Origin: Pyrinomonadaceae bacterium
GTDB lineage: Bacteria; Acidobacteriota; Blastocatellia; Pyrinomonadales; Pyrinomonadaceae
Reading direction: 5' to 3'
NCBI GenBank assembly: GCA_021228405.1
Contig: JAJQRF010000002.1
Location: 248,001 to 312,000 of the forward strand
Length of the DNA: 64,000 bases
The stretch's first letter is position 1. Each line of letters opens with the position of its first letter. The notes below the pieces were generated by a model, which was given only the letters and a program-made list of their open reading frames with translations, made no database searches and was not told the DNA's origin. The translations under genes and the position numbers were made by a program. Positions 1 through 64,000 of the stretch are shown here, in pieces.

Positions 1-793
1 CTGGCGCGTCAGTCAGGGCGAAGCGGTTCAGGCGGTCGATTACGTCAACGCGCCGCTGATGATCTCGAAAGAACGCGGAACGAATGAGATCAATTGGTCG
101 ATCGGCGTTTATATGACCAATGCCGAGATTGAAAAAGCCTTTAACGTCAGCGATTTGCCGAAACCCTGGTCGGTTGCGCCGAATCAGCCTTTTACGGGTT
201 CTTTTTATTATACCTGGGGATTGATTCCGCTCGCGCTTTTATTCGTCGTGGCGATATTTATGATTCCGTTCAGCGGATTCGGCTCAACGCCTTTGAATCA
301 GCAGATAATTTTGCCGCCGCTCGTAAATTCGACTACGCCGCAAGCCGTTTTCAGTCAGCCTTTTGAGATAAAAGCAAACCGAAATGTAAGAATTACGGCA
401 AATGCGCCCGTTTCAAATGCGTGGGCTGAACTGGATGTCGATCTCATTAACGAACAAAACAACGAAGTTGAATCGGTCAATATTCCGATCGAATATTATT
501 CGGGTTCAGACAGCGACGGCTCTTGGACGGAAGGTTCGCAAACGCAGGACGCAACGCTTTCTTCGCTTCCCGCCGGAAAATATACTCTGCGCGTTGAGGG
601 AACGTGGCAAAACTGGCAGCAGTCGATTCCCGTCAATGTCAAAGTCGAGCAAAACGTCACCCGCGGCGTAAACTTCTGTTGTGCGTTTTTTATTTTGCTG
701 ATCGTCCCGATTTTGGCTCTGTTCCGCCGATTCGCGTTTGAATCGCGCCGTTGGAGCGAAAGTATGTTCGGCGGGTCGAGTTCGGGAGAATAA
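1..793 (+). CDS. DUF4178-type membrane protein, 3' part
   Basis: The reading frame is open from base 2, so the gene starts before the window. The first residues in frame (W-R-V-S-x-G-E, then ERGTNEINWSIG) resemble the end of a DUF4178 domain. A transmembrane helix follows (about 195-265), then an extracytoplasmic beta-rich segment of about 130 residues, and a second helix (about 672-725). DUF4178 proteins have no proven activity. They recur beside DUF350 proteins and aminopropyltransferases, as they do here. The next three genes follow in the same direction at close spacing, so this is probably the front of an operon. The family call rests on a short fragment plus context. Confidence 0.75.
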   Translation, partial: WRVSQGEAVQAVDYVNAPLMISKERGTNEINWSIGVYMTNAEIEKAFNVSDLPKPWSVAPNQPFTGSFYYTWGLIPLALLFVVAIFMIPFSGFGSTPLNQQIILPPLVNSTTPQAVFSQPFEIKANRNVRITANAPVSNAWAELDVDLINEQNNEVESVNIPIEYYSGSDSDGSWTEGSQTQDATLSSLPAGKYTLRVEGTWQNWQQSIPVNVKVEQNVTRGVNFCCAFFILLIVPILALFRRFAFESRRWSESMFGGSSSGE

Positions 794-801
794 CCAAATT
801 T

Positions 802-951
802 ATGCTTAAAAAATTATATTTGCTTTTCGGTATCGGGGTTTTGCTGGTGTATTCTTCCGCCGCCTGGTTTGGGTGGGAATTTGCCAATTCGGGAAGCAAT
901 TCAAGACTTGGAATGCCGTTCATTTACGGCGGATTTCGTGGAGGAAAATAA
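802..951 (+). CDS. small single-pass membrane protein, 49 aa
   Basis: This is a 49-residue protein starting MLKKLYLLFG with one hydrophobic helix (residues 4-24) and a short Gly-rich tail. The start at 802 lies just after the upstream stop, with a GGGAGAA ribosome-binding site overlapping that stop region. It sits between the DUF4178 gene and the DUF350 gene, 3 bases before the latter. I do not recognise a family. Coupled spacing suggests a small subunit of the same membrane assembly. Confidence 0.6.
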   Translation: MLKKLYLLFGIGVLLVYSSAAWFGWEFANSGSNSRLGMPFIYGGFRGGK

Positions 952-954
952 TAA

Positions 955-1215
955 ATGTCGAATCTTTTATCAGGCTTGATGCCGTTGGCTTTTATCGTTA
1001 AGCTCGAAGAACTTTTGCCCGTTCTGATAACGACCGTAGTTTTTGTCGGCATCGGTTTACTCGTTTTCGCAGTCGCCTTTTTCATCGTCGTTAAAGTTGC
1101 GCCTTTTTCGGTCAAAAAAGAGATCGAAGAAGACCAGAACACCTCGTTGGCGATCATTATCGGCGCGATCATTATCGGCGTGGCGATCATTATCGCCTCG
1201 GCGATCAACGGCTGA
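955..1215 (+). CDS. DUF350 family membrane protein
   Basis: This 86-residue protein has two strongly hydrophobic helices (about 20-50 and 65-84) around a short charged segment containing KKEIEEDQN. That is about half the four-helix YjfL-type unit and matches the two-helix DUF350 form. A GGAGGAAAA ribosome-binding site precedes the ATG. The family is of unknown function. It is repeatedly found with DUF4178 and aminopropyltransferases, as it is here, and probably acts in the inner membrane. Confidence 0.8.
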   Translation: MSNLLSGLMPLAFIVKLEELLPVLITTVVFVGIGLLVFAVAFFIVVKVAPFSVKKEIEEDQNTSLAIIIGAIIIGVAIIIASAING

Positions 1216-1303
1216 AATTTTAGAAAAACGGAAAGTGGAAAATGAAAAATGACCGCATTTTGTTTCGTTTTTCGTTTTCCGTTTTGTATTTTCCGTTTTC
1301 CAA

Positions 1304-2827
1304 ATGAACAAAACTCCGCTTCTTTTTCTAAACGTCATCATCATCGCCACCTGCGGTTTGATCTACGAACTGCTCGCCGCCACCGTTTCCTCATACGTGC
1401 TTGGCGATTCGGTCACACAATTTTCATTGGTGATCGGCATATATCTTTCGGCGATGGGAGTCGGTTCGTGGCTTTCAGGTTTTTTAGACAATAATTTAGC
1501 CAAACGCTTTGTCGAGATCGAGCTTGCCGTTGCCGTTGTCGGCGGATTTTCCGCGCCGCTTCTCTTTCTTACCTTCGCCAACGTTTCCTATTTCAACATC
1601 ATTCTTTACGCGATGGTTTTCGTTATCGGCGCGCTCGTCGGTTTGGAAATTCCGCTGTTGATGCGGATTTTGAAGGACGAGATCGACTTTAAAAACCTCG
1701 TCGCCAGAGTTTTGGCATTGGATTATGCGGGCGCACTTGTCGCTTCACTGCTTTTCCCGATCTTTCTCGTCCCGAAATTGGGTTTGACGCGCACGAGCCT
1801 GATCTTCGGGCTTTTAAACGCCGGAGTCGGACTCTGGGGAACGTGGCTTCTGGAAAATCTGATTAAACCGCGTGACACCAACATTTTACGCGTCAAAGGA
1901 TTTATCATCGCGGTTCTTCTGATTATCGCTTTCATCAAAGCCGATGCGCTGACTTCGCTTGCCGAAGATGCACTTTTTGTCGATAACATAATTTACGCGA
2001 AAAGCTCTTCGTATCAGCGAATCGTCGTGACCAAAGGCAAAACGGGCTATTCGCTTTTTTTGAACGGCAACCTGCAATTCAACACTTTCGACGAATACCG
2101 CTATCACGAAGCATTGGTGCATCCGGCATTTGCCGTGCACGACGGAAATCCGAAACGGATTCTGGTTCTTGGCGGCGGCGACGGTTTAGCCGTGCGCGAG
2201 ATTTTGAAATATCCGTCGGTCGAAACCGTCACGCTCGTCGATCTCGACCCCGAAATGACGAAAGTTTCAAAATCAGTGCCGGTTTTGGGCGAATTGAACA
2301 AACATTCGCTCGAAGACAGCCGCGTTTCGGTCATCAATAACGATGCTTTCGTTTGGCTCGATTCGGCTGAAACCGAACCTTTTGATGTGGCGATCGTCGA
2401 TTTTCCCGACCCGAATAATTTCGCGCTCGGAAAGCTCTATACGACACGCTTTTACAATCTTCTAAAAAAAAAACTCAAACCCGATTCGGCAGTCGTAATT
2501 CAAACGACCTCGCCGCTGATGGCACGAAAATCTTTCTGGTGCATCGTCAAAACGCTTGAAGCATCGGGTTTTAGCGTCAAACCATACAACACGACCGTGC
2601 CGAGCTTTGGCGTTTGGGGCTACGCGCTGGCAAAGCTCCAACCGTTTGAAACGCCGTCAAAACTGCCCGAAAACGTCGAACTGAAATACCTCAACGAAAA
2701 AACGCTTTCCTCGATGTTCGAGTTTTCAGCCGACACGAATCTTCCGAACGAAGAAATCGAAATAAACCGCTTGGACAATCAAGCTTTAGTCAGATATTAC
2801 GAATCGGAATGGAGAAGATTTGAGTAA
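1304..2827 (+). CDS. membrane-embedded polyamine aminopropyltransferase (spermidine synthase-like)
   Basis: The first ~215 residues form about seven transmembrane helices, starting CGLIYELLAATVSSYVLG. This is the usual fused membrane half of long SpeE-like proteins. The C-terminal half is a Rossmann aminopropyltransferase: the cofactor loop LVLGGGDGLAVREIL lies near residue 286, the acidic VDLDPEM near 312, and the catalytic-region VDFPDPNN near 365. Family knowledge: these enzymes transfer an aminopropyl group from decarboxylated AdoMet to an amine. The acceptor in membrane-fused forms is not established. DUF4178 and DUF350 genes precede it and an FAD oxidoreductase follows, all on the same strand. 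Confidence 0.88.
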   Translation: MNKTPLLFLNVIIIATCGLIYELLAATVSSYVLGDSVTQFSLVIGIYLSAMGVGSWLSGFLDNNLAKRFVEIELAVAVVGGFSAPLLFLTFANVSYFNIILYAMVFVIGALVGLEIPLLMRILKDEIDFKNLVARVLALDYAGALVASLLFPIFLVPKLGLTRTSLIFGLLNAGVGLWGTWLLENLIKPRDTNILRVKGFIIAVLLIIAFIKADALTSLAEDALFVDNIIYAKSSSYQRIVVTKGKTGYSLFLNGNLQFNTFDEYRYHEALVHPAFAVHDGNPKRILVLGGGDGLAVREILKYPSVETVTLVDLDPEMTKVSKSVPVLGELNKHSLEDSRVSVINNDAFVWLDSAETEPFDVAIVDFPDPNNFALGKLYTTRFYNLLKKKLKPDSAVVIQTTSPLMARKSFWCIVKTLEASGFSVKPYNTTVPSFGVWGYALAKLQPFETPSKLPENVELKYLNEKTLSSMFEFSADTNLPNEEIEINRLDNQALVRYYESEWRRFE

Positions 2828-2854
2828 CTCTGTATTGGAAAAACACTTTCGGAA

Positions 2855-4459
2855 ATGAAATTTACCCGTCGCGAAATTTTAACTGCATTTTTAGGCTTGC
2901 CGTTTGCGCTTTCGGCGTGCAGGTCGAAATCTGAAAATACGGAAGTTGCAGGTGAAATCGTCGGTGCAAATGTTAATGTCGGGCATATTTTGCGCGAGAT
3001 GCGGAATGTGGAAGTTCCGCCAAATAATTGGGAAAATGTAAAAGTTGCGATCATCGGCGGCGGCGCGGCAGGACTGGCGGCGGCTTATAAATTGAACAAG
3101 GAAAATTTCGGCGATTTCGTTCTTTTGGAACTCGAAAACAAGATCGGCGGAACGGCACAAAGCGGCGAATCGAATGTTGTTCCGTATCCTTGGGGCGCGC
3201 ATTATTTGCCTGTTCCTTTTCAGGAAAATACCGAATTGATCGCGCTTTTGGACGAAATGAATTTGACCGAAGGACGCGACGTGAAAGGTGAACTCGTTGT
3301 CAAGGAACAGTTTTTGTGTCGTGAACCCGAAGAGAGAGTTTTTTATAAAGGTCGCTGGTATGAAGGTTTGTATCTGCACGTCGGCGAAAACGAAGAAGAA
3401 AAACGTCAGTTTGCCGAATTTCAAAAGCAAGTCGATTTCTGGGTGAATTGGCGCGATGCAACCGGCAGACGAGCTTTCGTTTTACCCGTCGCAAATTGTT
3501 CGCGCGATGCGGAAGTTTTGGCTCTGGACAAAATTTCGTTCGGAGATTGGCTGCGTCAAAAAGGTTTTACTTCGGAAAGATTATTTTGGTATTGCGATTA
3601 TGCGACCCGCGACGATTACGGCTTAAAGCTCGATCAAACTTCGGCTTGGGCAGGACTTTTTTATTTCTGTTCACGCGTCCGCAAATCGGGCGAAGAATCT
3701 CAGCCCTTTATCACTTTTCCCGAAGGCAACGGCAGATTTGTAAATTTTCTTCATTCAAAAATTAAAGACAAAACGCGGATGAAAACCGTTGCGCTCGAAA
3801 TAATTCCGACCGAAAAAGGCGTTGATGTGATTTATCTCAACACGGAAACAAACGAAATTCGCGGGCTTCATTGTGAGAAAACGATCTTCGCCGCGCCGAT
3901 CTTTACGGCAAAATATTTGATCCGTGATTTCAAAACGAATCCGCCCGAATTTGTGAAGGAATTTGAACATAATGCCTGGTTCGTAGCGAATTTATTTTTG
4001 AAAGACCGACCGAAAAACCGTTTTCCGCGCGATTTTCCGCTTGCCTGGGACAATGTTTTGTATGAAAGTCCGAGTTTGGGTTACGTAAATTCGACGCATC
4101 AAAAAGGAATCGATTACGGCGCGGCGGTTTTTACATATTATTACCCGATGTGCGCGGAAGAAAACGCCCGCGCCAAACTTTTCGCGCTTAATCACAAAGA
4201 ATTAGCCGACATAATTTTGACCGATCTTTCCCGCGCACACCCAACGATTCGCGAATTGACCGAAAAAATAGACGTGATGCGCTGGGGACACGCGATGATA
4301 AGCCCTCGCACTAACTTCTTATGGTCAACGGCACGCGACAAAGCGCAAAAGCCGTTCAGAAACATCCATTTCGCGCACTCTGACCTGAGCGGAATCGCAC
4401 TTTTTGAAGAAGCGTTTTATCATGGAATCCGTGTAGCGAACGAGATTTTACCAGGTTGA
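2855..4459 (+). CDS. exported FAD/NAD(P)-binding amine-oxidase-like oxidoreductase
   Basis: The N-terminus carries a twin-arginine-like TRREIL followed by a hydrophobic stretch and a lipobox-like ALSAC (Cys22), so it is probably a Tat-exported, lipid-anchored protein. A Rossmann dinucleotide motif VAIIGGGAAGLAAAYKL spans residues 64-80, followed by the LLELENKIGG stretch typical of flavin amine oxidases. The length of 534 residues suits that superfamily. It starts 28 bases after the aminopropyltransferase, so a role on polyamine-like products is possible, but the substrate is unknown. Its 3' end overlaps the convergent NYN gene by 12 bases. Confidence 0.82.
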   Translation: MKFTRREILTAFLGLPFALSACRSKSENTEVAGEIVGANVNVGHILREMRNVEVPPNNWENVKVAIIGGGAAGLAAAYKLNKENFGDFVLLELENKIGGTAQSGESNVVPYPWGAHYLPVPFQENTELIALLDEMNLTEGRDVKGELVVKEQFLCREPEERVFYKGRWYEGLYLHVGENEEEKRQFAEFQKQVDFWVNWRDATGRRAFVLPVANCSRDAEVLALDKISFGDWLRQKGFTSERLFWYCDYATRDDYGLKLDQTSAWAGLFYFCSRVRKSGEESQPFITFPEGNGRFVNFLHSKIKDKTRMKTVALEIIPTEKGVDVIYLNTETNEIRGLHCEKTIFAAPIFTAKYLIRDFKTNPPEFVKEFEHNAWFVANLFLKDRPKNRFPRDFPLAWDNVLYESPSLGYVNSTHQKGIDYGAAVFTYYYPMCAEENARAKLFALNHKELADIILTDLSRAHPTIRELTEKIDVMRWGHAMISPRTNFLWSTARDKAQKPFRNIHFAHSDLSGIALFEEAFYHGIRVANEILPG

Positions 4460-5092
4460 AGGCTTGATTACCGATTTTCCTTTTTTTGTAATATAAGGAT
4501 CAGCGAATTGATATTTTGTATAGTTGTTGCTTGAAATGTCAAAATGTTTTGAAACTAAATTGGCAAGTTCTTTATTATGACGTTTATAAGGCATCATAAA
4601 AATAATTTCCTTTTTTGGAAATATGTTTTGCACAGTTTTGACGGCAGGAACGATGTCCGTATCGCCTGTGACTAAAACAATTGTGTCGCATTTGTCGAGA
4701 AATAAAAGTTCGAGCAAGCGCGTTGACATTGCAACATCAGTTTCTTTTTCTTCACGGCGATTGAAAGTTTGGTTACATTTTTGACAAAAAGTTAAACTCT
4801 TTTTGAAGCGGTGAAGTTCGACTTTTACGCCCGAATCTTCCAAAAAGCGAATATAGGTTCGGTGGCGAACTGTAACATCAGGCTTTCGCATTTCAAGATG
4901 TTTTGCGAGTGCAGAAAAATAATAAACGTCGGAAATTTGTGCGTTGTTACCAACTAAATGAAGAAATGAATCACATAAAGAGCGAATATCCAGCCATCGG
5001 GTTCCGATTCCTTTTAACCCAAGATCGTGGCTTGCTGATTTTACTGAGTGATAAAGATTAAAACCGTCTATGAGAAAAGATGTTCGATTCAT
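4448..5092 (-). CDS. NYN (PIN-like) domain nuclease
   Basis: The protein begins MNRTSFLIDGFNLYHSV, the NYN-domain opening with its first catalytic Asp (Asp9). Further acidic positions follow in EKETDVAMS and in VLVTGDTDIVPAV, giving the usual PIN-like acidic site. A CxxC pair (CQKCNQ) lies before the EKETDVA segment. Family knowledge: NYN proteins are metal-dependent RNases or related nucleases. The ATG at 5092 overlaps the stop of a 31-codon upstream reading frame in an ATGA arrangement, and a terminator-like hairpin lies just upstream, so expression may be attenuated. Confidence 0.88.
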   Translation of the reverse strand: MNRTSFLIDGFNLYHSVKSASHDLGLKGIGTRWLDIRSLCDSFLHLVGNNAQISDVYYFSALAKHLEMRKPDVTVRHRTYIRFLEDSGVKVELHRFKKSLTFCQKCNQTFNRREEKETDVAMSTRLLELLFLDKCDTIVLVTGDTDIVPAVKTVQNIFPKKEIIFMMPYKRHNKELANLVSKHFDISSNNYTKYQFADPYITKKGKSVIKPSTW

Positions 5093-5184
5093 TCTTTAGA
5101 GTTATAAAAGAAAAACCCCGCAATCGCAACTGCGGGGGGACTGAAGAGCCTTCGCCCGTTCAGTGATGATTTAGTTGAGAGCAT
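5089..5184 (-). CDS. possible leader peptide upstream of the NYN gene, 31 aa
   Basis: An ATG at 5184 opens a 31-codon frame that ends in TGA overlapping the NYN start (ATGA). It reads MLSTKSSLNG at the start and GFFFYNSKE at the end. The U-tract of the hairpin at 5111-5137 encodes the Phe run, so part of the reading may be an accident of that structure. I see no strong ribosome-binding site. The exact coupling to the NYN start favours a real leader, but comparison with other genomes is needed to tell. Confidence 0.3.
   Translation of the reverse strand: MLSTKSSLNGRRLFSPPAVAIAGFFFYNSKE
5111..5137 (-). terminator. terminator-like hairpin upstream of the NYN gene
   Basis: CCCCGCA (5116-5122) pairs with TGCGGGG (5131-5137) around an 8-base loop. 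On the minus strand the stem is followed by TTTTTC. It lies between any minus-strand promoter and the NYN start at 5092, so it would act as an attenuator. A second stem just upstream on the same transcript (CTGAA at 5163-5159 with TTCAG at 5145-5141, extended by GGGC/GCTC) could take part in switching. Confidence 0.6.
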
Positions 5185-5236
5185 AACATAGTTACTATGT
5201 GATTTCAACAAAACCTAACGATAGGTTTGCTATAAA

Positions 5237-6286
5237 ATGCAAGAAATTTCTGCAAATAACAAGTGGCTTTTTTCCAGAGAAATCGATCTTTCGGTTTTTC
5301 TCGGAAGTGCGGTTGTGTCTTTGCTTTTGCTTGTTTTGGGTTGGCAGATTGGAATTTTGAATGAAGATTCGCCGGATTGGACCTGGATTTCGGCGGTTTT
5401 GCTGATCGATGTCGCGCACGTTTGGTCAACCAGTTTTCGGGTTTATTTCGACGTTGAAGAATTCAAACGGCGTGTTTGGCTTTACACGCTCGTGCCTGCT
5501 TTCGGTTACGCGGTCGGTGTTGCGCTTTATTCGGAAGGCGAATTAGTTTTTTGGAAGATTTTGGCTCTGGTCGCGGTTTTTCATTTTGTGCGTCAGCAAT
5601 ACGGTTGGGTCAATCTTTACCGTGCGAAACTGAAGGAAACTTCACGGATAACGTGGTGGATCGATGCAGTTGCGATCTATCTGGCGACGGTTTATCCGCT
5701 TGCGTTTTGGATGACGCGCTTGCCGCGAAATTTTGAATGGTTTGTCGCCAACGATTTTTTCGCGTTGCCGCAAACCGTTGAAACAATTCTTTTTCCGGCT
5801 TATGTTTCAGCTTTGGTCGTTTATTTCGGGAAATCGATTTATCTTTATTTCACGCAAGGTTTCTTAAATATCGGCAAAGATATTGTCGTCGCCACGACCG
5901 CGGTTTGCTGGTATGTCGGAATCGTTTTTTTCAATTCGGATTATGCGTTTACGGTGACGAACGTGATAATTCACGGCGTTCCGTATTTTGCTTTAATTTA
6001 TTTTTACGCGAGATCGCGGCGCGAAACGGCTTCGCGATTTTATCAAACGGTTTCGTCGAATTGGATGATCTTTCTGGCGACACTGTGGGCTTTGGCTTAT
6101 GTTGAAGAGATTTTCTGGCATCGCGGCGTTTGGCACGAACGAAACTGGATGTTCGGCGCGGATTGGGATTGGGAAGCCTGGAAAATGTATCTCGTTCCGC
6201 TTCTCGCCGTCCCGCAGTTGACGCATTATGTGCTTGACGGCTTTATCTGGAAACGCAAAAATAATGCGAATTTCAAATTGATCTGA
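5237..6286 (+). CDS. multipass membrane protein of unknown function
   Basis: This 349-residue protein has about eight to nine hydrophobic helices. Conserved-looking polar residues sit inside or at the edge of helices: DVAHVWSTSFRVYFD (about 57-71), HFVRQQYGW (about 115-123), IHGVPYF (about 245-251), and a C-terminal LTHYVLDGFIWK. Intramembrane His residues of this kind occur in several metal-dependent membrane enzymes, including Brp/Blh-like carotenoid oxygenases. I cannot assign it to one of them. It is transcribed divergently from the NYN gene and followed by a long inverted repeat. Confidence 0.6.
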   Translation: MQEISANNKWLFSREIDLSVFLGSAVVSLLLLVLGWQIGILNEDSPDWTWISAVLLIDVAHVWSTSFRVYFDVEEFKRRVWLYTLVPAFGYAVGVALYSEGELVFWKILALVAVFHFVRQQYGWVNLYRAKLKETSRITWWIDAVAIYLATVYPLAFWMTRLPRNFEWFVANDFFALPQTVETILFPAYVSALVVYFGKSIYLYFTQGFLNIGKDIVVATTAVCWYVGIVFFNSDYAFTVTNVIIHGVPYFALIYFYARSRRETASRFYQTVSSNWMIFLATLWALAYVEEIFWHRGVWHERNWMFGADWDWEAWKMYLVPLLAVPQLTHYVLDGFIWKRKNNANFKLI

Positions 6287-6300
6287 GATTTTTGAAACAC

Positions 6301-6363
6301 CGGTTGATGCGGATTTTCGCGGATTTTTATTTTTTGGTAATCCGCGAAAATCCGCATCAACCG
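6301..6363. repeat. perfect 25-bp inverted repeat (REP-like hairpin)
   Basis: The arm at 6301-6325 (CGGTTGATGCGGATTTTCGC and five more bases) is the exact reverse complement of 6339-6363, with a 13-base T-rich loop. It lies 14 bases after a stop codon and 29 bases before the next start. It could act as a terminator in either direction or be a dispersed intergenic palindrome. Multiple copies elsewhere in the genome would identify it as a REP element. Confidence 0.85.
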
Positions 6364-6392
6364 TTGCTTGGTTTTTGTGGTAAATTATTCGT

Positions 6393-7019
6393 ATGAAAAA
6401 CGCATCGAAAAATTCGATAAAAATCGGGCGAATATGTTCACTGTGTGTTTTTCTCTTTGCTCTGATCTTCAACTTTTCGTGCAAAAAATCCTCTGATTCA
6501 GGCGGTTTAAATATTTTGAGTTCCGACGAAACCGCCGAAGCCGCGCAAATCGTCAAGGACGCGAACGGCGATCTGGGAAAGATCAGAACGCTTTACAAGA
6601 ATAATGAAAACAAGCGCGAAGAATTAAAAAAAGCGATGGAATCGAACAATGCCGAAGAAGTGCGCAAGATTTCGGACGAAATCGTTTACCTTATCAACGA
6701 CGGAGCTTCCGCAGGAAAATCAGCCATCGAAAAAATTCAAAAAGCGCAGGAAATGCAAATCAACGAAGACTACCGCGAATATTTGAGCTTAAAGGAAGAA
6801 AGTTTAACGCGGACGCTCGAAGCATTTGAAAATTACCGTCAGGCGGCGCGGGCTTTGCGTGACAATTACGACCCGAAAAATAAGCTCTTGCGCGAAAAGA
6901 TTAAAGAAGAATTCAAAACGCGAAGCGAAAATTACCGTAAAATTATGGAAACCGCCCGCGATTACAGCAACCGCGCCAACGAATTGGCAAAGGATGCCGC
7001 GAGAAGACAAAATCAATAA
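6393..7019 (+). CDS. coiled-coil lipoprotein of unknown function
   Basis: A signal peptide ends in a lipobox-like FNFSC (Cys30). The mature part is almost entirely charged, helical heptad-type sequence rich in E, K, R and A, predicted as coiled coil (about 45-205). It has no catalytic motif. The lipobox predicts an envelope location. It appears monocistronic, bounded by a palindrome upstream and a bidirectional terminator downstream. Confidence 0.7.
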   Translation: MKNASKNSIKIGRICSLCVFLFALIFNFSCKKSSDSGGLNILSSDETAEAAQIVKDANGDLGKIRTLYKNNENKREELKKAMESNNAEEVRKISDEIVYLINDGASAGKSAIEKIQKAQEMQINEDYREYLSLKEESLTRTLEAFENYRQAARALRDNYDPKNKLLREKIKEEFKTRSENYRKIMETARDYSNRANELAKDAARRQNQ

Positions 7020-7023
7020 AAAA

Positions 7024-7057
7024 AGCCGAATCCAAAATTACGATTCGGCTTTTTTTT
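7024..7057. terminator. bidirectional intrinsic terminator
   Basis: AGCCGAATC (7024-7032) pairs with GATTCGGCT (7042-7050) around a 9-base loop. A-runs precede it and T-runs follow, so it can serve the lipoprotein gene on the plus strand and the PDZ gene on the minus strand. Confidence 0.9.
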
Positions 7058-7071
7058 ACTTTAAATTCCGC

Positions 7072-8088
7072 TTAAAGACAAGAAATACCCGGGAACAAAA
7101 TGTTTGCCGGAGTGATCGAACCCAATCTGACAGGTGCGGAAAGAGTCAGCGGAACTGATGGAACGGCAGGAACCGCCAATCTGAGATTTCCCGGCGGAAA
7201 AATTCCCTCTCTTCTTTCAAACATCGGCACAAAATTGCTCTTTACGGTTTGGGGCGTGACATTGATCGTTTGACGATTTTTTTCGCGGACAATCGTTAAA
7301 CTTACGTCGCCTTCCTTTTTCGCGTTCAGCGCACGAATCAGTTCCAGGCTGTTTTTTACTTCCTTGCCATCGGCTTCGACAATGACATCTCCGGCTTTTA
7401 ATCCGGCTTTTGCCGCGGGCGAATTTTCACGGACATTTTCGATCAAAAGCCCTCTTCCGCCCGAAACACCGAAATTTTCGGCTAGTTGTTTAGTCAATTG
7501 GGTTACGCTGACCCCGATCTGGCGGCTTTCACCATTGCGAAGTATCAAAACATTTCCGTCCTCATCCATCGGCGGCAAAGTCATATTCGGCGAAAGCGGA
7601 ATGCGCGAAAGCGGCATTTCGGACATTTGCGGAAAACCTTGCAGAATCGCGCCGTTTTCTCCCAATTCAGGCATTTCACGTTTGCCGATTGTTACTGTAA
7701 ATTCGCGCTCGGTTCCGTTTCTCAAAACCGTTATCTTTGCCTGATGATCGGGTGCAATTTCAGCGATCAAGCGGCTTAATTTACGTGTTCCGGTGACTTC
7801 TTCGCCGTTGAATCTGATGATAACGTCACCGTTTTGAATTCCCGCATCGGCTGCCGGAGAGTTTTCCACAACTTTTTCCACAGCCACGCCGCGAACTTCA
7901 ACCAAACCGTATTTGGCAAAATTTTCCTTACTGATCTCCTGCGTCTGCACCCCGAGATAACTGCCGCCGCCCAAAACGAAATTGAAAACTCCTTCATTTT
8001 TTCGATTCGGTTCGGGCGTTTGCTGGGCAAATGCGACGGCGGAAACCGAAATCGTCAGACAAATAAAAACAGATAATTTGCGTATCAT
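7072..8088 (-). CDS. exported protein with two PDZ domains
   Basis: I chose the start MIRKLSVFIC at 8088 because a signal peptide begins there and GGAGG lies 9 bases upstream; an earlier in-frame ATG at 8169 would put 27 residues before the signal. Cleavage is likely after AFAQ (about residue 22). PDZ1 spans roughly residues 43-135 (YLGVQTQ, NGDVIIRFNGEEV) and PDZ2 roughly 200-290 (AGLKAGDVIVEADGKEV). No Ser-protease triad is present, unlike DegP/HtrA, so this is a periplasmic PDZ scaffold or peptide-binding protein. Confidence 0.82.
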   Translation of the reverse strand: MIRKLSVFICLTISVSAVAFAQQTPEPNRKNEGVFNFVLGGGSYLGVQTQEISKENFAKYGLVEVRGVAVEKVVENSPAADAGIQNGDVIIRFNGEEVTGTRKLSRLIAEIAPDHQAKITVLRNGTEREFTVTIGKREMPELGENGAILQGFPQMSEMPLSRIPLSPNMTLPPMDEDGNVLILRNGESRQIGVSVTQLTKQLAENFGVSGGRGLLIENVRENSPAAKAGLKAGDVIVEADGKEVKNSLELIRALNAKKEGDVSLTIVREKNRQTINVTPQTVKSNFVPMFERREGIFPPGNLRLAVPAVPSVPLTLSAPVRLGSITPANILFPGISCL

Positions 8089-8328
8089 AAAAATAAACCT
8101 CCAATTTTCCGGCAAAAATTTTTCGTTAGATTTTACGAAAGAAATAAATTCTGGGTTGCACGGAAACAAAAAAAAGTTGCTCGACAGCTTTATTAATTAA
8201 TTGGTTTTTCATTTATATATTCGTGATTTCATTAAATTCTTTGCCAAATCATCCTTTAATGTAATAGGATTAATTCTGAAAGTTTTCAGCTTTCGATTTA
8301 CACAGATTTCGAGTAAGGGAAAATTATT

Positions 8329-8880
8329 ATGAAAAAAACAGTATTATTAAGTCTTGCCGCTCTTTCGATGTCGGCAGTTTTCGCCGGTTGTGATTCAACA
8401 GCCAATTCCAATACATCAAATGTAAGAACCAACGGTAACGCAAATACGATCATTGTTACCAATGCAAATACAGCCACAAATACGAATACGACCAATTCAA
8501 ACAAAGCCTTAACGCGTGAAGAATATGAAAAAGATAAAGAATCTTATTCAAAACGCGCCAAAGATGCGGGCGACAAGATCGGTCAGGGGGCAGAAGACCT
8601 CTGGCTCTGGACGAAAGCCAAAGCCGCTCTCGCAACGGTTGACGGAATGCGCGATTCGACCATCAACGTCGATGTCGAAAACGCCGTCGTAACGCTTCGC
8701 GGAACGGTTGCCTCAGCCGCCCAAAAAGATGCCGCCGTCAAAGCCGCTAAGGTCGAAGGCGTAACGAACGTAAAGGATATGCTCAAAGTCGATGCCAATG
8801 ATTCGATGACCAATCAGATGACAAGCAGCAACGGCAACACGTCTAAATCGGCAAATTCAAACGCCAATACGAAAAAATAA
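8329..8880 (+). CDS. BON-domain lipoprotein with Asn/Thr-rich linkers
   Basis: A signal peptide ends in VFAGC (lipobox, Cys21). Low-complexity Asn/Thr-rich segments with repeated NANT/NTN words flank the folded core on both sides (about 24-58 and 160-183). The core (about 88-155) is a BON domain with the typical TINVDVENAVVTLRGTV strand. Family knowledge: BON domains bind lipid or membrane surfaces in the periplasm, as in OsmY and DolP. It appears to be a single-gene unit with its own terminator. Confidence 0.85.
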   Translation: MKKTVLLSLAALSMSAVFAGCDSTANSNTSNVRTNGNANTIIVTNANTATNTNTTNSNKALTREEYEKDKESYSKRAKDAGDKIGQGAEDLWLWTKAKAALATVDGMRDSTINVDVENAVVTLRGTVASAAQKDAAVKAAKVEGVTNVKDMLKVDANDSMTNQMTSSNGNTSKSANSNANTKK

Positions 8881-8910
8881 ATTATTTGGCTGACAGCCAT
8901 TCAATTACCT

Positions 8911-8940
8911 AAAGCATCGTAAAAATTTACGGTGCTTTTT
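8911..8940 (+). terminator. intrinsic terminator after the BON gene
   Basis: AAAGCATCGTAAA pairs with TTTACGGTGCTTT (one G-U pair) around a short A/T loop and is followed by more T residues. It lies 31 bases after the BON stop codon. Confidence 0.85.
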
Positions 8941-9155
8941 TTGTCGGTATATTTGAAATTCCGCTCTCAGGCGGTTTTTCATCCGGGAATTTTTATTTCC
9001 CGAAACGCGCAAATTTATTTGCCTGTAGAATTAGCTAAAACTAATTATTATTTAAATTAACTTAATAGTTACAAAATTGATATTCTTTGGATTTTCAACT
9101 AAAATTTCGGCTGAATCCCCTTAAATCGACCGAAGACCTTGGTTTGATCAGATAG

Positions 9156-9719
9156 ATGTACGAATCTCAACAAATTACCGAATTACTTGCAGATTGGAGC
9201 AAGGGAAACGAAGTCGCTCTGGAGGTTTTAATGCCCGTTGTCGAAAAAGAGCTTCGCCGCATTGCTCACAATTATATGCGTAATGAAAAAAATCATACGT
9301 TGCAAACAACTGCGCTCATCAATGAGGCGTATCTCAAACTCGTCGATCAAAAACGCACTTCCTGGCAAAACCGCTCGCACTTTTTCGCGGTCGCGGCAAA
9401 TATTATGCGGCGCGTTCTGCTCAATCACGCACGGCTTTCAACTGCCGAAAAGCGCGGCGGCGATTATCAGATGATCGGGCTCGAAGATGAAAACATTCTT
9501 TCTCCCGAAAAATCCGTTCAACTCATCGCACTTGATGAAGCATTGAAAAAACTTGCTAAAATAGATTCATTGAAAAGCAAAGTCGTCGAGCTTCGCTATT
9601 TCGGCGGTTTGACGATCGAAGAAACTGCCGAAGTCCTTAACGTTTCATCGCCGACCGTTTCACTGCACTGGCGAATGGCGCGGGCTTGGCTGCAAAAAGA
9701 AATCGAAAAAAGTTTTTGA
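9156..9719 (+). CDS. ECF-type sigma factor (TIGR02999-like)
   Basis: This 187-residue protein has sigma region 2 (KELRRIAHNYMRNE, then TTALINEAYLKLVDQ), the loop segment NRSHFFAVAANIMRRVLLNHAR that marks the TIGR02999 group, and region 4 (VVELRYFGGLTIEETAEVLNVS followed by a recognition helix). It lies 74 bases before a receptor-type Ser/Thr kinase on the same strand. That pairing is common in Acidobacteriota and suggests phosphorylation-linked control of the sigma factor. Confidence 0.9.
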   Translation: MYESQQITELLADWSKGNEVALEVLMPVVEKELRRIAHNYMRNEKNHTLQTTALINEAYLKLVDQKRTSWQNRSHFFAVAANIMRRVLLNHARLSTAEKRGGDYQMIGLEDENILSPEKSVQLIALDEALKKLAKIDSLKSKVVELRYFGGLTIEETAEVLNVSSPTVSLHWRMARAWLQKEIEKSF

Positions 9720-9793
9720 GAAAATTTATAAGTTTCGGGCTGTTTTGGTGCGTTATTAAATAGAGCGACTCTTTTTCATATTTCAAAACGCTG

Positions 9794-12424
9794 ATGAATG
9801 ACTGGAAAAAAATTGAAGAGATTTTTTTTGAAGCCGTATTGCTTCCGTTTGAAGAACGCGACCGCTTTATCAAAATGAAAACCGGCGGCGACATCGGACT
9901 TTATTCGGAAGTTTGTGTGCTGTTGGCAAATGACAGCCGCCAGCAGTTTTTTCTTGACGAACCGCTTTTCACGCTCGGCGCACAGCTTCTCGCCATCGAT
10001 AACGAAACGATTCTCAAACAAACCGAATTTGCTTCATACAAACTCATCCGTCTTTTGGGTCGCGGCGGAATGGGTTTGGTTCTGCTTGCCGAAGATACGA
10101 ATCTGCACCGCCGCGTCGCACTCAAATTTTTGCCCGTCGAATTTACGGGAAATCCCGTAAACATTCGCCGTTTTCAAAATGAAGCCCGCGCCGCTTCAAA
10201 AGTTTCGCATCAGAATGTCGCGCATATCTACGATTTCAAAGAACACGACGGACGCTATTTTCTCGTGATGGAATACGTTTCGGGTCATTCGCTACGCGAA
10301 CTAATCAAAAAAAATGCGGTTGATGCAAATCTGGCTTTCGAGATCGTATCGCAAATGATCGCCGCCATTTCTGCGGCACATAAGAACGGAATGCTTCACC
10401 GCGACATCAAACCCGAAAATATCATCGTGAATGATGAAGGTTTGGTCAAAGTTCTCGATTTCGGACTTGCAAAATCGATCGATTTCGACGAGTTTGAAAA
10501 GGATTTTGCCGAAGCCGCGCTGAAAACCGAGCAAGGCTTGATTATGGGAACGACCGCTTATATGTCGCCCGAACAGCTTCGCGGACAAAACGCCGACCGC
10601 ACGACCGACCTTTGGAGTCTGGGCGTAGTATTTTACGAAATGCTGGCAGGCAAACGTCCGTTTGATGGTGAAACCAGAAGCGACACGATCGCCGCGATTC
10701 TCAAAAGCGAACCTGAGCCGCTCGATATTTTCAAGCCGAAATTTTCCGCCCAACTCAATAAGATTTTTGCCGGACTTCTGAATAAAACCCGCGAAAACCG
10801 TTATCAAAACGCGCAGGATTTGACAAAAGACCTTTCCGAACTAAAACGAATTGCCGCCGCCGATTTCAATTCGCAGATCGTGTCCAAAGATTCCAAATTG
10901 AGTAAAGCCCGCCGGCTTTTTGCAAACAAATCCTCAAAAAGATACAAAGCCACAAAATTTGCCGGAGCCTTGCTCGTTCTTTTGTTTTTGTTCGGCGCAG
11001 TCGCAAAACTCGCGGGAATATTTCCCTTTCACGCGCAAGCCGAATCGATCAATTCGATTGCGGTTTTACCGATCGTGATCGAAAACGGAACGCCGGATCA
11101 GGAATTTTTGTCCGACGGTTTGACCGATTCTCTGATAAATCGCCTTTCTCAAATTCCCGATCTGAAGGTTAAAGCGCGCAGTTCGATTTTCAAGTTTAAA
11201 GGGAAAAATTATTTTCCGCAGAATGCCGGAAAGGAATTGGCGGTGCAGGCGGTTTTGGTCGGCAGGATCGTCGAAAACGGGGATGGAAAGACGCTCAATC
11301 TGGAAATGGTCGATGTCGAAAAAGGAAACCGGATTTGGGGCGAGAAATATCCCTACCGCGAATCCGAACTGATCTCCCTGCAAAATGCCGTCGTTCGCGA
11401 TGTTTCGCAGAAAATCAAAACCCAATTTTCAAATGCGGAAGCAAATAATCTGGCAAAAATTCCGACGAAAAGCGCGGAAGCCTATCAACTTTATCTGAAA
11501 GGCAGATTTCACTGGAGCAAACGCACGGGAAAGGATTTACAGAAATCTATCGAATATTACGATCAGGCAATTGCGCTCGATCCCGATTTCGCGCTTGCTT
11601 ACGCCGGTCTTGCGAGTTCCTACGTTCTGCTTTCAGGCTACGCGCAAAGTTCGCCGCACGAATCTTTTCCGAAGGCGAAAGAAAATGCGCAAAAAGCTCT
11701 CGAATTGGACGACACGCTTGCCGAAGCGCATACCTCGCTCTCCTACGCGCTTTTTAATTACGATTGGGATTTTGCCGAATCGGAAAAACAAATGAAGCGC
11801 GCCATTGAGTTAAATCCTAATTATTCAACCGCTTATCATTGGTATGGAAACGCCAATTTGCTGGCGATGGGTAAAATGGATGAATCGGTCGCCGCCGTCG
11901 AAAAAGCTCGCGACCTCGATCCGCTTTCGTTAATCATCAACGCTGATCTGGCAACGAGTTATCTTTACGCGGGAAAATTCGATCAAGCCATCGAGCTTTA
12001 CAAACGCACCATCGAACTCGACGAAAATTTTTATTATTCGCGCATTTATCTCGGCAGGACTTATGTCATTAAAGGCGATTACGAAGCCGCTGTGCGGGAA
12101 CTCAAAAAAGCCGAATCCTTATATGACGATCCGCAAGTTCAAATGCTTCTCGCGAGAACTTACGTTTTGCAGAAAAAGCCCGAAGAAGCACGAAAAATTC
12201 TCAATAAAATGACCCAACTTGCCAAACGAAAATATGTTTCGCCTTATTATCTGGCGGAAATTCATACGGGTTTAGGAGAAAAAGAAGAAGCCTTTAATTT
12301 GCTCGAAAAGGCATTGGAAATGCGCGAAGGTCCGATGGTTTACTTAAAAGTCGAACCTTTTTTCCGCGAGCTTCACGACGACCCGCGTTTCGACAGTTTA
12401 GTGGCACGAGTCGGTTTGAAATAA
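9794..12424 (+). CDS. receptor-type Ser/Thr protein kinase with TolB-like and TPR domains
   Basis: After an ~80-residue N-terminal segment comes a Hanks-type kinase (about 82-345): glycine loop GRGGMG, catalytic Lys111, HRD at 202-204 and DFG at 222-224, all intact. One transmembrane helix (about 388-408) leads to a FlgO/TolB-like domain (IAVLPI...DGLTDSLINRL, about 420-550) and then at least six TPR units to the end. Topology puts the kinase in the cytoplasm and the sensor outside. The N-terminal segment resembles regions that pair with an adjacent sigma factor, which fits the upstream gene. Confidence 0.92.
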   Translation: MNDWKKIEEIFFEAVLLPFEERDRFIKMKTGGDIGLYSEVCVLLANDSRQQFFLDEPLFTLGAQLLAIDNETILKQTEFASYKLIRLLGRGGMGLVLLAEDTNLHRRVALKFLPVEFTGNPVNIRRFQNEARAASKVSHQNVAHIYDFKEHDGRYFLVMEYVSGHSLRELIKKNAVDANLAFEIVSQMIAAISAAHKNGMLHRDIKPENIIVNDEGLVKVLDFGLAKSIDFDEFEKDFAEAALKTEQGLIMGTTAYMSPEQLRGQNADRTTDLWSLGVVFYEMLAGKRPFDGETRSDTIAAILKSEPEPLDIFKPKFSAQLNKIFAGLLNKTRENRYQNAQDLTKDLSELKRIAAADFNSQIVSKDSKLSKARRLFANKSSKRYKATKFAGALLVLLFLFGAVAKLAGIFPFHAQAESINSIAVLPIVIENGTPDQEFLSDGLTDSLINRLSQIPDLKVKARSSIFKFKGKNYFPQNAGKELAVQAVLVGRIVENGDGKTLNLEMVDVEKGNRIWGEKYPYRESELISLQNAVVRDVSQKIKTQFSNAEANNLAKIPTKSAEAYQLYLKGRFHWSKRTGKDLQKSIEYYDQAIALDPDFALAYAGLASSYVLLSGYAQSSPHESFPKAKENAQKALELDDTLAEAHTSLSYALFNYDWDFAESEKQMKRAIELNPNYSTAYHWYGNANLLAMGKMDESVAAVEKARDLDPLSLIINADLATSYLYAGKFDQAIELYKRTIELDENFYYSRIYLGRTYVIKGDYEAAVRELKKAESLYDDPQVQMLLARTYVLQKKPEEARKILNKMTQLAKRKYVSPYYLAEIHTGLGEKEEAFNLLEKALEMREGPMVYLKVEPFFRELHDDPRFDSLVARVGLK

Positions 12425-12517
12425 AAGATTTGTCAATGGATAATGATTAGTTGTTAATTGTTGATACGGCGAACAAATTGTTTCCATATCACAGCGCGGA
12501 AAACTCCGATCATAAAA

Positions 12518-12557
12518 AAAAGAGTGAGAAAATGATTTATGATTTTCTCACTCTTTT
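12518..12557. terminator. bidirectional intrinsic terminator between the kinase and gyrB genes
   Basis: AAAAGAGTGAGAAAAT (12518-12533) is perfectly complementary to ATTTTCTCACTCTTTT (12542-12557) with an 8-base loop, and it has A and T tracts on both sides. It sits between two convergent genes. Confidence 0.9.
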
Positions 12558-12577
12558 CGGTTAATTTTATGTAACGC

Positions 12578-15041
<2,464 letters not shown>

Positions 15042-15195
15042 ATAGCATTTTTTCGGCGTTTTAGACAGCCGAAAGCAGTGTTTCCCGTTTGTTTTTAAGC
15101 TATTTATCAGATTAAACCGGCGAAATCGGAGCGGATTTCGGTTCCTCCCGTTATTTCTCGATTTAATTTGCATCTGAGCACAGCAAAACGCCGTT

Positions 15196-17166
15196 TCAGG
15201 ATTTCTTTTTCAGCGTTATGACATCCGCATCGACGGCTGAAATCCGATCAAAAAGCGACTTTAACGGAGCGTAGCTGTTCACCTGATACAAAAGTCTGCC
15301 GTTTTCGCCGAATTTATAATTGCGTTTATATTTCAAAACGTTCTTTTCGGGATCGAATTCCAAATTTATTTCCAATTCGGCGATTCCCGGCTCCGAAACC
15401 TTTCGCGAATGGTCGTAGGCTTCGGGCACGAAATCCTTCGGTATCTCGATCTCGATCTCCTGAACGTCCCAGTTGAATTTCTCAAAGTAGATCGGTGTGT
15501 TGCGGGTCGAAATTTGAAATACGGGCTTTTTCCCATATTCAAAAAATCCGGGACGAAAAATTACTCTTTTTTCGGTCGCTTGCGAATAATCGAAAATCCT
15601 GATCTTGTATTCGATCTCGAAGGGCTTTTTTAACCACTCGGATTTATTGACGGATTTAAGTTCCAACTCAAATTTACTAAATCTGCCGCTTAATGATTTT
15701 TTCAGAGATTCCTTTATTTCCGCGTCGGAAAGTTTGTTGTATGCAAGTTTATAATCCGTTCCGTCGAAACCGAAATACGTCGCTCTGACGGTTCCTTCGA
15801 GGCTTCCGTCAGGCATTAATTTCAGAAAAGCCTTTTGCTCGGATTTATTATATTCCGGAGGAGAAATCGGGATTTTTATCCACGTCGATTCCTTTTCTCC
15901 GACCAATATTGCCTCTTGTCCTTCGGAAAACCAGTTGAGCCGATTTTCAGGAATGAATTTCGCACTCGGATAGCAAAAATGCCAGCCTTTCGAGGTTTTT
16001 ACGGCAACTCCCGAATAGATCAGCAAATTTCGATGCGCAAATTTGTTGGTCGCAAAAACGAAACTGCGCCTGTCGCCCGTGTAAATAACTCTCACATCAA
16101 ATCCCGCTTCTCTGGTGATCGAAGCAAAAAGATTATTGATGCCGAAATCGTAACCCGCCTTGTTTTTCAGAATTTCCTTCGCGCCCCAATTTTCCTTGAT
16201 CGCCTTGTTTGTTCTTTGAGTGTCGTTTTCGATGTCATAGGAAAAATTCTTTATTTCGGTGCGGCAGAAATTGAAAATAGCGGCAATTTTTTCTTCTTCG
16301 GAAACTTTTCCTTCCGTCAATTGTCTGGCGATTTGTTTGAGGTCGTCGCCCGACTTCAGAAATTCGGAATGCCAGTTTCCGAAAAGTTTTGAATAACTTT
16401 TCCAATATTTTTCAGGTTCGACCGATTCAACGCCGTCATAATACAAAAGCAGCCACGGAATCAAATTAAATTGCGGCATCAGATTGGATTCGTCTTTCAA
16501 TGCCGGAACGTTTTTCATTCTTGCCAGAGAAAAGCCGTTGCCGGTTTTTCCGAATTCAAAATCCTTTACATTGAACCGCATAATTTTCAATGTATCTCCG
16601 GCAATGTCGCTCTTAACAAAATAGCTGATCTCGCGTAAAGGAACGTTTTTTTGAAGCGTCAAACGCCAATTCTCTATCCGAAAATTAGACTGCAACTGGT
16701 ATTTATATTCCAGAATCGAACCCGCCCGCAGATTTGGAATTACAAAGCTTTTTTTGACGATCTTTGCATCTCCATATCTTAAAACATCGAGCGAAATACT
16801 GTCCTGTTTTTTCAATTCCTGAATCGTGCCGTCGGGTTGAACGACCCGCGCCCTGAAATTATTAAGATTGTAATAATCATAAAATTCGACGCTCACCGTC
16901 GAAAAGCTTTTCGCGCCTCTTTCATCAAATAATTTCACGCGGACATAGGTTTCTTCCGTCAGATCGCGGTCGGTTTGTTCGATCTTTACATCCCAGAAGA
17001 TCGCTTCCGCCGAAGCGTCCGGTTCGACTCTCGGAGAAGTATTTTGTAATTCAAACGGCGGAACGTCCTTCCATTCCTTCGCCTGTGAGAGCGCAGAATG
17101 ATTAAAGGAAATAATGCAGAATAGAATGATCGGCGAAAGGCGCAAATTAGCAATAATTTTCAGCAT
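15196..17166 (-). CDS. DUF3857 / transglutaminase-like exported protein
   Basis: A signal peptide (about 1-27) is followed by a DUF3857 beta domain (VRVKLFDERGAKSFSTVSVEFYD...). A transglutaminase-like helical region comes next (about 280-390), then a C-terminal beta domain. In active members the core reads roughly GxCxDKA; here the equivalent stretch is KAGYDFGINNLFAS, so the catalytic Cys appears to be absent. It is probably a non-catalytic periplasmic fold. It lies between recF and gyrB on the same strand, an unusual place for such a gene. Confidence 0.8.
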   Translation of the reverse strand: MLKIIANLRLSPIILFCIISFNHSALSQAKEWKDVPPFELQNTSPRVEPDASAEAIFWDVKIEQTDRDLTEETYVRVKLFDERGAKSFSTVSVEFYDYYNLNNFRARVVQPDGTIQELKKQDSISLDVLRYGDAKIVKKSFVIPNLRAGSILEYKYQLQSNFRIENWRLTLQKNVPLREISYFVKSDIAGDTLKIMRFNVKDFEFGKTGNGFSLARMKNVPALKDESNLMPQFNLIPWLLLYYDGVESVEPEKYWKSYSKLFGNWHSEFLKSGDDLKQIARQLTEGKVSEEEKIAAIFNFCRTEIKNFSYDIENDTQRTNKAIKENWGAKEILKNKAGYDFGINNLFASITREAGFDVRVIYTGDRRSFVFATNKFAHRNLLIYSGVAVKTSKGWHFCYPSAKFIPENRLNWFSEGQEAILVGEKESTWIKIPISPPEYNKSEQKAFLKLMPDGSLEGTVRATYFGFDGTDYKLAYNKLSDAEIKESLKKSLSGRFSKFELELKSVNKSEWLKKPFEIEYKIRIFDYSQATEKRVIFRPGFFEYGKKPVFQISTRNTPIYFEKFNWDVQEIEIEIPKDFVPEAYDHSRKVSEPGIAELEINLEFDPEKNVLKYKRNYKFGENGRLLYQVNSYAPLKSLFDRISAVDADVITLKKKS

Positions 17167-17202
17167 AAATTAACGTTTCATTTAATAATATTTTGAATTA
17201 TT

Positions 17203-18300
17203 TTAAGTTTTCAACGCGCCGTTTTCAATCGTAAAAATCTCGGCATTCGTGCCGAATCTTTCAAGAAAGCTTTCTTTTGATGTCGTCACGAGAGTTTGCG
17301 TTTTATCGCTCAAAAATTCGAGGAGTTGACCGATTCTTTTGTAGTCCAGTTCGGCATCGATGTCGTCGAGCAAAAAGAGCGGATATTCCTTGTTTTGCGA
17401 ATAAAAGACCGTCAGCGTAGCGAGTTGAAGAATCAAAAGCGCGCTTCTCTGCTGACCGCTCGAACCGTATTTCCTGAGGTCGTGCCCGTCAAAATTGATT
17501 TCGAGATCGTCGCGGTGAGTGCCGAGCAGCGAATGACCGCTCGCGAGTTCGGCTTGCACACGTAAATTCAATCTTTCGGTCAAAAGCGCGGCGTAATCGG
17601 ACAGATCGCCCTTGCCTTCGAGCGACGAAGCATAGCGGATCGCAATTTCTTCCCTGCCGAAGAGTTTCTTCTCCAAAGTTTCGTTCAGTCTTTCGACATA
17701 ACGAATTCGCGCTTTGTAAATTCGGGTTGCGAGATGAATCAATTGTTCGTTCCAGGGTTCTAAAAGTTCAGCCACTTTTTCGACCGAAAAGCCGCTCTCC
17801 TGCGCCGATTGCAAAAGCGAATTTTTCTGCCGGATGACGCGATTATAATCTGCGAGAGTTTGCACGAAGGGCGGATAGATCGAAACGATTCCGCCGTCGA
17901 GAAATTTGCGCCGCGCATCGGGCGTTCCGCGCACGATTTCGAGTTCGTCCGAATTGAAAACGACGGCGTGAAGTTCGCCTAAATAGCGGTGAATCGTTTC
18001 CTTTTTTCCATTGACAGTGAGCGTTTTCGTGTTGCCTTGCAAAGCGACCTGAAGCGCGTGACGAATCTCCGCCGAAACCTGCACCGAACCGCGAATGATC
18101 GCCAGTTCCTCGTCAAATTTAACCGCTTCCTGCAATCTTTGGGTCTTGAAAGATTTCGTGGTTGCAAGCAAATAGACGGCTTCGAGCCAGTTGGTTTTCC
18201 CCTGACCGTTTTCGCCGAAAATGATGTTGAGATTTTTCCCGAAAGAGAGCTTTCCGTGTATGTTTCTAAAATTTTGAACGTCGAGCGATTCAAGCAACAT
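17203..18300 (-). CDS. recF: DNA replication and repair protein RecF
   Basis: This 365-residue protein has an SMC/ABC-type head: Walker A GENGQGKTNWLEAV (residues 29-42), signature GSSGQQRSALLIL, and Walker B YPLFLLDDIDAELD. Length and motifs are standard for RecF, which loads RecA at gaps with RecO and RecR. dnaN is not upstream: the next gene is a divergent TlpA-like gene about 200 bases away, so the classical dnaA-dnaN-recF-gyrB order is broken. Confidence 0.95.
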   Translation of the reverse strand: MLLESLDVQNFRNIHGKLSFGKNLNIIFGENGQGKTNWLEAVYLLATTKSFKTQRLQEAVKFDEELAIIRGSVQVSAEIRHALQVALQGNTKTLTVNGKKETIHRYLGELHAVVFNSDELEIVRGTPDARRKFLDGGIVSIYPPFVQTLADYNRVIRQKNSLLQSAQESGFSVEKVAELLEPWNEQLIHLATRIYKARIRYVERLNETLEKKLFGREEIAIRYASSLEGKGDLSDYAALLTERLNLRVQAELASGHSLLGTHRDDLEINFDGHDLRKYGSSGQQRSALLILQLATLTVFYSQNKEYPLFLLDDIDAELDYKRIGQLLEFLSDKTQTLVTTSKESFLERFGTNAEIFTIENGALKT

Positions 18301-18504
18301 AGTTGAATTTTATCACACTTATTTTCGCAGATCGGCGATTTTAATATGTGACTTTTTCTTGAGAAAAAGTATCCAACTTTTGGAAAAGCGAAGACATCGA
18401 AGAATTCCCCTTCAATAACTGGAAACATTCCCCTTTTAGCAATCTTTTTTAAATAGCGTTGGCAATTGTTCAACGTCAATCTATTTTATCTCTGAGGAAC
18501 ATCG

Positions 18505-19005
18505 ATGCGTTTTATTGGAATTTTATTTTTGATCTTAGTAAGCTCTTTTGCCGCGTTCGCACAAAGCGGAAAACCTCTGGCGCAAAATTTTACAGCCGTC
18601 ACGATGAACGGCGATGATGTCGATCTGGAAGCTTTGCGAGGAAAAGTCGTCGTGCTTACTTTCTGGTCAACACGCTGTCAGATTTGCCACGTCGAGATTC
18701 CGAAGATGAATCGTTTAGCCGCACAATACAAAGGAAAAAATATAGTTTTTCTGGCGGCGACGATGGAAACTCCGGCAAAAGTCGAAGCATACACGAAAAA
18801 TAATCCTTTCGACTTCGAGATTTTGCCGAACAGTTTCGGACTCGTTCTGAAATACGGCGACCGCGATTCGAGCGGCAACGTAACGCTCGGATTTCCGGCA
18901 TATTTCATCATCAATCAACAGGGTGAAATCGTCCAGAAATCAATGGGTTGGAACAAAATCGACACGGTCACTGCGCAGATAAATCAGCTTCTCGCTTCAA
19001 AATAA
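18505..19005 (+). CDS. TlpA-like exported thioredoxin, CQIC active site
   Basis: A signal peptide (cleavage near AFAQ, residue 20) precedes a thioredoxin fold with the active site TFWSTRCQICHVEIPKMN (Cys58, Cys61) and a cis-Pro region (GFPAYFII). Family knowledge: TlpA/ResA-like proteins reduce periplasmic disulfides, often for cytochrome maturation. The CQIC dipeptide differs from the CPPC of the paralogue that follows, which suggests a different redox potential. It has its own terminator. Confidence 0.88.
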   Translation: MRFIGILFLILVSSFAAFAQSGKPLAQNFTAVTMNGDDVDLEALRGKVVVLTFWSTRCQICHVEIPKMNRLAAQYKGKNIVFLAATMETPAKVEAYTKNNPFDFEILPNSFGLVLKYGDRDSSGNVTLGFPAYFIINQQGEIVQKSMGWNKIDTVTAQINQLLASK

Positions 19006-19023
19006 AAATAATCTTCAAACTTA

Positions 19024-19061
19024 AAAAGCACTTCAAATGTCCGATCATTTGAAGTGCTTTT
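19024..19061 (+). terminator. intrinsic terminator after the first TlpA-like gene
   Basis: AAAAGCACTTCAAATG (19024-19039) pairs perfectly with CATTTGAAGTGCTTTT (19046-19061) around a 6-base loop, 19 bases after the stop codon. Confidence 0.92.
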
Positions 19062-19120
19062 CCATTTGCGAAGAAATTTTTCTTGACAATTAAATCATTT
19101 GCTCATAAAAGTTAAGCATT

Positions 19121-19630
19121 ATGAAAAATTCAATTTTGTTTTTTCTGCTCTTTGCCGGCAGTGTTTCCGCGTTTGGACAGGAATTTAATCTGGTCGGAAA
19201 ATTTCCCGCGCCGAATTTGAAATTAACGACGATTGACGGCAAAACGATCAATACGGCGGATTTTAAAAATAAGGTCGTCGTTTACAATTTCTGGTTTGTC
19301 GGCTGTCCGCCGTGTATGGAAGAAATCCCGAAATTGAACCGGATCGTTGACGAATTTCAGGGCAAGGACGTTGTTTTTCTAGGACTTTCTTCGAGCAATA
19401 AAAAGGATTTGGAAAATTTTTTGAAAAAGAATCCGTTTAAGTATGAGATAGTTTCCGATGCCGCCGCGATTATGCTCGGCAGTTACGGCGAAGCGTCGAA
19501 GGATGGAAACGTAAAGCTCGCTTTTCCGACGCATATCGTCGTCAATCGGCAAGGCTATGTCGAAATAAAAGCGACCGGCATCAAAGGTGTCGAAGCCGTC
19601 AGGGAACAATTAAAACGCGAATTTAAATAG
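19121..19630 (+). CDS. TlpA-like exported thioredoxin, CPPC active site
   Basis: A signal peptide (about 1-20) is followed by a TlpA/ResA fold with NFWFVGCPPCMEEIPKLN (Cys62, Cys65) and a cis-Pro in AFPTHIVV. It is clearly paralogous to the gene 115 bases upstream, sharing the same exported layout, length and C-terminal region. The terminator between them shows separate transcription. The likely role is a periplasmic thiol-disulfide reductase. Confidence 0.9.
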   Translation: MKNSILFFLLFAGSVSAFGQEFNLVGKFPAPNLKLTTIDGKTINTADFKNKVVVYNFWFVGCPPCMEEIPKLNRIVDEFQGKDVVFLGLSSSNKKDLENFLKKNPFKYEIVSDAAAIMLGSYGEASKDGNVKLAFPTHIVVNRQGYVEIKATGIKGVEAVREQLKREFK

Positions 19631-19729
19631 TCCGAATTGAAAGTTGTTGTAAAAATCGTCGGCAAAAATCAGTTTGCAGGGTTGTTTCCGGCGAAATTTT
19701 GCGATATATTTTTGATTCGCCGTTTTTGC

Positions 19730-19814
19730 GGAGAGATCGCATAATGGTATTGCAGTAGTCTTGAAAACTACCGGGCGAAAGCCTATGCAGGTTCGACTCC
19801 TGTTCTCTCCGCCA
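19730..19814 (+). tRNA. tRNA-Ser (anticodon UGA)
   Basis: Acceptor GGAGAGA (19730-19736) pairs with TCTCTCC (19804-19810), followed by G and an encoded CCA. The anticodon arm is GTAGT-CTTGAAA-ACTAC, giving UGA. A 15-base variable region can form an arm (GGGC-GAAA-GCCT), as expected for a type II serine tRNA. The T arm is GCAGG-TTCGACT-CCTGT. The D arm is short, with a 3-bp stem (GCA/TGC) and a 9-base loop. Confidence 0.93.
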
Positions 19815-19846
19815 CTTCTTTTTCCAATCAAAATTCCAACTAAAAT

Positions 19847-20845
19847 TTATGCAACCGTTCCGCCGCAACTGGAACCGCTTCCGGCTGTGCATCCGAAACA
19901 GTGATCGGCGGTCGCGATTTGTCTATTTTTGAGTTTTTCCAGATCGAAATCGAAGATTGTTTGCGGTGCGTTTTCTTCAACGCCCAATTCCAACATCTGA
20001 TTAAAATCGCAATCGAACAGATTTCCCTGCCAATCGACGCTGATTAAATTTCGGCACATCAAACCCGCAATCGTCGCCGGATTAAAAGCATTTACGAGCT
20101 TTTGCATATACGATTCTTCATTTTTTGAACGCCGCAGCCAATCCAGATAACGCGCGATCGGCATATTCGTGATCGTAAAAAGATTATTGAACGAAATATC
20201 GTAACGCTGTTTGAGTTCACGTTTGAAATCGGCTTCGATGGCAGATTGCGCGGGCGGCAAAAATGCGCCGACAGGATTATAAACGAGATTCAAAACCAAT
20301 CTTTCATCGATGCCGTAACCGACTTTATTCAATCTTTTCAACGCGTCGATGCTTTTTTCAAAAACGCCGTTTCCGCGTTGAGCATCGGTCTGCTGTTGGA
20401 GAAAATACGGCAGACTCGAAACTACTTCCGTTTCATTTTCCGCAAAAAATTCGGGCAGATCGGTTTGATCTTTCTCGAACATCACGGTCAGATTGTGACG
20501 GACGACGATATTCGCATTCAGTTTTCGCGCTTCCGTGACAAAATAACGAAAATCGGGAATCAATTCGGGTGCGCCGCCCGTAATATCCAACAGCGGAATC
20601 CTGAAATCACGAATCGCTTTCAGACAAGCCTCAACGACTTTACGCGGCATAATCTCCGTTCTGGCGGGCGAAGCGTCGACGTGGCAATGTTTACAAGCCT
20701 GATTGCAGAGTTTGCCGACATTGACCTGCAAAGTATCGATCGTTTCCGCAAACAATCCTCTCTCGCCGAGTTTTTCCGAAAAACTGACCGGGGAATTCGG
20801 CAAAGCTGTTTTGCCGTTGCGCGTAATTTGAACTACTGTCTGCAT
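19847..20845 (-). CDS. arsS: arsenosugar biosynthesis radical SAM protein ArsS
   Basis: A radical SAM cluster motif CNQACKHC (Cys47, Cys51, Cys54) follows LQVNVGKL, and the ITGGAPEL motif is present. The C-terminus carries the ArsS/DUF3641 Cys motifs (LMCRNLISVDW, FDCDFNQ, and CFGCTAGSGSSCGG). Family knowledge: ArsS acts with the methyltransferase ArsM to attach the 5'-deoxyadenosyl group to a methylated arsenical, an early arsenosugar step. It is last in a minus-strand operon headed by arsM and starts immediately after the stop of the upstream gene. Confidence 0.93.
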   Translation of the reverse strand: MQTVVQITRNGKTALPNSPVSFSEKLGERGLFAETIDTLQVNVGKLCNQACKHCHVDASPARTEIMPRKVVEACLKAIRDFRIPLLDITGGAPELIPDFRYFVTEARKLNANIVVRHNLTVMFEKDQTDLPEFFAENETEVVSSLPYFLQQQTDAQRGNGVFEKSIDALKRLNKVGYGIDERLVLNLVYNPVGAFLPPAQSAIEADFKRELKQRYDISFNNLFTITNMPIARYLDWLRRSKNEESYMQKLVNAFNPATIAGLMCRNLISVDWQGNLFDCDFNQMLELGVEENAPQTIFDFDLEKLKNRQIATADHCFGCTAGSGSSCGGTVA

Positions 20846-21157
20846 TTAATTTGTTTCCGAAAGATACTCCGCTTCAAAATCAAACCTCAATTCATATTCC
20901 CGACGTTTTCGTAAAAAGAAGTCCGCCGCCTCTTTTCCATCCGTGAAAATCTTTTCAAAATCGAGATCATCACGTTGTGTTTCAGGATCGTATTTTTTAC
21001 GGCTCACGGCAAAATCCAAATTATCAAGGTGCCGGAGAGGGAGGGTAAAACCGAAAAATTCAATTCCATATCCGACATTGCTCTGAAGCAAAGTGACAAT
21101 TGCCTGCGCGATCTTTGCGTCATCGTGAAAGATCAAAACTTCTTTTGAATCATTCAT
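20846..21157 (-). CDS. small conserved-looking protein of the arsenosugar operon
   Basis: This 103-residue soluble protein begins MNDSKEVLIFHDDAKIAQAIV. It has an alternating hydrophobic start and a charged, mixed C-terminal half (RKRREYELRFDFEAEYL). I do not recognise a family. It is tightly packed, ending directly at the arsS start and beginning 11 bases after the AhpD-like gene, so it is co-translated with both. Position suggests a pathway accessory protein, but no activity can be read from the sequence. Confidence 0.7.
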   Translation of the reverse strand: MNDSKEVLIFHDDAKIAQAIVTLLQSNVGYGIEFFGFTLPLRHLDNLDFAVSRKKYDPETQRDDLDFEKIFTDGKEAADFFLRKRREYELRFDFEAEYLSETN

Positions 21158-21168
21158 TTTGCATTTTC

Positions 21169-21498
21169 TTACATTGAAACCTTGTCGTGCGCATTGTGCG
21201 ATTGGATACCGTGAACAAGGCTTGCACCGCCGCGAATTGCCGAGGCAAGGTGCATCGCTTCAGTCATTTGTTCCATATTCGAGCCGTTTTCCAGACAGGA
21301 ATTTGTAAAAGCCTCGATGCAGTAGGGACATTGAACCGTCACCGCAACCGCTAACCCGATCAGGGCTTTTTCGCGCTTTGAAAGTGCGCCTTCTTCCTGG
21401 CAAGCCTGATACCAGGCGAGAAATTTTTCAAAAAGTTCGGGTTTATATTTGGCAATTTCGCCGAATCTGCCTAAATCTTCTTCGTTGTAATAGTGCAT
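21169..21498 (-). CDS. arsenosugar-associated AhpD/peroxidase-like protein
   Basis: At 109 residues this is an AhpD/carboxymuconolactone-decarboxylase-like helical protein with a redox motif CPYCIEAFT (Cys57, Cys60). It matches the small peroxidase-like family described alongside arsS in arsenosugar loci. It probably acts as a thiol-dependent redox partner. It lies between the DinB-like gene and the 103-residue gene at close spacing. Confidence 0.88.
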   Translation of the reverse strand: MHYYNEEDLGRFGEIAKYKPELFEKFLAWYQACQEEGALSKREKALIGLAVAVTVQCPYCIEAFTNSCLENGSNMEQMTEAMHLASAIRGGASLVHGIQSHNAHDKVSM

Positions 21499-21523
21499 AA
21501 ATTTTTAGTTTCAAGTTTCAAGT

Positions 21524-22027
21524 TCAATTTTCCAAAGTTTGAAATTTCAGTAAAAACTTTTCGACTTGACGGCGATGACGCAAAATGTGCATAACGGCGT
21601 GTTCGAGCAGTTGTTCTAAATCTTCGGAAATGTCGGGCTGTCTGTAAATGATAACTTTTGACATTTCTTCATAACTCATTTCCCATTTTCCATCGAGCGT
21701 TTCTTCCGTATAAGCAAGCACTTTATCAATTTCTTCGCCGATCGCCGATTTTTCGATCTGCGGGCGTTCATTGCCCAAGGGTTCGTGCGGAATCGAATAA
21801 TAACGCCGAATCGCGTTCGCATAACCGTAGCCCGCGTGAACGACGTGATTCATCATCGTTTGAATCGAATGACAATCCGCGTCTTTCGTTTCCGCGTCGG
21901 CGATGCGCGTGTATTTTTCTTCACTGACCCATTCGACGAGTGATTTTAATTCAAACGCGGCGCGTTCGTATTCGTCCATCAATGCGCCGATTCCACCTTT
22001 GCGGTAATCATTTAGAGATTTTTTCAT
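21524..22027 (-). CDS. DinB-like metal-binding helical protein
   Basis: I take the start MKKSLNDYRKGG at 22027, giving 167 residues; an upstream in-frame start would run through the palindrome at 22032-22151. The helical fold contains HSIQTMMNHVVHAGYGY and LEHAVMHILRHRRQVE, placing three His residues as in DinB/YfiT metal sites. DinB proteins are often thiol-dependent enzymes. Its place inside the arsenosugar operon suggests a thiol- or arsenic-related function, which is an inference. Confidence 0.82.
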   Translation of the reverse strand: MKKSLNDYRKGGIGALMDEYERAAFELKSLVEWVSEEKYTRIADAETKDADCHSIQTMMNHVVHAGYGYANAIRRYYSIPHEPLGNERPQIEKSAIGEEIDKVLAYTEETLDGKWEMSYEEMSKVIIYRQPDISEDLEQLLEHAVMHILRHRRQVEKFLLKFQTLEN

Positions 22028-22031
22028 TATT

Positions 22032-22151
22032 TTGTAGGGGCGACGGCTTGTCCTCGCCCGCAACGTCCGATTTAAATTAACATTGAAAAAATTAAACCGT
22101 TTATTCGCGCTTTCGCGCTCAACGGGCGAGGACAAGCCGTCGCCCCTACAA
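22032..22151. repeat. 29-bp inverted-repeat element within the arsenosugar operon
   Basis: The arm at 22032-22060 (TTGTAGGGGCGACGGCTTGT and nine more bases) is exactly reversed at 22123-22151, with a 62-base interior. GTAGGGGCGACGGC-type termini with a GCCC core are typical of small dispersed palindromic elements. It fills the space between the arsM stop and the DinB-like start, so it would form a large hairpin in the operon mRNA. Confidence 0.85.
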
Positions 22152-22153
22152 TT

Positions 22154-23317
22154 CTAACAACAATCGCTTCCCGGTTCGCAACATTCTGCGCCGGTCAGAT
22201 CCGTCAAATTATATTCCAAACCTTTCGTTTCACGCGGATTTCGTTTTGCGGTTCGCTTGCAGTCAAACTCCTTTGCATTTTCCAATTCAATATTTTCGAT
22301 CGGTTCGACTGCGATGATCTGCGAAGCGTAAGGCTCTTTGTTGTAAATTTGAAAAGTCTTGTCGCAAACCGCCATTCGTGCGCCGCGCTCCAAAACGTGT
22401 CCGTCGTCATCGATGACCTTTTTCCAAGGTCCTTTGTAAATCACGGCTTGATTTCGTTCCCAACACACGCCTTGTTTACCTTTATAAGCCGTTACCGTCA
22501 CCGAACGAAACTCGATTCCTTCGACCACGCGCCACGGCTTTTCGTCGCGTTTGACTATCTCGATACCGTAAAATCCTGCTTTTTCAAATGCCTCGATAAA
22601 CAAATCTTCACGAAACGCGCCTGAAATACAACCCGACCAAAGTTCCGCGTTCTTCTGTAAATGGTCGGGCACGTCTTCGTCCGAAACGATGTCGGAAATC
22701 GCCACCCGTCCGCCGCGCTTCAAAACGCGAAACATTTCCGCGAACATTTGTTCCTTGAGTTCGGGTTTGACCAGATTTAAAACGCAATTCGATAAGATCA
22801 CATCGATCGAATCATCTTTAATCAAAGGGTTTTCCGCTTTCGCTTTGGCGACAAATACCTCGTAAGCGAAAAAATCGTCGGCGGTTTTGATCGGATTTTT
22901 TTCCAAATATTCGTCAACCAAACTCAAATCCAACTTCAAATCCTGAATCTTCCCGTAACGAAACTCGACGTTCCCGTAACCGATCTTTTCAGCTATTTCA
23001 GCACGGTATTTGTTGGCTAATCCGAGCATTTCCAGATTGGTATCAACGCCGATAATTTTTCCTGTTTCGCCGACGATCTGCGAAGCGATATAACAAATCT
23101 TGCCGCCGCCCGACCCCAAATCCAAAACCGTGTCGCCTGTTTTCACGAACGCCGACGGATCGCCGCAACCGTAATCGCGTTCGATAATTTCGGCGGGCAG
23201 AATCTTCAAATATTTCGGATCGTATTCGACCGGACAACACAAAGCGTTTTCCACCTCGTTTGCCGCGTTTCCGTATCGTTCGCGCACCGCGCTTTCTACA
23301 TCAAAATCGTAAGCCAT
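22154..23317 (-). CDS. arsM: arsenite S-adenosylmethionine methyltransferase ArsM
   Basis: The AdoMet-binding motif VLDLGSGGGKICYIAS lies near residue 64. The three conserved arsenic-binding Cys are all present: DYGCGDP (Cys51), LSNCVLNLV (Cys178) and SGCISGAF (Cys230). A Cys-rich tail ends AECCEPGSDCC. Family knowledge: ArsM methylates trivalent arsenic stepwise. It is the first gene of the minus-strand cluster that ends with arsS, supporting arsenosugar synthesis rather than simple volatilisation. Confidence 0.95.
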   Translation of the reverse strand: MAYDFDVESAVRERYGNAANEVENALCCPVEYDPKYLKILPAEIIERDYGCGDPSAFVKTGDTVLDLGSGGGKICYIASQIVGETGKIIGVDTNLEMLGLANKYRAEIAEKIGYGNVEFRYGKIQDLKLDLSLVDEYLEKNPIKTADDFFAYEVFVAKAKAENPLIKDDSIDVILSNCVLNLVKPELKEQMFAEMFRVLKRGGRVAISDIVSDEDVPDHLQKNAELWSGCISGAFREDLFIEAFEKAGFYGIEIVKRDEKPWRVVEGIEFRSVTVTAYKGKQGVCWERNQAVIYKGPWKKVIDDDGHVLERGARMAVCDKTFQIYNKEPYASQIIAVEPIENIELENAKEFDCKRTAKRNPRETKGLEYNLTDLTGAECCEPGSDCC

Positions 23318-23359
23318 AATTTACTAATAAACGCCAAAAAAGCTAAAATTTATTCCCAA

Positions 23360-24028
23360 ATGAAACGTGCAACTATCATTATGGCAAAAGTTCCGCGTGC
23401 GGGAAACGTCAAAACGCGGCTTCAGCCTTTTTTATCCGCCGAACAATGCGTTTTGCTTTCCGAGGCATTTCTCGAAGACGCGATAAATAAAGCCAAAGGA
23501 ATCTCCGAAAAATTGATCATTGCTTTTTCGCCTGCCGACGAACGCGCCTATTTCGACAAATTCGGCGATGAAAACTTGATCCTGACCGAACAGAAAGGCT
23601 CTGATCTGGGCGAAAGGATGTGTAATGCTTTTCAATTCGCACTTTCTCAAAATTCGGATTCAGCCGTGATGATCGGCACGGACAGCCCCACATTTCCGGC
23701 GGATTACATCGAACAGGCTTTTGAATTCCTCGAACTGGAAACGGACGCGGTTCTGGGAAAAACGGCGGACGGCGGATTTTATCTGATCGGTTTGCGGAAA
23801 CTGAATAAAGAGATTTTCGAGAATGTTGCGTGGAGTTCGGGCAAAACCTTCGAGCAGACTTATCGAAACATTATGAAGTCGGATTTGCATCTGCGCGAAG
23901 TTCCGTCGTGGTTCGATGTGGACGAAAAAGACGATTTGCTCAAGCTCGATGAACAATTTATTTTTAGCCGAAACGCGGTCAGACGCGCACCGAAAACCTT
24001 TGAAACGCTCAACAGGATTTTGCGTTAA
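23360..24028 (+). CDS. TIGR04282/DUF2064 arsenosugar-type glycosyltransferase
   Basis: This 222-residue nucleotide-sugar-transferase fold starts MAKVPRAGNVKTRLQPFL, the DUF2064 opening, with GTDSPTFPADYIEQAF and the ADGGFYLIGL motif. Families named TIGR04282 are annotated as arsenosugar-biosynthesis glycosyltransferases because they co-occur with arsM and arsS. Here the gene is divergent from arsM, 42 bases from its start. It converges on the next gene with a 3-base gap. Confidence 0.9.
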   Translation: MKRATIIMAKVPRAGNVKTRLQPFLSAEQCVLLSEAFLEDAINKAKGISEKLIIAFSPADERAYFDKFGDENLILTEQKGSDLGERMCNAFQFALSQNSDSAVMIGTDSPTFPADYIEQAFEFLELETDAVLGKTADGGFYLIGLRKLNKEIFENVAWSSGKTFEQTYRNIMKSDLHLREVPSWFDVDEKDDLLKLDEQFIFSRNAVRRAPKTFETLNRILR

Positions 24029-24031
24029 ATA

Positions 24032-25156
24032 TCAAACTTTTGCTTCTTTTCTGTTTTGCAGAACTTCTTCGTAAACCTTTTCGGTTCGTTCGATCATCCG
24101 CTCGAGGCTGAACTTTTCGAGAGCAGTTTTCTGCGCGTTTTTTCCGAGGTTTTCGCATAATCCGTCATTTTCGAGCAAATCGCAAATTGTTTCGGACAAT
24201 TCAAAAGGTTCTTTTATTTTTACCAACCTGCCCGAAAAATTATCCTGCAACAATTCCTTTGCGCCGTCAGTTTCGGTCGCAACGATTGCTTTTCCGAGCG
24301 TCATCGCTTCGAGAATCGCCAACCCGAAACTTTCCGAATGCGACGGTGAAACATAAACATCCAAAGCCGAAAAGAACGAAGGCGTTTCATCGATCCAATC
24401 GAGAAATAAAAACTTTTCTTCCAATCCGAAAACTTTGACCAATCTTTTCAACTCACGTCGAAACGTATGATTTATCGAATGATCTTTTCCGACCATCACA
24501 AAATGCGTTTCGGGCATTTTTTTCGCGATCTCGTTCGCCGCCAAAACAAAATCGCGCTGACCTTTGAGTTCTTTGAGTTCGCCCATCGTCCCGACCACTT
24601 TCGCATCGAGCGGAATGTTGTGCAGAACACGAAAGGCTTCACGCAATTCGTTGAGGTTTTGCCGATTTTCAGTTGGAATTGAAATCCCGTTCGGAATTGT
24701 CGTAATTTTCTTTCGCGGGAAAATATTTGCCAGATTAACGCTTACCGCCGAAGAAACGGCGATTGCTTTTTGAACATTTGAAAGCGCGAATTTGTGAAAC
24801 GGTTTCATCGAAAAAAGAACGTGCCGCGTCAAAACGAACTTTGTTTCCCTCGAAATCCGGCACGAAATGGAGGCGGGAATATAATCTCTTCCGACGTGTG
24901 CGTGAATGATTTCGATCTTGTTTTTATTGGCGAAATTGGCGATCTTTTTTGCGCTGAAAATTCCGAACGAATTGCGGATCGAAGCGTGGAAAATATTTTC
25001 GGGCGGCAAAAAATCAAACTTTTCAGTCCATTCGCAAGTGGGTCTGACGACGATAAAAATCTCGTGTCCGCGAGCTTGTAATCCACGACACAGATCGATC
25101 AAATGCCGCTCGCCGCCGCCGAAAGTTTTCGCTGATGAAATCTGCAAAATTCGCAT
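24032..25156 (-). CDS. glycosyltransferase family 4
   Basis: This 374-residue GT-B protein opens LQISSAKTFGGGERHL and has the GT4 donor-site motif SPSHSESFGLAILEAMTLGKAIVATETDG (given in parts as SPSHSESFGLAILEAM and IVATETDG). Family knowledge: it transfers a sugar from a nucleotide or lipid donor, probably to a glycolipid or surface polysaccharide. The acceptor cannot be read from the sequence. It is transcribed alone, after the terminator of the TonB receptor gene. Confidence 0.88.
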   Translation of the reverse strand: MRILQISSAKTFGGGERHLIDLCRGLQARGHEIFIVVRPTCEWTEKFDFLPPENIFHASIRNSFGIFSAKKIANFANKNKIEIIHAHVGRDYIPASISCRISRETKFVLTRHVLFSMKPFHKFALSNVQKAIAVSSAVSVNLANIFPRKKITTIPNGISIPTENRQNLNELREAFRVLHNIPLDAKVVGTMGELKELKGQRDFVLAANEIAKKMPETHFVMVGKDHSINHTFRRELKRLVKVFGLEEKFLFLDWIDETPSFFSALDVYVSPSHSESFGLAILEAMTLGKAIVATETDGAKELLQDNFSGRLVKIKEPFELSETICDLLENDGLCENLGKNAQKTALEKFSLERMIERTEKVYEEVLQNRKEAKV

Positions 25157-25204
25157 AACTCAATATGAAAATAAAAAACTTAAACTTAAAGCGCAAATAA
25201 AAAA

Positions 25205-25229
25205 GGCACGTTTCCGGAAGAAACGTGCC
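25205..25229 (-). terminator. intrinsic terminator after the TonB receptor gene
   Basis: On the minus strand GGCACGTTT pairs with AAACGTGCC (25221-25229 with 25205-25213), followed by TTTTTTTA. It lies 28 bases past the receptor stop codon. Confidence 0.88.
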
Positions 25230-25256
25230 GTAAAAGGTTTTTCCAACGAGGAAAAA

Positions 25257-28200
25257 CTAAAATTGGAATCTTGCACCAAGCTGCATCTGGAAAACCGGGC
25301 TTCCCGGGTTTGTCTGCAAATTGATTTTTCCGAAGTTTGCGCTTGCCGGATTCTGCTCACGAATCTGCAAGAAGTTAATGTTGGTAATGCCATTAAATCC
25401 GCAGGTTTGCGACCCGGTCGAACAATATTGCGCCAAGGCTCCCGAAGTCGAGTTCGTTCCCGGGAACTGGAAAACAACGTTGGGTAAATTGAATAAGTTG
25501 AAAAACTCTCCCGAGAAGGTCAATTTTCTTCTTTCACCGAAAGTGAATCCTTTCTGAACGCGCAGATCAACGTCATAAAGACTTCTGTTGCGGAAATAGT
25601 TGCGGTTGAGTTCGACACCCGGAACCAAGATCGGACGGTCGTTAAAGACGTTGTCGCCGTTAGCATCCGTTCCGATATAGGTGTTGATCGGAGTTCCTGA
25701 ACGTAAACGGATAGCACTTGAAACCTCAAATCCGTAAGGCAGGAAAAAGACCGGATTAGCAACGAATTGATGCGTGCGGTCGATTCTGGACGGACCATAT
25801 TCACCGCTCAGATCATACGGATTAGCATAGGCAACACCACCCGAATCACGTTCATTATCGTCATCCGATTTGTTGCTCGACAAGGTGTAGTAAGCATTCA
25901 ACTGTCCCCATTTGCGAACCAATCTCATACGGAAGGTGAGTCCTTGATACAAGGATTTAGCCGTTGATTCACGAACTTGAACGGCACCCAGAGCAAGTCT
26001 GTTTGCCGGATCGGGATTCAATGCCGGATCATTTGTCGGGCGTTGTCTGGTCGTTACGCTTCCGCTCGGGAAAGTAAGACCGCCCGGCGTAACCAAAGCG
26101 ATGTATGTCCGTCCGGTGCCCAGAATCGTTGCAATCGTTCCGTTTGAAACCATCGTGTTGTAATTGGCAACGGTGTTGTTAGCCTGCAAAAACGCACGAT
26201 ATTCTTCGCCCGTCAACGGTGCAGGAACGTTCAGGTCTCTGTTTCTCTGTAAGCGGTCGGTTTTTACAAATGAATAATCGATACCGATGATCATATTTGT
26301 AAATACTTCTTTTTCAAATCCGCCGCCAAACTGATATGAACGCGGGTTTTTGAAATCTTCGGCGTGACCTGTGACGGTCGCTCCGACGAACGGATTTGCC
26401 GATAATCCCAATCCGCTCGCAATCGCGGCGATCTGTTCGGGAGTTACGTTCGGCAAACTGCTGAGGCTTGAGTTATTCAGGTTAACGCCTGCAATGGCGA
26501 ACTGTCTGTAGATCGTGTTCGGAACACAAGCCGCCGGAAGAGGTGTTACCGTCGGGTCGCATCCTGTGATCGCTCTGTATGCCGCACCCGCCGACGTTCC
26601 CAGAAAGGTATTGAATGCCGTTTGGCTGAACCCCGTGAAAGGAAGCGTTGTGCTGACGTTTCCGGGAATCGTACGATAGTTGTTGATCGTATCGGCAAAG
26701 ATTAAACCCGGCGTGCGGGCATAGTAAATTCCTGCAAATCCGCGCACAACCGTTTTGCCGTCGCCTGCCGGATCATATGCAAAACCGAGCCTCGGTCCTA
26801 ACTGCCAACCGCTATTCGGAACTTGCGTCGGATCAAATCCTGCTCCGCGAATCGGGAATCTCGTATTTTGAACTACTTTGATCAAATTTGTATTCGTAGC
26901 TTCAGGATCGGGGTTGAACTGTTGTTCGATACGAAGTCCGTAGTTCAAGGTAAGTTTCGGGGTTACACGCCACGAATCCTGACCGAAAAATGCCAATTCC
27001 TTGTTAACGAAGTCCGTTGCCAGATTACCGATCTGACGTGCATATCTCGCATTCGTATCGTCAAAGCGTCCGAGGAAAGTTGCCGCCGGAGGAACCGATC
27101 TGATGTTTGAAAGGTTTCTTAAAATCGTGGTCGTTCCGCCGTTCTGGAGAGTATATGCGCCGAACTGGTTGAAACCGAAGGTCTGATTTGCATAGATACG
27201 GCTGAATTCTCCGCCGAACTTGAAATTGTGATTGCCTACGATGTAGCTGAAACTGTCGGCAATCTGCGTTCTCGTGTCAAACTGCGTCGTCGGCAAAAAG
27301 TTGCGCGATCCGTATTGTGCAAATGCTCCGCCTAAAAATACATTCGGTGAAAGCACATTCGCTTCACGCGGACGTGTTTCTTTTGCGTATTGAACACGCA
27401 ATTCGTTCAAGGCGTTTGAACCGATATTCGACTGAAACTGTCCAACGACAATGTTGTTGCGGTTTCTTTCGATACCGTTCGAGGACAGCGCGCTGTTAGT
27501 CGTCGGGTCGAGAACCGTTTCGCCCGTCGCGGCGGCATTAAGCGCATCATTGCGGCTGTAATTATAGCGAACGTTAAAGCGGTTGCTGTTGTTAAAGTTC
27601 CAGTCTACTTTTCCTAACAAAGCATACGCATCGTTGGTTTGCTCATACGGCGTTTCCAATGAACGCAGATAATCGAACGCTTCCTGACCGCGGTCGCCTG
27701 CAGGAAGCACAATTCCTGAAAGACTTCCGATCAACACCTGACGCGGAGCGCGAAATCTTTGCTGTTCATAAGAAGCAAAGTAGAAAAGTTTGTCGGTAAC
27801 GATCGGTCCGCCGACGGAACCGCCGAATTGATGCTGGGTCGGTGCGAGCGTGGCATCGATTCCCAGCGCATTCAGGCGTTGTTCCTGAATTGCCTGCGTA
27901 TACTTATTGCCGCGCGCCAATTGTTCGGGACGATAAAGATAAAAAAGCGTTCCGCGTAATTCGTTACTTCCCGATTTGGTGATACCGTTTACGATACCGC
28001 CGGTCGAGCGTCCGAATTCAGCGTTGTAACCTGCGGCAACAACCTGAAACTCACGAATCGATTCCTGCGGGATAACAAACGCCTGATTCGAGCGTTCGCC
28101 GCCGCGGATGCCGCCGAAAAACGGCTGGTTAAAATCAACGCCGTCAACGTTCACGTTGCCGTTGATTCCGCGTTGACCGGAAAGCGAAATCTGTCCGCGC

Positions 28201-28703
28201 GAACCTTCAACCTGAGCTGACGGGGTCAGGGTAACGAAATCCTGAAAACGGCGACCGTTGATCGGTAAGTTTTGAATAGCCGTTTCATTTAAAACCGCGT
28301 CCGAGTTGCTTGTCGTCGTCTGAACGCCTTCTGCCGTAACCGTGACTTCAGCACCTACGGAAGCGGCTCCGAGTGAGAAGTTTGCGTCAGTCTTACGTCC
28401 GACTTGAACTTCAACTTCGAGCTTTTGTTCTGCAAAGCTGCCGCCGCTGGCGGTAAGCGTGTATTTTCCGGGTTCTAAAGATGTAAAATTATAAATACCG
28501 TCTTCGCTGGCTGTAGTCGTCAGTTCGGTGCCTTTTTCGTTGCTTACGAGTTTTACCGTCGCATTCGGAACAACCGCACCGTTCACATCCGCAACTACGC
28601 CTGTAATATTTCCGCTTCCGGCTTGAGCAAAAACCTGCCCGATGCCGAAGAGCAAACAGAAAATTGTAATTGCTAAAAATTTAATCGAAATATTTTTAGT
28701 CAT
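25257..28703 (-). CDS. TonB-dependent receptor, Oar-like, with carboxypeptidase-regulatory-like domain
   Basis: A signal peptide (about 1-27) leads to a carboxypeptidase-regulatory-like beta domain (about 30-105, GNITGVVADVNGAVVPNATV...). A plug domain follows (NLPINGRRFQDFVTLTPSA, GQRGINGNVNVDGVDF), then a long barrel ending in Phe (LGARFQF), the outer-membrane C-terminal signature. At 1148 residues it fits the large acidobacterial Oar-like group. The substrate is unknown; such receptors often import glycans or peptides. It is monocistronic, with a long AT-rich upstream region. Confidence 0.93.
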   Translation of the reverse strand: MTKNISIKFLAITIFCLLFGIGQVFAQAGSGNITGVVADVNGAVVPNATVKLVSNEKGTELTTTASEDGIYNFTSLEPGKYTLTASGGSFAEQKLEVEVQVGRKTDANFSLGAASVGAEVTVTAEGVQTTTSNSDAVLNETAIQNLPINGRRFQDFVTLTPSAQVEGSRGQISLSGQRGINGNVNVDGVDFNQPFFGGIRGGERSNQAFVIPQESIREFQVVAAGYNAEFGRSTGGIVNGITKSGSNELRGTLFYLYRPEQLARGNKYTQAIQEQRLNALGIDATLAPTQHQFGGSVGGPIVTDKLFYFASYEQQRFRAPRQVLIGSLSGIVLPAGDRGQEAFDYLRSLETPYEQTNDAYALLGKVDWNFNNSNRFNVRYNYSRNDALNAAATGETVLDPTTNSALSSNGIERNRNNIVVGQFQSNIGSNALNELRVQYAKETRPREANVLSPNVFLGGAFAQYGSRNFLPTTQFDTRTQIADSFSYIVGNHNFKFGGEFSRIYANQTFGFNQFGAYTLQNGGTTTILRNLSNIRSVPPAATFLGRFDDTNARYARQIGNLATDFVNKELAFFGQDSWRVTPKLTLNYGLRIEQQFNPDPEATNTNLIKVVQNTRFPIRGAGFDPTQVPNSGWQLGPRLGFAYDPAGDGKTVVRGFAGIYYARTPGLIFADTINNYRTIPGNVSTTLPFTGFSQTAFNTFLGTSAGAAYRAITGCDPTVTPLPAACVPNTIYRQFAIAGVNLNNSSLSSLPNVTPEQIAAIASGLGLSANPFVGATVTGHAEDFKNPRSYQFGGGFEKEVFTNMIIGIDYSFVKTDRLQRNRDLNVPAPLTGEEYRAFLQANNTVANYNTMVSNGTIATILGTGRTYIALVTPGGLTFPSGSVTTRQRPTNDPALNPDPANRLALGAVQVRESTAKSLYQGLTFRMRLVRKWGQLNAYYTLSSNKSDDDNERDSGGVAYANPYDLSGEYGPSRIDRTHQFVANPVFFLPYGFEVSSAIRLRSGTPINTYIGTDANGDNVFNDRPILVPGVELNRNYFRNRSLYDVDLRVQKGFTFGERRKLTFSGEFFNLFNLPNVVFQFPGTNSTSGALAQYCSTGSQTCGFNGITNINFLQIREQNPASANFGKINLQTNPGSPVFQMQLGARFQF

Positions 28704-29461
28704 TTGATCTAATTGACCTCTTTTTTAATAAAATGATTTGGAGCAAAATTGCTTTTTTATATAAATAAAATCAAGAACTTGTGAATTTTGGATTTTTCTT
28801 TTGCTTTTTGGATTTTTGAATTCGGATTTTTTGACCTCATACCTGTCAAAACTTTCTAAATCAAATATCGAAATTTCATATTAAGTTTAGCCATTCACAC
28901 AGTTTCGCCCGATTCACAAAAACGACCGTGAACTATCTCAATTCGTTTTTTGTAAATAAGGATTGATAGACATAACTTTATAAAGCAATTTGAATTCCGT
29001 AATATTCGGATTCAGTTTGACATCCATATAGAGAAGATAATCCTACGCAGATATTAAATTCAGGTTAATAACGCACAAGTTTTTTCACGGCGCATTTTTC
29101 CGAAAATTACAAAATGCAACTTTTCATTTCTCGTTGCGTTTAATAATCGCGCAAAAAATCCCGTTTTCAAACAAGATTTTTTTCAAATATTTATTTTTTT
29201 TAAGCTATATATGATGAAAACTGAAACAAATGAGCGGTTTGAGCGGTTTATTGAAAAAATATTCGCTCATTATCAGTTTATATGAAAAGAATACTTGCAA
29301 AACACCTCGATCTGGCTTACTATATGTCATAAGCGTTTTGAGCGGTTTTTTGAAACTTGACTTTTTTGTAAAATTGGTTTAGATTATTCGGGCAATTAAT
29401 CCTTATGTTCTGTTTATACAAGACATTAGGTTAATTAAATCGAAAAAGGGGAAGAAAATAT
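28704..29461. other. 758-bp AT-rich intergenic region with GAGCGGTTT repeats
   Basis: I find no convincing gene. The right half holds three copies of GAGCGGTTT (29232, 29241, 29339) and two related ~23-base direct repeats about 100 bases apart (29232 and 29331). An imperfect palindrome joins AATGAGCG (from 29230) to CGCTCATT, with outer AAACTGA/TCAGTTT. These flank a likely promoter for the PilZ-like gene and look like binding sites of one regulator. The left half carries the divergent promoter of the TonB receptor. Confidence 0.6.
29357..29385 (+). promoter_or_regulatory. candidate sigma-70-type promoter for the PilZ-like gene
   Basis: TTGACT (29357-29362) and TAGATT (29380-29385) are separated by 17 bases, near the housekeeping consensus. 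A GAGCGGTTT copy ends just upstream of the -35 element. This predicts a leader of about 70 bases before the ATG at 29462. Confidence 0.4.
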
Positions 29462-29863
29462 ATGGCACAATTAGAATATTCTGCATTATCATACAGATCT
29501 CCGCTGCATCAGCGGATAATGGCGAGTATGCCGGTTCAAGCAAGTTGGATTGATTCGGAGAGTGGAGAAACGGTTTTAGTTGACGGTTTAACAGAGAATC
29601 TGGGAGAAACCAGCACATTGGTCAATCTCGATGTTTTACCGCCGGTCGGAAGCGAAGTCAATTTACGAATTTTTGACGAAGACAAAACGATTATCGAAGT
29701 AGCCACGCAGGTAATAAGGGTTGAACGTGATCCGAGCAAACCTTTAGCCGCGCTGACAATTTTAGAAAATTTGAAAAATTGGAAGCTAACCGCATTGACT
29801 GCCGCGCAGGAATGGGTGACGCGTCACTGGCAATTAAACTACGAAGAAGAGTGGGTTAATTAA
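29462..29863 (+). CDS. PilZ-like domain protein
   Basis: This 133-residue protein has a beta-rich core with MPVQASWIDSESGE, VDGLTENLGETSTLV, LPPVGSEVNLRIFDE and EVATQVIRVERDP. That is the layout of acidobacterial PilZ-type proteins, but the RxxxR c-di-GMP motif before the barrel is not clear: only RSPLHQR can be seen near residue 12. Cyclic-di-GMP binding is therefore uncertain. An AGGGGA ribosome-binding site precedes the ATG. It is a single-gene unit. Confidence 0.65.
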   Translation: MAQLEYSALSYRSPLHQRIMASMPVQASWIDSESGETVLVDGLTENLGETSTLVNLDVLPPVGSEVNLRIFDEDKTIIEVATQVIRVERDPSKPLAALTILENLKNWKLTALTAAQEWVTRHWQLNYEEEWVN

Positions 29864-29896
29864 TTTTACATTTAATTCATCTTTATTTTTTATCCG

Positions 29897-29932
29897 AAAA
29901 GCGGAGAATTTATATATAAATTCTCCGCTTTT
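29897..29932. terminator. intrinsic terminator after the PilZ-like gene
   Basis: AAAAGCGGAGAATTTA (29897-29912) pairs with TAAATTCTCCGCTTTT (29917-29932) around a 4-base loop, with T residues after the stem. Confidence 0.92.
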
Positions 29933-29981
29933 TACTTTGTAAAAGCCAACGAATAAAATATCGGAAGCATCTTTTAAGGCA

Positions 29982-31058
29982 ATGAAAATTTTTCTTTCCG
30001 CAATTCTATCTTTATTTTTGTTTCAAGCGATCTTCGCACAGGAAAAGCCGCTTTCACAGGGTGAATATGTGAAGATGCTTTATGCCGTGCAAAAAAATTC
30101 CGGCGTTAAGCAGGAGATCATCGAAGCGTTACGGAAACGCGGCATTGCTTTTGAGCTAACGGATGGATTGCGCGGTTTGACGCGAACAAAGGGCGGAAAC
30201 GATGAAGAACTCAAACGTGCGCTCGAAGAAGCCGAACGCCGCCGCCAAAATCCGACGACCGCCACGCTTCCGAATCAAAAAGAAGCCAGGGAAATTATTG
30301 AAAAAGCCCGCCAAAACACTTTAACGGCAGTCGAAGAAATGCCGGATTTTGTGGTCAAACAGCAAATCCAGCGTTCGGCGGCTTACGCGGGAACGAATAA
30401 TTTTCGCAATCTCGACCGCCTCGTGGTAGCGGTCAGTTACCGTTCGACGGGTGAAGAAGATTACAAGGTTTTATCAATTAACGGCGTTTTGCAGGAAGCT
30501 CCGAAATCGAAAAACGATTACTCGGAAACGGGCGGAACGAGTTCGACAGGAGAATTCGTCAATGTTTTGGCAACCATTTTCAAACGCGCCAGCGACACGG
30601 AATTTGAAGTTGTCGATACGGATTCGCTTAACGGTCGGCGTTCGGTCGTTTTCAGTTATTCGATTGACAAAGACAAAGCCAAACAGCAGATCACATCTTT
30701 CGGCTATTACGAACAATCAACCATTACGGGCGTAAAAGGGAAAATCTGGATCGATCGCGACAATTTCCGCGTTTTGCGGATCGAAAGCGAAGCGACCGAA
30801 ATTCCCGAAAGTTTCCCGATTCGTTCGGCGAAACGCATCATTAACTATGATTGGGTGAAAATCACGGACGGCGATTACCTTCTACCGACGCTTTCGGATG
30901 TGCGGCTGACAATGCGCGAGGGCGGAAAGGTTTTTGAAACGCGCAATCTGATTCGTTTTAAGGATTATCAGAAATTCGGCACGGACGTAATCATTCTCGA
31001 CGACGACACGGCTCCGATCGAAGAAGAAAAACCGGCTCAGGAAAAGCCGAACCGTTAA
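29982..31058 (+). CDS. exported LolA-like beta-fold protein of unknown function
   Basis: A signal peptide (cleavage near IFAQ, residue 20) is followed by a charged helical segment (about 25-125), then a beta-rich domain (about 125-340). The beta domain contains GVKGKIWIDRDNFRVLRIE and a late YDWVKITDGDYLLPTLSDV. Strand patterns like GKIWID...RVLRIE occur in LolA-like outer-membrane sorting folds. The N-terminal half has no recognised domain. It is a probable periplasmic protein; the LolA relation is only an impression from pattern. Confidence 0.6.
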   Translation: MKIFLSAILSLFLFQAIFAQEKPLSQGEYVKMLYAVQKNSGVKQEIIEALRKRGIAFELTDGLRGLTRTKGGNDEELKRALEEAERRRQNPTTATLPNQKEAREIIEKARQNTLTAVEEMPDFVVKQQIQRSAAYAGTNNFRNLDRLVVAVSYRSTGEEDYKVLSINGVLQEAPKSKNDYSETGGTSSTGEFVNVLATIFKRASDTEFEVVDTDSLNGRRSVVFSYSIDKDKAKQQITSFGYYEQSTITGVKGKIWIDRDNFRVLRIESEATEIPESFPIRSAKRIINYDWVKITDGDYLLPTLSDVRLTMREGGKVFETRNLIRFKDYQKFGTDVIILDDDTAPIEEEKPAQEKPNR

Positions 31059-31086
31059 TTTTACACAGAAATATATAAGAAGCGGG

Positions 31087-31111
31087 CGGGAAAATTGAAA
31101 TAAATTTCCCG
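31087..31111. terminator. weak terminator-like hairpin
   Basis: CGGGAAA (31087-31093) pairs with TTTCCCG (31105-31111). It lies 29 bases after one gene and 7 bases after the end of the convergent small gene. It lacks a strong T-tract. Confidence 0.4.
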
Positions 31112-31117
31112 TCTGTT

Positions 31118-31261
31118 TCAGCTTACGGAAAAGTAAGCGATAAGCGCGGGAACGATCAGCCACAGCAAGCCTTTGATAAGGAAAAACAGAAAACCTGCAA
31201 TCCCGAATCGTTTAATCCAATTAACTGCGGGACATTTCTTTTTTTCGGGGTCTTCGTCCAT
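31118..31261 (-). CDS. small membrane protein, 47 aa
   Basis: A 47-codon frame starts ATG at 31261 and ends TGA at 31118. It encodes a charged start (MDEDPEKKK), a CPAVNWIKRFG segment, and one hydrophobic stretch (about 20-45) that ends in Ser. The pattern of acidic/basic head, Cys-Pro and a single helix is unlikely by chance in this AT-rich gap. It converges on the 358-residue gene. I know no family for it. Confidence 0.55.
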   Translation of the reverse strand: MDEDPEKKKCPAVNWIKRFGIAGFLFFLIKGLLWLIVPALIAYFSVS

Positions 31262-31356
31262 GATTTTTTAAGTTAGACTTTTTGTGGTTTATTTTCAACT
31301 TTTTTAGTTAAGATCAATTCAAAATTCCAACAAACTTACAAGAGTATCGGTCAAAA

Positions 31357-32025
31357 ATGAAAAAACTTTACCTTCGATTTACGGCATACGCTTTTTGTTT
31401 TATTCTTTTTTCTTCTGCAATATTGGCGCAAAACGCTCCGCCGCAGGAAAAAAACAAACGTGAGGCAACCTTGGTCGAACTCGTCAAACTGGATAACACA
31501 ATAAAACTCGACATCCGCTACGCAACCGACAACAATTTCGTCGGCAAAACCGTTTATCCCGAAGCACGCGCCTTTTTGCAAAAACCTGCCGCCAAAGCCC
31601 TCTTGCGGGCACATAAAAAATTAAAAAAATCCGGCTTCGGGTTAATGATCTTCGACGGCTATCGTCCCTGGCGAATCACGAAATTGTTTTGGGAAGTTAC
31701 GCCGGACGACAAAAAGATATTCGTCGCCGATCCCGCGAAAGGCTCCAGGCATAATCGCGGCTGTGCGGTCGATCTTAGTTTATACGATCTGAAAACGGGA
31801 AAGCTCGCCGAAATGCCGACCGATTTCGATGAATTTACCGAACGTGCCTCGCCCGATTATAAAGGCGGAACCGAAAAGGAACGCGCCAACCGTGACCTTT
31901 TGCGCAAAGCGATGGAAGCCGAAGGTTTTACCGTGAATGCTAATGAATGGTGGCATTTCGATTATAAGGATTGGCAGAAATACGGAGTTTATGACATTCC
32001 GTTTTCCGAAATCCCGCTTGATTAG
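31357..32025 (+). CDS. ddpX: exported D-alanyl-D-alanine dipeptidase (VanX/DdpX family, M15D)
   Basis: A signal peptide (about 1-24) precedes an M15D fold with all key residues: Arg103 in FDGYRPW, zinc ligands His132 and Asp139 in SRHNRGCAVDL, catalytic Glu197 and ligand His200 in NEWWHF. Family knowledge: these zinc enzymes hydrolyse D-Ala-D-Ala dipeptide. No vanH/vanA partners are nearby, so cell-wall turnover and nutrient use are more likely than glycopeptide resistance. Confidence 0.9.
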   Translation: MKKLYLRFTAYAFCFILFSSAILAQNAPPQEKNKREATLVELVKLDNTIKLDIRYATDNNFVGKTVYPEARAFLQKPAAKALLRAHKKLKKSGFGLMIFDGYRPWRITKLFWEVTPDDKKIFVADPAKGSRHNRGCAVDLSLYDLKTGKLAEMPTDFDEFTERASPDYKGGTEKERANRDLLRKAMEAEGFTVNANEWWHFDYKDWQKYGVYDIPFSEIPLD

Positions 32026-32122
32026 CGGTTCCTGAAAAAACCTTATGCCATCACACGACGAACTTTTTTCCGGTGCATATCGACAATTTTCGCCGGGCAT
32101 TTCTCCAATTTTTTAGTTTTTA

Positions 32123-33163
32123 TTAAATGCCGGATTCAAGCTCGGAAAAGTAATTTTTGCTTTTTATTTCGGTCAAAAAACGATCGAATATTTTTTTGGC
32201 TTCGGCGGTCGGCATTATCGTTTGAATCCGGCTTCGACCGAAACTGCCGTAAGCATTTCTGTAATCAAACAATCGGCGATGACGATCGAGTTCGCCTTCG
32301 ATCACATCGAAAACTGCCTTTCTTGCCTGCGGATCGTTCTCAAACCGCACGAAATCTGCTAAACGAGCAATTCGATTTGCGGCAAGCGGATGTGTTTTTG
32401 TATCTGAAGCAGAAAATGTTTCCGCAAAGGCAATCGCACCCAAAAAGAAAACGATGCTCGGGATAAAAAAATCGCGCAAACTTTCATCGATGGCGAAAAA
32501 AGCGTATTCGTCCGCTTCAAACTCCAATTTCTTATCGTTGCCGGCATTTTCCTCTAATCGCAAACTGCCGACGTTTAACTCCGAATGATAATTTAGCTTT
32601 GTATGTCCGAGCATCAAATGCGCGGCTTCGTGATTGAGGAGAAAAAGAACCGATGTGAGAAAGCCGATATTCACATCATTTTCCACTTTCGGCGGCAACA
32701 CGTTTTCGACCTTCGGCAAGGTTTCTCCCGTTTCTATAAAATCGACCAAAAGCGCAAAGCCCGCCGTTAGAAAATCGACGGCTTCGTTTTGTTTTTCCGG
32801 TTTACATAAATTAAATAAATCCGAAATTTTTATGAGGTTTATGTAAAAACTGATGACCTGTAACAACCCCTCGAAAACGATGATCTTGCCGCCGTTTTTA
32901 CGGGTAGCATACGCATTACAGATCGGCTCTTCGACACAGTAAATCTCGCAAGCCTCAAAAGTCTTGATAATTTCAGGACTCAGAATATCCGAATGAGCCG
33001 CGACAATATTTTTTAATTTCAACGAAGAAGGACTATCCGGCGAACAACTACTCTGAGAAAGCGAAATACGCCTGATAGTTCTTTGCAGATGCTTTTCTTC
33101 CGTCGCGGTCGCGCCCGGGAGCGAATTCTCTAAGATCGAGATCAGTTCATCGTTCGTTATCAT
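32123..33163 (-). CDS. M48-like HExxH metallopeptidase of the STAND island
   Basis: This 346-residue protein has FLLNHEAAHLMLGH (His178, Glu179, His182), a third-ligand segment EFEADEYAFFA (Glu216, Asp218) and THPLAANRIARL (258-269), the HPxxxxRI signature of M48 peptidases. A hydrophobic segment (about 232-250) may associate with the membrane. It overlaps the EACC1-like gene by 17 bases and so is translationally coupled. As last gene of a TPR-TPR-adaptor operon it is the probable effector. Confidence 0.8.
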   Translation of the reverse strand: MITNDELISILENSLPGATATEEKHLQRTIRRISLSQSSCSPDSPSSLKLKNIVAAHSDILSPEIIKTFEACEIYCVEEPICNAYATRKNGGKIIVFEGLLQVISFYINLIKISDLFNLCKPEKQNEAVDFLTAGFALLVDFIETGETLPKVENVLPPKVENDVNIGFLTSVLFLLNHEAAHLMLGHTKLNYHSELNVGSLRLEENAGNDKKLEFEADEYAFFAIDESLRDFFIPSIVFFLGAIAFAETFSASDTKTHPLAANRIARLADFVRFENDPQARKAVFDVIEGELDRHRRLFDYRNAYGSFGRSRIQTIMPTAEAKKIFDRFLTEIKSKNYFSELESGI

Positions 33164-33527
33164 CGGTCAAACCCAGCAATCGCAGACTTTCTTTAATATC
33201 TTCAGGACTTTCAATATTTCTTAACTCAATTTCCAGAGTTTCCTCGCCCTTATTCAACTGCAATTTAATCGAAATGTTCGGGTCTTTCGATTTTTTATAC
33301 GATTCCCAAATCCAGCTTGAAATGAGGTTTGCCACAATGCTCACCGGAATTCCGATGATCCCAAGTGCAGCGGCAATTTCATACCAACCCTCGAAAGCCC
33401 CGACCGCCCGATTTGGTTCCTCAACCGAAACTCCTGTTTCTTCAGCTTTTCCGCCGTTAATTAAAGCCGAAGATTCGTAAAGATTCAGAATAAAATCGCG
33501 ATCATCTGAAAATATATTTATCTGCAT
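33147..33527 (-). CDS. EACC1-like single-pass membrane adaptor
   Basis: This 126-residue protein has a short N-terminal domain (about 1-50), one transmembrane helix (IAAALGIIGIPVSIVANLI, about 51-69), and a C-terminal beta segment (ISIKLQLNKGEETLEIELRN). This matches the layout of effector-associated constant component 1, a membrane partner of bacterial STAND and protease conflict systems described by Aravind and colleagues. The identification is by architecture, not by a profile search. It starts 51 bases after the TPR gene and overlaps the peptidase gene. Confidence 0.6.
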   Translation of the reverse strand: MQINIFSDDRDFILNLYESSALINGGKAEETGVSVEEPNRAVGAFEGWYEIAAALGIIGIPVSIVANLISSWIWESYKKSKDPNISIKLQLNKGEETLEIELRNIESPEDIKESLRLLGLTDDNER

Positions 33528-33577
33528 ATGTTTTACCTTTCAAAATTAACCGGTCCAATCCCCAAATTTATACGGCT

Positions 33578-35005
33578 TTACTCGTTTTCTATTTCACTTA
33601 TCCATAAGCTGATAGTTTTACTACTGGGAGATTCAATCGATTCAAATATATGTAGTGCCTTTTTCAAGTATTCGAGGCATTTTTCATTTTCTTCTGAGCT
33701 GTAATAGGTCATTGCCATATTCGTCAGCACCGAAGCTTCTCCGTCTTTATCGCCGATTTCCCTGACTCCTTTTAATGCTTTTTCATGATACTCAAAGGCT
33801 TTCTTGTAATCACCCAGACTTGTATACACGTTCGCCAAACCTTCCAGAATACTGTTTTCGCCGTTCTGAAAATTTATCTCTTCGGAGATTTTTAGCGATT
33901 GCAGATAATATTCGATTGCCTTGTCAGTCTTTCCCAGATCAAAATAAACGATTCCTAAATTTCCCGTCCACGTCGACTCGCCCTGTTTGTCGCCGATTTC
34001 TTTGGCAATTAATAAAGCTTGTTCATAATAATCTATTGTTTTCTCATATTTCTTTAACTCTCTGTAAACACTTCCCAGATTTCCCAGTGCCGCACATCTG
34101 GACAACCTGTCGAAGAGTTCCCCGGAGAGATCGATCGCCTCTTCATAATAAGCAATCGATCTTTGATAATCGCCCAATCTCCAAAAGGCAGTTCCCAAAC
34201 CATTCAAGTAATAAGATTCTTCACGCTGCCGCTCACCGAAGTTTCTGCAAATATTCAAAGCGTCCTTGAAATATTCGATGGATTTTCGATAGTTTCCGAG
34301 TCCCAGATGCGCAGTTCCTAATCCGCTTGTCCACAAACTTTCACGTTGTTTATCATTAATTTCTTTCGATATTCTGAGCGCGTCTTCCAGATATTTGATC
34401 GCGTTCTGATATTCTCCCAGACTGTCATAAGTAACCCCTAAAGCACCCAGCCACAAGGTTTCGCCCTGCTTATAGGAATCTTCCCCGGAAATCTTTAACG
34501 CCTTGAGATAATAGTCTATCGCCTGCCGGTAATCTCCTAAATTTTTGTATACATTTCCTAAGCCGCCGAGAGCCAGACCTTGACCTTCTCTAAACTCAAT
34601 TTCTTCGGCGATCAGGAGTGCCTCCTTGTAATGGTCGCCAGCGTCCGAATACTCGCTCAGATTCCAATAAGCATTTCCAAGCCCGATCAAATGATAAACT
34701 TCACCTGCTTTATATCCGAGTTTGTAGGAGGCGGTCAGTCCTGCCTTCATCCAATCGAAAAAATCCTCAGGAGGCAATCTGAGCGCGAGCAGATCGAAAC
34801 TGCTTGTGTATTCAATGCAAAGGGAAGCATTTTCGTCGGAAGTTTCGATCTCATTTTTGACCAGCGTGAAATTATTCTCGATGTTGGTTCTGTCAAGATC
34901 AAAAACAGCCAGATTTTCCAGAGTCGGATTTCCCAGAGTTTTTACAAGCCCTCCATAATAAAGGGCGTGAATTTTTTGTACTTTTTTAATACTAAGGTCT
35001 TTCAT
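33578..35005 (-). CDS. TPR protein with STAND-arm N-terminus (475 aa)
   Basis: Residues 10-50 read KIHALYYGGLVKTL, then VFDLDRTNIENN, which matches the segment that follows the NB-ARC core in STAND proteins (HAxYY ... F-D-x4-N-I). About nine LGN/Pins-type TPR units of ~40 residues follow (GLGNVYKNLGDYRQAIDYY and similar), reaching almost to the C-terminus. There is no ATPase or catalytic domain. It is a free sensor-arm candidate, second in the minus operon with the EACC1-like and M48-like genes. Confidence 0.85.
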   Translation of the reverse strand: MKDLSIKKVQKIHALYYGGLVKTLGNPTLENLAVFDLDRTNIENNFTLVKNEIETSDENASLCIEYTSSFDLLALRLPPEDFFDWMKAGLTASYKLGYKAGEVYHLIGLGNAYWNLSEYSDAGDHYKEALLIAEEIEFREGQGLALGGLGNVYKNLGDYRQAIDYYLKALKISGEDSYKQGETLWLGALGVTYDSLGEYQNAIKYLEDALRISKEINDKQRESLWTSGLGTAHLGLGNYRKSIEYFKDALNICRNFGERQREESYYLNGLGTAFWRLGDYQRSIAYYEEAIDLSGELFDRLSRCAALGNLGSVYRELKKYEKTIDYYEQALLIAKEIGDKQGESTWTGNLGIVYFDLGKTDKAIEYYLQSLKISEEINFQNGENSILEGLANVYTSLGDYKKAFEYHEKALKGVREIGDKDGEASVLTNMAMTYYSSEENEKCLEYLKKALHIFESIESPSSKTISLWISEIENE

Positions 35006-35060
35006 TCTCCGAAAAGCTCAATCAGGTGAATTATAAATAAAATTATGCCGCATTCCCCGA

Positions 35061-36626
35061 TTAACTTGATTCGTTCAACTCAAACAATAACCGTCTGACT
35101 TTCGACGCTTCGGCACTTGCCATTTTTTCAAACAGTTCGAGAGCTTTTAGGGCATAAACCCGCGCCTGCTTTAATTTACGCTGTAAACGATAAAATTTTG
35201 CAAGGCTGAAAAGCGTCATCGCCTCGATTCGTTTATTGCCGATTTGACGTGCAACCGTTAACGAACGGCGATAGAAAGACTTTGCTTTGAGCACTTCGCC
35301 GAGTTTTTCGTAAGCCGCCCCGGTCAGCCGCAGATTTTCGGCTGTTACTTCGGGAATCTCGACCTCGCCGCAAACTGCCAGCGACAAACCGCACGATTCA
35401 ATAACTTTTTGCGGCTCGTCGAGCAACAGGTAAACACTGCCTAAATTGCACAAATCCTGCGCTTCGCTGCGGCGGTCTTCAATCTCGCGTGAAATCGTCA
35501 AAGCCTGTTGCATATAGCCGAGGGCTTCACGTCCTTCCGATAAGGCTTCATAAACAAGCCCCAAATTAGCGAGATCGCGTGCTTCATTCTGACGCTCTCC
35601 GATCTCTTTCGAGATAGCCAACGATTCCCGGTGATATTTCAGAGCCTCTTCGAGTTCGCCTATCTCCCAGTAGGCAAGCCCTATATTTCCAAGCGCACTA
35701 CCCTCTTCGCGCCGATTATTGTTTAACTGCGACAATTTCAAAGATTGCTTGTAGCAATCGAGTGCAAGACGAATATTGCCCATCGCAAAATAGTCGTTGC
35801 CAAGTTCCAACAGCGACTGACTTTCGCCGCTCGTGTCGCCGAATTTACGAAAAATGTCGATTGCCTGGCGATGACATTTTACTGCGCGACTAACCTCGCC
35901 GAGCGATTCATACGTCGAACCGAGCACGTTTAATGTTTGTGCCCGACTGTAGTTATCACCCAGTTTTTTGGAAAGTTTGAGCGACTGTGCGTAATACTCC
36001 GTCGCTTTGCGCAGTTCTCCGAGCGAATCATAAGCAAAGCCGAGCGCGTGTAAAACCGAACTCTTGATCAAATCATCGCCCAACCGTGTAACTATTTCCA
36101 GTGCTTCCTCGTGATGCCCGATCGCCCGCCGTGATTCGCCGAGTGCGACGAGCGCAACTCCCAATCCGAGCAAATCCTCGGCGGCGGTCGCAGAATTGTC
36201 TTCTTTTCTTGAAAATGAAAGAGCAATCTCAAAGCATTTCACTGCCCGGCGAGCTTTTCCGATGGCGAGATAAACGTGCCCGAGATTGTTCAGATGCCGC
36301 ATATAATATGCCCCGTCGTGAAAACGGCGCGAAACTCTCAACGCAGTGCGAAGCCATTTGATCTGCTCCGAATGGGAAAGCCGAAACTCACGGATGAGTG
36401 TGGCATATGACGCATATTCGTGACATATCCACGCGATTTCGTAATCTCTCTCAAAATTTTCCGCCGCCCATTTTTGACTATTTATAATATTTGCCGCTTC
36501 ATGGTCGAAAATCTCTACTGCCCGCCGGATATTTTCACCGCCGGACACAAGATGGTCATCGATTTCACGGATTATTTTCTGATAATAAAGCGCGTGCTTT
36601 AAAGACGCTTCGACGTTTGTCGGCAT
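35061..36626 (-). CDS. TPR protein with STAND-arm N-terminus (521 aa)
   Basis: The start reads ASLKHALYYQKIIREIDDHL, then VEIFDHEAANIINSQKWAAEN. This is the same arm-start motif as in the neighbouring TPR proteins, in its fullest form with a terminal Trp. About ten TPR units follow, with repeated LGDxxxAxxYY and AxxLxNLGxVY patterns. It is the first gene of the minus operon and faces the NB-ARC gene across a 168-base divergent region. Confidence 0.86.
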   Translation of the reverse strand: MPTNVEASLKHALYYQKIIREIDDHLVSGGENIRRAVEIFDHEAANIINSQKWAAENFERDYEIAWICHEYASYATLIREFRLSHSEQIKWLRTALRVSRRFHDGAYYMRHLNNLGHVYLAIGKARRAVKCFEIALSFSRKEDNSATAAEDLLGLGVALVALGESRRAIGHHEEALEIVTRLGDDLIKSSVLHALGFAYDSLGELRKATEYYAQSLKLSKKLGDNYSRAQTLNVLGSTYESLGEVSRAVKCHRQAIDIFRKFGDTSGESQSLLELGNDYFAMGNIRLALDCYKQSLKLSQLNNNRREEGSALGNIGLAYWEIGELEEALKYHRESLAISKEIGERQNEARDLANLGLVYEALSEGREALGYMQQALTISREIEDRRSEAQDLCNLGSVYLLLDEPQKVIESCGLSLAVCGEVEIPEVTAENLRLTGAAYEKLGEVLKAKSFYRRSLTVARQIGNKRIEAMTLFSLAKFYRLQRKLKQARVYALKALELFEKMASAEASKVRRLLFELNESS

Positions 36627-36715
36627 TGTTAAACCAAACTTACTGAAAATAGTTTTTAAATTATCGTTTTAGTCAAAAACGGTATCGATAATAATTTTCG
36701 TTTTTTGTAATTTAT

Positions 36716-36736
36716 ATTTAAAGAAACTCTTTAAAT
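36716..36736. promoter_or_regulatory. operator-like 9-bp palindrome in the divergent region
   Basis: ATTTAAAGA (36716-36724) and TCTTTAAAT (36728-36736) form a perfect palindrome with a 3-base centre. It is centrally placed between the TPR operon and the NB-ARC operon, where one repressor could control both. Confidence 0.4.
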
Positions 36737-36794
36737 TACCGTCATTTATAAGTATTATATAGTTGTTTAATCTAAAGTAAAAAGAGGTTTCAGG

Positions 36795-38078
36795 GTGACA
36801 CGAGAAGCAGAATTAGAAAAAGCAATCGAGCGGTTGGCGACCGATCGGGCAACCACTGACGATCAACGCTTACTTCAGCGGGCGGTGCTTTCGGGTAACG
36901 TCGTTTACACGGTCGGCGAGCGCGACGTGGTCGTCGGCGAAGATGCTTCCGGTTCGATCATCATCACCGGCGACCATAACAATCTCAGCTTCAGTCTGAC
37001 CGAAGAGCTGTTCGATAAATTCAAAGACATTATTTTCCCGAAACCGCAGGGCATTGCCCCGCCGTTTCCGGACCTTGTTTTCGTCGGTCGCGACGAAGCT
37101 CTCGAGATCGTTAAAGAACGCTTCGGAATTATCGGGGAATCCGGCGAAACCTCGCAGACGTTGGTTGTCCGCGGATTTCCCGGGGTCGGAAAAACAACAT
37201 TGGTCGGAGTTTTAGCCCGCGACCCCGAACTGATTGCCCGATACCCGGACGGTGTTTTATGGACTTCGCTTGAGCAGAAACCTTCTTTGATGTCGATATT
37301 TGCCACCTGGGGAAGATCGCTCGGCAGAGATGATTTTCTGCGTATCCCGACCCCGGACGAGGCGGTTACACAATTGTCTGAAATACTGCAAAACCGGAAA
37401 ATGCTGTTGATCGTGGACGACGTTTGGCAGACGGAGCACGGAGCTTTATTTCAGAAGGCGCGCGGCTCCAGTTGCGGTTTACTGTTTACGACCCGCCTGC
37501 CGATAGTTGCCAATGAGCTTGCGTCCACGGAAACCGAAATTTACAAACTTCCCGTTCTAGAGGAAGCCGACGCGCTAAAACTGATGCGGATTCTCGCGCC
37601 GGAAGCCGTCACCCGCTACGAGAAAGAGTGCCGCGAACTGCTCAGTGAAATCGAGTATCTTCCGCTCGGAATCCACGTCGCGGCTCGCTTGTTGCGCGAA
37701 GAACTAAGAAACGACTGGGGCGACGAAAAGTTAATTAAAGATTTGATCAACGATATAAAACTAGGCGCGGCGGTCATCGAGGCAAAGGCTCCGATCGATA
37801 GAATAGAGGGCGAAAATATTCCGACCGTCACCGCATTGCTGCAAAAAAGTACCGATATGCTCGACGAGCACACACGTGAGTGTTTCGCATACCTCGGCGC
37901 ATTCGCTCCCAAACCGGCAACCTTTGACCTGAGGGCTATGCAGTTTGTGTGGGAAGTGGACGACCCGAAACCGATCGTCAAAAAACTTATCGATTACGGA
38001 CTGCTCGAACCGGTCGGCAACGGACGTTTTCAAATGCACGCCCTGCTGGTCGCGCACGCCCGTTCCCTGCTTAACTAA
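36795..38078 (+). CDS. NB-ARC STAND ATPase
   Basis: I use the GTG at 36795, with AGAGG 7 bases upstream. Residues 1-40 are helical (LQRAVLSGNVVYTVGER). Residues 43-62 form a beta-type motif (RDVVVGED...GSIIITGDHN). The NB-ARC core follows: Walker A GFPGVGKTT (127-135), Walker B KMLLIVDDVW (202-211), sensor FTTRLP (231-236) and GxP-type LPLGIHVAARLL. It then has a winged-helix end (MHALLVAHARSLLN). It lacks its own sensor arm. One in-frame TAA separates it from the next gene. Confidence 0.92.
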   Translation: MTREAELEKAIERLATDRATTDDQRLLQRAVLSGNVVYTVGERDVVVGEDASGSIIITGDHNNLSFSLTEELFDKFKDIIFPKPQGIAPPFPDLVFVGRDEALEIVKERFGIIGESGETSQTLVVRGFPGVGKTTLVGVLARDPELIARYPDGVLWTSLEQKPSLMSIFATWGRSLGRDDFLRIPTPDEAVTQLSEILQNRKMLLIVDDVWQTEHGALFQKARGSSCGLLFTTRLPIVANELASTETEIYKLPVLEEADALKLMRILAPEAVTRYEKECRELLSEIEYLPLGIHVAARLLREELRNDWGDEKLIKDLINDIKLGAAVIEAKAPIDRIEGENIPTVTALLQKSTDMLDEHTRECFAYLGAFAPKPATFDLRAMQFVWEVDDPKPIVKKLIDYGLLEPVGNGRFQMHALLVAHARSLLN

Positions 38079-38081
38079 ATA

Positions 38082-38789
38082 ATGAATGCGGAAATAAGAC
38101 ACGCCACATACTATCTTAATTTATATCTTTCGCTTGCCGATCGTTCAACACTCTATGAAGCCGATTGGCAGAAGTTTGAATTTGACCTACATAATCTGCT
38201 CTATGCCTGGGAATGGCTGAAAGATAATAAGGATAATTCTCTTGTGACGGAATTATTCACAGAATATGCAGAACTTGGCTGGATATTATTGGAACTTAGT
38301 CATAGAAACCTTACCCAAATAGTTTGGCGAGGCATTGAAAGGAACAATTCGGAAGCAAAAAACGCAGAAGAATCAGAAGTAAAAGGCAAAGAAGAAAATA
38401 CTGAAAAGGAAATCATACAAAGGTTGAACAGATTTTTATCTTCACAGGAACAGATTCTCTCGGCTTTCTCGAAAAATGAAGTGTCCGGCAGTAGTAATGT
38501 TTCGATCAGCGGTGTGGTCAACTCGCACATTCATATCAATAATTTCATTTTTGATTCATCCGATATGCCGGATTTTAATCGGGAAATAGAAACGGCATAT
38601 CACAACAAAGACTATAAATCGGCTGGCAATTTGTTATTTGAGAAAGGTAAAATCCTTCAGAAACTCGGCTATTTGTCCGATGCAATCACCATTGCTGCAG
38701 AGGCACTCGAAAATTTTAATAAAATCGAACATACCAGAGCGGCGGATGTGCAAAAGCAATTATCGAAATGGAAAGACACCGTGCAATGA
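38082..38789 (+). CDS. short STAND arm protein with beta-motif
   Basis: This 235-residue protein begins MNAEIRHATYYLNLYLSLAD, then FEFDLHNLLYAWEWLKDN, the segment that normally continues an NB-ARC protein. It has no long TPR array. Residues 139-155 (NVSISGVVNSHIHINNF) resemble the beta-motif in the NB-ARC protein, and a two-helix TPR-like unit lies at 166-215. It is in the same frame as the NB-ARC gene, 3 bases after its stop (TAA ATA ATG), so it could be translated by coupling or readthrough. Confidence 0.72.
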   Translation: MNAEIRHATYYLNLYLSLADRSTLYEADWQKFEFDLHNLLYAWEWLKDNKDNSLVTELFTEYAELGWILLELSHRNLTQIVWRGIERNNSEAKNAEESEVKGKEENTEKEIIQRLNRFLSSQEQILSAFSKNEVSGSSNVSISGVVNSHIHINNFIFDSSDMPDFNREIETAYHNKDYKSAGNLLFEKGKILQKLGYLSDAITIAAEALENFNKIEHTRAADVQKQLSKWKDTVQ

Positions 38790-38816
38790 TTTAACCGAAA
38801 TCATTGCAGTTTTTTG
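38782..38816 (+). terminator. terminator-like hairpin inside the NB-ARC operon
   Basis: TGCAATGATTT (38782-38792) pairs with AAATCATTGCA (38798-38808), followed by GTTTTTTG. The stem overlaps the stop codon of the upstream gene and lies before the next TPR gene. It is AT-rich, so it may terminate only part of the transcripts. Confidence 0.55.
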
Positions 38817-38833
38817 TGCTGACGGAAACGATT

Positions 38834-40528
38834 ATGATGACTCTTAGAGATGCGAATTTACGTTACGCCAAGTACTATGAGCTTCAGCTCCGAAACGCTG
38901 ACAAGCTTTATGTGAAAGGCGACACTTCGATACAGCAATCGCTTAAGATTTTTGAAGAGGAACTTGAAAACATACGAACCGGTCAGGCATTAGTCGAAGA
39001 AATGTCGAGGCAAGGCGACGCGGAAGCCGCACAGTTGTGTGTTTCGTATCCGATGTGCGGCGCAAATCTGCTTCATTTACGGCTGTTTCCCGGCGAACAG
39101 ATTCAATGGGGCGAAGCCGCACTTACCGCCGCCCGAAACCTTCAAGACCGACGCGCCGAAGCCATTACCTTGAGTAATCTGGGAATGGCGTATGAGATCA
39201 GCGGCGAGCTTATAACTGCGCTCGAATATCAAAATCAGGCACTGAAGCTGGCGCGTCAGATATACGACCGTTTTACCGAGGAAACCACGCTCGGAAATCT
39301 CGGTTCGGCGTATCAATCGTTAAATCAGTTCAGACGAGCAATCGAAGTTTACGCCGAGCAACTAGCCGTCGCCAAAGAAATAAAAGATGAACGCGGTGCG
39401 GCAAACGCTTTAATGAATACCGGAAACTCGTATTTCAGCCTCGGCAGTAACCGGACGGCAATCGTTTTTTATGGAAAGGCATTGAAAATTTACCGCAAAA
39501 TTCAGGATCGACGAGGCGTGGGGCGAGTGCTCGGCAACCTGGGAAATGTTTATGCCGAAATGGGCAATCCAAGCAAAGCCGTCAAGCTTCACCGACAGGA
39601 TTTGGAAATTTCCCGTGAGCTCGACGACCGTCACGGCGAAGCGCAGGCAATCGGCAGTATCGGAGCCGCCTACGCTGATCTCGGCGATCTGAAAAAGGCG
39701 ATTGAATATTATTTACTGCGGTTGGAGATTTCAAAGGAGATCAATGACCGCAAATCTCTCACACAGACGCTTTCCAATCTGGGAGCGGCTTATGCGGATT
39801 TAGGGCAGGTTCGGCGTGCCATTGATTATTACGAGCAATCGCTCGCCGTCAGCCTCGAAACTGCTGACCGCGACGGCGAAGCGACCGCGCTCATCAATCT
39901 CGGACTTGCATACTGGCGCGAAGGAAACTTCAACGAAGCGAAAACGAAGGCGATGGAATCGCTCGAGATCGCGCTCGAAATCGAAGACCCGCGCTGTCAG
40001 CAATCCGCGCTCGGTTGTCTGGGTTTGATCGCGCATTCGATGCAAGAGTTTAAGGACGCGATAAATTTTTATGAGCTGTCGCTCGAAATCGCCCGGCAAA
40101 TCGAAGATAAAAATACTGAAGCTATTTGTTTGATGAATATCGGCGACGCTCTGCGGCAACTTCAGGATTACGAACAGGCTTCCGTGTTTTCAAAGAAAGC
40201 CCTTTCGATCTTTCGGCAAACCGGAAATCTTTTCCAGGAGGCAAACGTGCTTATGAATCTCGGCAATATTTTTTCGTCACTCAACAAGCCAAAGCAAGCC
40301 ATACTTTATTACAAAAAAGCCTTGTCCGTGAGCCGATGCACCGGAAACACAATCGGCGAAGCCAACAGTTTATACAATTACAGTTTGGAGATTTATAAAA
40401 AAGGCGACGGTGAAGGCGCGCTGGCGGCTGCCGACGATGCGTTGCGGATTTTCCGCCGACTTGGTGATGTCAACAATATCAACAGAGTCGAGCACCGGCT
40501 TTTAGAGTGGCGGATGACCCCGCCGTAA
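38834..40528 (+). CDS. TPR protein with STAND-arm N-terminus (564 aa)
   Basis: I chose ATG 38834 (MMTLRDANLRYAKYY); an in-frame TTG at 38804 would add ten residues but lies in the hairpin. The start reads LRYAKYYELQLRNADKLYVKGD, then LKIFEEELENIRTGQ, the classical post-NB-ARC arm start. About eleven TPR units follow (ALGNLG..., GSIGAAYADLGDLKKAIEYY). There is no ATPase. It probably forms the ligand-sensing superhelix for the NB-ARC protein two genes upstream. Confidence 0.85.
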   Translation: MMTLRDANLRYAKYYELQLRNADKLYVKGDTSIQQSLKIFEEELENIRTGQALVEEMSRQGDAEAAQLCVSYPMCGANLLHLRLFPGEQIQWGEAALTAARNLQDRRAEAITLSNLGMAYEISGELITALEYQNQALKLARQIYDRFTEETTLGNLGSAYQSLNQFRRAIEVYAEQLAVAKEIKDERGAANALMNTGNSYFSLGSNRTAIVFYGKALKIYRKIQDRRGVGRVLGNLGNVYAEMGNPSKAVKLHRQDLEISRELDDRHGEAQAIGSIGAAYADLGDLKKAIEYYLLRLEISKEINDRKSLTQTLSNLGAAYADLGQVRRAIDYYEQSLAVSLETADRDGEATALINLGLAYWREGNFNEAKTKAMESLEIALEIEDPRCQQSALGCLGLIAHSMQEFKDAINFYELSLEIARQIEDKNTEAICLMNIGDALRQLQDYEQASVFSKKALSIFRQTGNLFQEANVLMNLGNIFSSLNKPKQAILYYKKALSVSRCTGNTIGEANSLYNYSLEIYKKGDGEGALAAADDALRIFRRLGDVNNINRVEHRLLEWRMTPP

Positions 40529-40600
40529 ATACTCCGGCGATTAAAAATGTTTCGCGAAACAAACGATCGCCTGTTTCCTAACCGAAATTTTCGTTCGGTC

Positions 40601-40960
40601 TTATTCCGCTTCCGGGCTGACGGTGCCGAAACACTGAAGATTAGTGGCGTTGATCGTAACTTCGTGAATAAGAAAGCTTAAATCCTTTCTCTCGTTTTCC
40701 TTAAAATAAACGTCCTGATTTCTCGAAAAATTTCCCTCGGATGAACTGAGAGTCGGTTTGACTTTGATAAATCCCGCTTTTCCTTCGTTCTGAATTGTCA
40801 ATTCGATGTTGATCCCGGCATCGAGCTGTTCATTAATCATCGCCACCCCGTGACTGCATTTCGATTTAACGACTCTGCCCCGCGCCGCGCTTCCGCATTG
40901 GTTGAAAGAAAGCGTGTTTATGACAAACGAGATAACTAAAAACACCTTATAAAATTTCAT
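40601..40960 (-). CDS. small exported protein at the end of the tubulin/actin-like operon
   Basis: This 119-residue protein has a signal peptide (about 1-20) followed by FNQCGS, possibly a lipobox. The mature part is beta-rich with two further Cys (KCSHGVAM, LQCFGT) that could form a disulfide. It starts 58 bases after the zinc-ribbon gene on the same strand and is the last gene of the operon. I know no family. It converges on the TPR gene. Confidence 0.55.
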   Translation of the reverse strand: MKFYKVFLVISFVINTLSFNQCGSAARGRVVKSKCSHGVAMINEQLDAGINIELTIQNEGKAGFIKVKPTLSSSEGNFSRNQDVYFKENERKDLSFLIHEVTINATNLQCFGTVSPEAE

Positions 40961-41018
40961 TTTTCACTCCCTTATAATTTTACCGATTTTTAATCTCCAA
41001 CTTTCCGCCGTTGTTCGT

Positions 41019-41759
41019 CTATGTTTTTGCAGGCGGTTCCTTCGGTCTGCGATAGCGAGCCTGCACATTCGCTGTCGGCGTTCCGCAATACGAACAGAAA
41101 ATCGCGGTCAGACCTATCGGCACACCGCATCTGACATTACTGCACCGCATCAGCTTCACCCCGCAAAACGGACAAAACAGCGAATCCAGGGGAATCTGCC
41201 GGCAACACCGATTATCCGGGCACTCGACTACTATTCCAACTTGAGCGGAAGATGATTTTGCCGTCGGGTCGAGCACCTTTTTTTCCGCGACGAACGATTC
41301 GGCTGTTTGTTGATGGCAGAAAAGACAGTGAGATCGTGTCGTCAGAAAAACGATTTTCAGAGCCGGGCAGGAGTGAAAAGTCATTTTTTTGCCCTCTGCC
41401 GTTGATGAACAACCCGCACATTGCAGCAAATCCGGGTTCGCCGCTTGGATCGCCGGGCGGTGTTTGTTGCGCGGCGGCTGATTCGACTCGAAATTTACGG
41501 TCTGGCAGTTGTGACACATATATCGGCGCATAACTTTTCGGCGGCAAACACGGCACTCATTCATAACTTTACCTTTTGCCATTTTGCTGGATTGAAAAAC
41601 TTCACAATCACAGCAATATTCCCAAATCCGGTCAAAGGGAAAGCCGAACGCCAGATAATGTCCGGTTACGCCGCAGGTGATCTGGGATTTCGATTCGACC
41701 TTTGAAATCCTGCCGTGCTCTTCGCAGAAAATCTCTATGAAATTTAATTTGTCCGTCAT
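41019..41759 (-). CDS. multi-zinc-ribbon protein
   Basis: This 246-residue cytosolic protein carries many CxxC pairs: CCDC, CRVC, CHNC, CAGC, CLFC, then a double zinc ribbon near the end (CPFCGVKLMRC and CSYCGTP). Such arrays usually mediate protein-protein contacts rather than catalysis. It starts 1 base before the lipoprotein stop in the same operon (stop 41761, start 41759), a tight coupling. It may be an adaptor between the cytoskeletal-type ATPases and other parts. The function is inferred from context only. Confidence 0.65.
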   Translation of the reverse strand: MTDKLNFIEIFCEEHGRISKVESKSQITCGVTGHYLAFGFPFDRIWEYCCDCEVFQSSKMAKGKVMNECRVCRRKVMRRYMCHNCQTVNFESNQPPRNKHRPAIQAANPDLLQCAGCSSTAEGKKMTFHSCPALKIVFLTTRSHCLFCHQQTAESFVAEKKVLDPTAKSSSAQVGIVVECPDNRCCRQIPLDSLFCPFCGVKLMRCSNVRCGVPIGLTAIFCSYCGTPTANVQARYRRPKEPPAKT

Positions 41760-41760
41760 T

Positions 41761-43044
41761 TCATTGAATGGAAATTTTTCCTTTCCTCAGCAGTTTCCAC
41801 CCGTCGCCCTCTTTGTCGACCATTGCCGGTTTTTCTACTAAAAGTTCCCCAGCACCGGCATTTTCGCAATCAAAATATGCCTGAATATTGAAATAATCCT
41901 CACTTTTTCGGAAACGTTCTTTATTAGGGATGATGTAGCGGAAAATTTGAGCATTGCTTTTATTTTCAATTAACAAAAAAGTTTCGTCCCGAAAGCTCGG
42001 AATGAGCAAATCGCTGAACTGGTCTTTTTCGAGCGCGCGTGAGCGTCCCTGATACTGGTCTTTCAACTCTTTAACCAGCGTCGGCTTAAAGATCGTCGGC
42101 ACGGTGATTTCGTTTTTCACAGACGGCACGTTTTGGGACGCTGCCGACGATTCGGAAATCGGTCGCCGATAATTGTCGATTTTTTTAGAAATGGAATTTT
42201 CTGCATCAATTATCTGTTGCGGCAGACAGCCGACCGAATCTATGAGCTCGCCGAGAAGTTTTTCGATCTTAGGCAGATCAACCTCATCTTCCGGTTTTGA
42301 TAAATCGGAATCAAGGTTATTTTCCGCCTTTTGTTTATCCTGCGGCGGAGGATAAACCGCCGGATTTCGATTCCAACTGCCGGGCGACTCATCGGCTTTC
42401 GGATTTGAGGGAGCTTGGTTGTAAGTCATTCCAACTCTTTCATTCTGCTTGCCGACGGTGGTTGATGATTTTTGCAATTGGTGCATTATCAAAACAAACC
42501 CGGCGACAAGGATAAGTCCCAGAAATCCCGATTGCACCAGAATTACGATCGGGATTCTCGATGAATCGTTTTCGGCGACCTTTTGGCTGATCGTGTCTAA
42601 CTGTCGATCGATCGGATCGATCTTAGCCTTGATTATTCTTTCCAGTTCCTTTCCTAATTCTTCCGAATCAAAATTTTGTTCCGGTTGCGATTGAGCGACC
42701 TCGTTAAAAGCAATGTCTTTTATTTCGAGCAGTTTATCTTTAACTTCCTGGATTCTAATGTCTTTCAGGGCGAGATTAAATTTTTTGTTGGCTTCTTCAG
42801 GTTCGCTTTTATATTCTTTCTTATAAGTTTCAATTTTCCCTCCTATAAGCTTGATGCTTTCTTCATTACCCAATAAACTGTGCAGACTTTCATCCAAATT
42901 GCTCTTCGCGGGAGAGTTATATGTGGCGGGCGAGGGCGATGGAGAACTATTTGCAACCTTGTTGGAATTACCAAGTTTTCCCGAACTGCAAGCCGTAAAC
43001 AACAATGACGCGGCGAACAACGCTGACAAAAATAAATTTCTCAT
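41761..43044 (-). CDS. lipoprotein with membrane helix and cytoplasmic-side C-terminus
   Basis: A lipobox LLFTAC lies at the start, followed by a Ser/Pro/Asn-rich linker and a charged helical region (about 50-160). A transmembrane helix (IPIVILVQSGFLGLILVAGFVLIM, about 165-188) follows, then a helical segment and a beta-rich C-terminal domain. A lipid anchor outside plus one helix implies that residues after ~190 lie in the cytoplasm. It starts 11 bases after the actin-like gene. It has no known family; the role is probably a membrane anchor for the ATPase. Confidence 0.6.
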   Translation of the reverse strand: MRNLFLSALFAASLLFTACSSGKLGNSNKVANSSPSPSPATYNSPAKSNLDESLHSLLGNEESIKLIGGKIETYKKEYKSEPEEANKKFNLALKDIRIQEVKDKLLEIKDIAFNEVAQSQPEQNFDSEELGKELERIIKAKIDPIDRQLDTISQKVAENDSSRIPIVILVQSGFLGLILVAGFVLIMHQLQKSSTTVGKQNERVGMTYNQAPSNPKADESPGSWNRNPAVYPPPQDKQKAENNLDSDLSKPEDEVDLPKIEKLLGELIDSVGCLPQQIIDAENSISKKIDNYRRPISESSAASQNVPSVKNEITVPTIFKPTLVKELKDQYQGRSRALEKDQFSDLLIPSFRDETFLLIENKSNAQIFRYIIPNKERFRKSEDYFNIQAYFDCENAGAGELLVEKPAMVDKEGDGWKLLRKGKISIQ

Positions 43045-43055
43045 ATTTTTCCTCG

Positions 43056-46000
43056 CTAGTTACCGTTTCCGTTTTTCCTGTAGTAACCGTAATGCTCGGC
43101 AAGCAAATCCAGAATGTTCTGCTCCGATTCGTTACCATATAAAACGTGGGAAAGGAAATAATTGGACGGGACCGCCGAAACATTTTCACCGCTCTCTGTT
43201 TTGACCAGACGATTGGTTCCGGGTTCGATGCCCAACTGGTTAATGGCTTCAAAGAGTTTCTGGTTGATGTATTGCCATATTTGCGCCGGAGCACGGTCTT
43301 CGCCGAGCGACTGGCTGTTTCCCAATCCGGTAAAGATTTTCAGGATCGGGTCGTATGGCTCACCCAAATCCTGCGGGTGTTTAAATTGCGGGTTGTTGAT
43401 GGCACTAATTTCTTTTCCAAAAATCTGCATAATATTGTCTAAACTCCAACGCTCACTCCAGAAAACTTTCTGCGGCTCAAACCCGTTGATCGAAAATCCC
43501 TCGACATTTAATCCTGCAAAAGGCGGCAGTTGGTCGGGTTTTTCCGATGACTGTCCTCTCAAAGCTCCAAGTGCTACCGAGGTTTTGGCTTTGCTCAAAT
43601 CTTCGACATTAAGCAGATTGATCGAATTTAACTTTAAATTCTTCAGGAGTTTTTTCTCATTTGGTTTGACGAGCGGCAACAAAACATCTTTGAGAAACTC
43701 CAGAATTCTCTCGGCTTTTCGCTTCAGAGCCTGATTTGATCTTTCCCACTGTGCAAACATCAGCAAGCCCCAGCCGTTGCCGCCGAGAATTATATCGATT
43801 CCCGTATTCAGCGTGATTTTCTTCGAGATAACCGTTGCACAGGCTTGAAGCAACGCGTAAGCCAGCAGATGCTGGAAAAAAAGCTCTGCCCGATACGCGG
43901 AATATAACGGGTCGTTTGCCGTTCCGGACTGAATGACAGCAAAGACGCTTGCCTCTTTTTTTGTAAAATCCTCTTTCGTAAAATCGTTTATCTTGATCGA
44001 ATATGCGTTTCCGAAAGGCAAGTTATTAAGTTTCGGTAAATCCGTTTCCAAAAGCCTCTGAATATTTATTTCCGAACTTCGCGGAGTGCTCATTAAAATG
44101 TTCAGTTTCTTTTCGAGCCGTTCAAAGCCGCTTAATTTTCGGAGCAAAGCCTTTTCGAGGATTTTAAATAAATTGTTGCCGGCGATTTTCAGACTGTCCA
44201 AAAGATGAAAAACATTTCTATGACGAATCGCAATATCGGCAGTGCCGCCGCCAATATCGACAAACACCTGCAACAGTCCTTCATAACCGTTGCCGCCCGG
44301 GATCGTATTGGCGATCGCGGTGCTTTCGTCCACCAGTGCAAGCGTGATGTTCTGAGCCATATCGCCGCCGAAGCAATAATGGCGAATGCGCCGAATTTCC
44401 GATTCTATGCTTGCTTTGTAACTCTCGAACTGGCGGTTGTTAAACGCCAGCGGATAGGTAAAGGCATATTCCCCGATGCGCACATTATTGTTGAAAAACG
44501 CCTCGGCGTGCGCGTAAAACAAGAGCAAATCCAAAAACAGCGACCGCAAAATCTCGGAACCCCATTTCATCTCGGAGTTGTCGCCCCATTTCAAATCAGG
44601 ACGCAATCGCCACGGAGCCTTCGGATTCTGCTCATTGCTCGAAATAAAGACACCTTTCAACAATTCATCGTTGAGTCCTTTATGCAGGCTTGGAATATCG
44701 ACCCTGAAAAGATGTTCCAGCCGGATGTCGCGGGGATCGAGTTGTTCGAGCGTGCTGTCTTCGGTTCGCCATATCAGACTGGTCGTAAAGAATCCTTTTT
44801 CTCCGCCCCAGTTGAACGGAACCGAACCGGGCGTTTCGTAATGATCTTTCGGATCAGGCGGAATGCCCCAGAGCGTAAGGGCTCTTAAGGAAAAAGTAAG
44901 CACGCGCGATTCGCCCGTCGACATTTTTACTGCCAGACAGGTGTTGCTCGTCCCGAGATCGACGGAAAGCGTCGCTTGCGCGCTCGGAGGAATATAATGA
45001 TTTAAAAACGGCTTGAAGAACAAGACACCGCCTTCCTTGCCGTTTTCGCCCTGATAACAAATAGCGCGCGGCTCATTCGGCAACTTGCCGCCCGTTTCGG
45101 AATCCGGTGCCAGAATGCTGATATAGTTTTCATCGGTCATCCGAAAATTTTTTCCGAAGGAACCGTTCTGGTCGATCAACTGCCACGTTCCGCGATTTCC
45201 TTGAACGGTCGTCCCGTAAAGCGTATAGAGATGCCACTCGGGTGAAACTTTCGGCGGATACATTTCGACGGTCGTATTAACCATTTTGTCCTGAAATTCG
45301 GGTTCGCATTCCCAGACCACGGTTTTACCCTTTAAGTTGAAAATCCATTGTAGTTTCTTTGCTTTTTCATTCCATTGAACTTTCACCGTATCGGACGGGT
45401 CTTTCAGGATTTCGGGGAAATGTTTGAGAAATTCCTTTGAGATCGGGGACAGTGAAATAGTCGTTTCCTCATCGTTGATCTGTTTATTCTCAAACTTTTC
45501 GCGGTGTATATTCAGACACTGGGTTGTAAAACCCGAGTCAGCCGCTCCGAATTTACCAAACAACGGCGCAGTAAGAAACAGTTCGTTAAGTTTAACGATT
45601 TGGTCGTGCTCTTCGATTCGGCATTTGCGGATTTCCGTTCCGACCCGCACGGAAATGATGTTTTCGGCGGTCTGGACGTAACCGGCAGCAGTCGGGTAGC
45701 CGCGTATTACGGGTTCGTGCATCCATTCTGAAGCGACCGGCATTTCATTAATCAGGTAATAAATAGTAGCTTGCTTACCGGCTTCGCTTCCCGACAACTC
45801 GACGACCTGGCGCAGAGGATAAGCTTTCAGCAGTAAATGATTCTGATTCGACGGTGGCGGCGCGCCTTCAAGTTCCCATTCGCTCGGGCGCGGCTTAAGG
45901 ATGGGCAGATTTTGCCGCTCTATATCGGTAATCGGACTGAAATGTTGGGCGCAAAACTCGTCTATTCTTGCCTGCAGTTTTTCGTTGTGACCGAGCAGTT

Positions 46001-46577
46001 TGCGAATTGCCCGCAGGTGATAATGCGAACGCTGTTTCAGCCGATTGCTGTTTGCGTTCTCAAATAATTTCTCACACTTTTTCCAGGAAAGCCGCTGACT
46101 CTCAAGATACGGTTGAATAACTTTGCTTTCCTGCCAGGTTTCGCGTCCACGGCTTGGAAAAAAGATCGTCTGCGGATAATAAGCACCGATCACCTTGCCG
46201 TCAATCGTTTCGAGCAATGAAACTTCCTTGAGTTCCTCGTTAAGCGGATACGTCCGGCGCAGGATCGTCCACAGATTGTAATCTCCCTGCTCGTCCTGAA
46301 CCTTCGTTTCATCGGCGGTTCTTAAAAAGACTATTCCGTTGAAATGCAGTAAAAAAAGACACATCCATTCTTCGAGTGCAGTTTGATAATCCGTATTATT
46401 GGTTAATTCGCGTTCAAAACTGTAGGCTTGCGTCCAAACGCTCGGGTAAGCCTCGAACAGACTCTTGTCGAACGGCGGCTGGCTGAAACTCGTTTTATCG
46501 ATTTTATAAAAACTCTCTTCCTGAGGAAGATTGACTTTTCCGCTGAAAAATTCCTGATTTAAGAAAAAATGTTTCAT
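43056..46577 (-). CDS. large actin/Hsp70-like ATPase with novel N-terminal half
   Basis: Of its 1173 residues, the C-terminal ~640 contain an ASKHA ATPase: phosphate-1 loop LSVDLGTSNTCLAVKM (near 534), phosphate-2 VFVDIGGGTADIAIRH (near 772), and an adenosine-type IILGGNGWGLLM (near 927). It resembles SrfB-type Hsp70-like proteins. The first ~530 residues show no domain I know. It follows the tubulin-like stop with no gap, so the two are translated together. ATP-dependent assembly or chaperone action is inferred from the fold. Confidence 0.8.
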   Translation of the reverse strand: MKHFFLNQEFFSGKVNLPQEESFYKIDKTSFSQPPFDKSLFEAYPSVWTQAYSFERELTNNTDYQTALEEWMCLFLLHFNGIVFLRTADETKVQDEQGDYNLWTILRRTYPLNEELKEVSLLETIDGKVIGAYYPQTIFFPSRGRETWQESKVIQPYLESQRLSWKKCEKLFENANSNRLKQRSHYHLRAIRKLLGHNEKLQARIDEFCAQHFSPITDIERQNLPILKPRPSEWELEGAPPPSNQNHLLLKAYPLRQVVELSGSEAGKQATIYYLINEMPVASEWMHEPVIRGYPTAAGYVQTAENIISVRVGTEIRKCRIEEHDQIVKLNELFLTAPLFGKFGAADSGFTTQCLNIHREKFENKQINDEETTISLSPISKEFLKHFPEILKDPSDTVKVQWNEKAKKLQWIFNLKGKTVVWECEPEFQDKMVNTTVEMYPPKVSPEWHLYTLYGTTVQGNRGTWQLIDQNGSFGKNFRMTDENYISILAPDSETGGKLPNEPRAICYQGENGKEGGVLFFKPFLNHYIPPSAQATLSVDLGTSNTCLAVKMSTGESRVLTFSLRALTLWGIPPDPKDHYETPGSVPFNWGGEKGFFTTSLIWRTEDSTLEQLDPRDIRLEHLFRVDIPSLHKGLNDELLKGVFISSNEQNPKAPWRLRPDLKWGDNSEMKWGSEILRSLFLDLLLFYAHAEAFFNNNVRIGEYAFTYPLAFNNRQFESYKASIESEIRRIRHYCFGGDMAQNITLALVDESTAIANTIPGGNGYEGLLQVFVDIGGGTADIAIRHRNVFHLLDSLKIAGNNLFKILEKALLRKLSGFERLEKKLNILMSTPRSSEINIQRLLETDLPKLNNLPFGNAYSIKINDFTKEDFTKKEASVFAVIQSGTANDPLYSAYRAELFFQHLLAYALLQACATVISKKITLNTGIDIILGGNGWGLLMFAQWERSNQALKRKAERILEFLKDVLLPLVKPNEKKLLKNLKLNSINLLNVEDLSKAKTSVALGALRGQSSEKPDQLPPFAGLNVEGFSINGFEPQKVFWSERWSLDNIMQIFGKEISAINNPQFKHPQDLGEPYDPILKIFTGLGNSQSLGEDRAPAQIWQYINQKLFEAINQLGIEPGTNRLVKTESGENVSAVPSNYFLSHVLYGNESEQNILDLLAEHYGYYRKNGNGN

Positions 46578-48227
46578 TTAATTTTTACCTCTTACTACTT
46601 CGCAGTTCTCGTAAAGTTTTGACCAGATGAATCGCAAATATTCGCCGCGAGTAAAATTTCCGTCAGGAACCCAATTTTCAAAATCCTCGAAGATTTTTTC
46701 GTTGATCTCCCAGCCGCCAAGCCTCACCGGATAAATTTCGCGAAGTCCCCGCCATATTGTTTTCGTAAATCTCTTGTCGAAAAAATTGTCGAGTTCGGCA
46801 TTGTCGCGACTCCAACCGGTCGGATATTCGACATTGTGCTGTTGCGTGAGGTCTTTTAGAAAATCGCCGATCGTGTGAATTATTTGCGTGTAATTTCTTC
46901 CTTCCGAATCTAAATTCAGTCCTCTTTCGTGAAGTGTTTCAAAGAATTTAAATCTCCCGCGTGCGGCGTATGCCGCCGACCAGGGAAGCACCTGTTCAAT
47001 CAGATAACAAAGGAGTCCGCTTACGAAAAACGCTTTTTCCGGCACGATCAATTCATTGCCGACCCTGTAACAGGGCAGATTGCCGAGCCGCAATGCACTT
47101 GAATCCAATTCGACAGGTCCGCCCGGCACCTTATACTGGTCTTTCAGATTTCGTTCGGACGTTTGCGAAAAGAATTCGAGCGCGGCGAGGGCAGCGGCAA
47201 TTTCCGCCGAATTCAGCGGATTTCTTTGGGAAAGCCCGCCATTGCTCCAGCGGTTTGAGGGCAATATATTCGGCGACGGTTTACTCACCAGATAAAGCAG
47301 ATCGAAATAAGCATCCGAATTGCTGCGATAATATTCGAGCCCCTGCCGCGCCCGGCGGATAACTTCTTCGGGTTTTGCATAATATCCTTGCAGGATGAGC
47401 TTAAACAGTTTTCGTTTGGCTTCGTCATCAAGAGCCATAAATTCGTCTTTTTCGCCAAACTTCTTCAAATATTCGTCGATTTTTTTACTGAGGTTAGACG
47501 GCGTGATGAGATCGCCTTCATCCGCCTTGAAGGGCGGTGCCGGAGGAAGAAAATAAGGTCCCAGCAAACAGCCGCCGATGTTCCACGAAGTGATGTTCTG
47601 TTTGCGCCGACGGTTCTTTAAAAATTTAGCCATAATCGGAACGCCGCTCGCGCCGGTGCCGCCGTGCAGACTTCCGCACAGGAAAAAATTGGTTTCCTCG
47701 TTGTCGTAAGCCATCAAACCGGCGGTGCGTCCCTGCTCGGTGGTTGTCAAATCAAGCGTTTCAGCGAACAACGCCATTACCGCCGAGCCGATAAACGGTT
47801 TTTGATAAAACCCTTCACTGATGTCGACATCCAAATCCTTTTCTTCGTAAAACGGATGCAGAAAAGGCAACGCCGTTTCCTGCATCGCAACGAGCGTTCG
47901 CAGATTTTTGACCGGCGAAGAGTTGCCGGAATTGTTCAGATTCAGCGGATCGAGTTCGGTGTTAGTAATATCGGTCTTGATTTCCGACCAGTAAGTTCCC
48001 GTTAGAGTCTGAAGTTGCTCGTAATCATTCAGAGTTCTTTTTAATTGATCGGCAGCCCCGGCACTTTTATCGGGGTCGATTCTCCAGATATGAATATCGC
48101 TTCCATAACTGGTCAGTTGCCGTGAGTTTTGGTCGAAGCGAATCGGAAAGCCGAGTCCAAGCAGTTTAACCATCGCTTCCGCGACCTTCGTTCCGCTGCC
48201 GCCGATCGCAATAAAGACGTTTTTCAT
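46578..48227 (-). CDS. tubulin/FtsZ-like GTPase (Tubulin_2 type)
   Basis: The first residues MKNVFIAIGGSGTKVAEAMVKLL form a Rossmann start like FtsZ. FLCGSLHGGTGASGVP (about 181-196) is a version of the tubulin GGGTGSG signature, adapted to GSLHGGTGASG. Length (549) and layout match the Tubulin_2 group. Family knowledge: related FtsZ-like genes occur with vWA proteins and have been proposed to remodel membranes. It is third in the operon, after the vWA and small membrane genes. Confidence 0.82.
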   Translation of the reverse strand: MKNVFIAIGGSGTKVAEAMVKLLGLGFPIRFDQNSRQLTSYGSDIHIWRIDPDKSAGAADQLKRTLNDYEQLQTLTGTYWSEIKTDITNTELDPLNLNNSGNSSPVKNLRTLVAMQETALPFLHPFYEEKDLDVDISEGFYQKPFIGSAVMALFAETLDLTTTEQGRTAGLMAYDNEETNFFLCGSLHGGTGASGVPIMAKFLKNRRRKQNITSWNIGGCLLGPYFLPPAPPFKADEGDLITPSNLSKKIDEYLKKFGEKDEFMALDDEAKRKLFKLILQGYYAKPEEVIRRARQGLEYYRSNSDAYFDLLYLVSKPSPNILPSNRWSNGGLSQRNPLNSAEIAAALAALEFFSQTSERNLKDQYKVPGGPVELDSSALRLGNLPCYRVGNELIVPEKAFFVSGLLCYLIEQVLPWSAAYAARGRFKFFETLHERGLNLDSEGRNYTQIIHTIGDFLKDLTQQHNVEYPTGWSRDNAELDNFFDKRFTKTIWRGLREIYPVRLGGWEINEKIFEDFENWVPDGNFTRGEYLRFIWSKLYENCEVVRGKN

Positions 48228-48257
48228 ATATTTTCTCCCTTCGTTTCAATGAAAGCC

Positions 48258-48626
48258 TTAAAATATTTCGGTTCTCCAATCTTTGTGAACCAGATTTACA
48301 AACAAAAAAATAATGACGTATGTCATAACCGCCGCCAGTGCTCCGTAGCCGTAATTGGCGTAGTTGATATAATCCGGATCGGAAAATTGCATCGCCAGCA
48401 AAAGCAGGGGAATCGGGCTTGTGCCGAGCGTCATATGCAGTAAATTTCGATTCCGGCTCCACACCTCATTATTTTTTCTTTTCTGGAGAATGTATTTGAG
48501 TATCAGCAAAGAAATGCTTATGCTAAACCCGACCGCCAGCGAAATTAAAAACCAGTTGAATGCCGTTTTCGATTTGTTCCCGAACAGCGAAATAAAATCG
48601 GTGAATTGTAATGCGATTAAAATCAT
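48258..48626 (-). CDS. small multi-helix membrane protein
   Basis: I use the ATG at 48626 (MILIALQFTDFISLFG), with AGGAG 5 bases upstream; earlier in-frame starts overlap the vWA gene. This gives 122 residues with about three hydrophobic helices: FNWFLISLAVGFSISISLLI, MTLGTSPIPLLLLAM and GALAAVMTYVIIFLFVNLV. It lies between the vWA gene (23 bases away) and the tubulin-like gene (30 bases). It is a probable inner-membrane subunit of that system; no family is recognised. Confidence 0.7.
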   Translation of the reverse strand: MILIALQFTDFISLFGNKSKTAFNWFLISLAVGFSISISLLILKYILQKRKNNEVWSRNRNLLHMTLGTSPIPLLLLAMQFSDPDYINYANYGYGALAAVMTYVIIFLFVNLVHKDWRTEIF

Positions 48627-48649
48627 TTCTTCTCCTTTCATATTCGGCT

Positions 48650-50122
48650 TTAACGTTCGCCGACTCTTAAATAAATCTTCGCGACCACTTGTTTTTGAAT
48701 CGCCGCGTTCTTCCATAAATTTCCCAAAGACTCGATCAAATTCAGCGTTTTACTTGCTTCTTTCGAGTTGGTGTCGGTTGGGGTTGACCAATCTGCGACC
48801 CAGTTCGGAGAAAATTTATCGGTGTTGACTCGACCTACCAGCACGAAAACGCGCGAGCCGCGATTGCCTTCGCCCTTTGTCCAGCCGGTTTCGAGATTTA
48901 TGGTGGTTTTCCCGTCATCGGAGTAATCGATCTTGCCCAGTCTTGCCATCGGATAACGGCTTCCCTCCGGTTCTTCCGCACATTGATGAAGCTCCCATTT
49001 AATGGCTTCCGAAAGTTCTTTTTTGTTTCCCACCAGTTCTGTTTCCGTTTTCCACGGGAGATCGGTCGTAATGGAAAACGGGACTGCGCCGGAGTCTGCC
49101 GTATCAGTCGAAACTCCGACCGTAAATGCCGGATTTTCGCCCGTTTCGTCCGGGGTTACGGCAAGAACGGAGGTTTGCTCTTCCGGCTTTCCGAAGGCGG
49201 TGATATTGCCGTTCAAATAGCGTCCGTAGTTGTCAGTTACCGGAAATTCCCTGAGAAAATCCGCGTCTTTTGCATCCGCCGGCTTAAACTTCAAAAGACG
49301 TTCCTTGAGCGAAGCGGTAAATTGATTGAGTTCATTCTGATCCGCTGAAAAAATGTATAGATAAAAGGGGCGAAACCCCGCAACGATTTTTTCCGACTGG
49401 TAATCAGTCGAAATATCGGGCAGAACTTCCGAGTAAACCAATCCGTCAAACTCGCTTCGCAATCCGAGAATCGTTAGTCCCCAATTCTCTTCCTTTCTGC
49501 CGATCATTTTGAATATCTCTTCCTTCAGACAGCGCGGATCGGAACTTTGCGTGCAATTACCGCTCGACTGCACGCCGTCGGTCACCAGAATATGAAATCT
49601 TGGCGGACCGGCTTCATCCGGCTTCATTTTTTTCGGAAAGGATTTAACGGCGAGTGCCAGATCGGTATCGTCGCCATCATAAAACTCGTCGCGCCGGAGC
49701 GCGCCCGTGACGATTTCCATAGCACCGGCGGGTTCGCTGAGATGTTCGGCAACGCGCCGCAGGCTGACCGCATAATCGGGTGAGATCAGGCTGGCAGCAT
49801 TTTTCAATTCGATCAGCGTTCTCGAATAAACGGTTTGTCCGTTCGGCGAAACGGCAAAATTTCGCTCCCTCCGAGGTGAGATATAGCCACGCATACTCTT
49901 GCTCGTATCAAGATAAACCACTATGTTGTTGCTGACGTTTTGCGGCTTTTTCTGACTTCCCGCCGGAAATTTTGTGTCGAGCAATGATTGACAGATTTCG
50001 GGGCATTTTTCACAGTTATTCTTGTAACCGGGACAAGCCAACAGAAAAAATACGATTGCCGGGGAAATAATCGCCCGGAGATAAATTTCCGCAGGTTTTC
50101 GTTTATGTTTCGGATTCATCAT
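48650..50122 (-). CDS. vWA-domain lipoprotein
   Basis: A lipobox FFLLAC (Cys30) marks export and lipidation. The vWA domain (about 65-250) has an intact MIDAS: DTSKS (Asp72, Ser74, Ser76), DDTDLALAV and ILVTDGVQSSG. The rest is beta-rich with no known domain. It is the first gene of the minus operon, and two ATGs lie at 50122/50119. vWA lipoproteins commonly serve as adhesion or assembly platforms; here it would link the tubulin- and actin-like proteins to the envelope, an inference. Confidence 0.82.
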   Translation of the reverse strand: MMNPKHKRKPAEIYLRAIISPAIVFFLLACPGYKNNCEKCPEICQSLLDTKFPAGSQKKPQNVSNNIVVYLDTSKSMRGYISPRRERNFAVSPNGQTVYSRTLIELKNAASLISPDYAVSLRRVAEHLSEPAGAMEIVTGALRRDEFYDGDDTDLALAVKSFPKKMKPDEAGPPRFHILVTDGVQSSGNCTQSSDPRCLKEEIFKMIGRKEENWGLTILGLRSEFDGLVYSEVLPDISTDYQSEKIVAGFRPFYLYIFSADQNELNQFTASLKERLLKFKPADAKDADFLREFPVTDNYGRYLNGNITAFGKPEEQTSVLAVTPDETGENPAFTVGVSTDTADSGAVPFSITTDLPWKTETELVGNKKELSEAIKWELHQCAEEPEGSRYPMARLGKIDYSDDGKTTINLETGWTKGEGNRGSRVFVLVGRVNTDKFSPNWVADWSTPTDTNSKEASKTLNLIESLGNLWKNAAIQKQVVAKIYLRVGER

Positions 50123-50505
50123 TTATCGGCTCTCTTATATAAAGCAACACCTGTCGCGCCCGGAAACCCGCCCTTTTTACAGACAGGAAGGAAAACGCGG
50201 CTTTCGCACGACGGCAGGACATCGACCTGATTTTTCATCTGTCGGTTTCGGGCGAAAATTTTCCGGCTACTTTGAAATCTGTTTTTGGCTTAAAAGTTAC
50301 ATCTTTTAATTAATTTTTTTGAGATTTGTTTGGACGCAGGTTAAGACGAAGCATTTAATATAAAAAATGTTATTGACTACCGGAAGCAATTTATGTAATT
50401 TTCTTGTTGCCCGGCACGCTTGAAGATCGTGAGGCGGATTTTTTGAAAATCTGAATATTTTCGATTTTAATGAAACATTTAAAGTTATGAGGCGGAATCA
50501 AGACG
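50123..50505. other. 383-bp divergent intergenic region
   Basis: I see no gene here. It separates the minus-strand vWA operon from the plus-strand CHAT protease gene and must hold both promoters. The right half is AT-rich. TTGACT at 50373-50378 could be a -35 element, but no good -10 is paired with it. GAGGCGGAA before the ATG at 50506 acts as a distant ribosome-binding site; a similar GAGGCGG precedes the large CHAT gene at 54013. Confidence 0.45.
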
Positions 50506-51261
50506 ATGGAAAAAATAACCAAAAAAGCCCTTATTCTGTTTGCCAATCCGAAGGGAACTCAAAAAATAAAACTCCGAAAGGAGAGAAAGATCATTGAAGA
50601 AACTCTCAAAAAATTGTCCGATGATAAAAACGGGTTGGAGATTAAATATATCGACGGCTCGACCATTGACGATTTATGCGATGAACTGCTTACGGGCAAT
50701 TATCATATTCTTCAAATTTCGAGTCATGGAACGGAAAATGGTTTGATTCTCGAACGTGAGAACGGCAAACCGCACGTTATCAAGCCGGAAGCCTTAGCCA
50801 AACTGTTGAAAAAATTCAGATCGCTGGAATGTGTGATCTTCAATGCTTGTTATTCGATTGCGCAGGGTAAGCACACCGCCGCCTATGTTCCGTATACGAT
50901 TGCCATGCAGGAAGCCATCGCGGACGAAGCCGCCCGCAGATTTTCCAGAGGTTTTTACAGTGCCATCGCAACCGGCAACTCATACGAGTTTGCTTTCACT
51001 CACGGATGCGATGCGGCTGGTTTTGCCGAAGATAATCAATTTCAAGCCGAACTGCTTACACCGCGCCCAATCAGCCGTGAGGCAAATTATGAGAAAACCG
51101 CGCCGGACAACAACGATTTGCCGGAATCCGTCCCCTCGCCGACCGGCAATACGATCAACGTAAACGGAAACAGAAACGTCGTTATCGGCGGAAATATGAG
51201 AAACAGCCGGGTCTACACGGGAAACTCAAACTTCGCCTCCGAAGAAGAAATAGACGAATAG
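50506..51261 (+). CDS. small CHAT-family (caspase-like) protease with C-terminal beta-motif
   Basis: This 251-residue CHAT/caspase fold has the catalytic His in LQISSHGTENGL (His74) and Cys in VIFNACYSIAQ (Cys115). The region IADEAARRFSRGFYSAIATGNSYEFAF (about 138-164) is typical of CHAT C-termini. After a linker, residues 223-242 (RNVVIGGN...VYTGNSN) form a beta-motif closely like residues 43-62 of the NB-ARC protein. The catalytic pair is intact. It is probably a protease activated through that motif. Confidence 0.85.
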   Translation: MEKITKKALILFANPKGTQKIKLRKERKIIEETLKKLSDDKNGLEIKYIDGSTIDDLCDELLTGNYHILQISSHGTENGLILERENGKPHVIKPEALAKLLKKFRSLECVIFNACYSIAQGKHTAAYVPYTIAMQEAIADEAARRFSRGFYSAIATGNSYEFAFTHGCDAAGFAEDNQFQAELLTPRPISREANYEKTAPDNNDLPESVPSPTGNTINVNGNRNVVIGGNMRNSRVYTGNSNFASEEEIDE

Positions 51262-51318
51262 AAAAACGAAGTGCCGAGCAAAAAGCGCGACCGCCGGATC
51301 ACGATACTGGCGCGGACA

Positions 51319-53328
51319 TTATTTTTTACATAAATAAAAAGTGCGATTGATCGTGAACCAATCGTTTTCCTCATCCAGTTCATAATTTCCTTCCCGCGTG
51401 CGGTTTTCCTTAAAATACAAACGCATCAGTTTATCGAGCGGTGACTTTGACCGGATGCGGGTTCGCAAACCTGATTGCTCGATCCAGCTAAAGTTCGTCT
51501 GCTCGGTCGTGATCATCAATTTGAAAACTTCAACGCCTCCGTTGCGGTTAATATCCGGCAAAGCAGTAATGCGCGCCTCGTCCGGGATGAAAAGATTTAT
51601 TCTTTCATTCGGAAGAATGCCGACACTGAGCTTACCCAGATTCGGGTTTTCGATAAAACCGCCGCCGGAACGAGTCTTTTCCAATTTTTCGCTCGCGGCA
51701 CGGCGCGGATAAAGCAAACTGATGCGCTTGGTCAGCCCCAAATCGAGCACACTAATGTAGATCGGGACGGGAGAAAGGTTTGTCACCTGAAAGGCGATCT
51801 GCTCGCCCTCAGAAAACAACGGCAGATTGTTATAACGGGGTTCCGCTTTTTTCCACTTTCCCTTATTCTTTTGCAACAATTCAAATTTGACCAAATCCTT
51901 CAGGCGGCTTACGGAATTTTGCAATTCCGTGACCATCGCAAATTTGACAAGAGTTTCCAATGTTCGGCAAACCTTTTTGTGATAGTCTTTGTCGGCAGAT
52001 GCACCGCTCCATAAGATTGCGTGATCGTGCGTTTGCAAAATTACGATTTTATTAATTCCGGGCACAGCATTTCCGGCTTCGGGATTTGCGATGCTTGAAA
52101 CAATAAAATCGGAATCTGTCGCCTGATCGGTTAATTTCAACCAGGAAGATTTTTTTACAGCTTTCGCAATTGAATGTCTTATTTCGTCAAAATCCGTCGA
52201 AGGCATATCCAGAAAAACTTTAGCCGCCTTATTTTTATAATAATGGACTTCCTCGACCGCCTTATCACCCGCCTTGATCTCCGAGTTTTTAGACTCTTTG
52301 ATTATTTTGGCGCGCGAAGTCACCACGTCTATCTGACTGATTTTGACCGTACCGATCTTTTTCGGCTTCAATTGACGGATAGCCTCCGGCTCAAAAACTC
52401 CCCATTGTGAACCGATTGTAATTCCGTGAGAAGCACCCGCCAACAGGATCACTTCATCACCGGTGCGTTCCTTAATGGAAATGTATTGAAGCGTTTCCGT
52501 TTGAATACCGGTGAAAAGTTGTCGCTCATTTCGCCCTTCGATCTGCGGGTGCTGCGATGTCGTTCTAAGCCCCATTTTTATGCACACTTGTTCAAAAACA
52601 TCCTGATAAGTGGCATTCTCCGGAGCATTTCTCAATTCACCTGCCAAAAAATATGTAAAAGCCCCGAAGGGAGTTTTTTTATCTCCTTCGATAACCGTAT
52701 ATTCCCTGGCAAATTCATCTTTTTTACAACCCGCCAGCAAAACGTAGCTTTCGGAAAGCTCCAGCCAATTTACGGAAGAACGCGGGAAGAGATTTTCAGC
52801 ACTCATTTTTGATGCGGCTTTTTTGACCTCTGCCGATGAGAGAAGCGAATCGGTTTCGACCCCCCTGATCTTTTCTCCGCGCACGATCGATCCCGCATAG
52901 CAACTGTCACAAAAGAAACAGATGTTTTTTGTTATTTTTGCCAGAAGCGCGATCCAATCCCGTAAATCCGAATCATAAATATCACGATGAGTCGCAATAT
53001 CCGTAGGACTGTCGTAAGGAACTATCGTTTCTTCCAAACCGTCGGGCTTTGTCGTTTCTCTGGCGATCCGGCGAGTTCCGTGACCGCTGAAATGGAGCAC
53101 GACCGGCGCATCGGGTTCGCAAGTTTCCAATATCCTCCGCATTTCTTCGACAATCCGGTCGCGGGTCGCCTCTTTATCTTTCAAAAGAGTTATCTCATCT
53201 TCACTAAAACCGAACTTTTCTCTTAAGACCGAAGCAATAATTTCCACATCGTTGATGCAGCCGTCCAATGGATATTCGCGATAATATTTGTATTCGTTAA
53301 TGCCAATCAGCAAAGCTCTTTTTTTCAT
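51319..53328 (-). CDS. caspase-family protease (peptidase C14) with DUF4384-type domain
   Basis: This 669-residue protein has an N-terminal caspase fold (1-~265): ALLIGINEY start, His83 in LHFSGHGT and Cys143 in FFCDSCYAG, an intact catalytic pair. A middle beta/helix region follows. A DUF4384-type segment (about 505-620) contains GEQIAFQVTNLSPVPIYISVLD and IDLFIP-like strands. There is no signal peptide. It converges on the small CHAT gene and is divergent from a 53-codon peptide gene. Proteolytic signalling is likely; no substrate can be read from the sequence. Confidence 0.88.
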   Translation of the reverse strand: MKKRALLIGINEYKYYREYPLDGCINDVEIIASVLREKFGFSEDEITLLKDKEATRDRIVEEMRRILETCEPDAPVVLHFSGHGTRRIARETTKPDGLEETIVPYDSPTDIATHRDIYDSDLRDWIALLAKITKNICFFCDSCYAGSIVRGEKIRGVETDSLLSSAEVKKAASKMSAENLFPRSSVNWLELSESYVLLAGCKKDEFAREYTVIEGDKKTPFGAFTYFLAGELRNAPENATYQDVFEQVCIKMGLRTTSQHPQIEGRNERQLFTGIQTETLQYISIKERTGDEVILLAGASHGITIGSQWGVFEPEAIRQLKPKKIGTVKISQIDVVTSRAKIIKESKNSEIKAGDKAVEEVHYYKNKAAKVFLDMPSTDFDEIRHSIAKAVKKSSWLKLTDQATDSDFIVSSIANPEAGNAVPGINKIVILQTHDHAILWSGASADKDYHKKVCRTLETLVKFAMVTELQNSVSRLKDLVKFELLQKNKGKWKKAEPRYNNLPLFSEGEQIAFQVTNLSPVPIYISVLDLGLTKRISLLYPRRAASEKLEKTRSGGGFIENPNLGKLSVGILPNERINLFIPDEARITALPDINRNGGVEVFKLMITTEQTNFSWIEQSGLRTRIRSKSPLDKLMRLYFKENRTREGNYELDEENDWFTINRTFYLCKK

Positions 53329-53519
53329 AAAATTTGGTTTCGATTCCCGATCGAAAGCGCGAAGGCTTCTTGTTTAATTATTATCCGAGTTAAAGTAAAA
53401 TATTACATATTTTTTTCGTTTTGATATTTTGTGTTGATTCGATTTTTTTGAAAATTACACTCATTTGACAGCTTGTTAATCATAAATTTTGCTTACAAAA
53501 TAAAAAGCTTAAAAATTTA

Positions 53520-53548
53520 GTAACATTTCAGTAAAAATCGGATACTAT
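53520..53548 (+). promoter_or_regulatory. weak candidate promoter for the 53-residue peptide
   Basis: GTAACA (53520-53525) and TACTAT (53543-53548) are separated by 17 bases, four of six matches each to the housekeeping consensus. The ATG lies 58 bases downstream. The evidence is modest. Confidence 0.3.
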
Positions 53549-53605
53549 ATGGAAACAGATTTCCAAATTCGATTCAAAACTTAAAAGTATAAATGGAGAA
53601 AAACA

Positions 53606-53767
53606 ATGTCAGATACTAAAGAAAAAGAAGAAAATAATGAGGAAAAACTACGTACCCAAACCGTTGAGACACGCGGACTGCCGCTTCAAAACAGTCAGGG
53701 AAATTCAAACGACGAGCAGGAAGACTCGACAACGGACGACGCTCCGAAAGAACCGAGAAATTCCTGA
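53606..53767 (+). CDS. acidic disordered small protein, 53 aa
   Basis: An ATG at 53606 with GGAG 7 bases upstream opens a 53-codon frame ending TGA at 53767. The product is rich in Glu, Asp, Asn, Ser and Gln, with a short central TRGLPLQNS, and has no hydrophobic core, Cys or signal. It looks intrinsically disordered. It lies alone between a caspase gene and the large CHAT gene. No family is known; a protease substrate or regulator is possible but unproven. Confidence 0.5.
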   Translation: MSDTKEKEENNEEKLRTQTVETRGLPLQNSQGNSNDEQEDSTTDDAPKEPRNS

Positions 53768-54012
53768 GATTTAACGATTTAAGACAATAAGGAATACCCG
53801 ATCCGGGCATAAATACCGACACACAACAGTTCGGAAAAGCGAAGAACAATCCGTGCGAAGCGAATTGTTTTTCGCTTCGCCTTGAAAATATGCTTTTCCT
53901 CGAAAGATCGCCGCAAACTCAACGCTCCTCTTAACGCCTTCAAAATTTGACTAAAACAGTTTTATATATGTAAAATTTAGCGACTTGAATTTAATGCTGA
54001 GGCGGCTTTAAT

Positions 54013-57000
54013 ATGCGATTTTTCAAAGCTCTTGCTCTATGTTTGTCGGTTATCCCAACCGCCGCCGCCGCAACTTTGCCGGAAACAATCCTGAGCTACG
54101 GATTACCGGATTATGCCGCAAACCAACAGTCGATTTTGCAAAAGCTGTTCGAGCCGGAAAATCAGGAAATAAATCTTGGAATATTGGAGCCGACGCAACC
54201 CAAAACTATTTCCATTGAAAGCAGAGCCCGTCAAAGGTTTCAGACACAGTTAAAGCCACGGCAATTCGCACAAATCAATATTCTCAAAAACGACCTTAAT
54301 CTAAAGATCAAAATATCCGCCCCGAACGGCTCGGCGGTTAGCGAAACGATCAGCGCGCGATTCGGAAACGTAAGCGTTCGATGGGTTTCGGAAACCGAAG
54401 GCAGATACCTCATCGAAGTAATTTCTCTCGAAAGGAACACTGCGGGAAAATACACCCTCGATTTTTTAATTCCGCATCCGGCAACCCCGACGGATTATGA
54501 ACATATCAAATTCTCACGATCATTCGACGAAGGCGAAAAGCTTCTCACGGAGGGGAATCAAAAATCTCTCCAGCTCGCGCTTGAAAAATACCAGTCAGCG
54601 TTTGTCGGTTTCAAACAATTGCAGAATTATTCCGAAGCCGCTCGTGCGGCGGGACGAATGGGAGAAGTTTTCCTAACTTGGGGCAACAACAAGAAAGCCT
54701 ACGAATATTTCAAAACAGCCTACGCCCTGTCGGAAAAAGGCGGTGACAAAATTCTTCCGTTGACTCTGTTGAACTTAATGAACAAAAGTTTGATTTATCT
54801 CGACAAAATGTCCGAAGCCCGCCAAATTCTCAAAAAGGTTTTTGCGACCATTCAAACGGAACGGAGCGAAATTGAAGCACGAAAGCTTTTGTTTGAAGAG
54901 GGCAACGCCGAATTGAATATCGGAGAGATTCTTTATTCCGAGGGAAATTTACCGCAATCCTTGTCAAAATTCAGCAGTTCGATCCAAAAGTTTAAGGAGG
55001 TCGATGATCGTCGGGGACAGGCACTCGGGCATTTGTTCAGCGGTTATTCACTTACCGATCTCGGCTACCTGAAAGATGCCCGCGAACATTTCCAACAAGC
55101 ACTCGCCCTGCTTGAAGAAGGATTTCACGTTAAAGACCGCGCAATGGTTTTGATCGTTCTGGGCGGCGACCTTTTCGCCCGCGGAGAACCGCAACAGGCT
55201 CTCAAATATTATAATGCGGCGTTGGATACTTTTCATCTTCTCAACGATACGCAGAATGAAGGAGTCGCGCTGAACGGAATCGCGCGGATTTATAAAGAAC
55301 TGAACGAACCCCGGATAGCCTATGAGATATATCAACAATCGATGCGGCTTTTTGAAAAGAACAACAACATCGATTTTCAATCGACGACCCTGCTAAGTCT
55401 GGGACAGAATTGTAAAATGCTCGGGAAAACCGACGAAGCGTTGCGCCATTACCGGAAAAGTTTTGAGATCAGCCAATTTCTCGGAAAAAAAAGAATTGCC
55501 GCTTATGCCTTAAACGCTATCGCCGAACTCGCCGAGGCAACGGGCAATCCGCTCGGGGCAATAGCGGAGTTGAAGAAAAGCATTGAACTTCTCCGCTCAA
55601 GCGGCGACCGGAAAGGTCAGGCTGAAACCTTTAACAGCATCGGCGACATCTACGCCAAAAATCGCCAATATCTTCCCGCATTGCGGGTTTACCGTCAGGC
55701 TTTGCAAATCAGCCGCACTATCGGCGATAAAAGATTGGAAGCCCAAACCCTGTATGACATTGCGCTGACCAGCCGTCAGATCGGCGAACTTGCCGAGTCG
55801 TTGGATAATATTGAGCTGGCGTTATCGATCATTGAAAGTTTGCGCGTACTGATCGCGAATGAGAGTCTGCGTATGTCCTACTTTTCGATGGCGACCAAAT
55901 ATTATGATTTTTATATCAATTTGCTGATGCAGCTTGATAAAACGATGCCCGAAAATGATTACAAATTTCGCGCCTGGCAAGCGAGTGAAAAAGTCAGGTC
56001 GAGAGTCTTACTCGAATCGCTTTCATTAGCCGGAGTGAGGGTCAAACAAGCACAGAATCCCGAATTGGATCAGCGCGAAGAAAATCTCGCCAGATTAATA
56101 AACGAAAAAATTAATCTGCACTCAAATCTTGTTACTCAAAATAAGCCGCTCGAAGAAATAAACCGCTCTATGCAGGAAATGCGCCGTTTATTCATCAATT
56201 ATGAAGAAATCCGGGATGAGATCAAACGCGAAGATTCATCGCTAAAAAGGCTTGCCTCGCCTGAAAAACTCGATCTTTCGGCGGTCAAAACGTTTATGCG
56301 GGACGAACCGGATTCGGTCTTTATGGAATATTTACTGACCGATGAGAAAGGTTATCTTTGGACGATCACGAGCGATAGGATCGAGAGTTTTGAACTGCCC
56401 TCGCGCTCCGAGATCGAAAAAGTGTCGCTTGAATATCATCAAATTCTGGCAACTCCGCCGCCGCGCCAGAGCGCGACCGTTACCGATTCAAATGCGGACA
56501 AGCAAACGGAAGATTATATTGCCAAGGCGTGCGAGTTGAGCAAAATGATTATTCCGCCCGGGGCATTGCCGCCGGATAAAAAGCGTTTATTGATCGTTCC
56601 CGATAAAGCCTTGAATTATGTTTCGTTCGATGCCTTACTCCTTTCCTGTGCTTCCGAAACGTCCTCTCAGATGTCAAACGACATTCCTTCGTATGTGCCG
56701 TTGATGACAAAATTTGAAACGCTGACAACGCCGTCGGCGGCGATCTTGATGGAAATCCGAAAAAATCGCGGCAATGAAGCGGGCGCGCCGAATTTTGCCG
56801 CCATATTTGCCGACCCGGTTTTTGAGCCGGAAGATTCGGATATGCCGCTAAATCAGGACAACAGACTGATTTCAAAGCCGGAAAATTCCATGACAAGATT
56901 AATTTACTCTTCGCAGGAAGCCGAACAGATCATGGAAATGACTTCACCCGGCAATAGTTTGTTATTAAGCAGATTTGACGCAAATTTGGACGAAATCAAA

Positions 57001-57594
57001 AATCCGCGGATAAAGAATTACCAGATTCTGCATTTTGCCACCCACAGTCTGGCGAACGATGAAATTCCCGAGCTTTCAGGAATATATCTTTCCCAGTTTA
57101 ATAAAAATGGTGAGCCAGTGCCCGGAGTTCTGCGGCTCCAGAGCATTTACGATCTTAATATTAACGCCAAACTGATAGTCTTAAGCAGTTGCAAAAGCGC
57201 GGTCGGTCGTGATATTTCCGGCGAAGGGCTGATTAGCCTTTCGCGCGGTTTTATGTCGGCAGGTGCCGAAAGCGTCGTCGGCAGTCTGTGGAAGATCGAC
57301 GATCAGGCGAGTGCCGAATTGATGAAATATTTTTATACGTTTCTCATATACGACAGGATGAGTTTGTCTGAAGCATTAAGAAACGCTAAATTAAAGATGT
57401 CGACACAAAAAAAGTGGCAGTCGCCTTATTTTTGGTCAGGATTTGTCTTGCAAGGGGAGTATCGAAACAATATCGAGGCAAATAGTCGTCAAATCTCGAT
57501 TTTTTGGACGGTTGGCAAGTTAATATTTATCCTGCTTTTTATACTCGGTGTGATTTTTGTGTTAAAGAATAGATTGAGTAAACCAAATCGATAA
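54013..57594 (+). CDS. exported TPR-CHAT protein with C-terminal membrane helix
   Basis: A signal peptide (about 1-20) is followed by a beta-sandwich segment (about 60-155), about ten TPR units (about 170-620), then a CHAT domain. The CHAT catalytic His lies in LHFATHSLAND (near 1012) and Cys in LSSCKSAVG (near 1059), both intact. A transmembrane helix (LIFILLFILGVIFVL) ends the protein. A signal peptide and a C-terminal anchor place the protease outside the inner membrane. Sigma and candidate anti-sigma genes follow on the same strand. Confidence 0.88.
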   Translation: MRFFKALALCLSVIPTAAAATLPETILSYGLPDYAANQQSILQKLFEPENQEINLGILEPTQPKTISIESRARQRFQTQLKPRQFAQINILKNDLNLKIKISAPNGSAVSETISARFGNVSVRWVSETEGRYLIEVISLERNTAGKYTLDFLIPHPATPTDYEHIKFSRSFDEGEKLLTEGNQKSLQLALEKYQSAFVGFKQLQNYSEAARAAGRMGEVFLTWGNNKKAYEYFKTAYALSEKGGDKILPLTLLNLMNKSLIYLDKMSEARQILKKVFATIQTERSEIEARKLLFEEGNAELNIGEILYSEGNLPQSLSKFSSSIQKFKEVDDRRGQALGHLFSGYSLTDLGYLKDAREHFQQALALLEEGFHVKDRAMVLIVLGGDLFARGEPQQALKYYNAALDTFHLLNDTQNEGVALNGIARIYKELNEPRIAYEIYQQSMRLFEKNNNIDFQSTTLLSLGQNCKMLGKTDEALRHYRKSFEISQFLGKKRIAAYALNAIAELAEATGNPLGAIAELKKSIELLRSSGDRKGQAETFNSIGDIYAKNRQYLPALRVYRQALQISRTIGDKRLEAQTLYDIALTSRQIGELAESLDNIELALSIIESLRVLIANESLRMSYFSMATKYYDFYINLLMQLDKTMPENDYKFRAWQASEKVRSRVLLESLSLAGVRVKQAQNPELDQREENLARLINEKINLHSNLVTQNKPLEEINRSMQEMRRLFINYEEIRDEIKREDSSLKRLASPEKLDLSAVKTFMRDEPDSVFMEYLLTDEKGYLWTITSDRIESFELPSRSEIEKVSLEYHQILATPPPRQSATVTDSNADKQTEDYIAKACELSKMIIPPGALPPDKKRLLIVPDKALNYVSFDALLLSCASETSSQMSNDIPSYVPLMTKFETLTTPSAAILMEIRKNRGNEAGAPNFAAIFADPVFEPEDSDMPLNQDNRLISKPENSMTRLIYSSQEAEQIMEMTSPGNSLLLSRFDANLDEIKNPRIKNYQILHFATHSLANDEIPELSGIYLSQFNKNGEPVPGVLRLQSIYDLNINAKLIVLSSCKSAVGRDISGEGLISLSRGFMSAGAESVVGSLWKIDDQASAELMKYFYTFLIYDRMSLSEALRNAKLKMSTQKKWQSPYFWSGFVLQGEYRNNIEANSRQISIFWTVGKLIFILLFILGVIFVLKNRLSKPNR

Positions 57595-57667
57595 AGCGAA
57601 GCGTGAAACGGACACAGCAACCTTTGTTTGAAGTTTTAGAAAGGATATTGCGGCACAATCCCCTAAA

Positions 57668-58237
57668 GTGAATAAATACGAACTAACAGAAGAAAGTTTC
57701 AACAACCTGATAAAATGGTTGGGCAGCAACAAAGATTCCGGAGAGAAATATGAAGAAATACGCTTTAAATTAATCAAATATTTTTCCTGGAACGGATGCC
57801 GGAATGCTGAAGAACTGGCGGATGAAGCGATAAACATCGTTGCCAGCAAACTGCCGCAATTGACTGAGGATTATACAGGCGATCCGGCACTTTATTTTTT
57901 AGGTGTCGCCCGCAAATTAGCTAAGAAACAATCCCCCCATAATCAATATGTTCCCCTTTCGCCGGATTTGAAAGCCGAAGATAATTCGGAAGAAAATTCC
58001 CGCGTGGTCAAGCTCGAAAAATGCCGTGAGGAATGTCTGCAGAAACTGCCCGAACGCAAGCAAAAACTTATTCGTCTTTACTATCAAAAGGGAGGAGAAC
58101 ATAACGAAGATTTTCGCGAAAGCCTTGCCGCCGAGAAAAATATGAAGTCGGGAGCACTGCGGGTCGCAGTTTACAGAATTCGTCAAGAATTGAAAGAATG
58201 TTTCGACAAATGCAAGAAAAAGGAACAAAGCTTTTAG
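57668..58237 (+). CDS. ECF-like sigma factor of the CHAT operon
   Basis: The GTG at 57668 opens a 189-residue sigma-70-like protein: region 2 contains EELADEAINIVASKL and ALYFLGVARKLAKK, and region 4 LPERKQKLIRLYYQ with a later helix (GALRVAVYRIRQEL). It is short and divergent, suiting a small ECF sigma factor. It starts 73 bases after the CHAT gene, and a membrane protein that may sequester it comes next. Confidence 0.8.
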   Translation: MNKYELTEESFNNLIKWLGSNKDSGEKYEEIRFKLIKYFSWNGCRNAEELADEAINIVASKLPQLTEDYTGDPALYFLGVARKLAKKQSPHNQYVPLSPDLKAEDNSEENSRVVKLEKCREECLQKLPERKQKLIRLYYQKGGEHNEDFRESLAAEKNMKSGALRVAVYRIRQELKECFDKCKKKEQSF

Positions 58238-58324
58238 TTAAGGTCAGGCGATAGATTTTTCGCTTATTTTTGTTATTCAGAATAAACGCGACAGGCTTTT
58301 CTTAAATCCTACAGGAGGTATGTG

Positions 58325-59185
58325 ATGAACGAAAACACAAAAGAAGATTTCAGTGAATACGATTTGATCAGACAATTTTTATTGCATCAGCTTGCCCCTG
58401 CGTCAAGCGCGAAAATTGAAGAAAGGTTCTTTTGCGAACCGGAATTCAAGGAATTTGTCTTACTTACCGAGGAAGAGTTAATGGAGGATTACGTCCTCGA
58501 AAAATTGTCTTTCGATGAACGCCTGAGAGTACAAAAATATCTTTTATCGACAAAGCCGCAACAGGAAAAACTCCAATCGATCACGGAAATGGTGCACGCC
58601 GTCAAACCAATTCCACCGAAATCTTCAAGCGAGAAAACTTTGATTAAAGAGCCGTGGTATGCTTCTGGTTTTTTTTCAAAATATTATGCCTTTGCAGCCG
58701 TTTTGTTATTGATATGCGTTAGTGTCGTTGCTGTTTTCTTACTGAATAGAAGGAATCCGTCCTCATCGCTGAATGCGGCTTTGTTGGAAAAAATAGAAAT
58801 TCTTAATCGTGAAAATGCCGTCACTCCTGAAAACGTTTCTTCGGCAATATTTGAGATCAGTCGAATATCCGAAAGAAGCCCTTCCACAGGACAGAATAAT
58901 CGCGTTTTTATCAAAGCCGACGACGAAATTATCGAGTTTCATCTGGCAATTCCGGCAAACGAATATAAAACTTACCGGGCGGTTCTCAATAAATTTAATT
59001 CTCCGCCGCTCGCCACGATAAAAAACCTTTCCTTATCACAAAAAGACGGCTTGTCTTTTTTGAGGGTCAAATATCCCGCTAAGACCTTTGAAAAGGGATA
59101 TTACGAAATTCACGTAAGCGGGATTGAATCCGAAAAAACCGAAGATTTGGGAACATTCAATTTTGAAGTGGTTTTAACCAACTGA
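58325..59185 (+). CDS. single-pass membrane protein, possible anti-sigma factor
   Basis: I prefer ATG 58325 over the GTG at 58322 because AGGAGG lies 6 bases upstream. The N-terminal ~110 residues are cytosolic and helical (YDLIRQFLLHQL, EEELMEDYVLEKL), a layout like the sigma-binding part of some anti-sigma factors. One helix (YYAFAAVLLLICVSVVAVFLL, about 120-141) leads to an external beta-rich domain. No zinc HxxxCxxC motif is present. It follows the sigma gene by about 85 bases. Confidence 0.62.
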   Translation: MNENTKEDFSEYDLIRQFLLHQLAPASSAKIEERFFCEPEFKEFVLLTEEELMEDYVLEKLSFDERLRVQKYLLSTKPQQEKLQSITEMVHAVKPIPPKSSSEKTLIKEPWYASGFFSKYYAFAAVLLLICVSVVAVFLLNRRNPSSSLNAALLEKIEILNRENAVTPENVSSAIFEISRISERSPSTGQNNRVFIKADDEIIEFHLAIPANEYKTYRAVLNKFNSPPLATIKNLSLSQKDGLSFLRVKYPAKTFEKGYYEIHVSGIESEKTEDLGTFNFEVVLTN

Positions 59186-59386
59186 TTCGGATCACAAAAG
59201 AAATCCGGCGGTCAGGTAAATATTTCGTGCGTGTTCTCCTTTCGATCAATGAGAGATTTTCCGCCGATTTGCAACTCCGAATCCGGAAAAAGACGCTTTA
59301 CCGTTATTACTTTTTCTCCAACCGATTAAATTTTCTCACTCGAACATCCATCAACAACCCTTTTGTTTTTTAACTACCGGTAAGAC

Positions 59387-60574
59387 TTAGCCGTTTGCCT
59401 TCAATTTCTGCAATCTTTCCGCCGCCGCCTGAAGAGTTTCGTCCTTTTTGCAGAAACAGAAACGAACCTTTTGCGACCCCAGGGATTTGTCGTGATAAAA
59501 CGACGAACCCGGCACCACTGCCACACCGATCTCACGAATCAGAAACTTTGTAAATTCGACATCGTCGGTAAAACCGAAATTGGAAACATCCGTCATGACA
59601 TAATACGCGCCCTGCGGCATCTCACATTTGAAGCCGTTTTCCTGCAAAACGGGAACGATAAAGTCGCGCTTTGACTGATATTCTTTCTGCAAACTTTGAT
59701 AATAGCTTTCCGGCAAACTCAGCGCATACGCACCCGCGTGCTGAAGCGGATTTGCCGCACCGACCGTCAAAAAATCGTGCACTTTGCGGATCGCCGAAGT
59801 AATATCGGGCGGCGCAATGCAGTAACCGACGCGCCAACCCGTCACCGAATACGTTTTCGACAAGGAGTTTACAACCACGGTTCGCTCGCGCATTCCGTCA
59901 ATCTGCGCCATACAGATATGATCTTGGGTTTCGTCATTTTCCGTTTTATAAATGATATGTTCGTAAATCTCGTCCGTAAAACAGATCGCGTCAAATTCCT
60001 GACAAAGCGCGGCGATAAATTCGAGTTCTTCGTGAGAAAAAACTTTGCCCGTCGGGTTGTTCGGATTGCAGATAATGATCGCTTTCGTATTTTCGTTAAA
60101 AGCCGCACGAAGCTCGTCTTTGTCAAAATGCCAGCCGTTCGCATTTTGATAAAGCGGAACGTGAACCGGCTTTGCATCCGACAAAATCGCATCCGGCGCA
60201 TAGTTTTCATAAAAAGGCTCGAACACGATCACCTCTTCGCCCGCATCGACACAAGCCATCATTCCCGCGATCATTCCTTCGGTCGAGCCGCACGTCACGG
60301 TGATTTCCGTTTCAGGGTCAACATCCAACCCCAAAAACCGCTTGGATTTTTCGGCAATCGCATCCCGAAACGATTTTACGCCCCAGGTGATCGCATATTG
60401 ATTATGATCGGCGGTAATCGCCTCCATCGCCTTCTGTTTAATGTCTTCGGGCGCGGCAAAATCGGGAAAACCCTGTCCGAGATTGACCGCACCATACTTC
60501 AAAGCCTCACGCGTCATCTCGCGAATGACCGATTCGGTAAAACTTGCCGCTTTTTTAGAAATTCGATTTTTCAT
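59387..60574 (-). CDS. PLP-dependent aminotransferase, class I/II
   Basis: The start MKNRISKKAASFTESVIREM at 60574 is chosen because it matches the family start and avoids the repeat at 60604-60631; in-frame ATGs at 60592 and 60607 are alternatives. Motifs are NLGQGFPDF, ICNPNNPTGKVF and the PLP-lysine region VNSLSKTYSVTGWRVGY. It resembles methionine/kynurenine-type aminotransferases. It probably acts on an aromatic or sulfur amino acid; specificity cannot be read from the sequence. Confidence 0.9.
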   Translation of the reverse strand: MKNRISKKAASFTESVIREMTREALKYGAVNLGQGFPDFAAPEDIKQKAMEAITADHNQYAITWGVKSFRDAIAEKSKRFLGLDVDPETEITVTCGSTEGMIAGMMACVDAGEEVIVFEPFYENYAPDAILSDAKPVHVPLYQNANGWHFDKDELRAAFNENTKAIIICNPNNPTGKVFSHEELEFIAALCQEFDAICFTDEIYEHIIYKTENDETQDHICMAQIDGMRERTVVVNSLSKTYSVTGWRVGYCIAPPDITSAIRKVHDFLTVGAANPLQHAGAYALSLPESYYQSLQKEYQSKRDFIVPVLQENGFKCEMPQGAYYVMTDVSNFGFTDDVEFTKFLIREIGVAVVPGSSFYHDKSLGSQKVRFCFCKKDETLQAAAERLQKLKANG

Positions 60575-60603
60575 TAATTTAGTTTGCGTCATAAGAAAAT
60601 TGT

Positions 60604-60631
60604 CCACAGATGAACACAGATTAGCACAGAT
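60604..60631. repeat. CACAGAT-type intergenic repeat
   Basis: CCACAGATGAACACAGATTA followed by GCACAGAT is a three-fold CACAGAT-type repeat of a kind found dispersed between genes in several phyla. It overlaps the earliest possible aminotransferase start, which argues against that start. Confidence 0.6.
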
Positions 60632-60649
60632 ATTTGTAGAACTTTTATC

Positions 60650-60848
60650 AAATTTATGAGAATTTTCGCAGATTTGGGAGAATTCTTACAAATTTACAGA
60701 AATTTTATATATTTATGAGAATTTCGGCAAATTTGGATAAATTCAGCCAAATTTATGAATTTTTTGGTAAATTTATCAGATTCTCTCCAAACTTATAGAT
60801 TTTTTCACAGGTTTACTTGATTTTCGGCAAATTTGCGCCGAATCAGGC
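60650..60848. repeat. degenerate 20-bp-period A/T-tract tandem array, about ten units
   Basis: Units of 20 bases begin AAATTT or a close variant at 60650, 60670, 60690, 60710 (19 bases), 60729, 60749, 60769, 60789, 60809 and 60829. Many carry a second A/T tract at positions 12-17, so tracts recur every 10-11 bases, close to the helical repeat. This predicts curved DNA. It lies between the divergent aminotransferase and galT genes. Confidence 0.75.
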
Positions 60849-60975
60849 AAAGTTTCTTTGCCGTCGAAAACATTCAGACTTTCGCGAAACGATCTGCGTT
60901 TTTGAGATATAATTAACCCGACACCGAATATTATCCACCGATTTGAATGTTTGTTTTGATCGTTAATTTCAAGAA

Positions 60976-62013
60976 ATGCAGGAAAACACCGAAAATTTAT
61001 ACGCCCGACCGCACCGCCGTTTTAATTTATTAACCAACGAATGGGTTTTAGTTTCGCCGCACCGCACACAGCGTCCGTGGCAGGGACAAGTCGAAGATAA
61101 ACCGAAAGAAAAACAGCCGGAATACGATCCGAATTGTTATCTGTGCCCGGGAAACGAACGGGCGGGCGGTGCGGTCAATCCCGATTATCAGGACACCTTC
61201 GTTTTTACGAACGATTACGCCGCGCTTTTGCCCGATACGCCCGAAGCGGAACAAAATGAAAACGATCTGCTTATTGCCGAAAGCGAACGCGGATTGAGCC
61301 GCGTCATTTGTTTTTCGCCCCGCCACGATCTGACTCTGGCAAAAATGTCGACGAAGGAAATCCGCCGTGTCGTTGATGTCTGGGCGGCGCAATACGAAGA
61401 GATCGGCGCGATCGATTACATAAAATCAGTGCAAATATTCGAGAATCGCGGCGCGATGATGGGCGCAAGCAATCCGCACCCGCACGGACAGATTTGGGCG
61501 AACGAAAGTCTGCCGAATGAAACGGTCAAGGAATTAAATGCGAGCCGCGCATATTTTGAAAAACACGGGCGCAGTTTATTGTCAGATTACTTGAAGACAG
61601 AACTCGAAAAAGGTGAACGCATCGTTCATCAAAATAAACATTTCGTCACGCTCGTCCCGTTCTGGGCGGTTTATCCGTTTGAAACTCTGGTCATCAGCCG
61701 CCGCCAAACGAGTGCGATCAGCGATCTGACAGCAAACGAGCGCGACGGATTAGCCGACATTCTGCGCGAAACGACCGCCAATTACGATCTGCTTTTCGAT
61801 ACGCCGTTTCCCTACACGATGGGTTTTCATCAACGCCCGACGGACGGCGAAGACTATCCCGAACTTCATCTGCACGCCCATTTTTATCCGCCTCTGCTTC
61901 GTTCGGCAACGATTCGCAAATTTATGGTCGGCTACGAGCTTTTAGGTTCGCCGCAACGCGACATCACGCCCGAAACCGCCGCCGAAATGCTCCGTGAGCT
62001 GAAAGAAAAATAA
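60976..62013 (+). CDS. galT: galactose-1-phosphate uridylyltransferase
   Basis: This 345-residue protein has a zinc-site CYLCPGN (Cys54, Cys57) and the active-site motif [12 protein letters not shown] near residue 168, whose second His forms the uridylyl intermediate. A C-terminal HLHAHFYPP region completes the fold. Family knowledge: GalT exchanges UMP between UDP-glucose and galactose-1-phosphate in the Leloir pathway. No galK or galE is adjacent in this window. Confidence 0.95.
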
Positions 62014-62026
62014 CCGGATATTAATA

Positions 62027-62064
62027 AAAAAGCGCGGTCGAGTGAAATCGTTTCCGCGCTTTTT
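62027..62064. terminator. intrinsic terminator between galT and the second TonB gene
   Basis: AAAAAGCGCGG (62027-62037) pairs with CCGCGCTTTT (from 62054), followed by more T residues. Both A and T tracts are present, so it may work in both directions for the convergent genes. Confidence 0.82.
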
Positions 62065-62069
62065 ACTTT

Positions 62070-64000
62070 TTATTCCTTCGCCCCGAGCCTGAAAGTTAAG
62101 CCGAAATTGACCGTGAAAGGATAACCCGGCGTGGCGTGGATTCGCGTCCCGGTTTCACAGGTCGGACAAGTCTGCGATTCAAAATAATTTTGCGTTTCAA
62201 AGTATCTTTTATTAAACAAATTGTCGATTGAAAAATTTAGTTCGACCCATTTTTTCAGGCGTTTCGCGATCGACAAATCGACCACGTCCTGCCCGCTCGC
62301 ACGAATGTTTTCGTCTTCCGCATCGAGCCGATAATTTGAAATATGCCGCCAGTTCAGGGAAGCGTTAAAGCCGCGCAGTTCGGATAAAACAAAACTGCCG
62401 TTTGCGACCGTGTGCGGTGCGCTGTCGATGATGACGCGTTCGCGTGAATTGTTGATCTCAAGAAAATCGCCTGGATAAAAGGCGCGGATAACCTGCGTCA
62501 AACCGCCGTTAAAGCTTAAAAACCGATTGATGCGCACCGAATTGCGAAGTTCCAAACCGTAAGAACGCGAACGTCCGGCAAATTCGATGCTTCCGTCGTC
62601 GGGAATATAAACCTGTTCGTTCGAGCGGTCAATCAAAAAGAAACTGCCGACAAGCGAAACGCGACGCGAATTGAAGCTCGTTCCCGCCTGATAAAAATCC
62701 GTCGTCGAAATCTTCGGCGCGTCCGAATTGCGAACCACACCGCGTGCGTCTTGCGAAGAAATTCCGCGCCCGTAATTGGCATAAAAAGTGATCGGCATTC
62801 TTTCCAAAGGCGACCACGCAACTGCCAGTTTCGGCTGAAATTTCGTTGCGGATTCCTTCCCGTCGAGAATTAAAGCGCAGGGATTGGCAGGCGTAACGGG
62901 ATTGGCAAAACTGCTGTTGCAAATCGGCGAACCGCCGAAATTTCTTTTTTCCGTCGGCTTTTCTGCGACAATTCCGCCAAGCTCGAAACCGTTCACGTCG
63001 AACGTAAACGTGTCGAACCGCAAGCCGGTTTCGATGCGCAGATGCCCGTTGAAAAAATCGATTCCGTTTTGGACGTAACCTGCATAATTATTCACTTTCG
63101 CGTTTGCGTTTGTGTATAAAACGTTCGCATTATCGATATTTTCGGGTAAAAATTTACGGCGCGGGTTGCGCGAAACCGAAGGATAAAGTCCGACGTTGAT
63201 CTGGTTGAAATGCAGATTTCCGCCGACCGTCAAAAGTGCCTGTTTTCCGAAAAATTTATACGGCTGAAGATATTGGACGTTTGCACCCTGCTGAAGCCGC
63301 GAATCGTGCTGTTGGATTTCGTCACCGTAGATCGGATCGGCTAAAAAGAAAGTAAAATTAGAGAAAAGATCGAATAGCGAACGCCCGATGAAGGCATCGG
63401 CTTTGAACGTCGCGCCCGAATTTAACTCTTTGCGAAAATACGTTCCGACCGTTCCGAGCCGAACTTTTCCGCCGTTTTCGGGATCGATCGCGCCGAAACG
63501 GTCGAGTTCGCCCGAAGCGACCAGATCGAGCGGGATTTGTCCGGATGAAAAGAAGTTGTTGCGCCCGAAATTGAGTTTGAAGCCGAGCGCGGTTTTATCG
63601 TCGAATTTGTAAGTCAGATTTCCCGACACATTATCGCGGCGATAGCGCAGAGGACTTTCAAAAGGTCCGTCCGTGTAACTCGGCTCATATGCGAAAAACG
63701 CCTCGATATTTTTGATCTTCGGACTGTATGCGAAAAATCCGCGCAGAGTGTTAAAGCTTCCGCCCTGAATCCGCGCCGTGAATTGATTCGGAAGCGATTC
63801 TTTCAGGCGAATCTGCACCACGCCCAAACCCGAAAAATCGCCGTAAGCCGCCGAAAAAGGTCCGTTAATAATCGACACGTCCTGCACTAATTCGGGCGAA
63901 AGCGATTTCAAATTTCCCAGATAACCTTGCCCGTGTCCCTGCGTTCCCTGATTTTGCTGAACGTTATCGACTAAAATCTTCAAACCGCCGTTCACGCCGC
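62070..64000 (-). CDS. TonB-dependent receptor, 5' part cut by the window edge
   Basis: The frame stays open to the window edge, so the N-terminus is missing; the GTG at 63995 is probably internal. The first visible residues are the plug domain (GGLKILVDNVQQNQG, IINGPFSAAYGDFSGLGVVQI). A barrel of about 600 residues follows, ending FTVNFGLTFRLGAKE. It has SQTCPTCETG near the end. It differs from the Oar-like receptor at 25.3-28.7 kb and has a more standard plug. The substrate is unknown. Confidence 0.9.
   Translation of the reverse strand, partial: GVNGGLKILVDNVQQNQGTQGHGQGYLGNLKSLSPELVQDVSIINGPFSAAYGDFSGLGVVQIRLKESLPNQFTARIQGGSFNTLRGFFAYSPKIKNIEAFFAYEPSYTDGPFESPLRYRRDNVSGNLTYKFDDKTALGFKLNFGRNNFFSSGQIPLDLVASGELDRFGAIDPENGGKVRLGTVGTYFRKELNSGATFKADAFIGRSLFDLFSNFTFFLADPIYGDEIQQHDSRLQQGANVQYLQPYKFFGKQALLTVGGNLHFNQINVGLYPSVSRNPRRKFLPENIDNANVLYTNANAKVNNYAGYVQNGIDFFNGHLRIETGLRFDTFTFDVNGFELGGIVAEKPTEKRNFGGSPICNSSFANPVTPANPCALILDGKESATKFQPKLAVAWSPLERMPITFYANYGRGISSQDARGVVRNSDAPKISTTDFYQAGTSFNSRRVSLVGSFFLIDRSNEQVYIPDDGSIEFAGRSRSYGLELRNSVRINRFLSFNGGLTQVIRAFYPGDFLEINNSRERVIIDSAPHTVANGSFVLSELRGFNASLNWRHISNYRLDAEDENIRASGQDVVDLSIAKRLKKWVELNFSIDNLFNKRYFETQNYFESQTCPTCETGTRIHATPGYPFTVNFGLTFRLGAKE

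Follow-up and report, generated by a model that had tools for sequence, protein, structure and literature searches.

A conserved bacterial operon pairing a tubulin-like protein and a predicted actin/Hsp70-type ATPase with a vWA lipoprotein

Background

In the FtsZ-FtsA pair of the divisome, adjacent genes encode a tubulin-fold and an actin-fold protein that work near the membrane, to which the tubulin polymer is tethered by its actin-like partner. The locus described here shares that gene arrangement and differs in being accessory and patchily distributed, with a 1173-residue ATPase, a vWA lipoprotein and client proteins that bear a common domain. Cytomotive filaments are known from two protein families, the actin type and the tubulin type (PMC10058229).

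Two further groups of systems resemble the locus in part. In the FtsZl1 operons (Tubulin_2, PF13809; Makarova and Koonin 2010, PMC2875224), which include cyanobacterial examples, a divergent tubulin-like protein lies beside a vWA protein with an intact metal ion-dependent adhesion site (MIDAS) and membrane proteins. The partners described there are a P-loop GTPase, kinases and OmpA-like proteins, the FtsZl1 proteins mostly continue as coiled coil after the FtsZ domain, and the main text of that paper names neither an actin, Hsp70, MreB or FtsA partner nor a shared docking domain. The GTPase-centred DO-GTPase/GAP1-N2 systems (Kaur et al. 2020, PMC7159879) bring together tubulins, HSP70, vWA, zinc ribbon, SH3 and FGS domains and membrane parts, with assembly near the membrane inferred. 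They are defined by the DO-GTPase and GAP1, neither of which is shown by the seven genes analysed here, and their tubulins and HSP70 proteins fall in separate neighbourhoods, unlike the pair reported below.

We analysed a window of 64,000 nucleotides from a Pyrinomonadaceae bacterium (Acidobacteriota), for which an earlier reading of the sequence alone (hereafter the original prediction) had proposed a seven-gene operon joining both kinds of nucleotide switch, and knew of no described system with exactly these parts. No description of an operon combining tubulin, actin/Hsp70 and vWA proteins was found in the main text of open-licence PMC papers, and within that scope the module is previously undescribed.

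Results and discussion

Layout of the operon

All seven open reading frames (ORFs) were found on the minus strand with short gaps, as predicted, and their features are as follows.

50122 to 40601, minus strand: seven-gene operon, ORFs confirmed, intergenic gaps of 0 to about 60 bases
48650..50122, minus strand: vWA lipoprotein, 490 aa; signal and lipobox Cys37, MIDAS motifs DTSKSM and TD
48258..48626, minus strand: small multi-helix membrane protein; ORF opening at 48716, likelier start 48626
46578..48227, minus strand: predicted tubulin/FtsZ-like GTPase, 549 aa; AlphaFold model with FtsZ fold, invariant loops
47643..47675, minus strand: T4-type phosphate loop GSLHGGTGASG, residues 185-195 of the tubulin-like protein; GGTGA in 38/38 relatives
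43056..46577, minus strand: predicted large actin/Hsp70-type (ASKHA) ATPase, 1173 aa; model and profile match to MreB
44982..46577, minus strand: N-terminal ~530 residues of the ATPase, matching no known family
43545..44981, minus strand: ASKHA fold, ATPase residues 533-1011; DLGTSNT, K663, E751, DIGGGTAD, GGNG
41761..43044, minus strand: lipoprotein with lipobox, its own membrane helix (residues 166-184) and a C-terminal docking domain
41773..41991, minus strand: putative docking domain of ~75 aa, lipoprotein residues 352-424, defined by profile rounds over related loci
41019..41759, minus strand: multi-zinc-ribbon protein; Pfam Zn_Ribbon_1 at 6e-5
40601..40960, minus strand: small exported protein, 119 aa; relative in locus L022

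The second lipoprotein with its helix and the zinc-ribbon protein bear out their original descriptions. For the small membrane protein the probable start is the ATG at 48626, which lies 24 bases past the vWA stop, is preceded by AAGGAGAAGA and has a good ribosome-binding site; this gives about 122 aa in place of 152. Promoter and terminator scans returned counts at chance level only. The GC of the operon resembles that of its surroundings, against a foreign base composition.

An obligate gene pair in six phyla

The tubulin-like and ATPase genes behave as an obligate pair, nearly always adjacent. Of 396 Acidobacteriota genomes, 14 have the tubulin-like gene and the identical 14 have the ATPase gene, always next to it, although three of these carriers belong to one genus and the counts are not phylogenetically independent. 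At 39 loci the flank is long enough to tell, and in 38 of them the ATPase gene comes next after the tubulin gene in the same orientation; the rarity of adjacency that would have refuted the original prediction is not observed. By the counts of co-occurrence and adjacency the arrangement is far beyond chance. The module is sparsely distributed over six phyla: its tubulin is found in 18 of 194 cyanobacterial genomes, plasmid-borne copies occur in cyanobacteria, including cultured Picosynechococcus strains such as PCC 73109 and PCC 8807, and Clostridia are among the carriers (L052, L066, L070-L072 and L075). No division-gene context was seen around it.

The distance matrices of the two proteins correlate at r 0.946 (at most 0.235 in permutations) and their trees have 25 splits in common, a congruence also expected from joint inheritance without contact. 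Gene fusions offer indirect support for a putative physical contact of the FtsZ-FtsA kind: at L029 tubulin and ATPase form a single ORF of 1689 aa, the 1478-aa ORF of L032 is likely a second fusion, and at L087 and L030 a piece of the ATPase N-terminal region (profile positions 26-203) is found on the tubulin ORF.

The tubulin-like protein

The AlphaFold model of this protein (pLDDT 83, pTM 0.90) aligns with Bacillus subtilis FtsZ at Z 15.7 (VIA-align; rmsd 4.7 over 217 residues), and its best 50 VIA-align matches consist entirely of FtsZ, CetZ and tubulin proteins; with Foldseek alone, tubulins and dehydrogenases came up together, and VIA-align separated them. The glycine loops for GTP, T1 (GGxG) and T4 (GGTGA), are present in 38 of 38 relatives, in which G9, G10, G12, D51, D53 and G189-A193 are invariant. 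Modelled fold and loops together place the protein in the tubulin/FtsZ superfamily, in keeping with its original assignment. A profile search of PDB sequences with its alignment gave no match, and Pfam matches to the window protein are weak (Tubulin 0.0065, Tubulin_2 0.02). Tubulin_2 is matched at E 0.01 by 27 of the 38 relatives, the best at 2.4e-12, while the window protein scores 14.6 bits against a curated cut-off of 27, so that it appears to be a relative of the FtsZl1/Tubulin_2 family (PF13809) rather than a member.

FtsZ carries a catalytic acid in its T7 loop. After the helix at residues 340-353, in the region of that loop, there is no strongly conserved acid, and part of the region has low model confidence; D383, kept in 29 of 38 relatives, is Asn in the window protein. 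Polymer-activated GTPase activity is therefore not assured.

The actin/Hsp70-type ATPase

The ATPase model (pLDDT 79, pTM 0.74) matches MreB at Z 11.9, FtsA at 11.4 and DnaK at 11.3, and the ATPase profile finds MreB (7e-11) and mitochondrial Hsp70 (2e-6) among solved structures. Residues D540, G542, K663, D774, G777 and G933 are invariant in 35 of 35 relatives. Fold and phosphate-1, phosphate-2 and adenosine motifs fit the actin/Hsp70 (ASKHA) superfamily, as originally proposed, and folds with nucleotide motifs are formed in the models of both partners, where the original prediction had asked whether nucleotide pockets would be. Pfam assigns MreB_Mbl to 24 of the 35 relatives, FtsA to 11 and HSP70 to none; the window protein stays under both cut-offs (FtsA, 19 bits against 31.8; MreB_Mbl, 14.1 against 27), which suggests that it lies outside the MreB and FtsA families proper.

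A kinship with SrfB (PF07520) found no support. This large protein of about 1000 aa, from the srfABC operon, had been termed Hsp70-like in the original prediction, but it has no sequence match to the ATPase. Pfam SrfB is found in none of the 35 relatives, the SrfB profile returned nothing from this genome even at E 1, and on eight module genomes it gave three weak matches in two genomes, the best at 0.24.

Envelope components and a candidate docking domain

The MIDAS residues, with the pattern D-x-S-x-S and later T/D intact as originally described, mark the first lipoprotein as a probable vWA domain, its Pfam VWA match (0.24) being under the cut-off. Cys37, D72, S76, T181 and D182 are invariant among nine close relatives; in a diverse set of 28 relatives, 23 retain the first Asp and all retain the later one, some members lacking a full MIDAS. 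A PDB-sequence profile search with the vWA alignment found no match. Relatives of the vWA protein lie upstream of the tubulin gene at 31 of 41 loci with enough room, and a protein of 110-230 aa with at least two membrane helices lies directly upstream of it at 32 of the 41, with weak sequence conservation among loci. The small exported protein has its relative (2.6e-24) 5' of the vWA gene in L022.

The C-terminal end of the second lipoprotein carries the single copy in this genome of a domain, overlooked in the original prediction, that five profile rounds recovered from 66 ORFs in related loci, where several membrane proteins per locus can bear it. Profile search found it absent from Pfam, NCBIfam and PDB sequences, and we regard these ~75 residues as a new cytoplasmic domain with a putative docking role. 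By the positive-inside rule it lies on the cytoplasmic side in 52 of 58 proteins. A gene with the domain directly follows the ATPase gene at 26 of 37 loci; 3' of the ATPase none was detected at the Prevotella, Gemmiger, Roseomonas, Calditrichaceae and two Sphingomonas loci. The domain is nearly confined to module genomes: all 7 carriers among 297 Acidobacteriota genomes have the module, and among 194 cyanobacteria the tubulin occurs in 15 of 17 carriers and 3 of 177 non-carriers (Fisher p 1e-17). Domains on the client proteins include zinc ribbons, FGE-sulfatase, SH3_3 and TM2, and external regions are present too; relatives of the zinc-ribbon protein (L021, L034/L023) run on into the docking domain, a membrane helix and, in some cases, FGE-sulfatase.

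A proposed membrane-bound scaffold

The evidence supports a real, conserved system in which a vWA lipoprotein and several membrane-bound partners accompany nucleotide switches of the tubulin and actin/Hsp70 types. Our preferred reading, evenly balanced in our judgement between right and wrong, is a membrane-bound scaffold, switched by GTP and ATP, that recruits clients through the docking domain and serves as a dispensable accessory system. The tubulin-like protein and the ATPase would contact each other through the ATPase N-terminal region and assemble under the cytoplasmic membrane, as a polymer or an ordered cluster, with the small membrane protein as a likely anchor. The docking domain would plug client membrane proteins into this assembly, nucleotide turnover would gather or release them, and the exported vWA lipoprotein may bind a ligand or the cell wall outside through its metal site. 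Such a scaffold would operate like FtsZ-FtsA, yet as an accessory and dispensable device, not a division machine. The trans-envelope assembly of the original prediction stands as a membrane system with both nucleotide switches but is better confined to the cytoplasmic membrane, since the module also occurs in Clostridia, bacteria that lack an outer membrane.

Alternative readings

An anti-phage or anti-competitor conflict system, broadly of the type of Kaur et al. (2020), would have a sensor trigger nucleotide-driven assembly, with the ~75-aa domain, in the role of an effector-associated domain, linking a varied set of effectors to the core. We consider this unlikely, although zinc ribbons, SH3 and FGS domains are found in those systems and the clients bear zinc ribbons, FGE-sulfatase, SH3_3 and TM2, the distribution is patchy with plasmid carriage in cyanobacteria, and NB-ARC, CHAT and caspase genes lie close by, together with TPR genes, in an island of the window. 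That protease/STAND island, correctly seen in the original prediction, does not generally accompany the module: among 85 neighbouring genes upstream, tallied by Pfam domain, two have CHAT and two caspase, mostly the window's own genes, and the upstream flanks of other loci hold housekeeping genes for the most part. PADLOC on the seven genes matches nothing beyond a chance-level 0.012, which leaves the core genes without a meaningful match and sets aside a known defence system. Neither a P-loop motif nor a Pfam GTPase match turned up in the seven genes, and therefore the DO-GTPase that defines the Kaur systems is absent; in those systems, moreover, the tubulin and HSP70 themes do not overlap (PMC7159879). 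No toxin domain was recognised among the clients scanned, and 50,697 phage records contained no relative of the ATPase, which speaks against a phage origin.

Less probable still is a chaperone-type remodeller, in which the Hsp70-like ATPase would act on the tubulin-like protein or on membrane proteins among the clients, loading, unfolding or disassembling them in the manner of DnaK, and would not be a filament partner. The DnaK match almost equals that of MreB, and K663, E751, D774 and T779 are invariant or nearly so. The spacing of the last three, 23 and 5 residues, comes close to that of the Hsp70 catalytic residues E175, D199 and T204 (24 and 5), and K663 resembles Hsp70 K71, an invariant Lys of this kind not being known as a feature of MreB. 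Against this, no Hsp70 substrate-binding domain is recognised in the ATPase, and the sequence models favour MreB and FtsA.

Very unlikely, finally, is an accessory cell-shape or division factor whose vWA and SH3 domains read the wall: the FtsZ, MreB and FtsA folds and the SH3_3 domain and external regions of the clients would suit it, but so small a share of genomes and carriage on plasmids speak against a core growth function.

Conclusions

The client-recruiting scaffold may, in its strongest form, represent a bacterial cytoskeletal machine of a third kind, a hybrid in which tubulin and actin types co-assemble on the cytoplasmic membrane face, with a dedicated domain for recruiting clients and a metal-dependent sensor outside, spread as a single unit over at least six phyla; we offer this as a tentative and rather doubtful proposal. 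A module of accessory type that makes regular use of both folds, with natural fusions, would be a compact new system in which to study actin-tubulin cooperation, and it would give an orphan branch of the tubulin superfamily, left aside in published tree work (PMC9871819), a function. The ~75-aa docking domain provides a handle for finding all clients, and the plasmid-borne copies in cultured Picosynechococcus strains make the module testable.

Operon layout and surroundings

All seven genes of the predicted one-strand operon were recovered, from 50122 to 40601 on the minus strand, neighbouring genes being separated by 0 to about 60 bases, in a genome of 5.7 Mb (the window is G000:C7:248001-312000). 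The closest named relatives of this genome belong to Acidobacteriota (Pyrinomonadaceae, gp4, Blastocatellia). The two flanks (35061-40528 and 50506-57594) together carry NB-ARC, TPR, CHAT and caspase genes, likely a local death/defence island.

Genes of the operon, in transcription order, and of its flanks
Gene 1, minus strand: vWA lipoprotein
Gene 2, minus strand: small membrane protein, start codon probably at 48626
Gene 3, minus strand: tubulin-like protein
Gene 4, minus strand: 1173-aa ATPase
Gene 5, minus strand: lipoprotein with a second membrane helix
Gene 6, minus strand: multi-zinc-ribbon protein
Gene 7, minus strand: small exported protein
36795-38078: NB-ARC STAND ATPase
50506-51261 and 54013-57594: CHAT proteins
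51319-53328: caspase
Within 35061-40528 and 50506-57594: two TPR proteins

An obligate gene pair

The tubulin-like and ATPase genes form an obligate pair. Across 396 Acidobacteriota genomes, strong matches (E below 1e-28) to either profile occurred in 14, the identical genomes for both, while weaker ATPase matches were mainly ordinary MreB-size proteins. Chance co-occurrence is about 10^-25 assuming independent genomes, which these are not fully. Adjacency in other genomes, examined as a possible refutation of the original prediction, held in 14/14 genomes and in 38 of 39 loci with enough flank, where the ATPase gene comes next after the tubulin gene on the same strand (within about 410 bases in 36 of the 38). 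Tree distances of the two proteins correlate at 0.946. Of 41 loci with enough flank, 31 have a vWA gene upstream of the tubulin gene, and in 32 the gene immediately upstream encodes a small protein with two or more membrane helices. The 43 loci in named genomes span Acidobacteriota, Cyanobacteriota, Pseudomonadota, Calditrichota and Clostridia, the last indicating that the module does not need an outer membrane; one Prevotella locus adds Bacteroidota, and there are more distant tubulin-ATPase-vWA loci, such as L031 (hhalign E 9e-7).

At L029 both proteins form one 1689-aa ORF, in a fragmented assembly where sequence error is possible in principle; a second, more diverged fusion (L032, 1478 aa) has a tubulin part at hhalign E 1e-9. 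Behind the tubulin domain of L087 and of L030 lies a segment that matches positions 26-203 of the ATPase profile.

The acidobacterial copy at L042 clusters with those of cyanobacteria, which suggests that the module was transferred as a unit. L042 (4827-9956) and L028 also have an ORF inserted between the genes for the membrane protein and the tubulin; it encodes 1710 aa and has a membrane helix at its N-terminus. In genome G387, a second ASKHA-like ORF (L084:12368-15247), diverged, 959 aa long and containing CxxC pairs, lies shortly downstream of the module's membrane protein. A Tatlockia MAG fragment (L074), possibly mis-binned, resembles cyanobacterial loci L046 and L050 in layout. The module is also carried by a 163,688-base plasmid of the cultured strain Picosynechococcus PCC 73109 (L076), with all core genes annotated hypothetical and three consecutive docking-domain genes, one with a TM2 domain. 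The ATPase occurs too in PCC 8807, PCC 7003 and NIES-970; public plasmid records annotate it as hypothetical.

Folds and nucleotide sites

Since single-sequence scores were weak, relatives were aligned, 38 for the tubulin-like protein and 35 for the ATPase. Pfam Tubulin_2 matched 27 of the 38 (best 2.4e-12). The AlphaFold model of the tubulin-like protein (pLDDT 83, pTM 0.90) matches FtsZ at Z 15.7, and all 50 structural matches listed are FtsZ, CetZ or tubulins. GGxG, D51/D53 and GGTGA are kept in 38/38 relatives, and their T7 position showed no strongly conserved acid; on this pattern, predicted GTP binding is well supported and polymer-activated hydrolysis is not.

Against solved structures, the ATPase profile matched MreB (7e-11) and Hsp70 (2e-6), and modelled residues 533-1011 matched MreB (Z 11.9), FtsA (11.4) and DnaK (11.3). 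D540, K663, D774, G777 and G933 are invariant in 35/35 relatives. An invariant Lys ahead of Glu, with E751, D774 and T779 spaced 23/5, resembles the Hsp70 catalytic set; the active site may therefore be of the Hsp70 kind, despite sequence models favouring MreB/FtsA. The suggested kinship to SrfB found no support when tested.

A putative docking domain

A domain of ~75 residues (352-424; consensus NYWIIKE..YYLVPKANRKINQYEYETVKALFECDQPEYGKFKLVKPAKVSRDGQGWQLEEKGVLE) ends the window's lipoprotein. It recurs in 66 ORFs across related loci and matched nothing in Pfam, NCBIfam or PDB sequences. Because it recurs on different proteins of one operon, we regard it as a putative docking unit. A gene encoding it directly follows the ATPase gene in 26/37 loci, and following genes often carry it too, singly or in tandem. 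It is joined to lipobox-helix arms, zinc ribbons, FGE-sulfatase, SH3_3 or TM2 domains. The positive-inside rule places it in the cytoplasm in 52 proteins against 4, with two ties, one being the window's own lipoprotein.

Across whole genomes the domain follows the module, with exceptions. The window's genome has one copy, in this operon; 7/297 Acidobacteriota genomes carry the domain, and 7/7 have the module. Among 194 cyanobacteria, 15 of 17 carriers have the tubulin, against 3/177 non-carriers. Xenococcus G433 (locus L055) has 15 copies on at least six contigs, none beside that locus's own ATPase. In G046, a protein with zinc ribbon, docking domain and membrane helix (L083:5882-7552) lies about 60 kb from the module, and equivalents in G050 and G054 lie 20-30 kb away; part of the module is thus encoded in trans in that genus.

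Interpretation

The main rival reading is a GTPase-centred conflict system of the type described by Kaur et al. (PMC7159879). The client domains would fit it, as would the NB-ARC, CHAT and caspase genes around the window's operon, where the predicted protease/STAND island is borne out; however, other loci lack a general defence neighbourhood, the seven genes include no DO-GTPase, and they have no PADLOC matches beyond chance level. Furthermore, tubulin and HSP70 themes are non-overlapping in those systems (PMC7159879), whereas here a tubulin-like protein is paired with an actin/Hsp70-type ATPase.

We favour a membrane-attached scaffold. Its firm parts are the obligate pair, the folds, the nucleotide motifs, the exported vWA protein and the common cytoplasmic domain on membrane proteins. 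The ATPase would bind the tubulin-like protein through its N-terminal region, the pair would form the scaffold, the ~75-aa domain would dock client proteins to it, and the vWA protein would read an external ligand.

A 2010 paper linked FtsZl1, the Tubulin_2 proteins of Makarova and Koonin, to vWA proteins, its main text naming no actin/Hsp70-type partner (PMC2875224), and later tree work left this tubulin branch out (PMC9871819). There is a real chance that the module deserves its own category. As a working analogy, the FtsZ-FtsA pair comes closest; unlike that pair, the module is patchily distributed and plasmid-carried, which argues for an accessory role.
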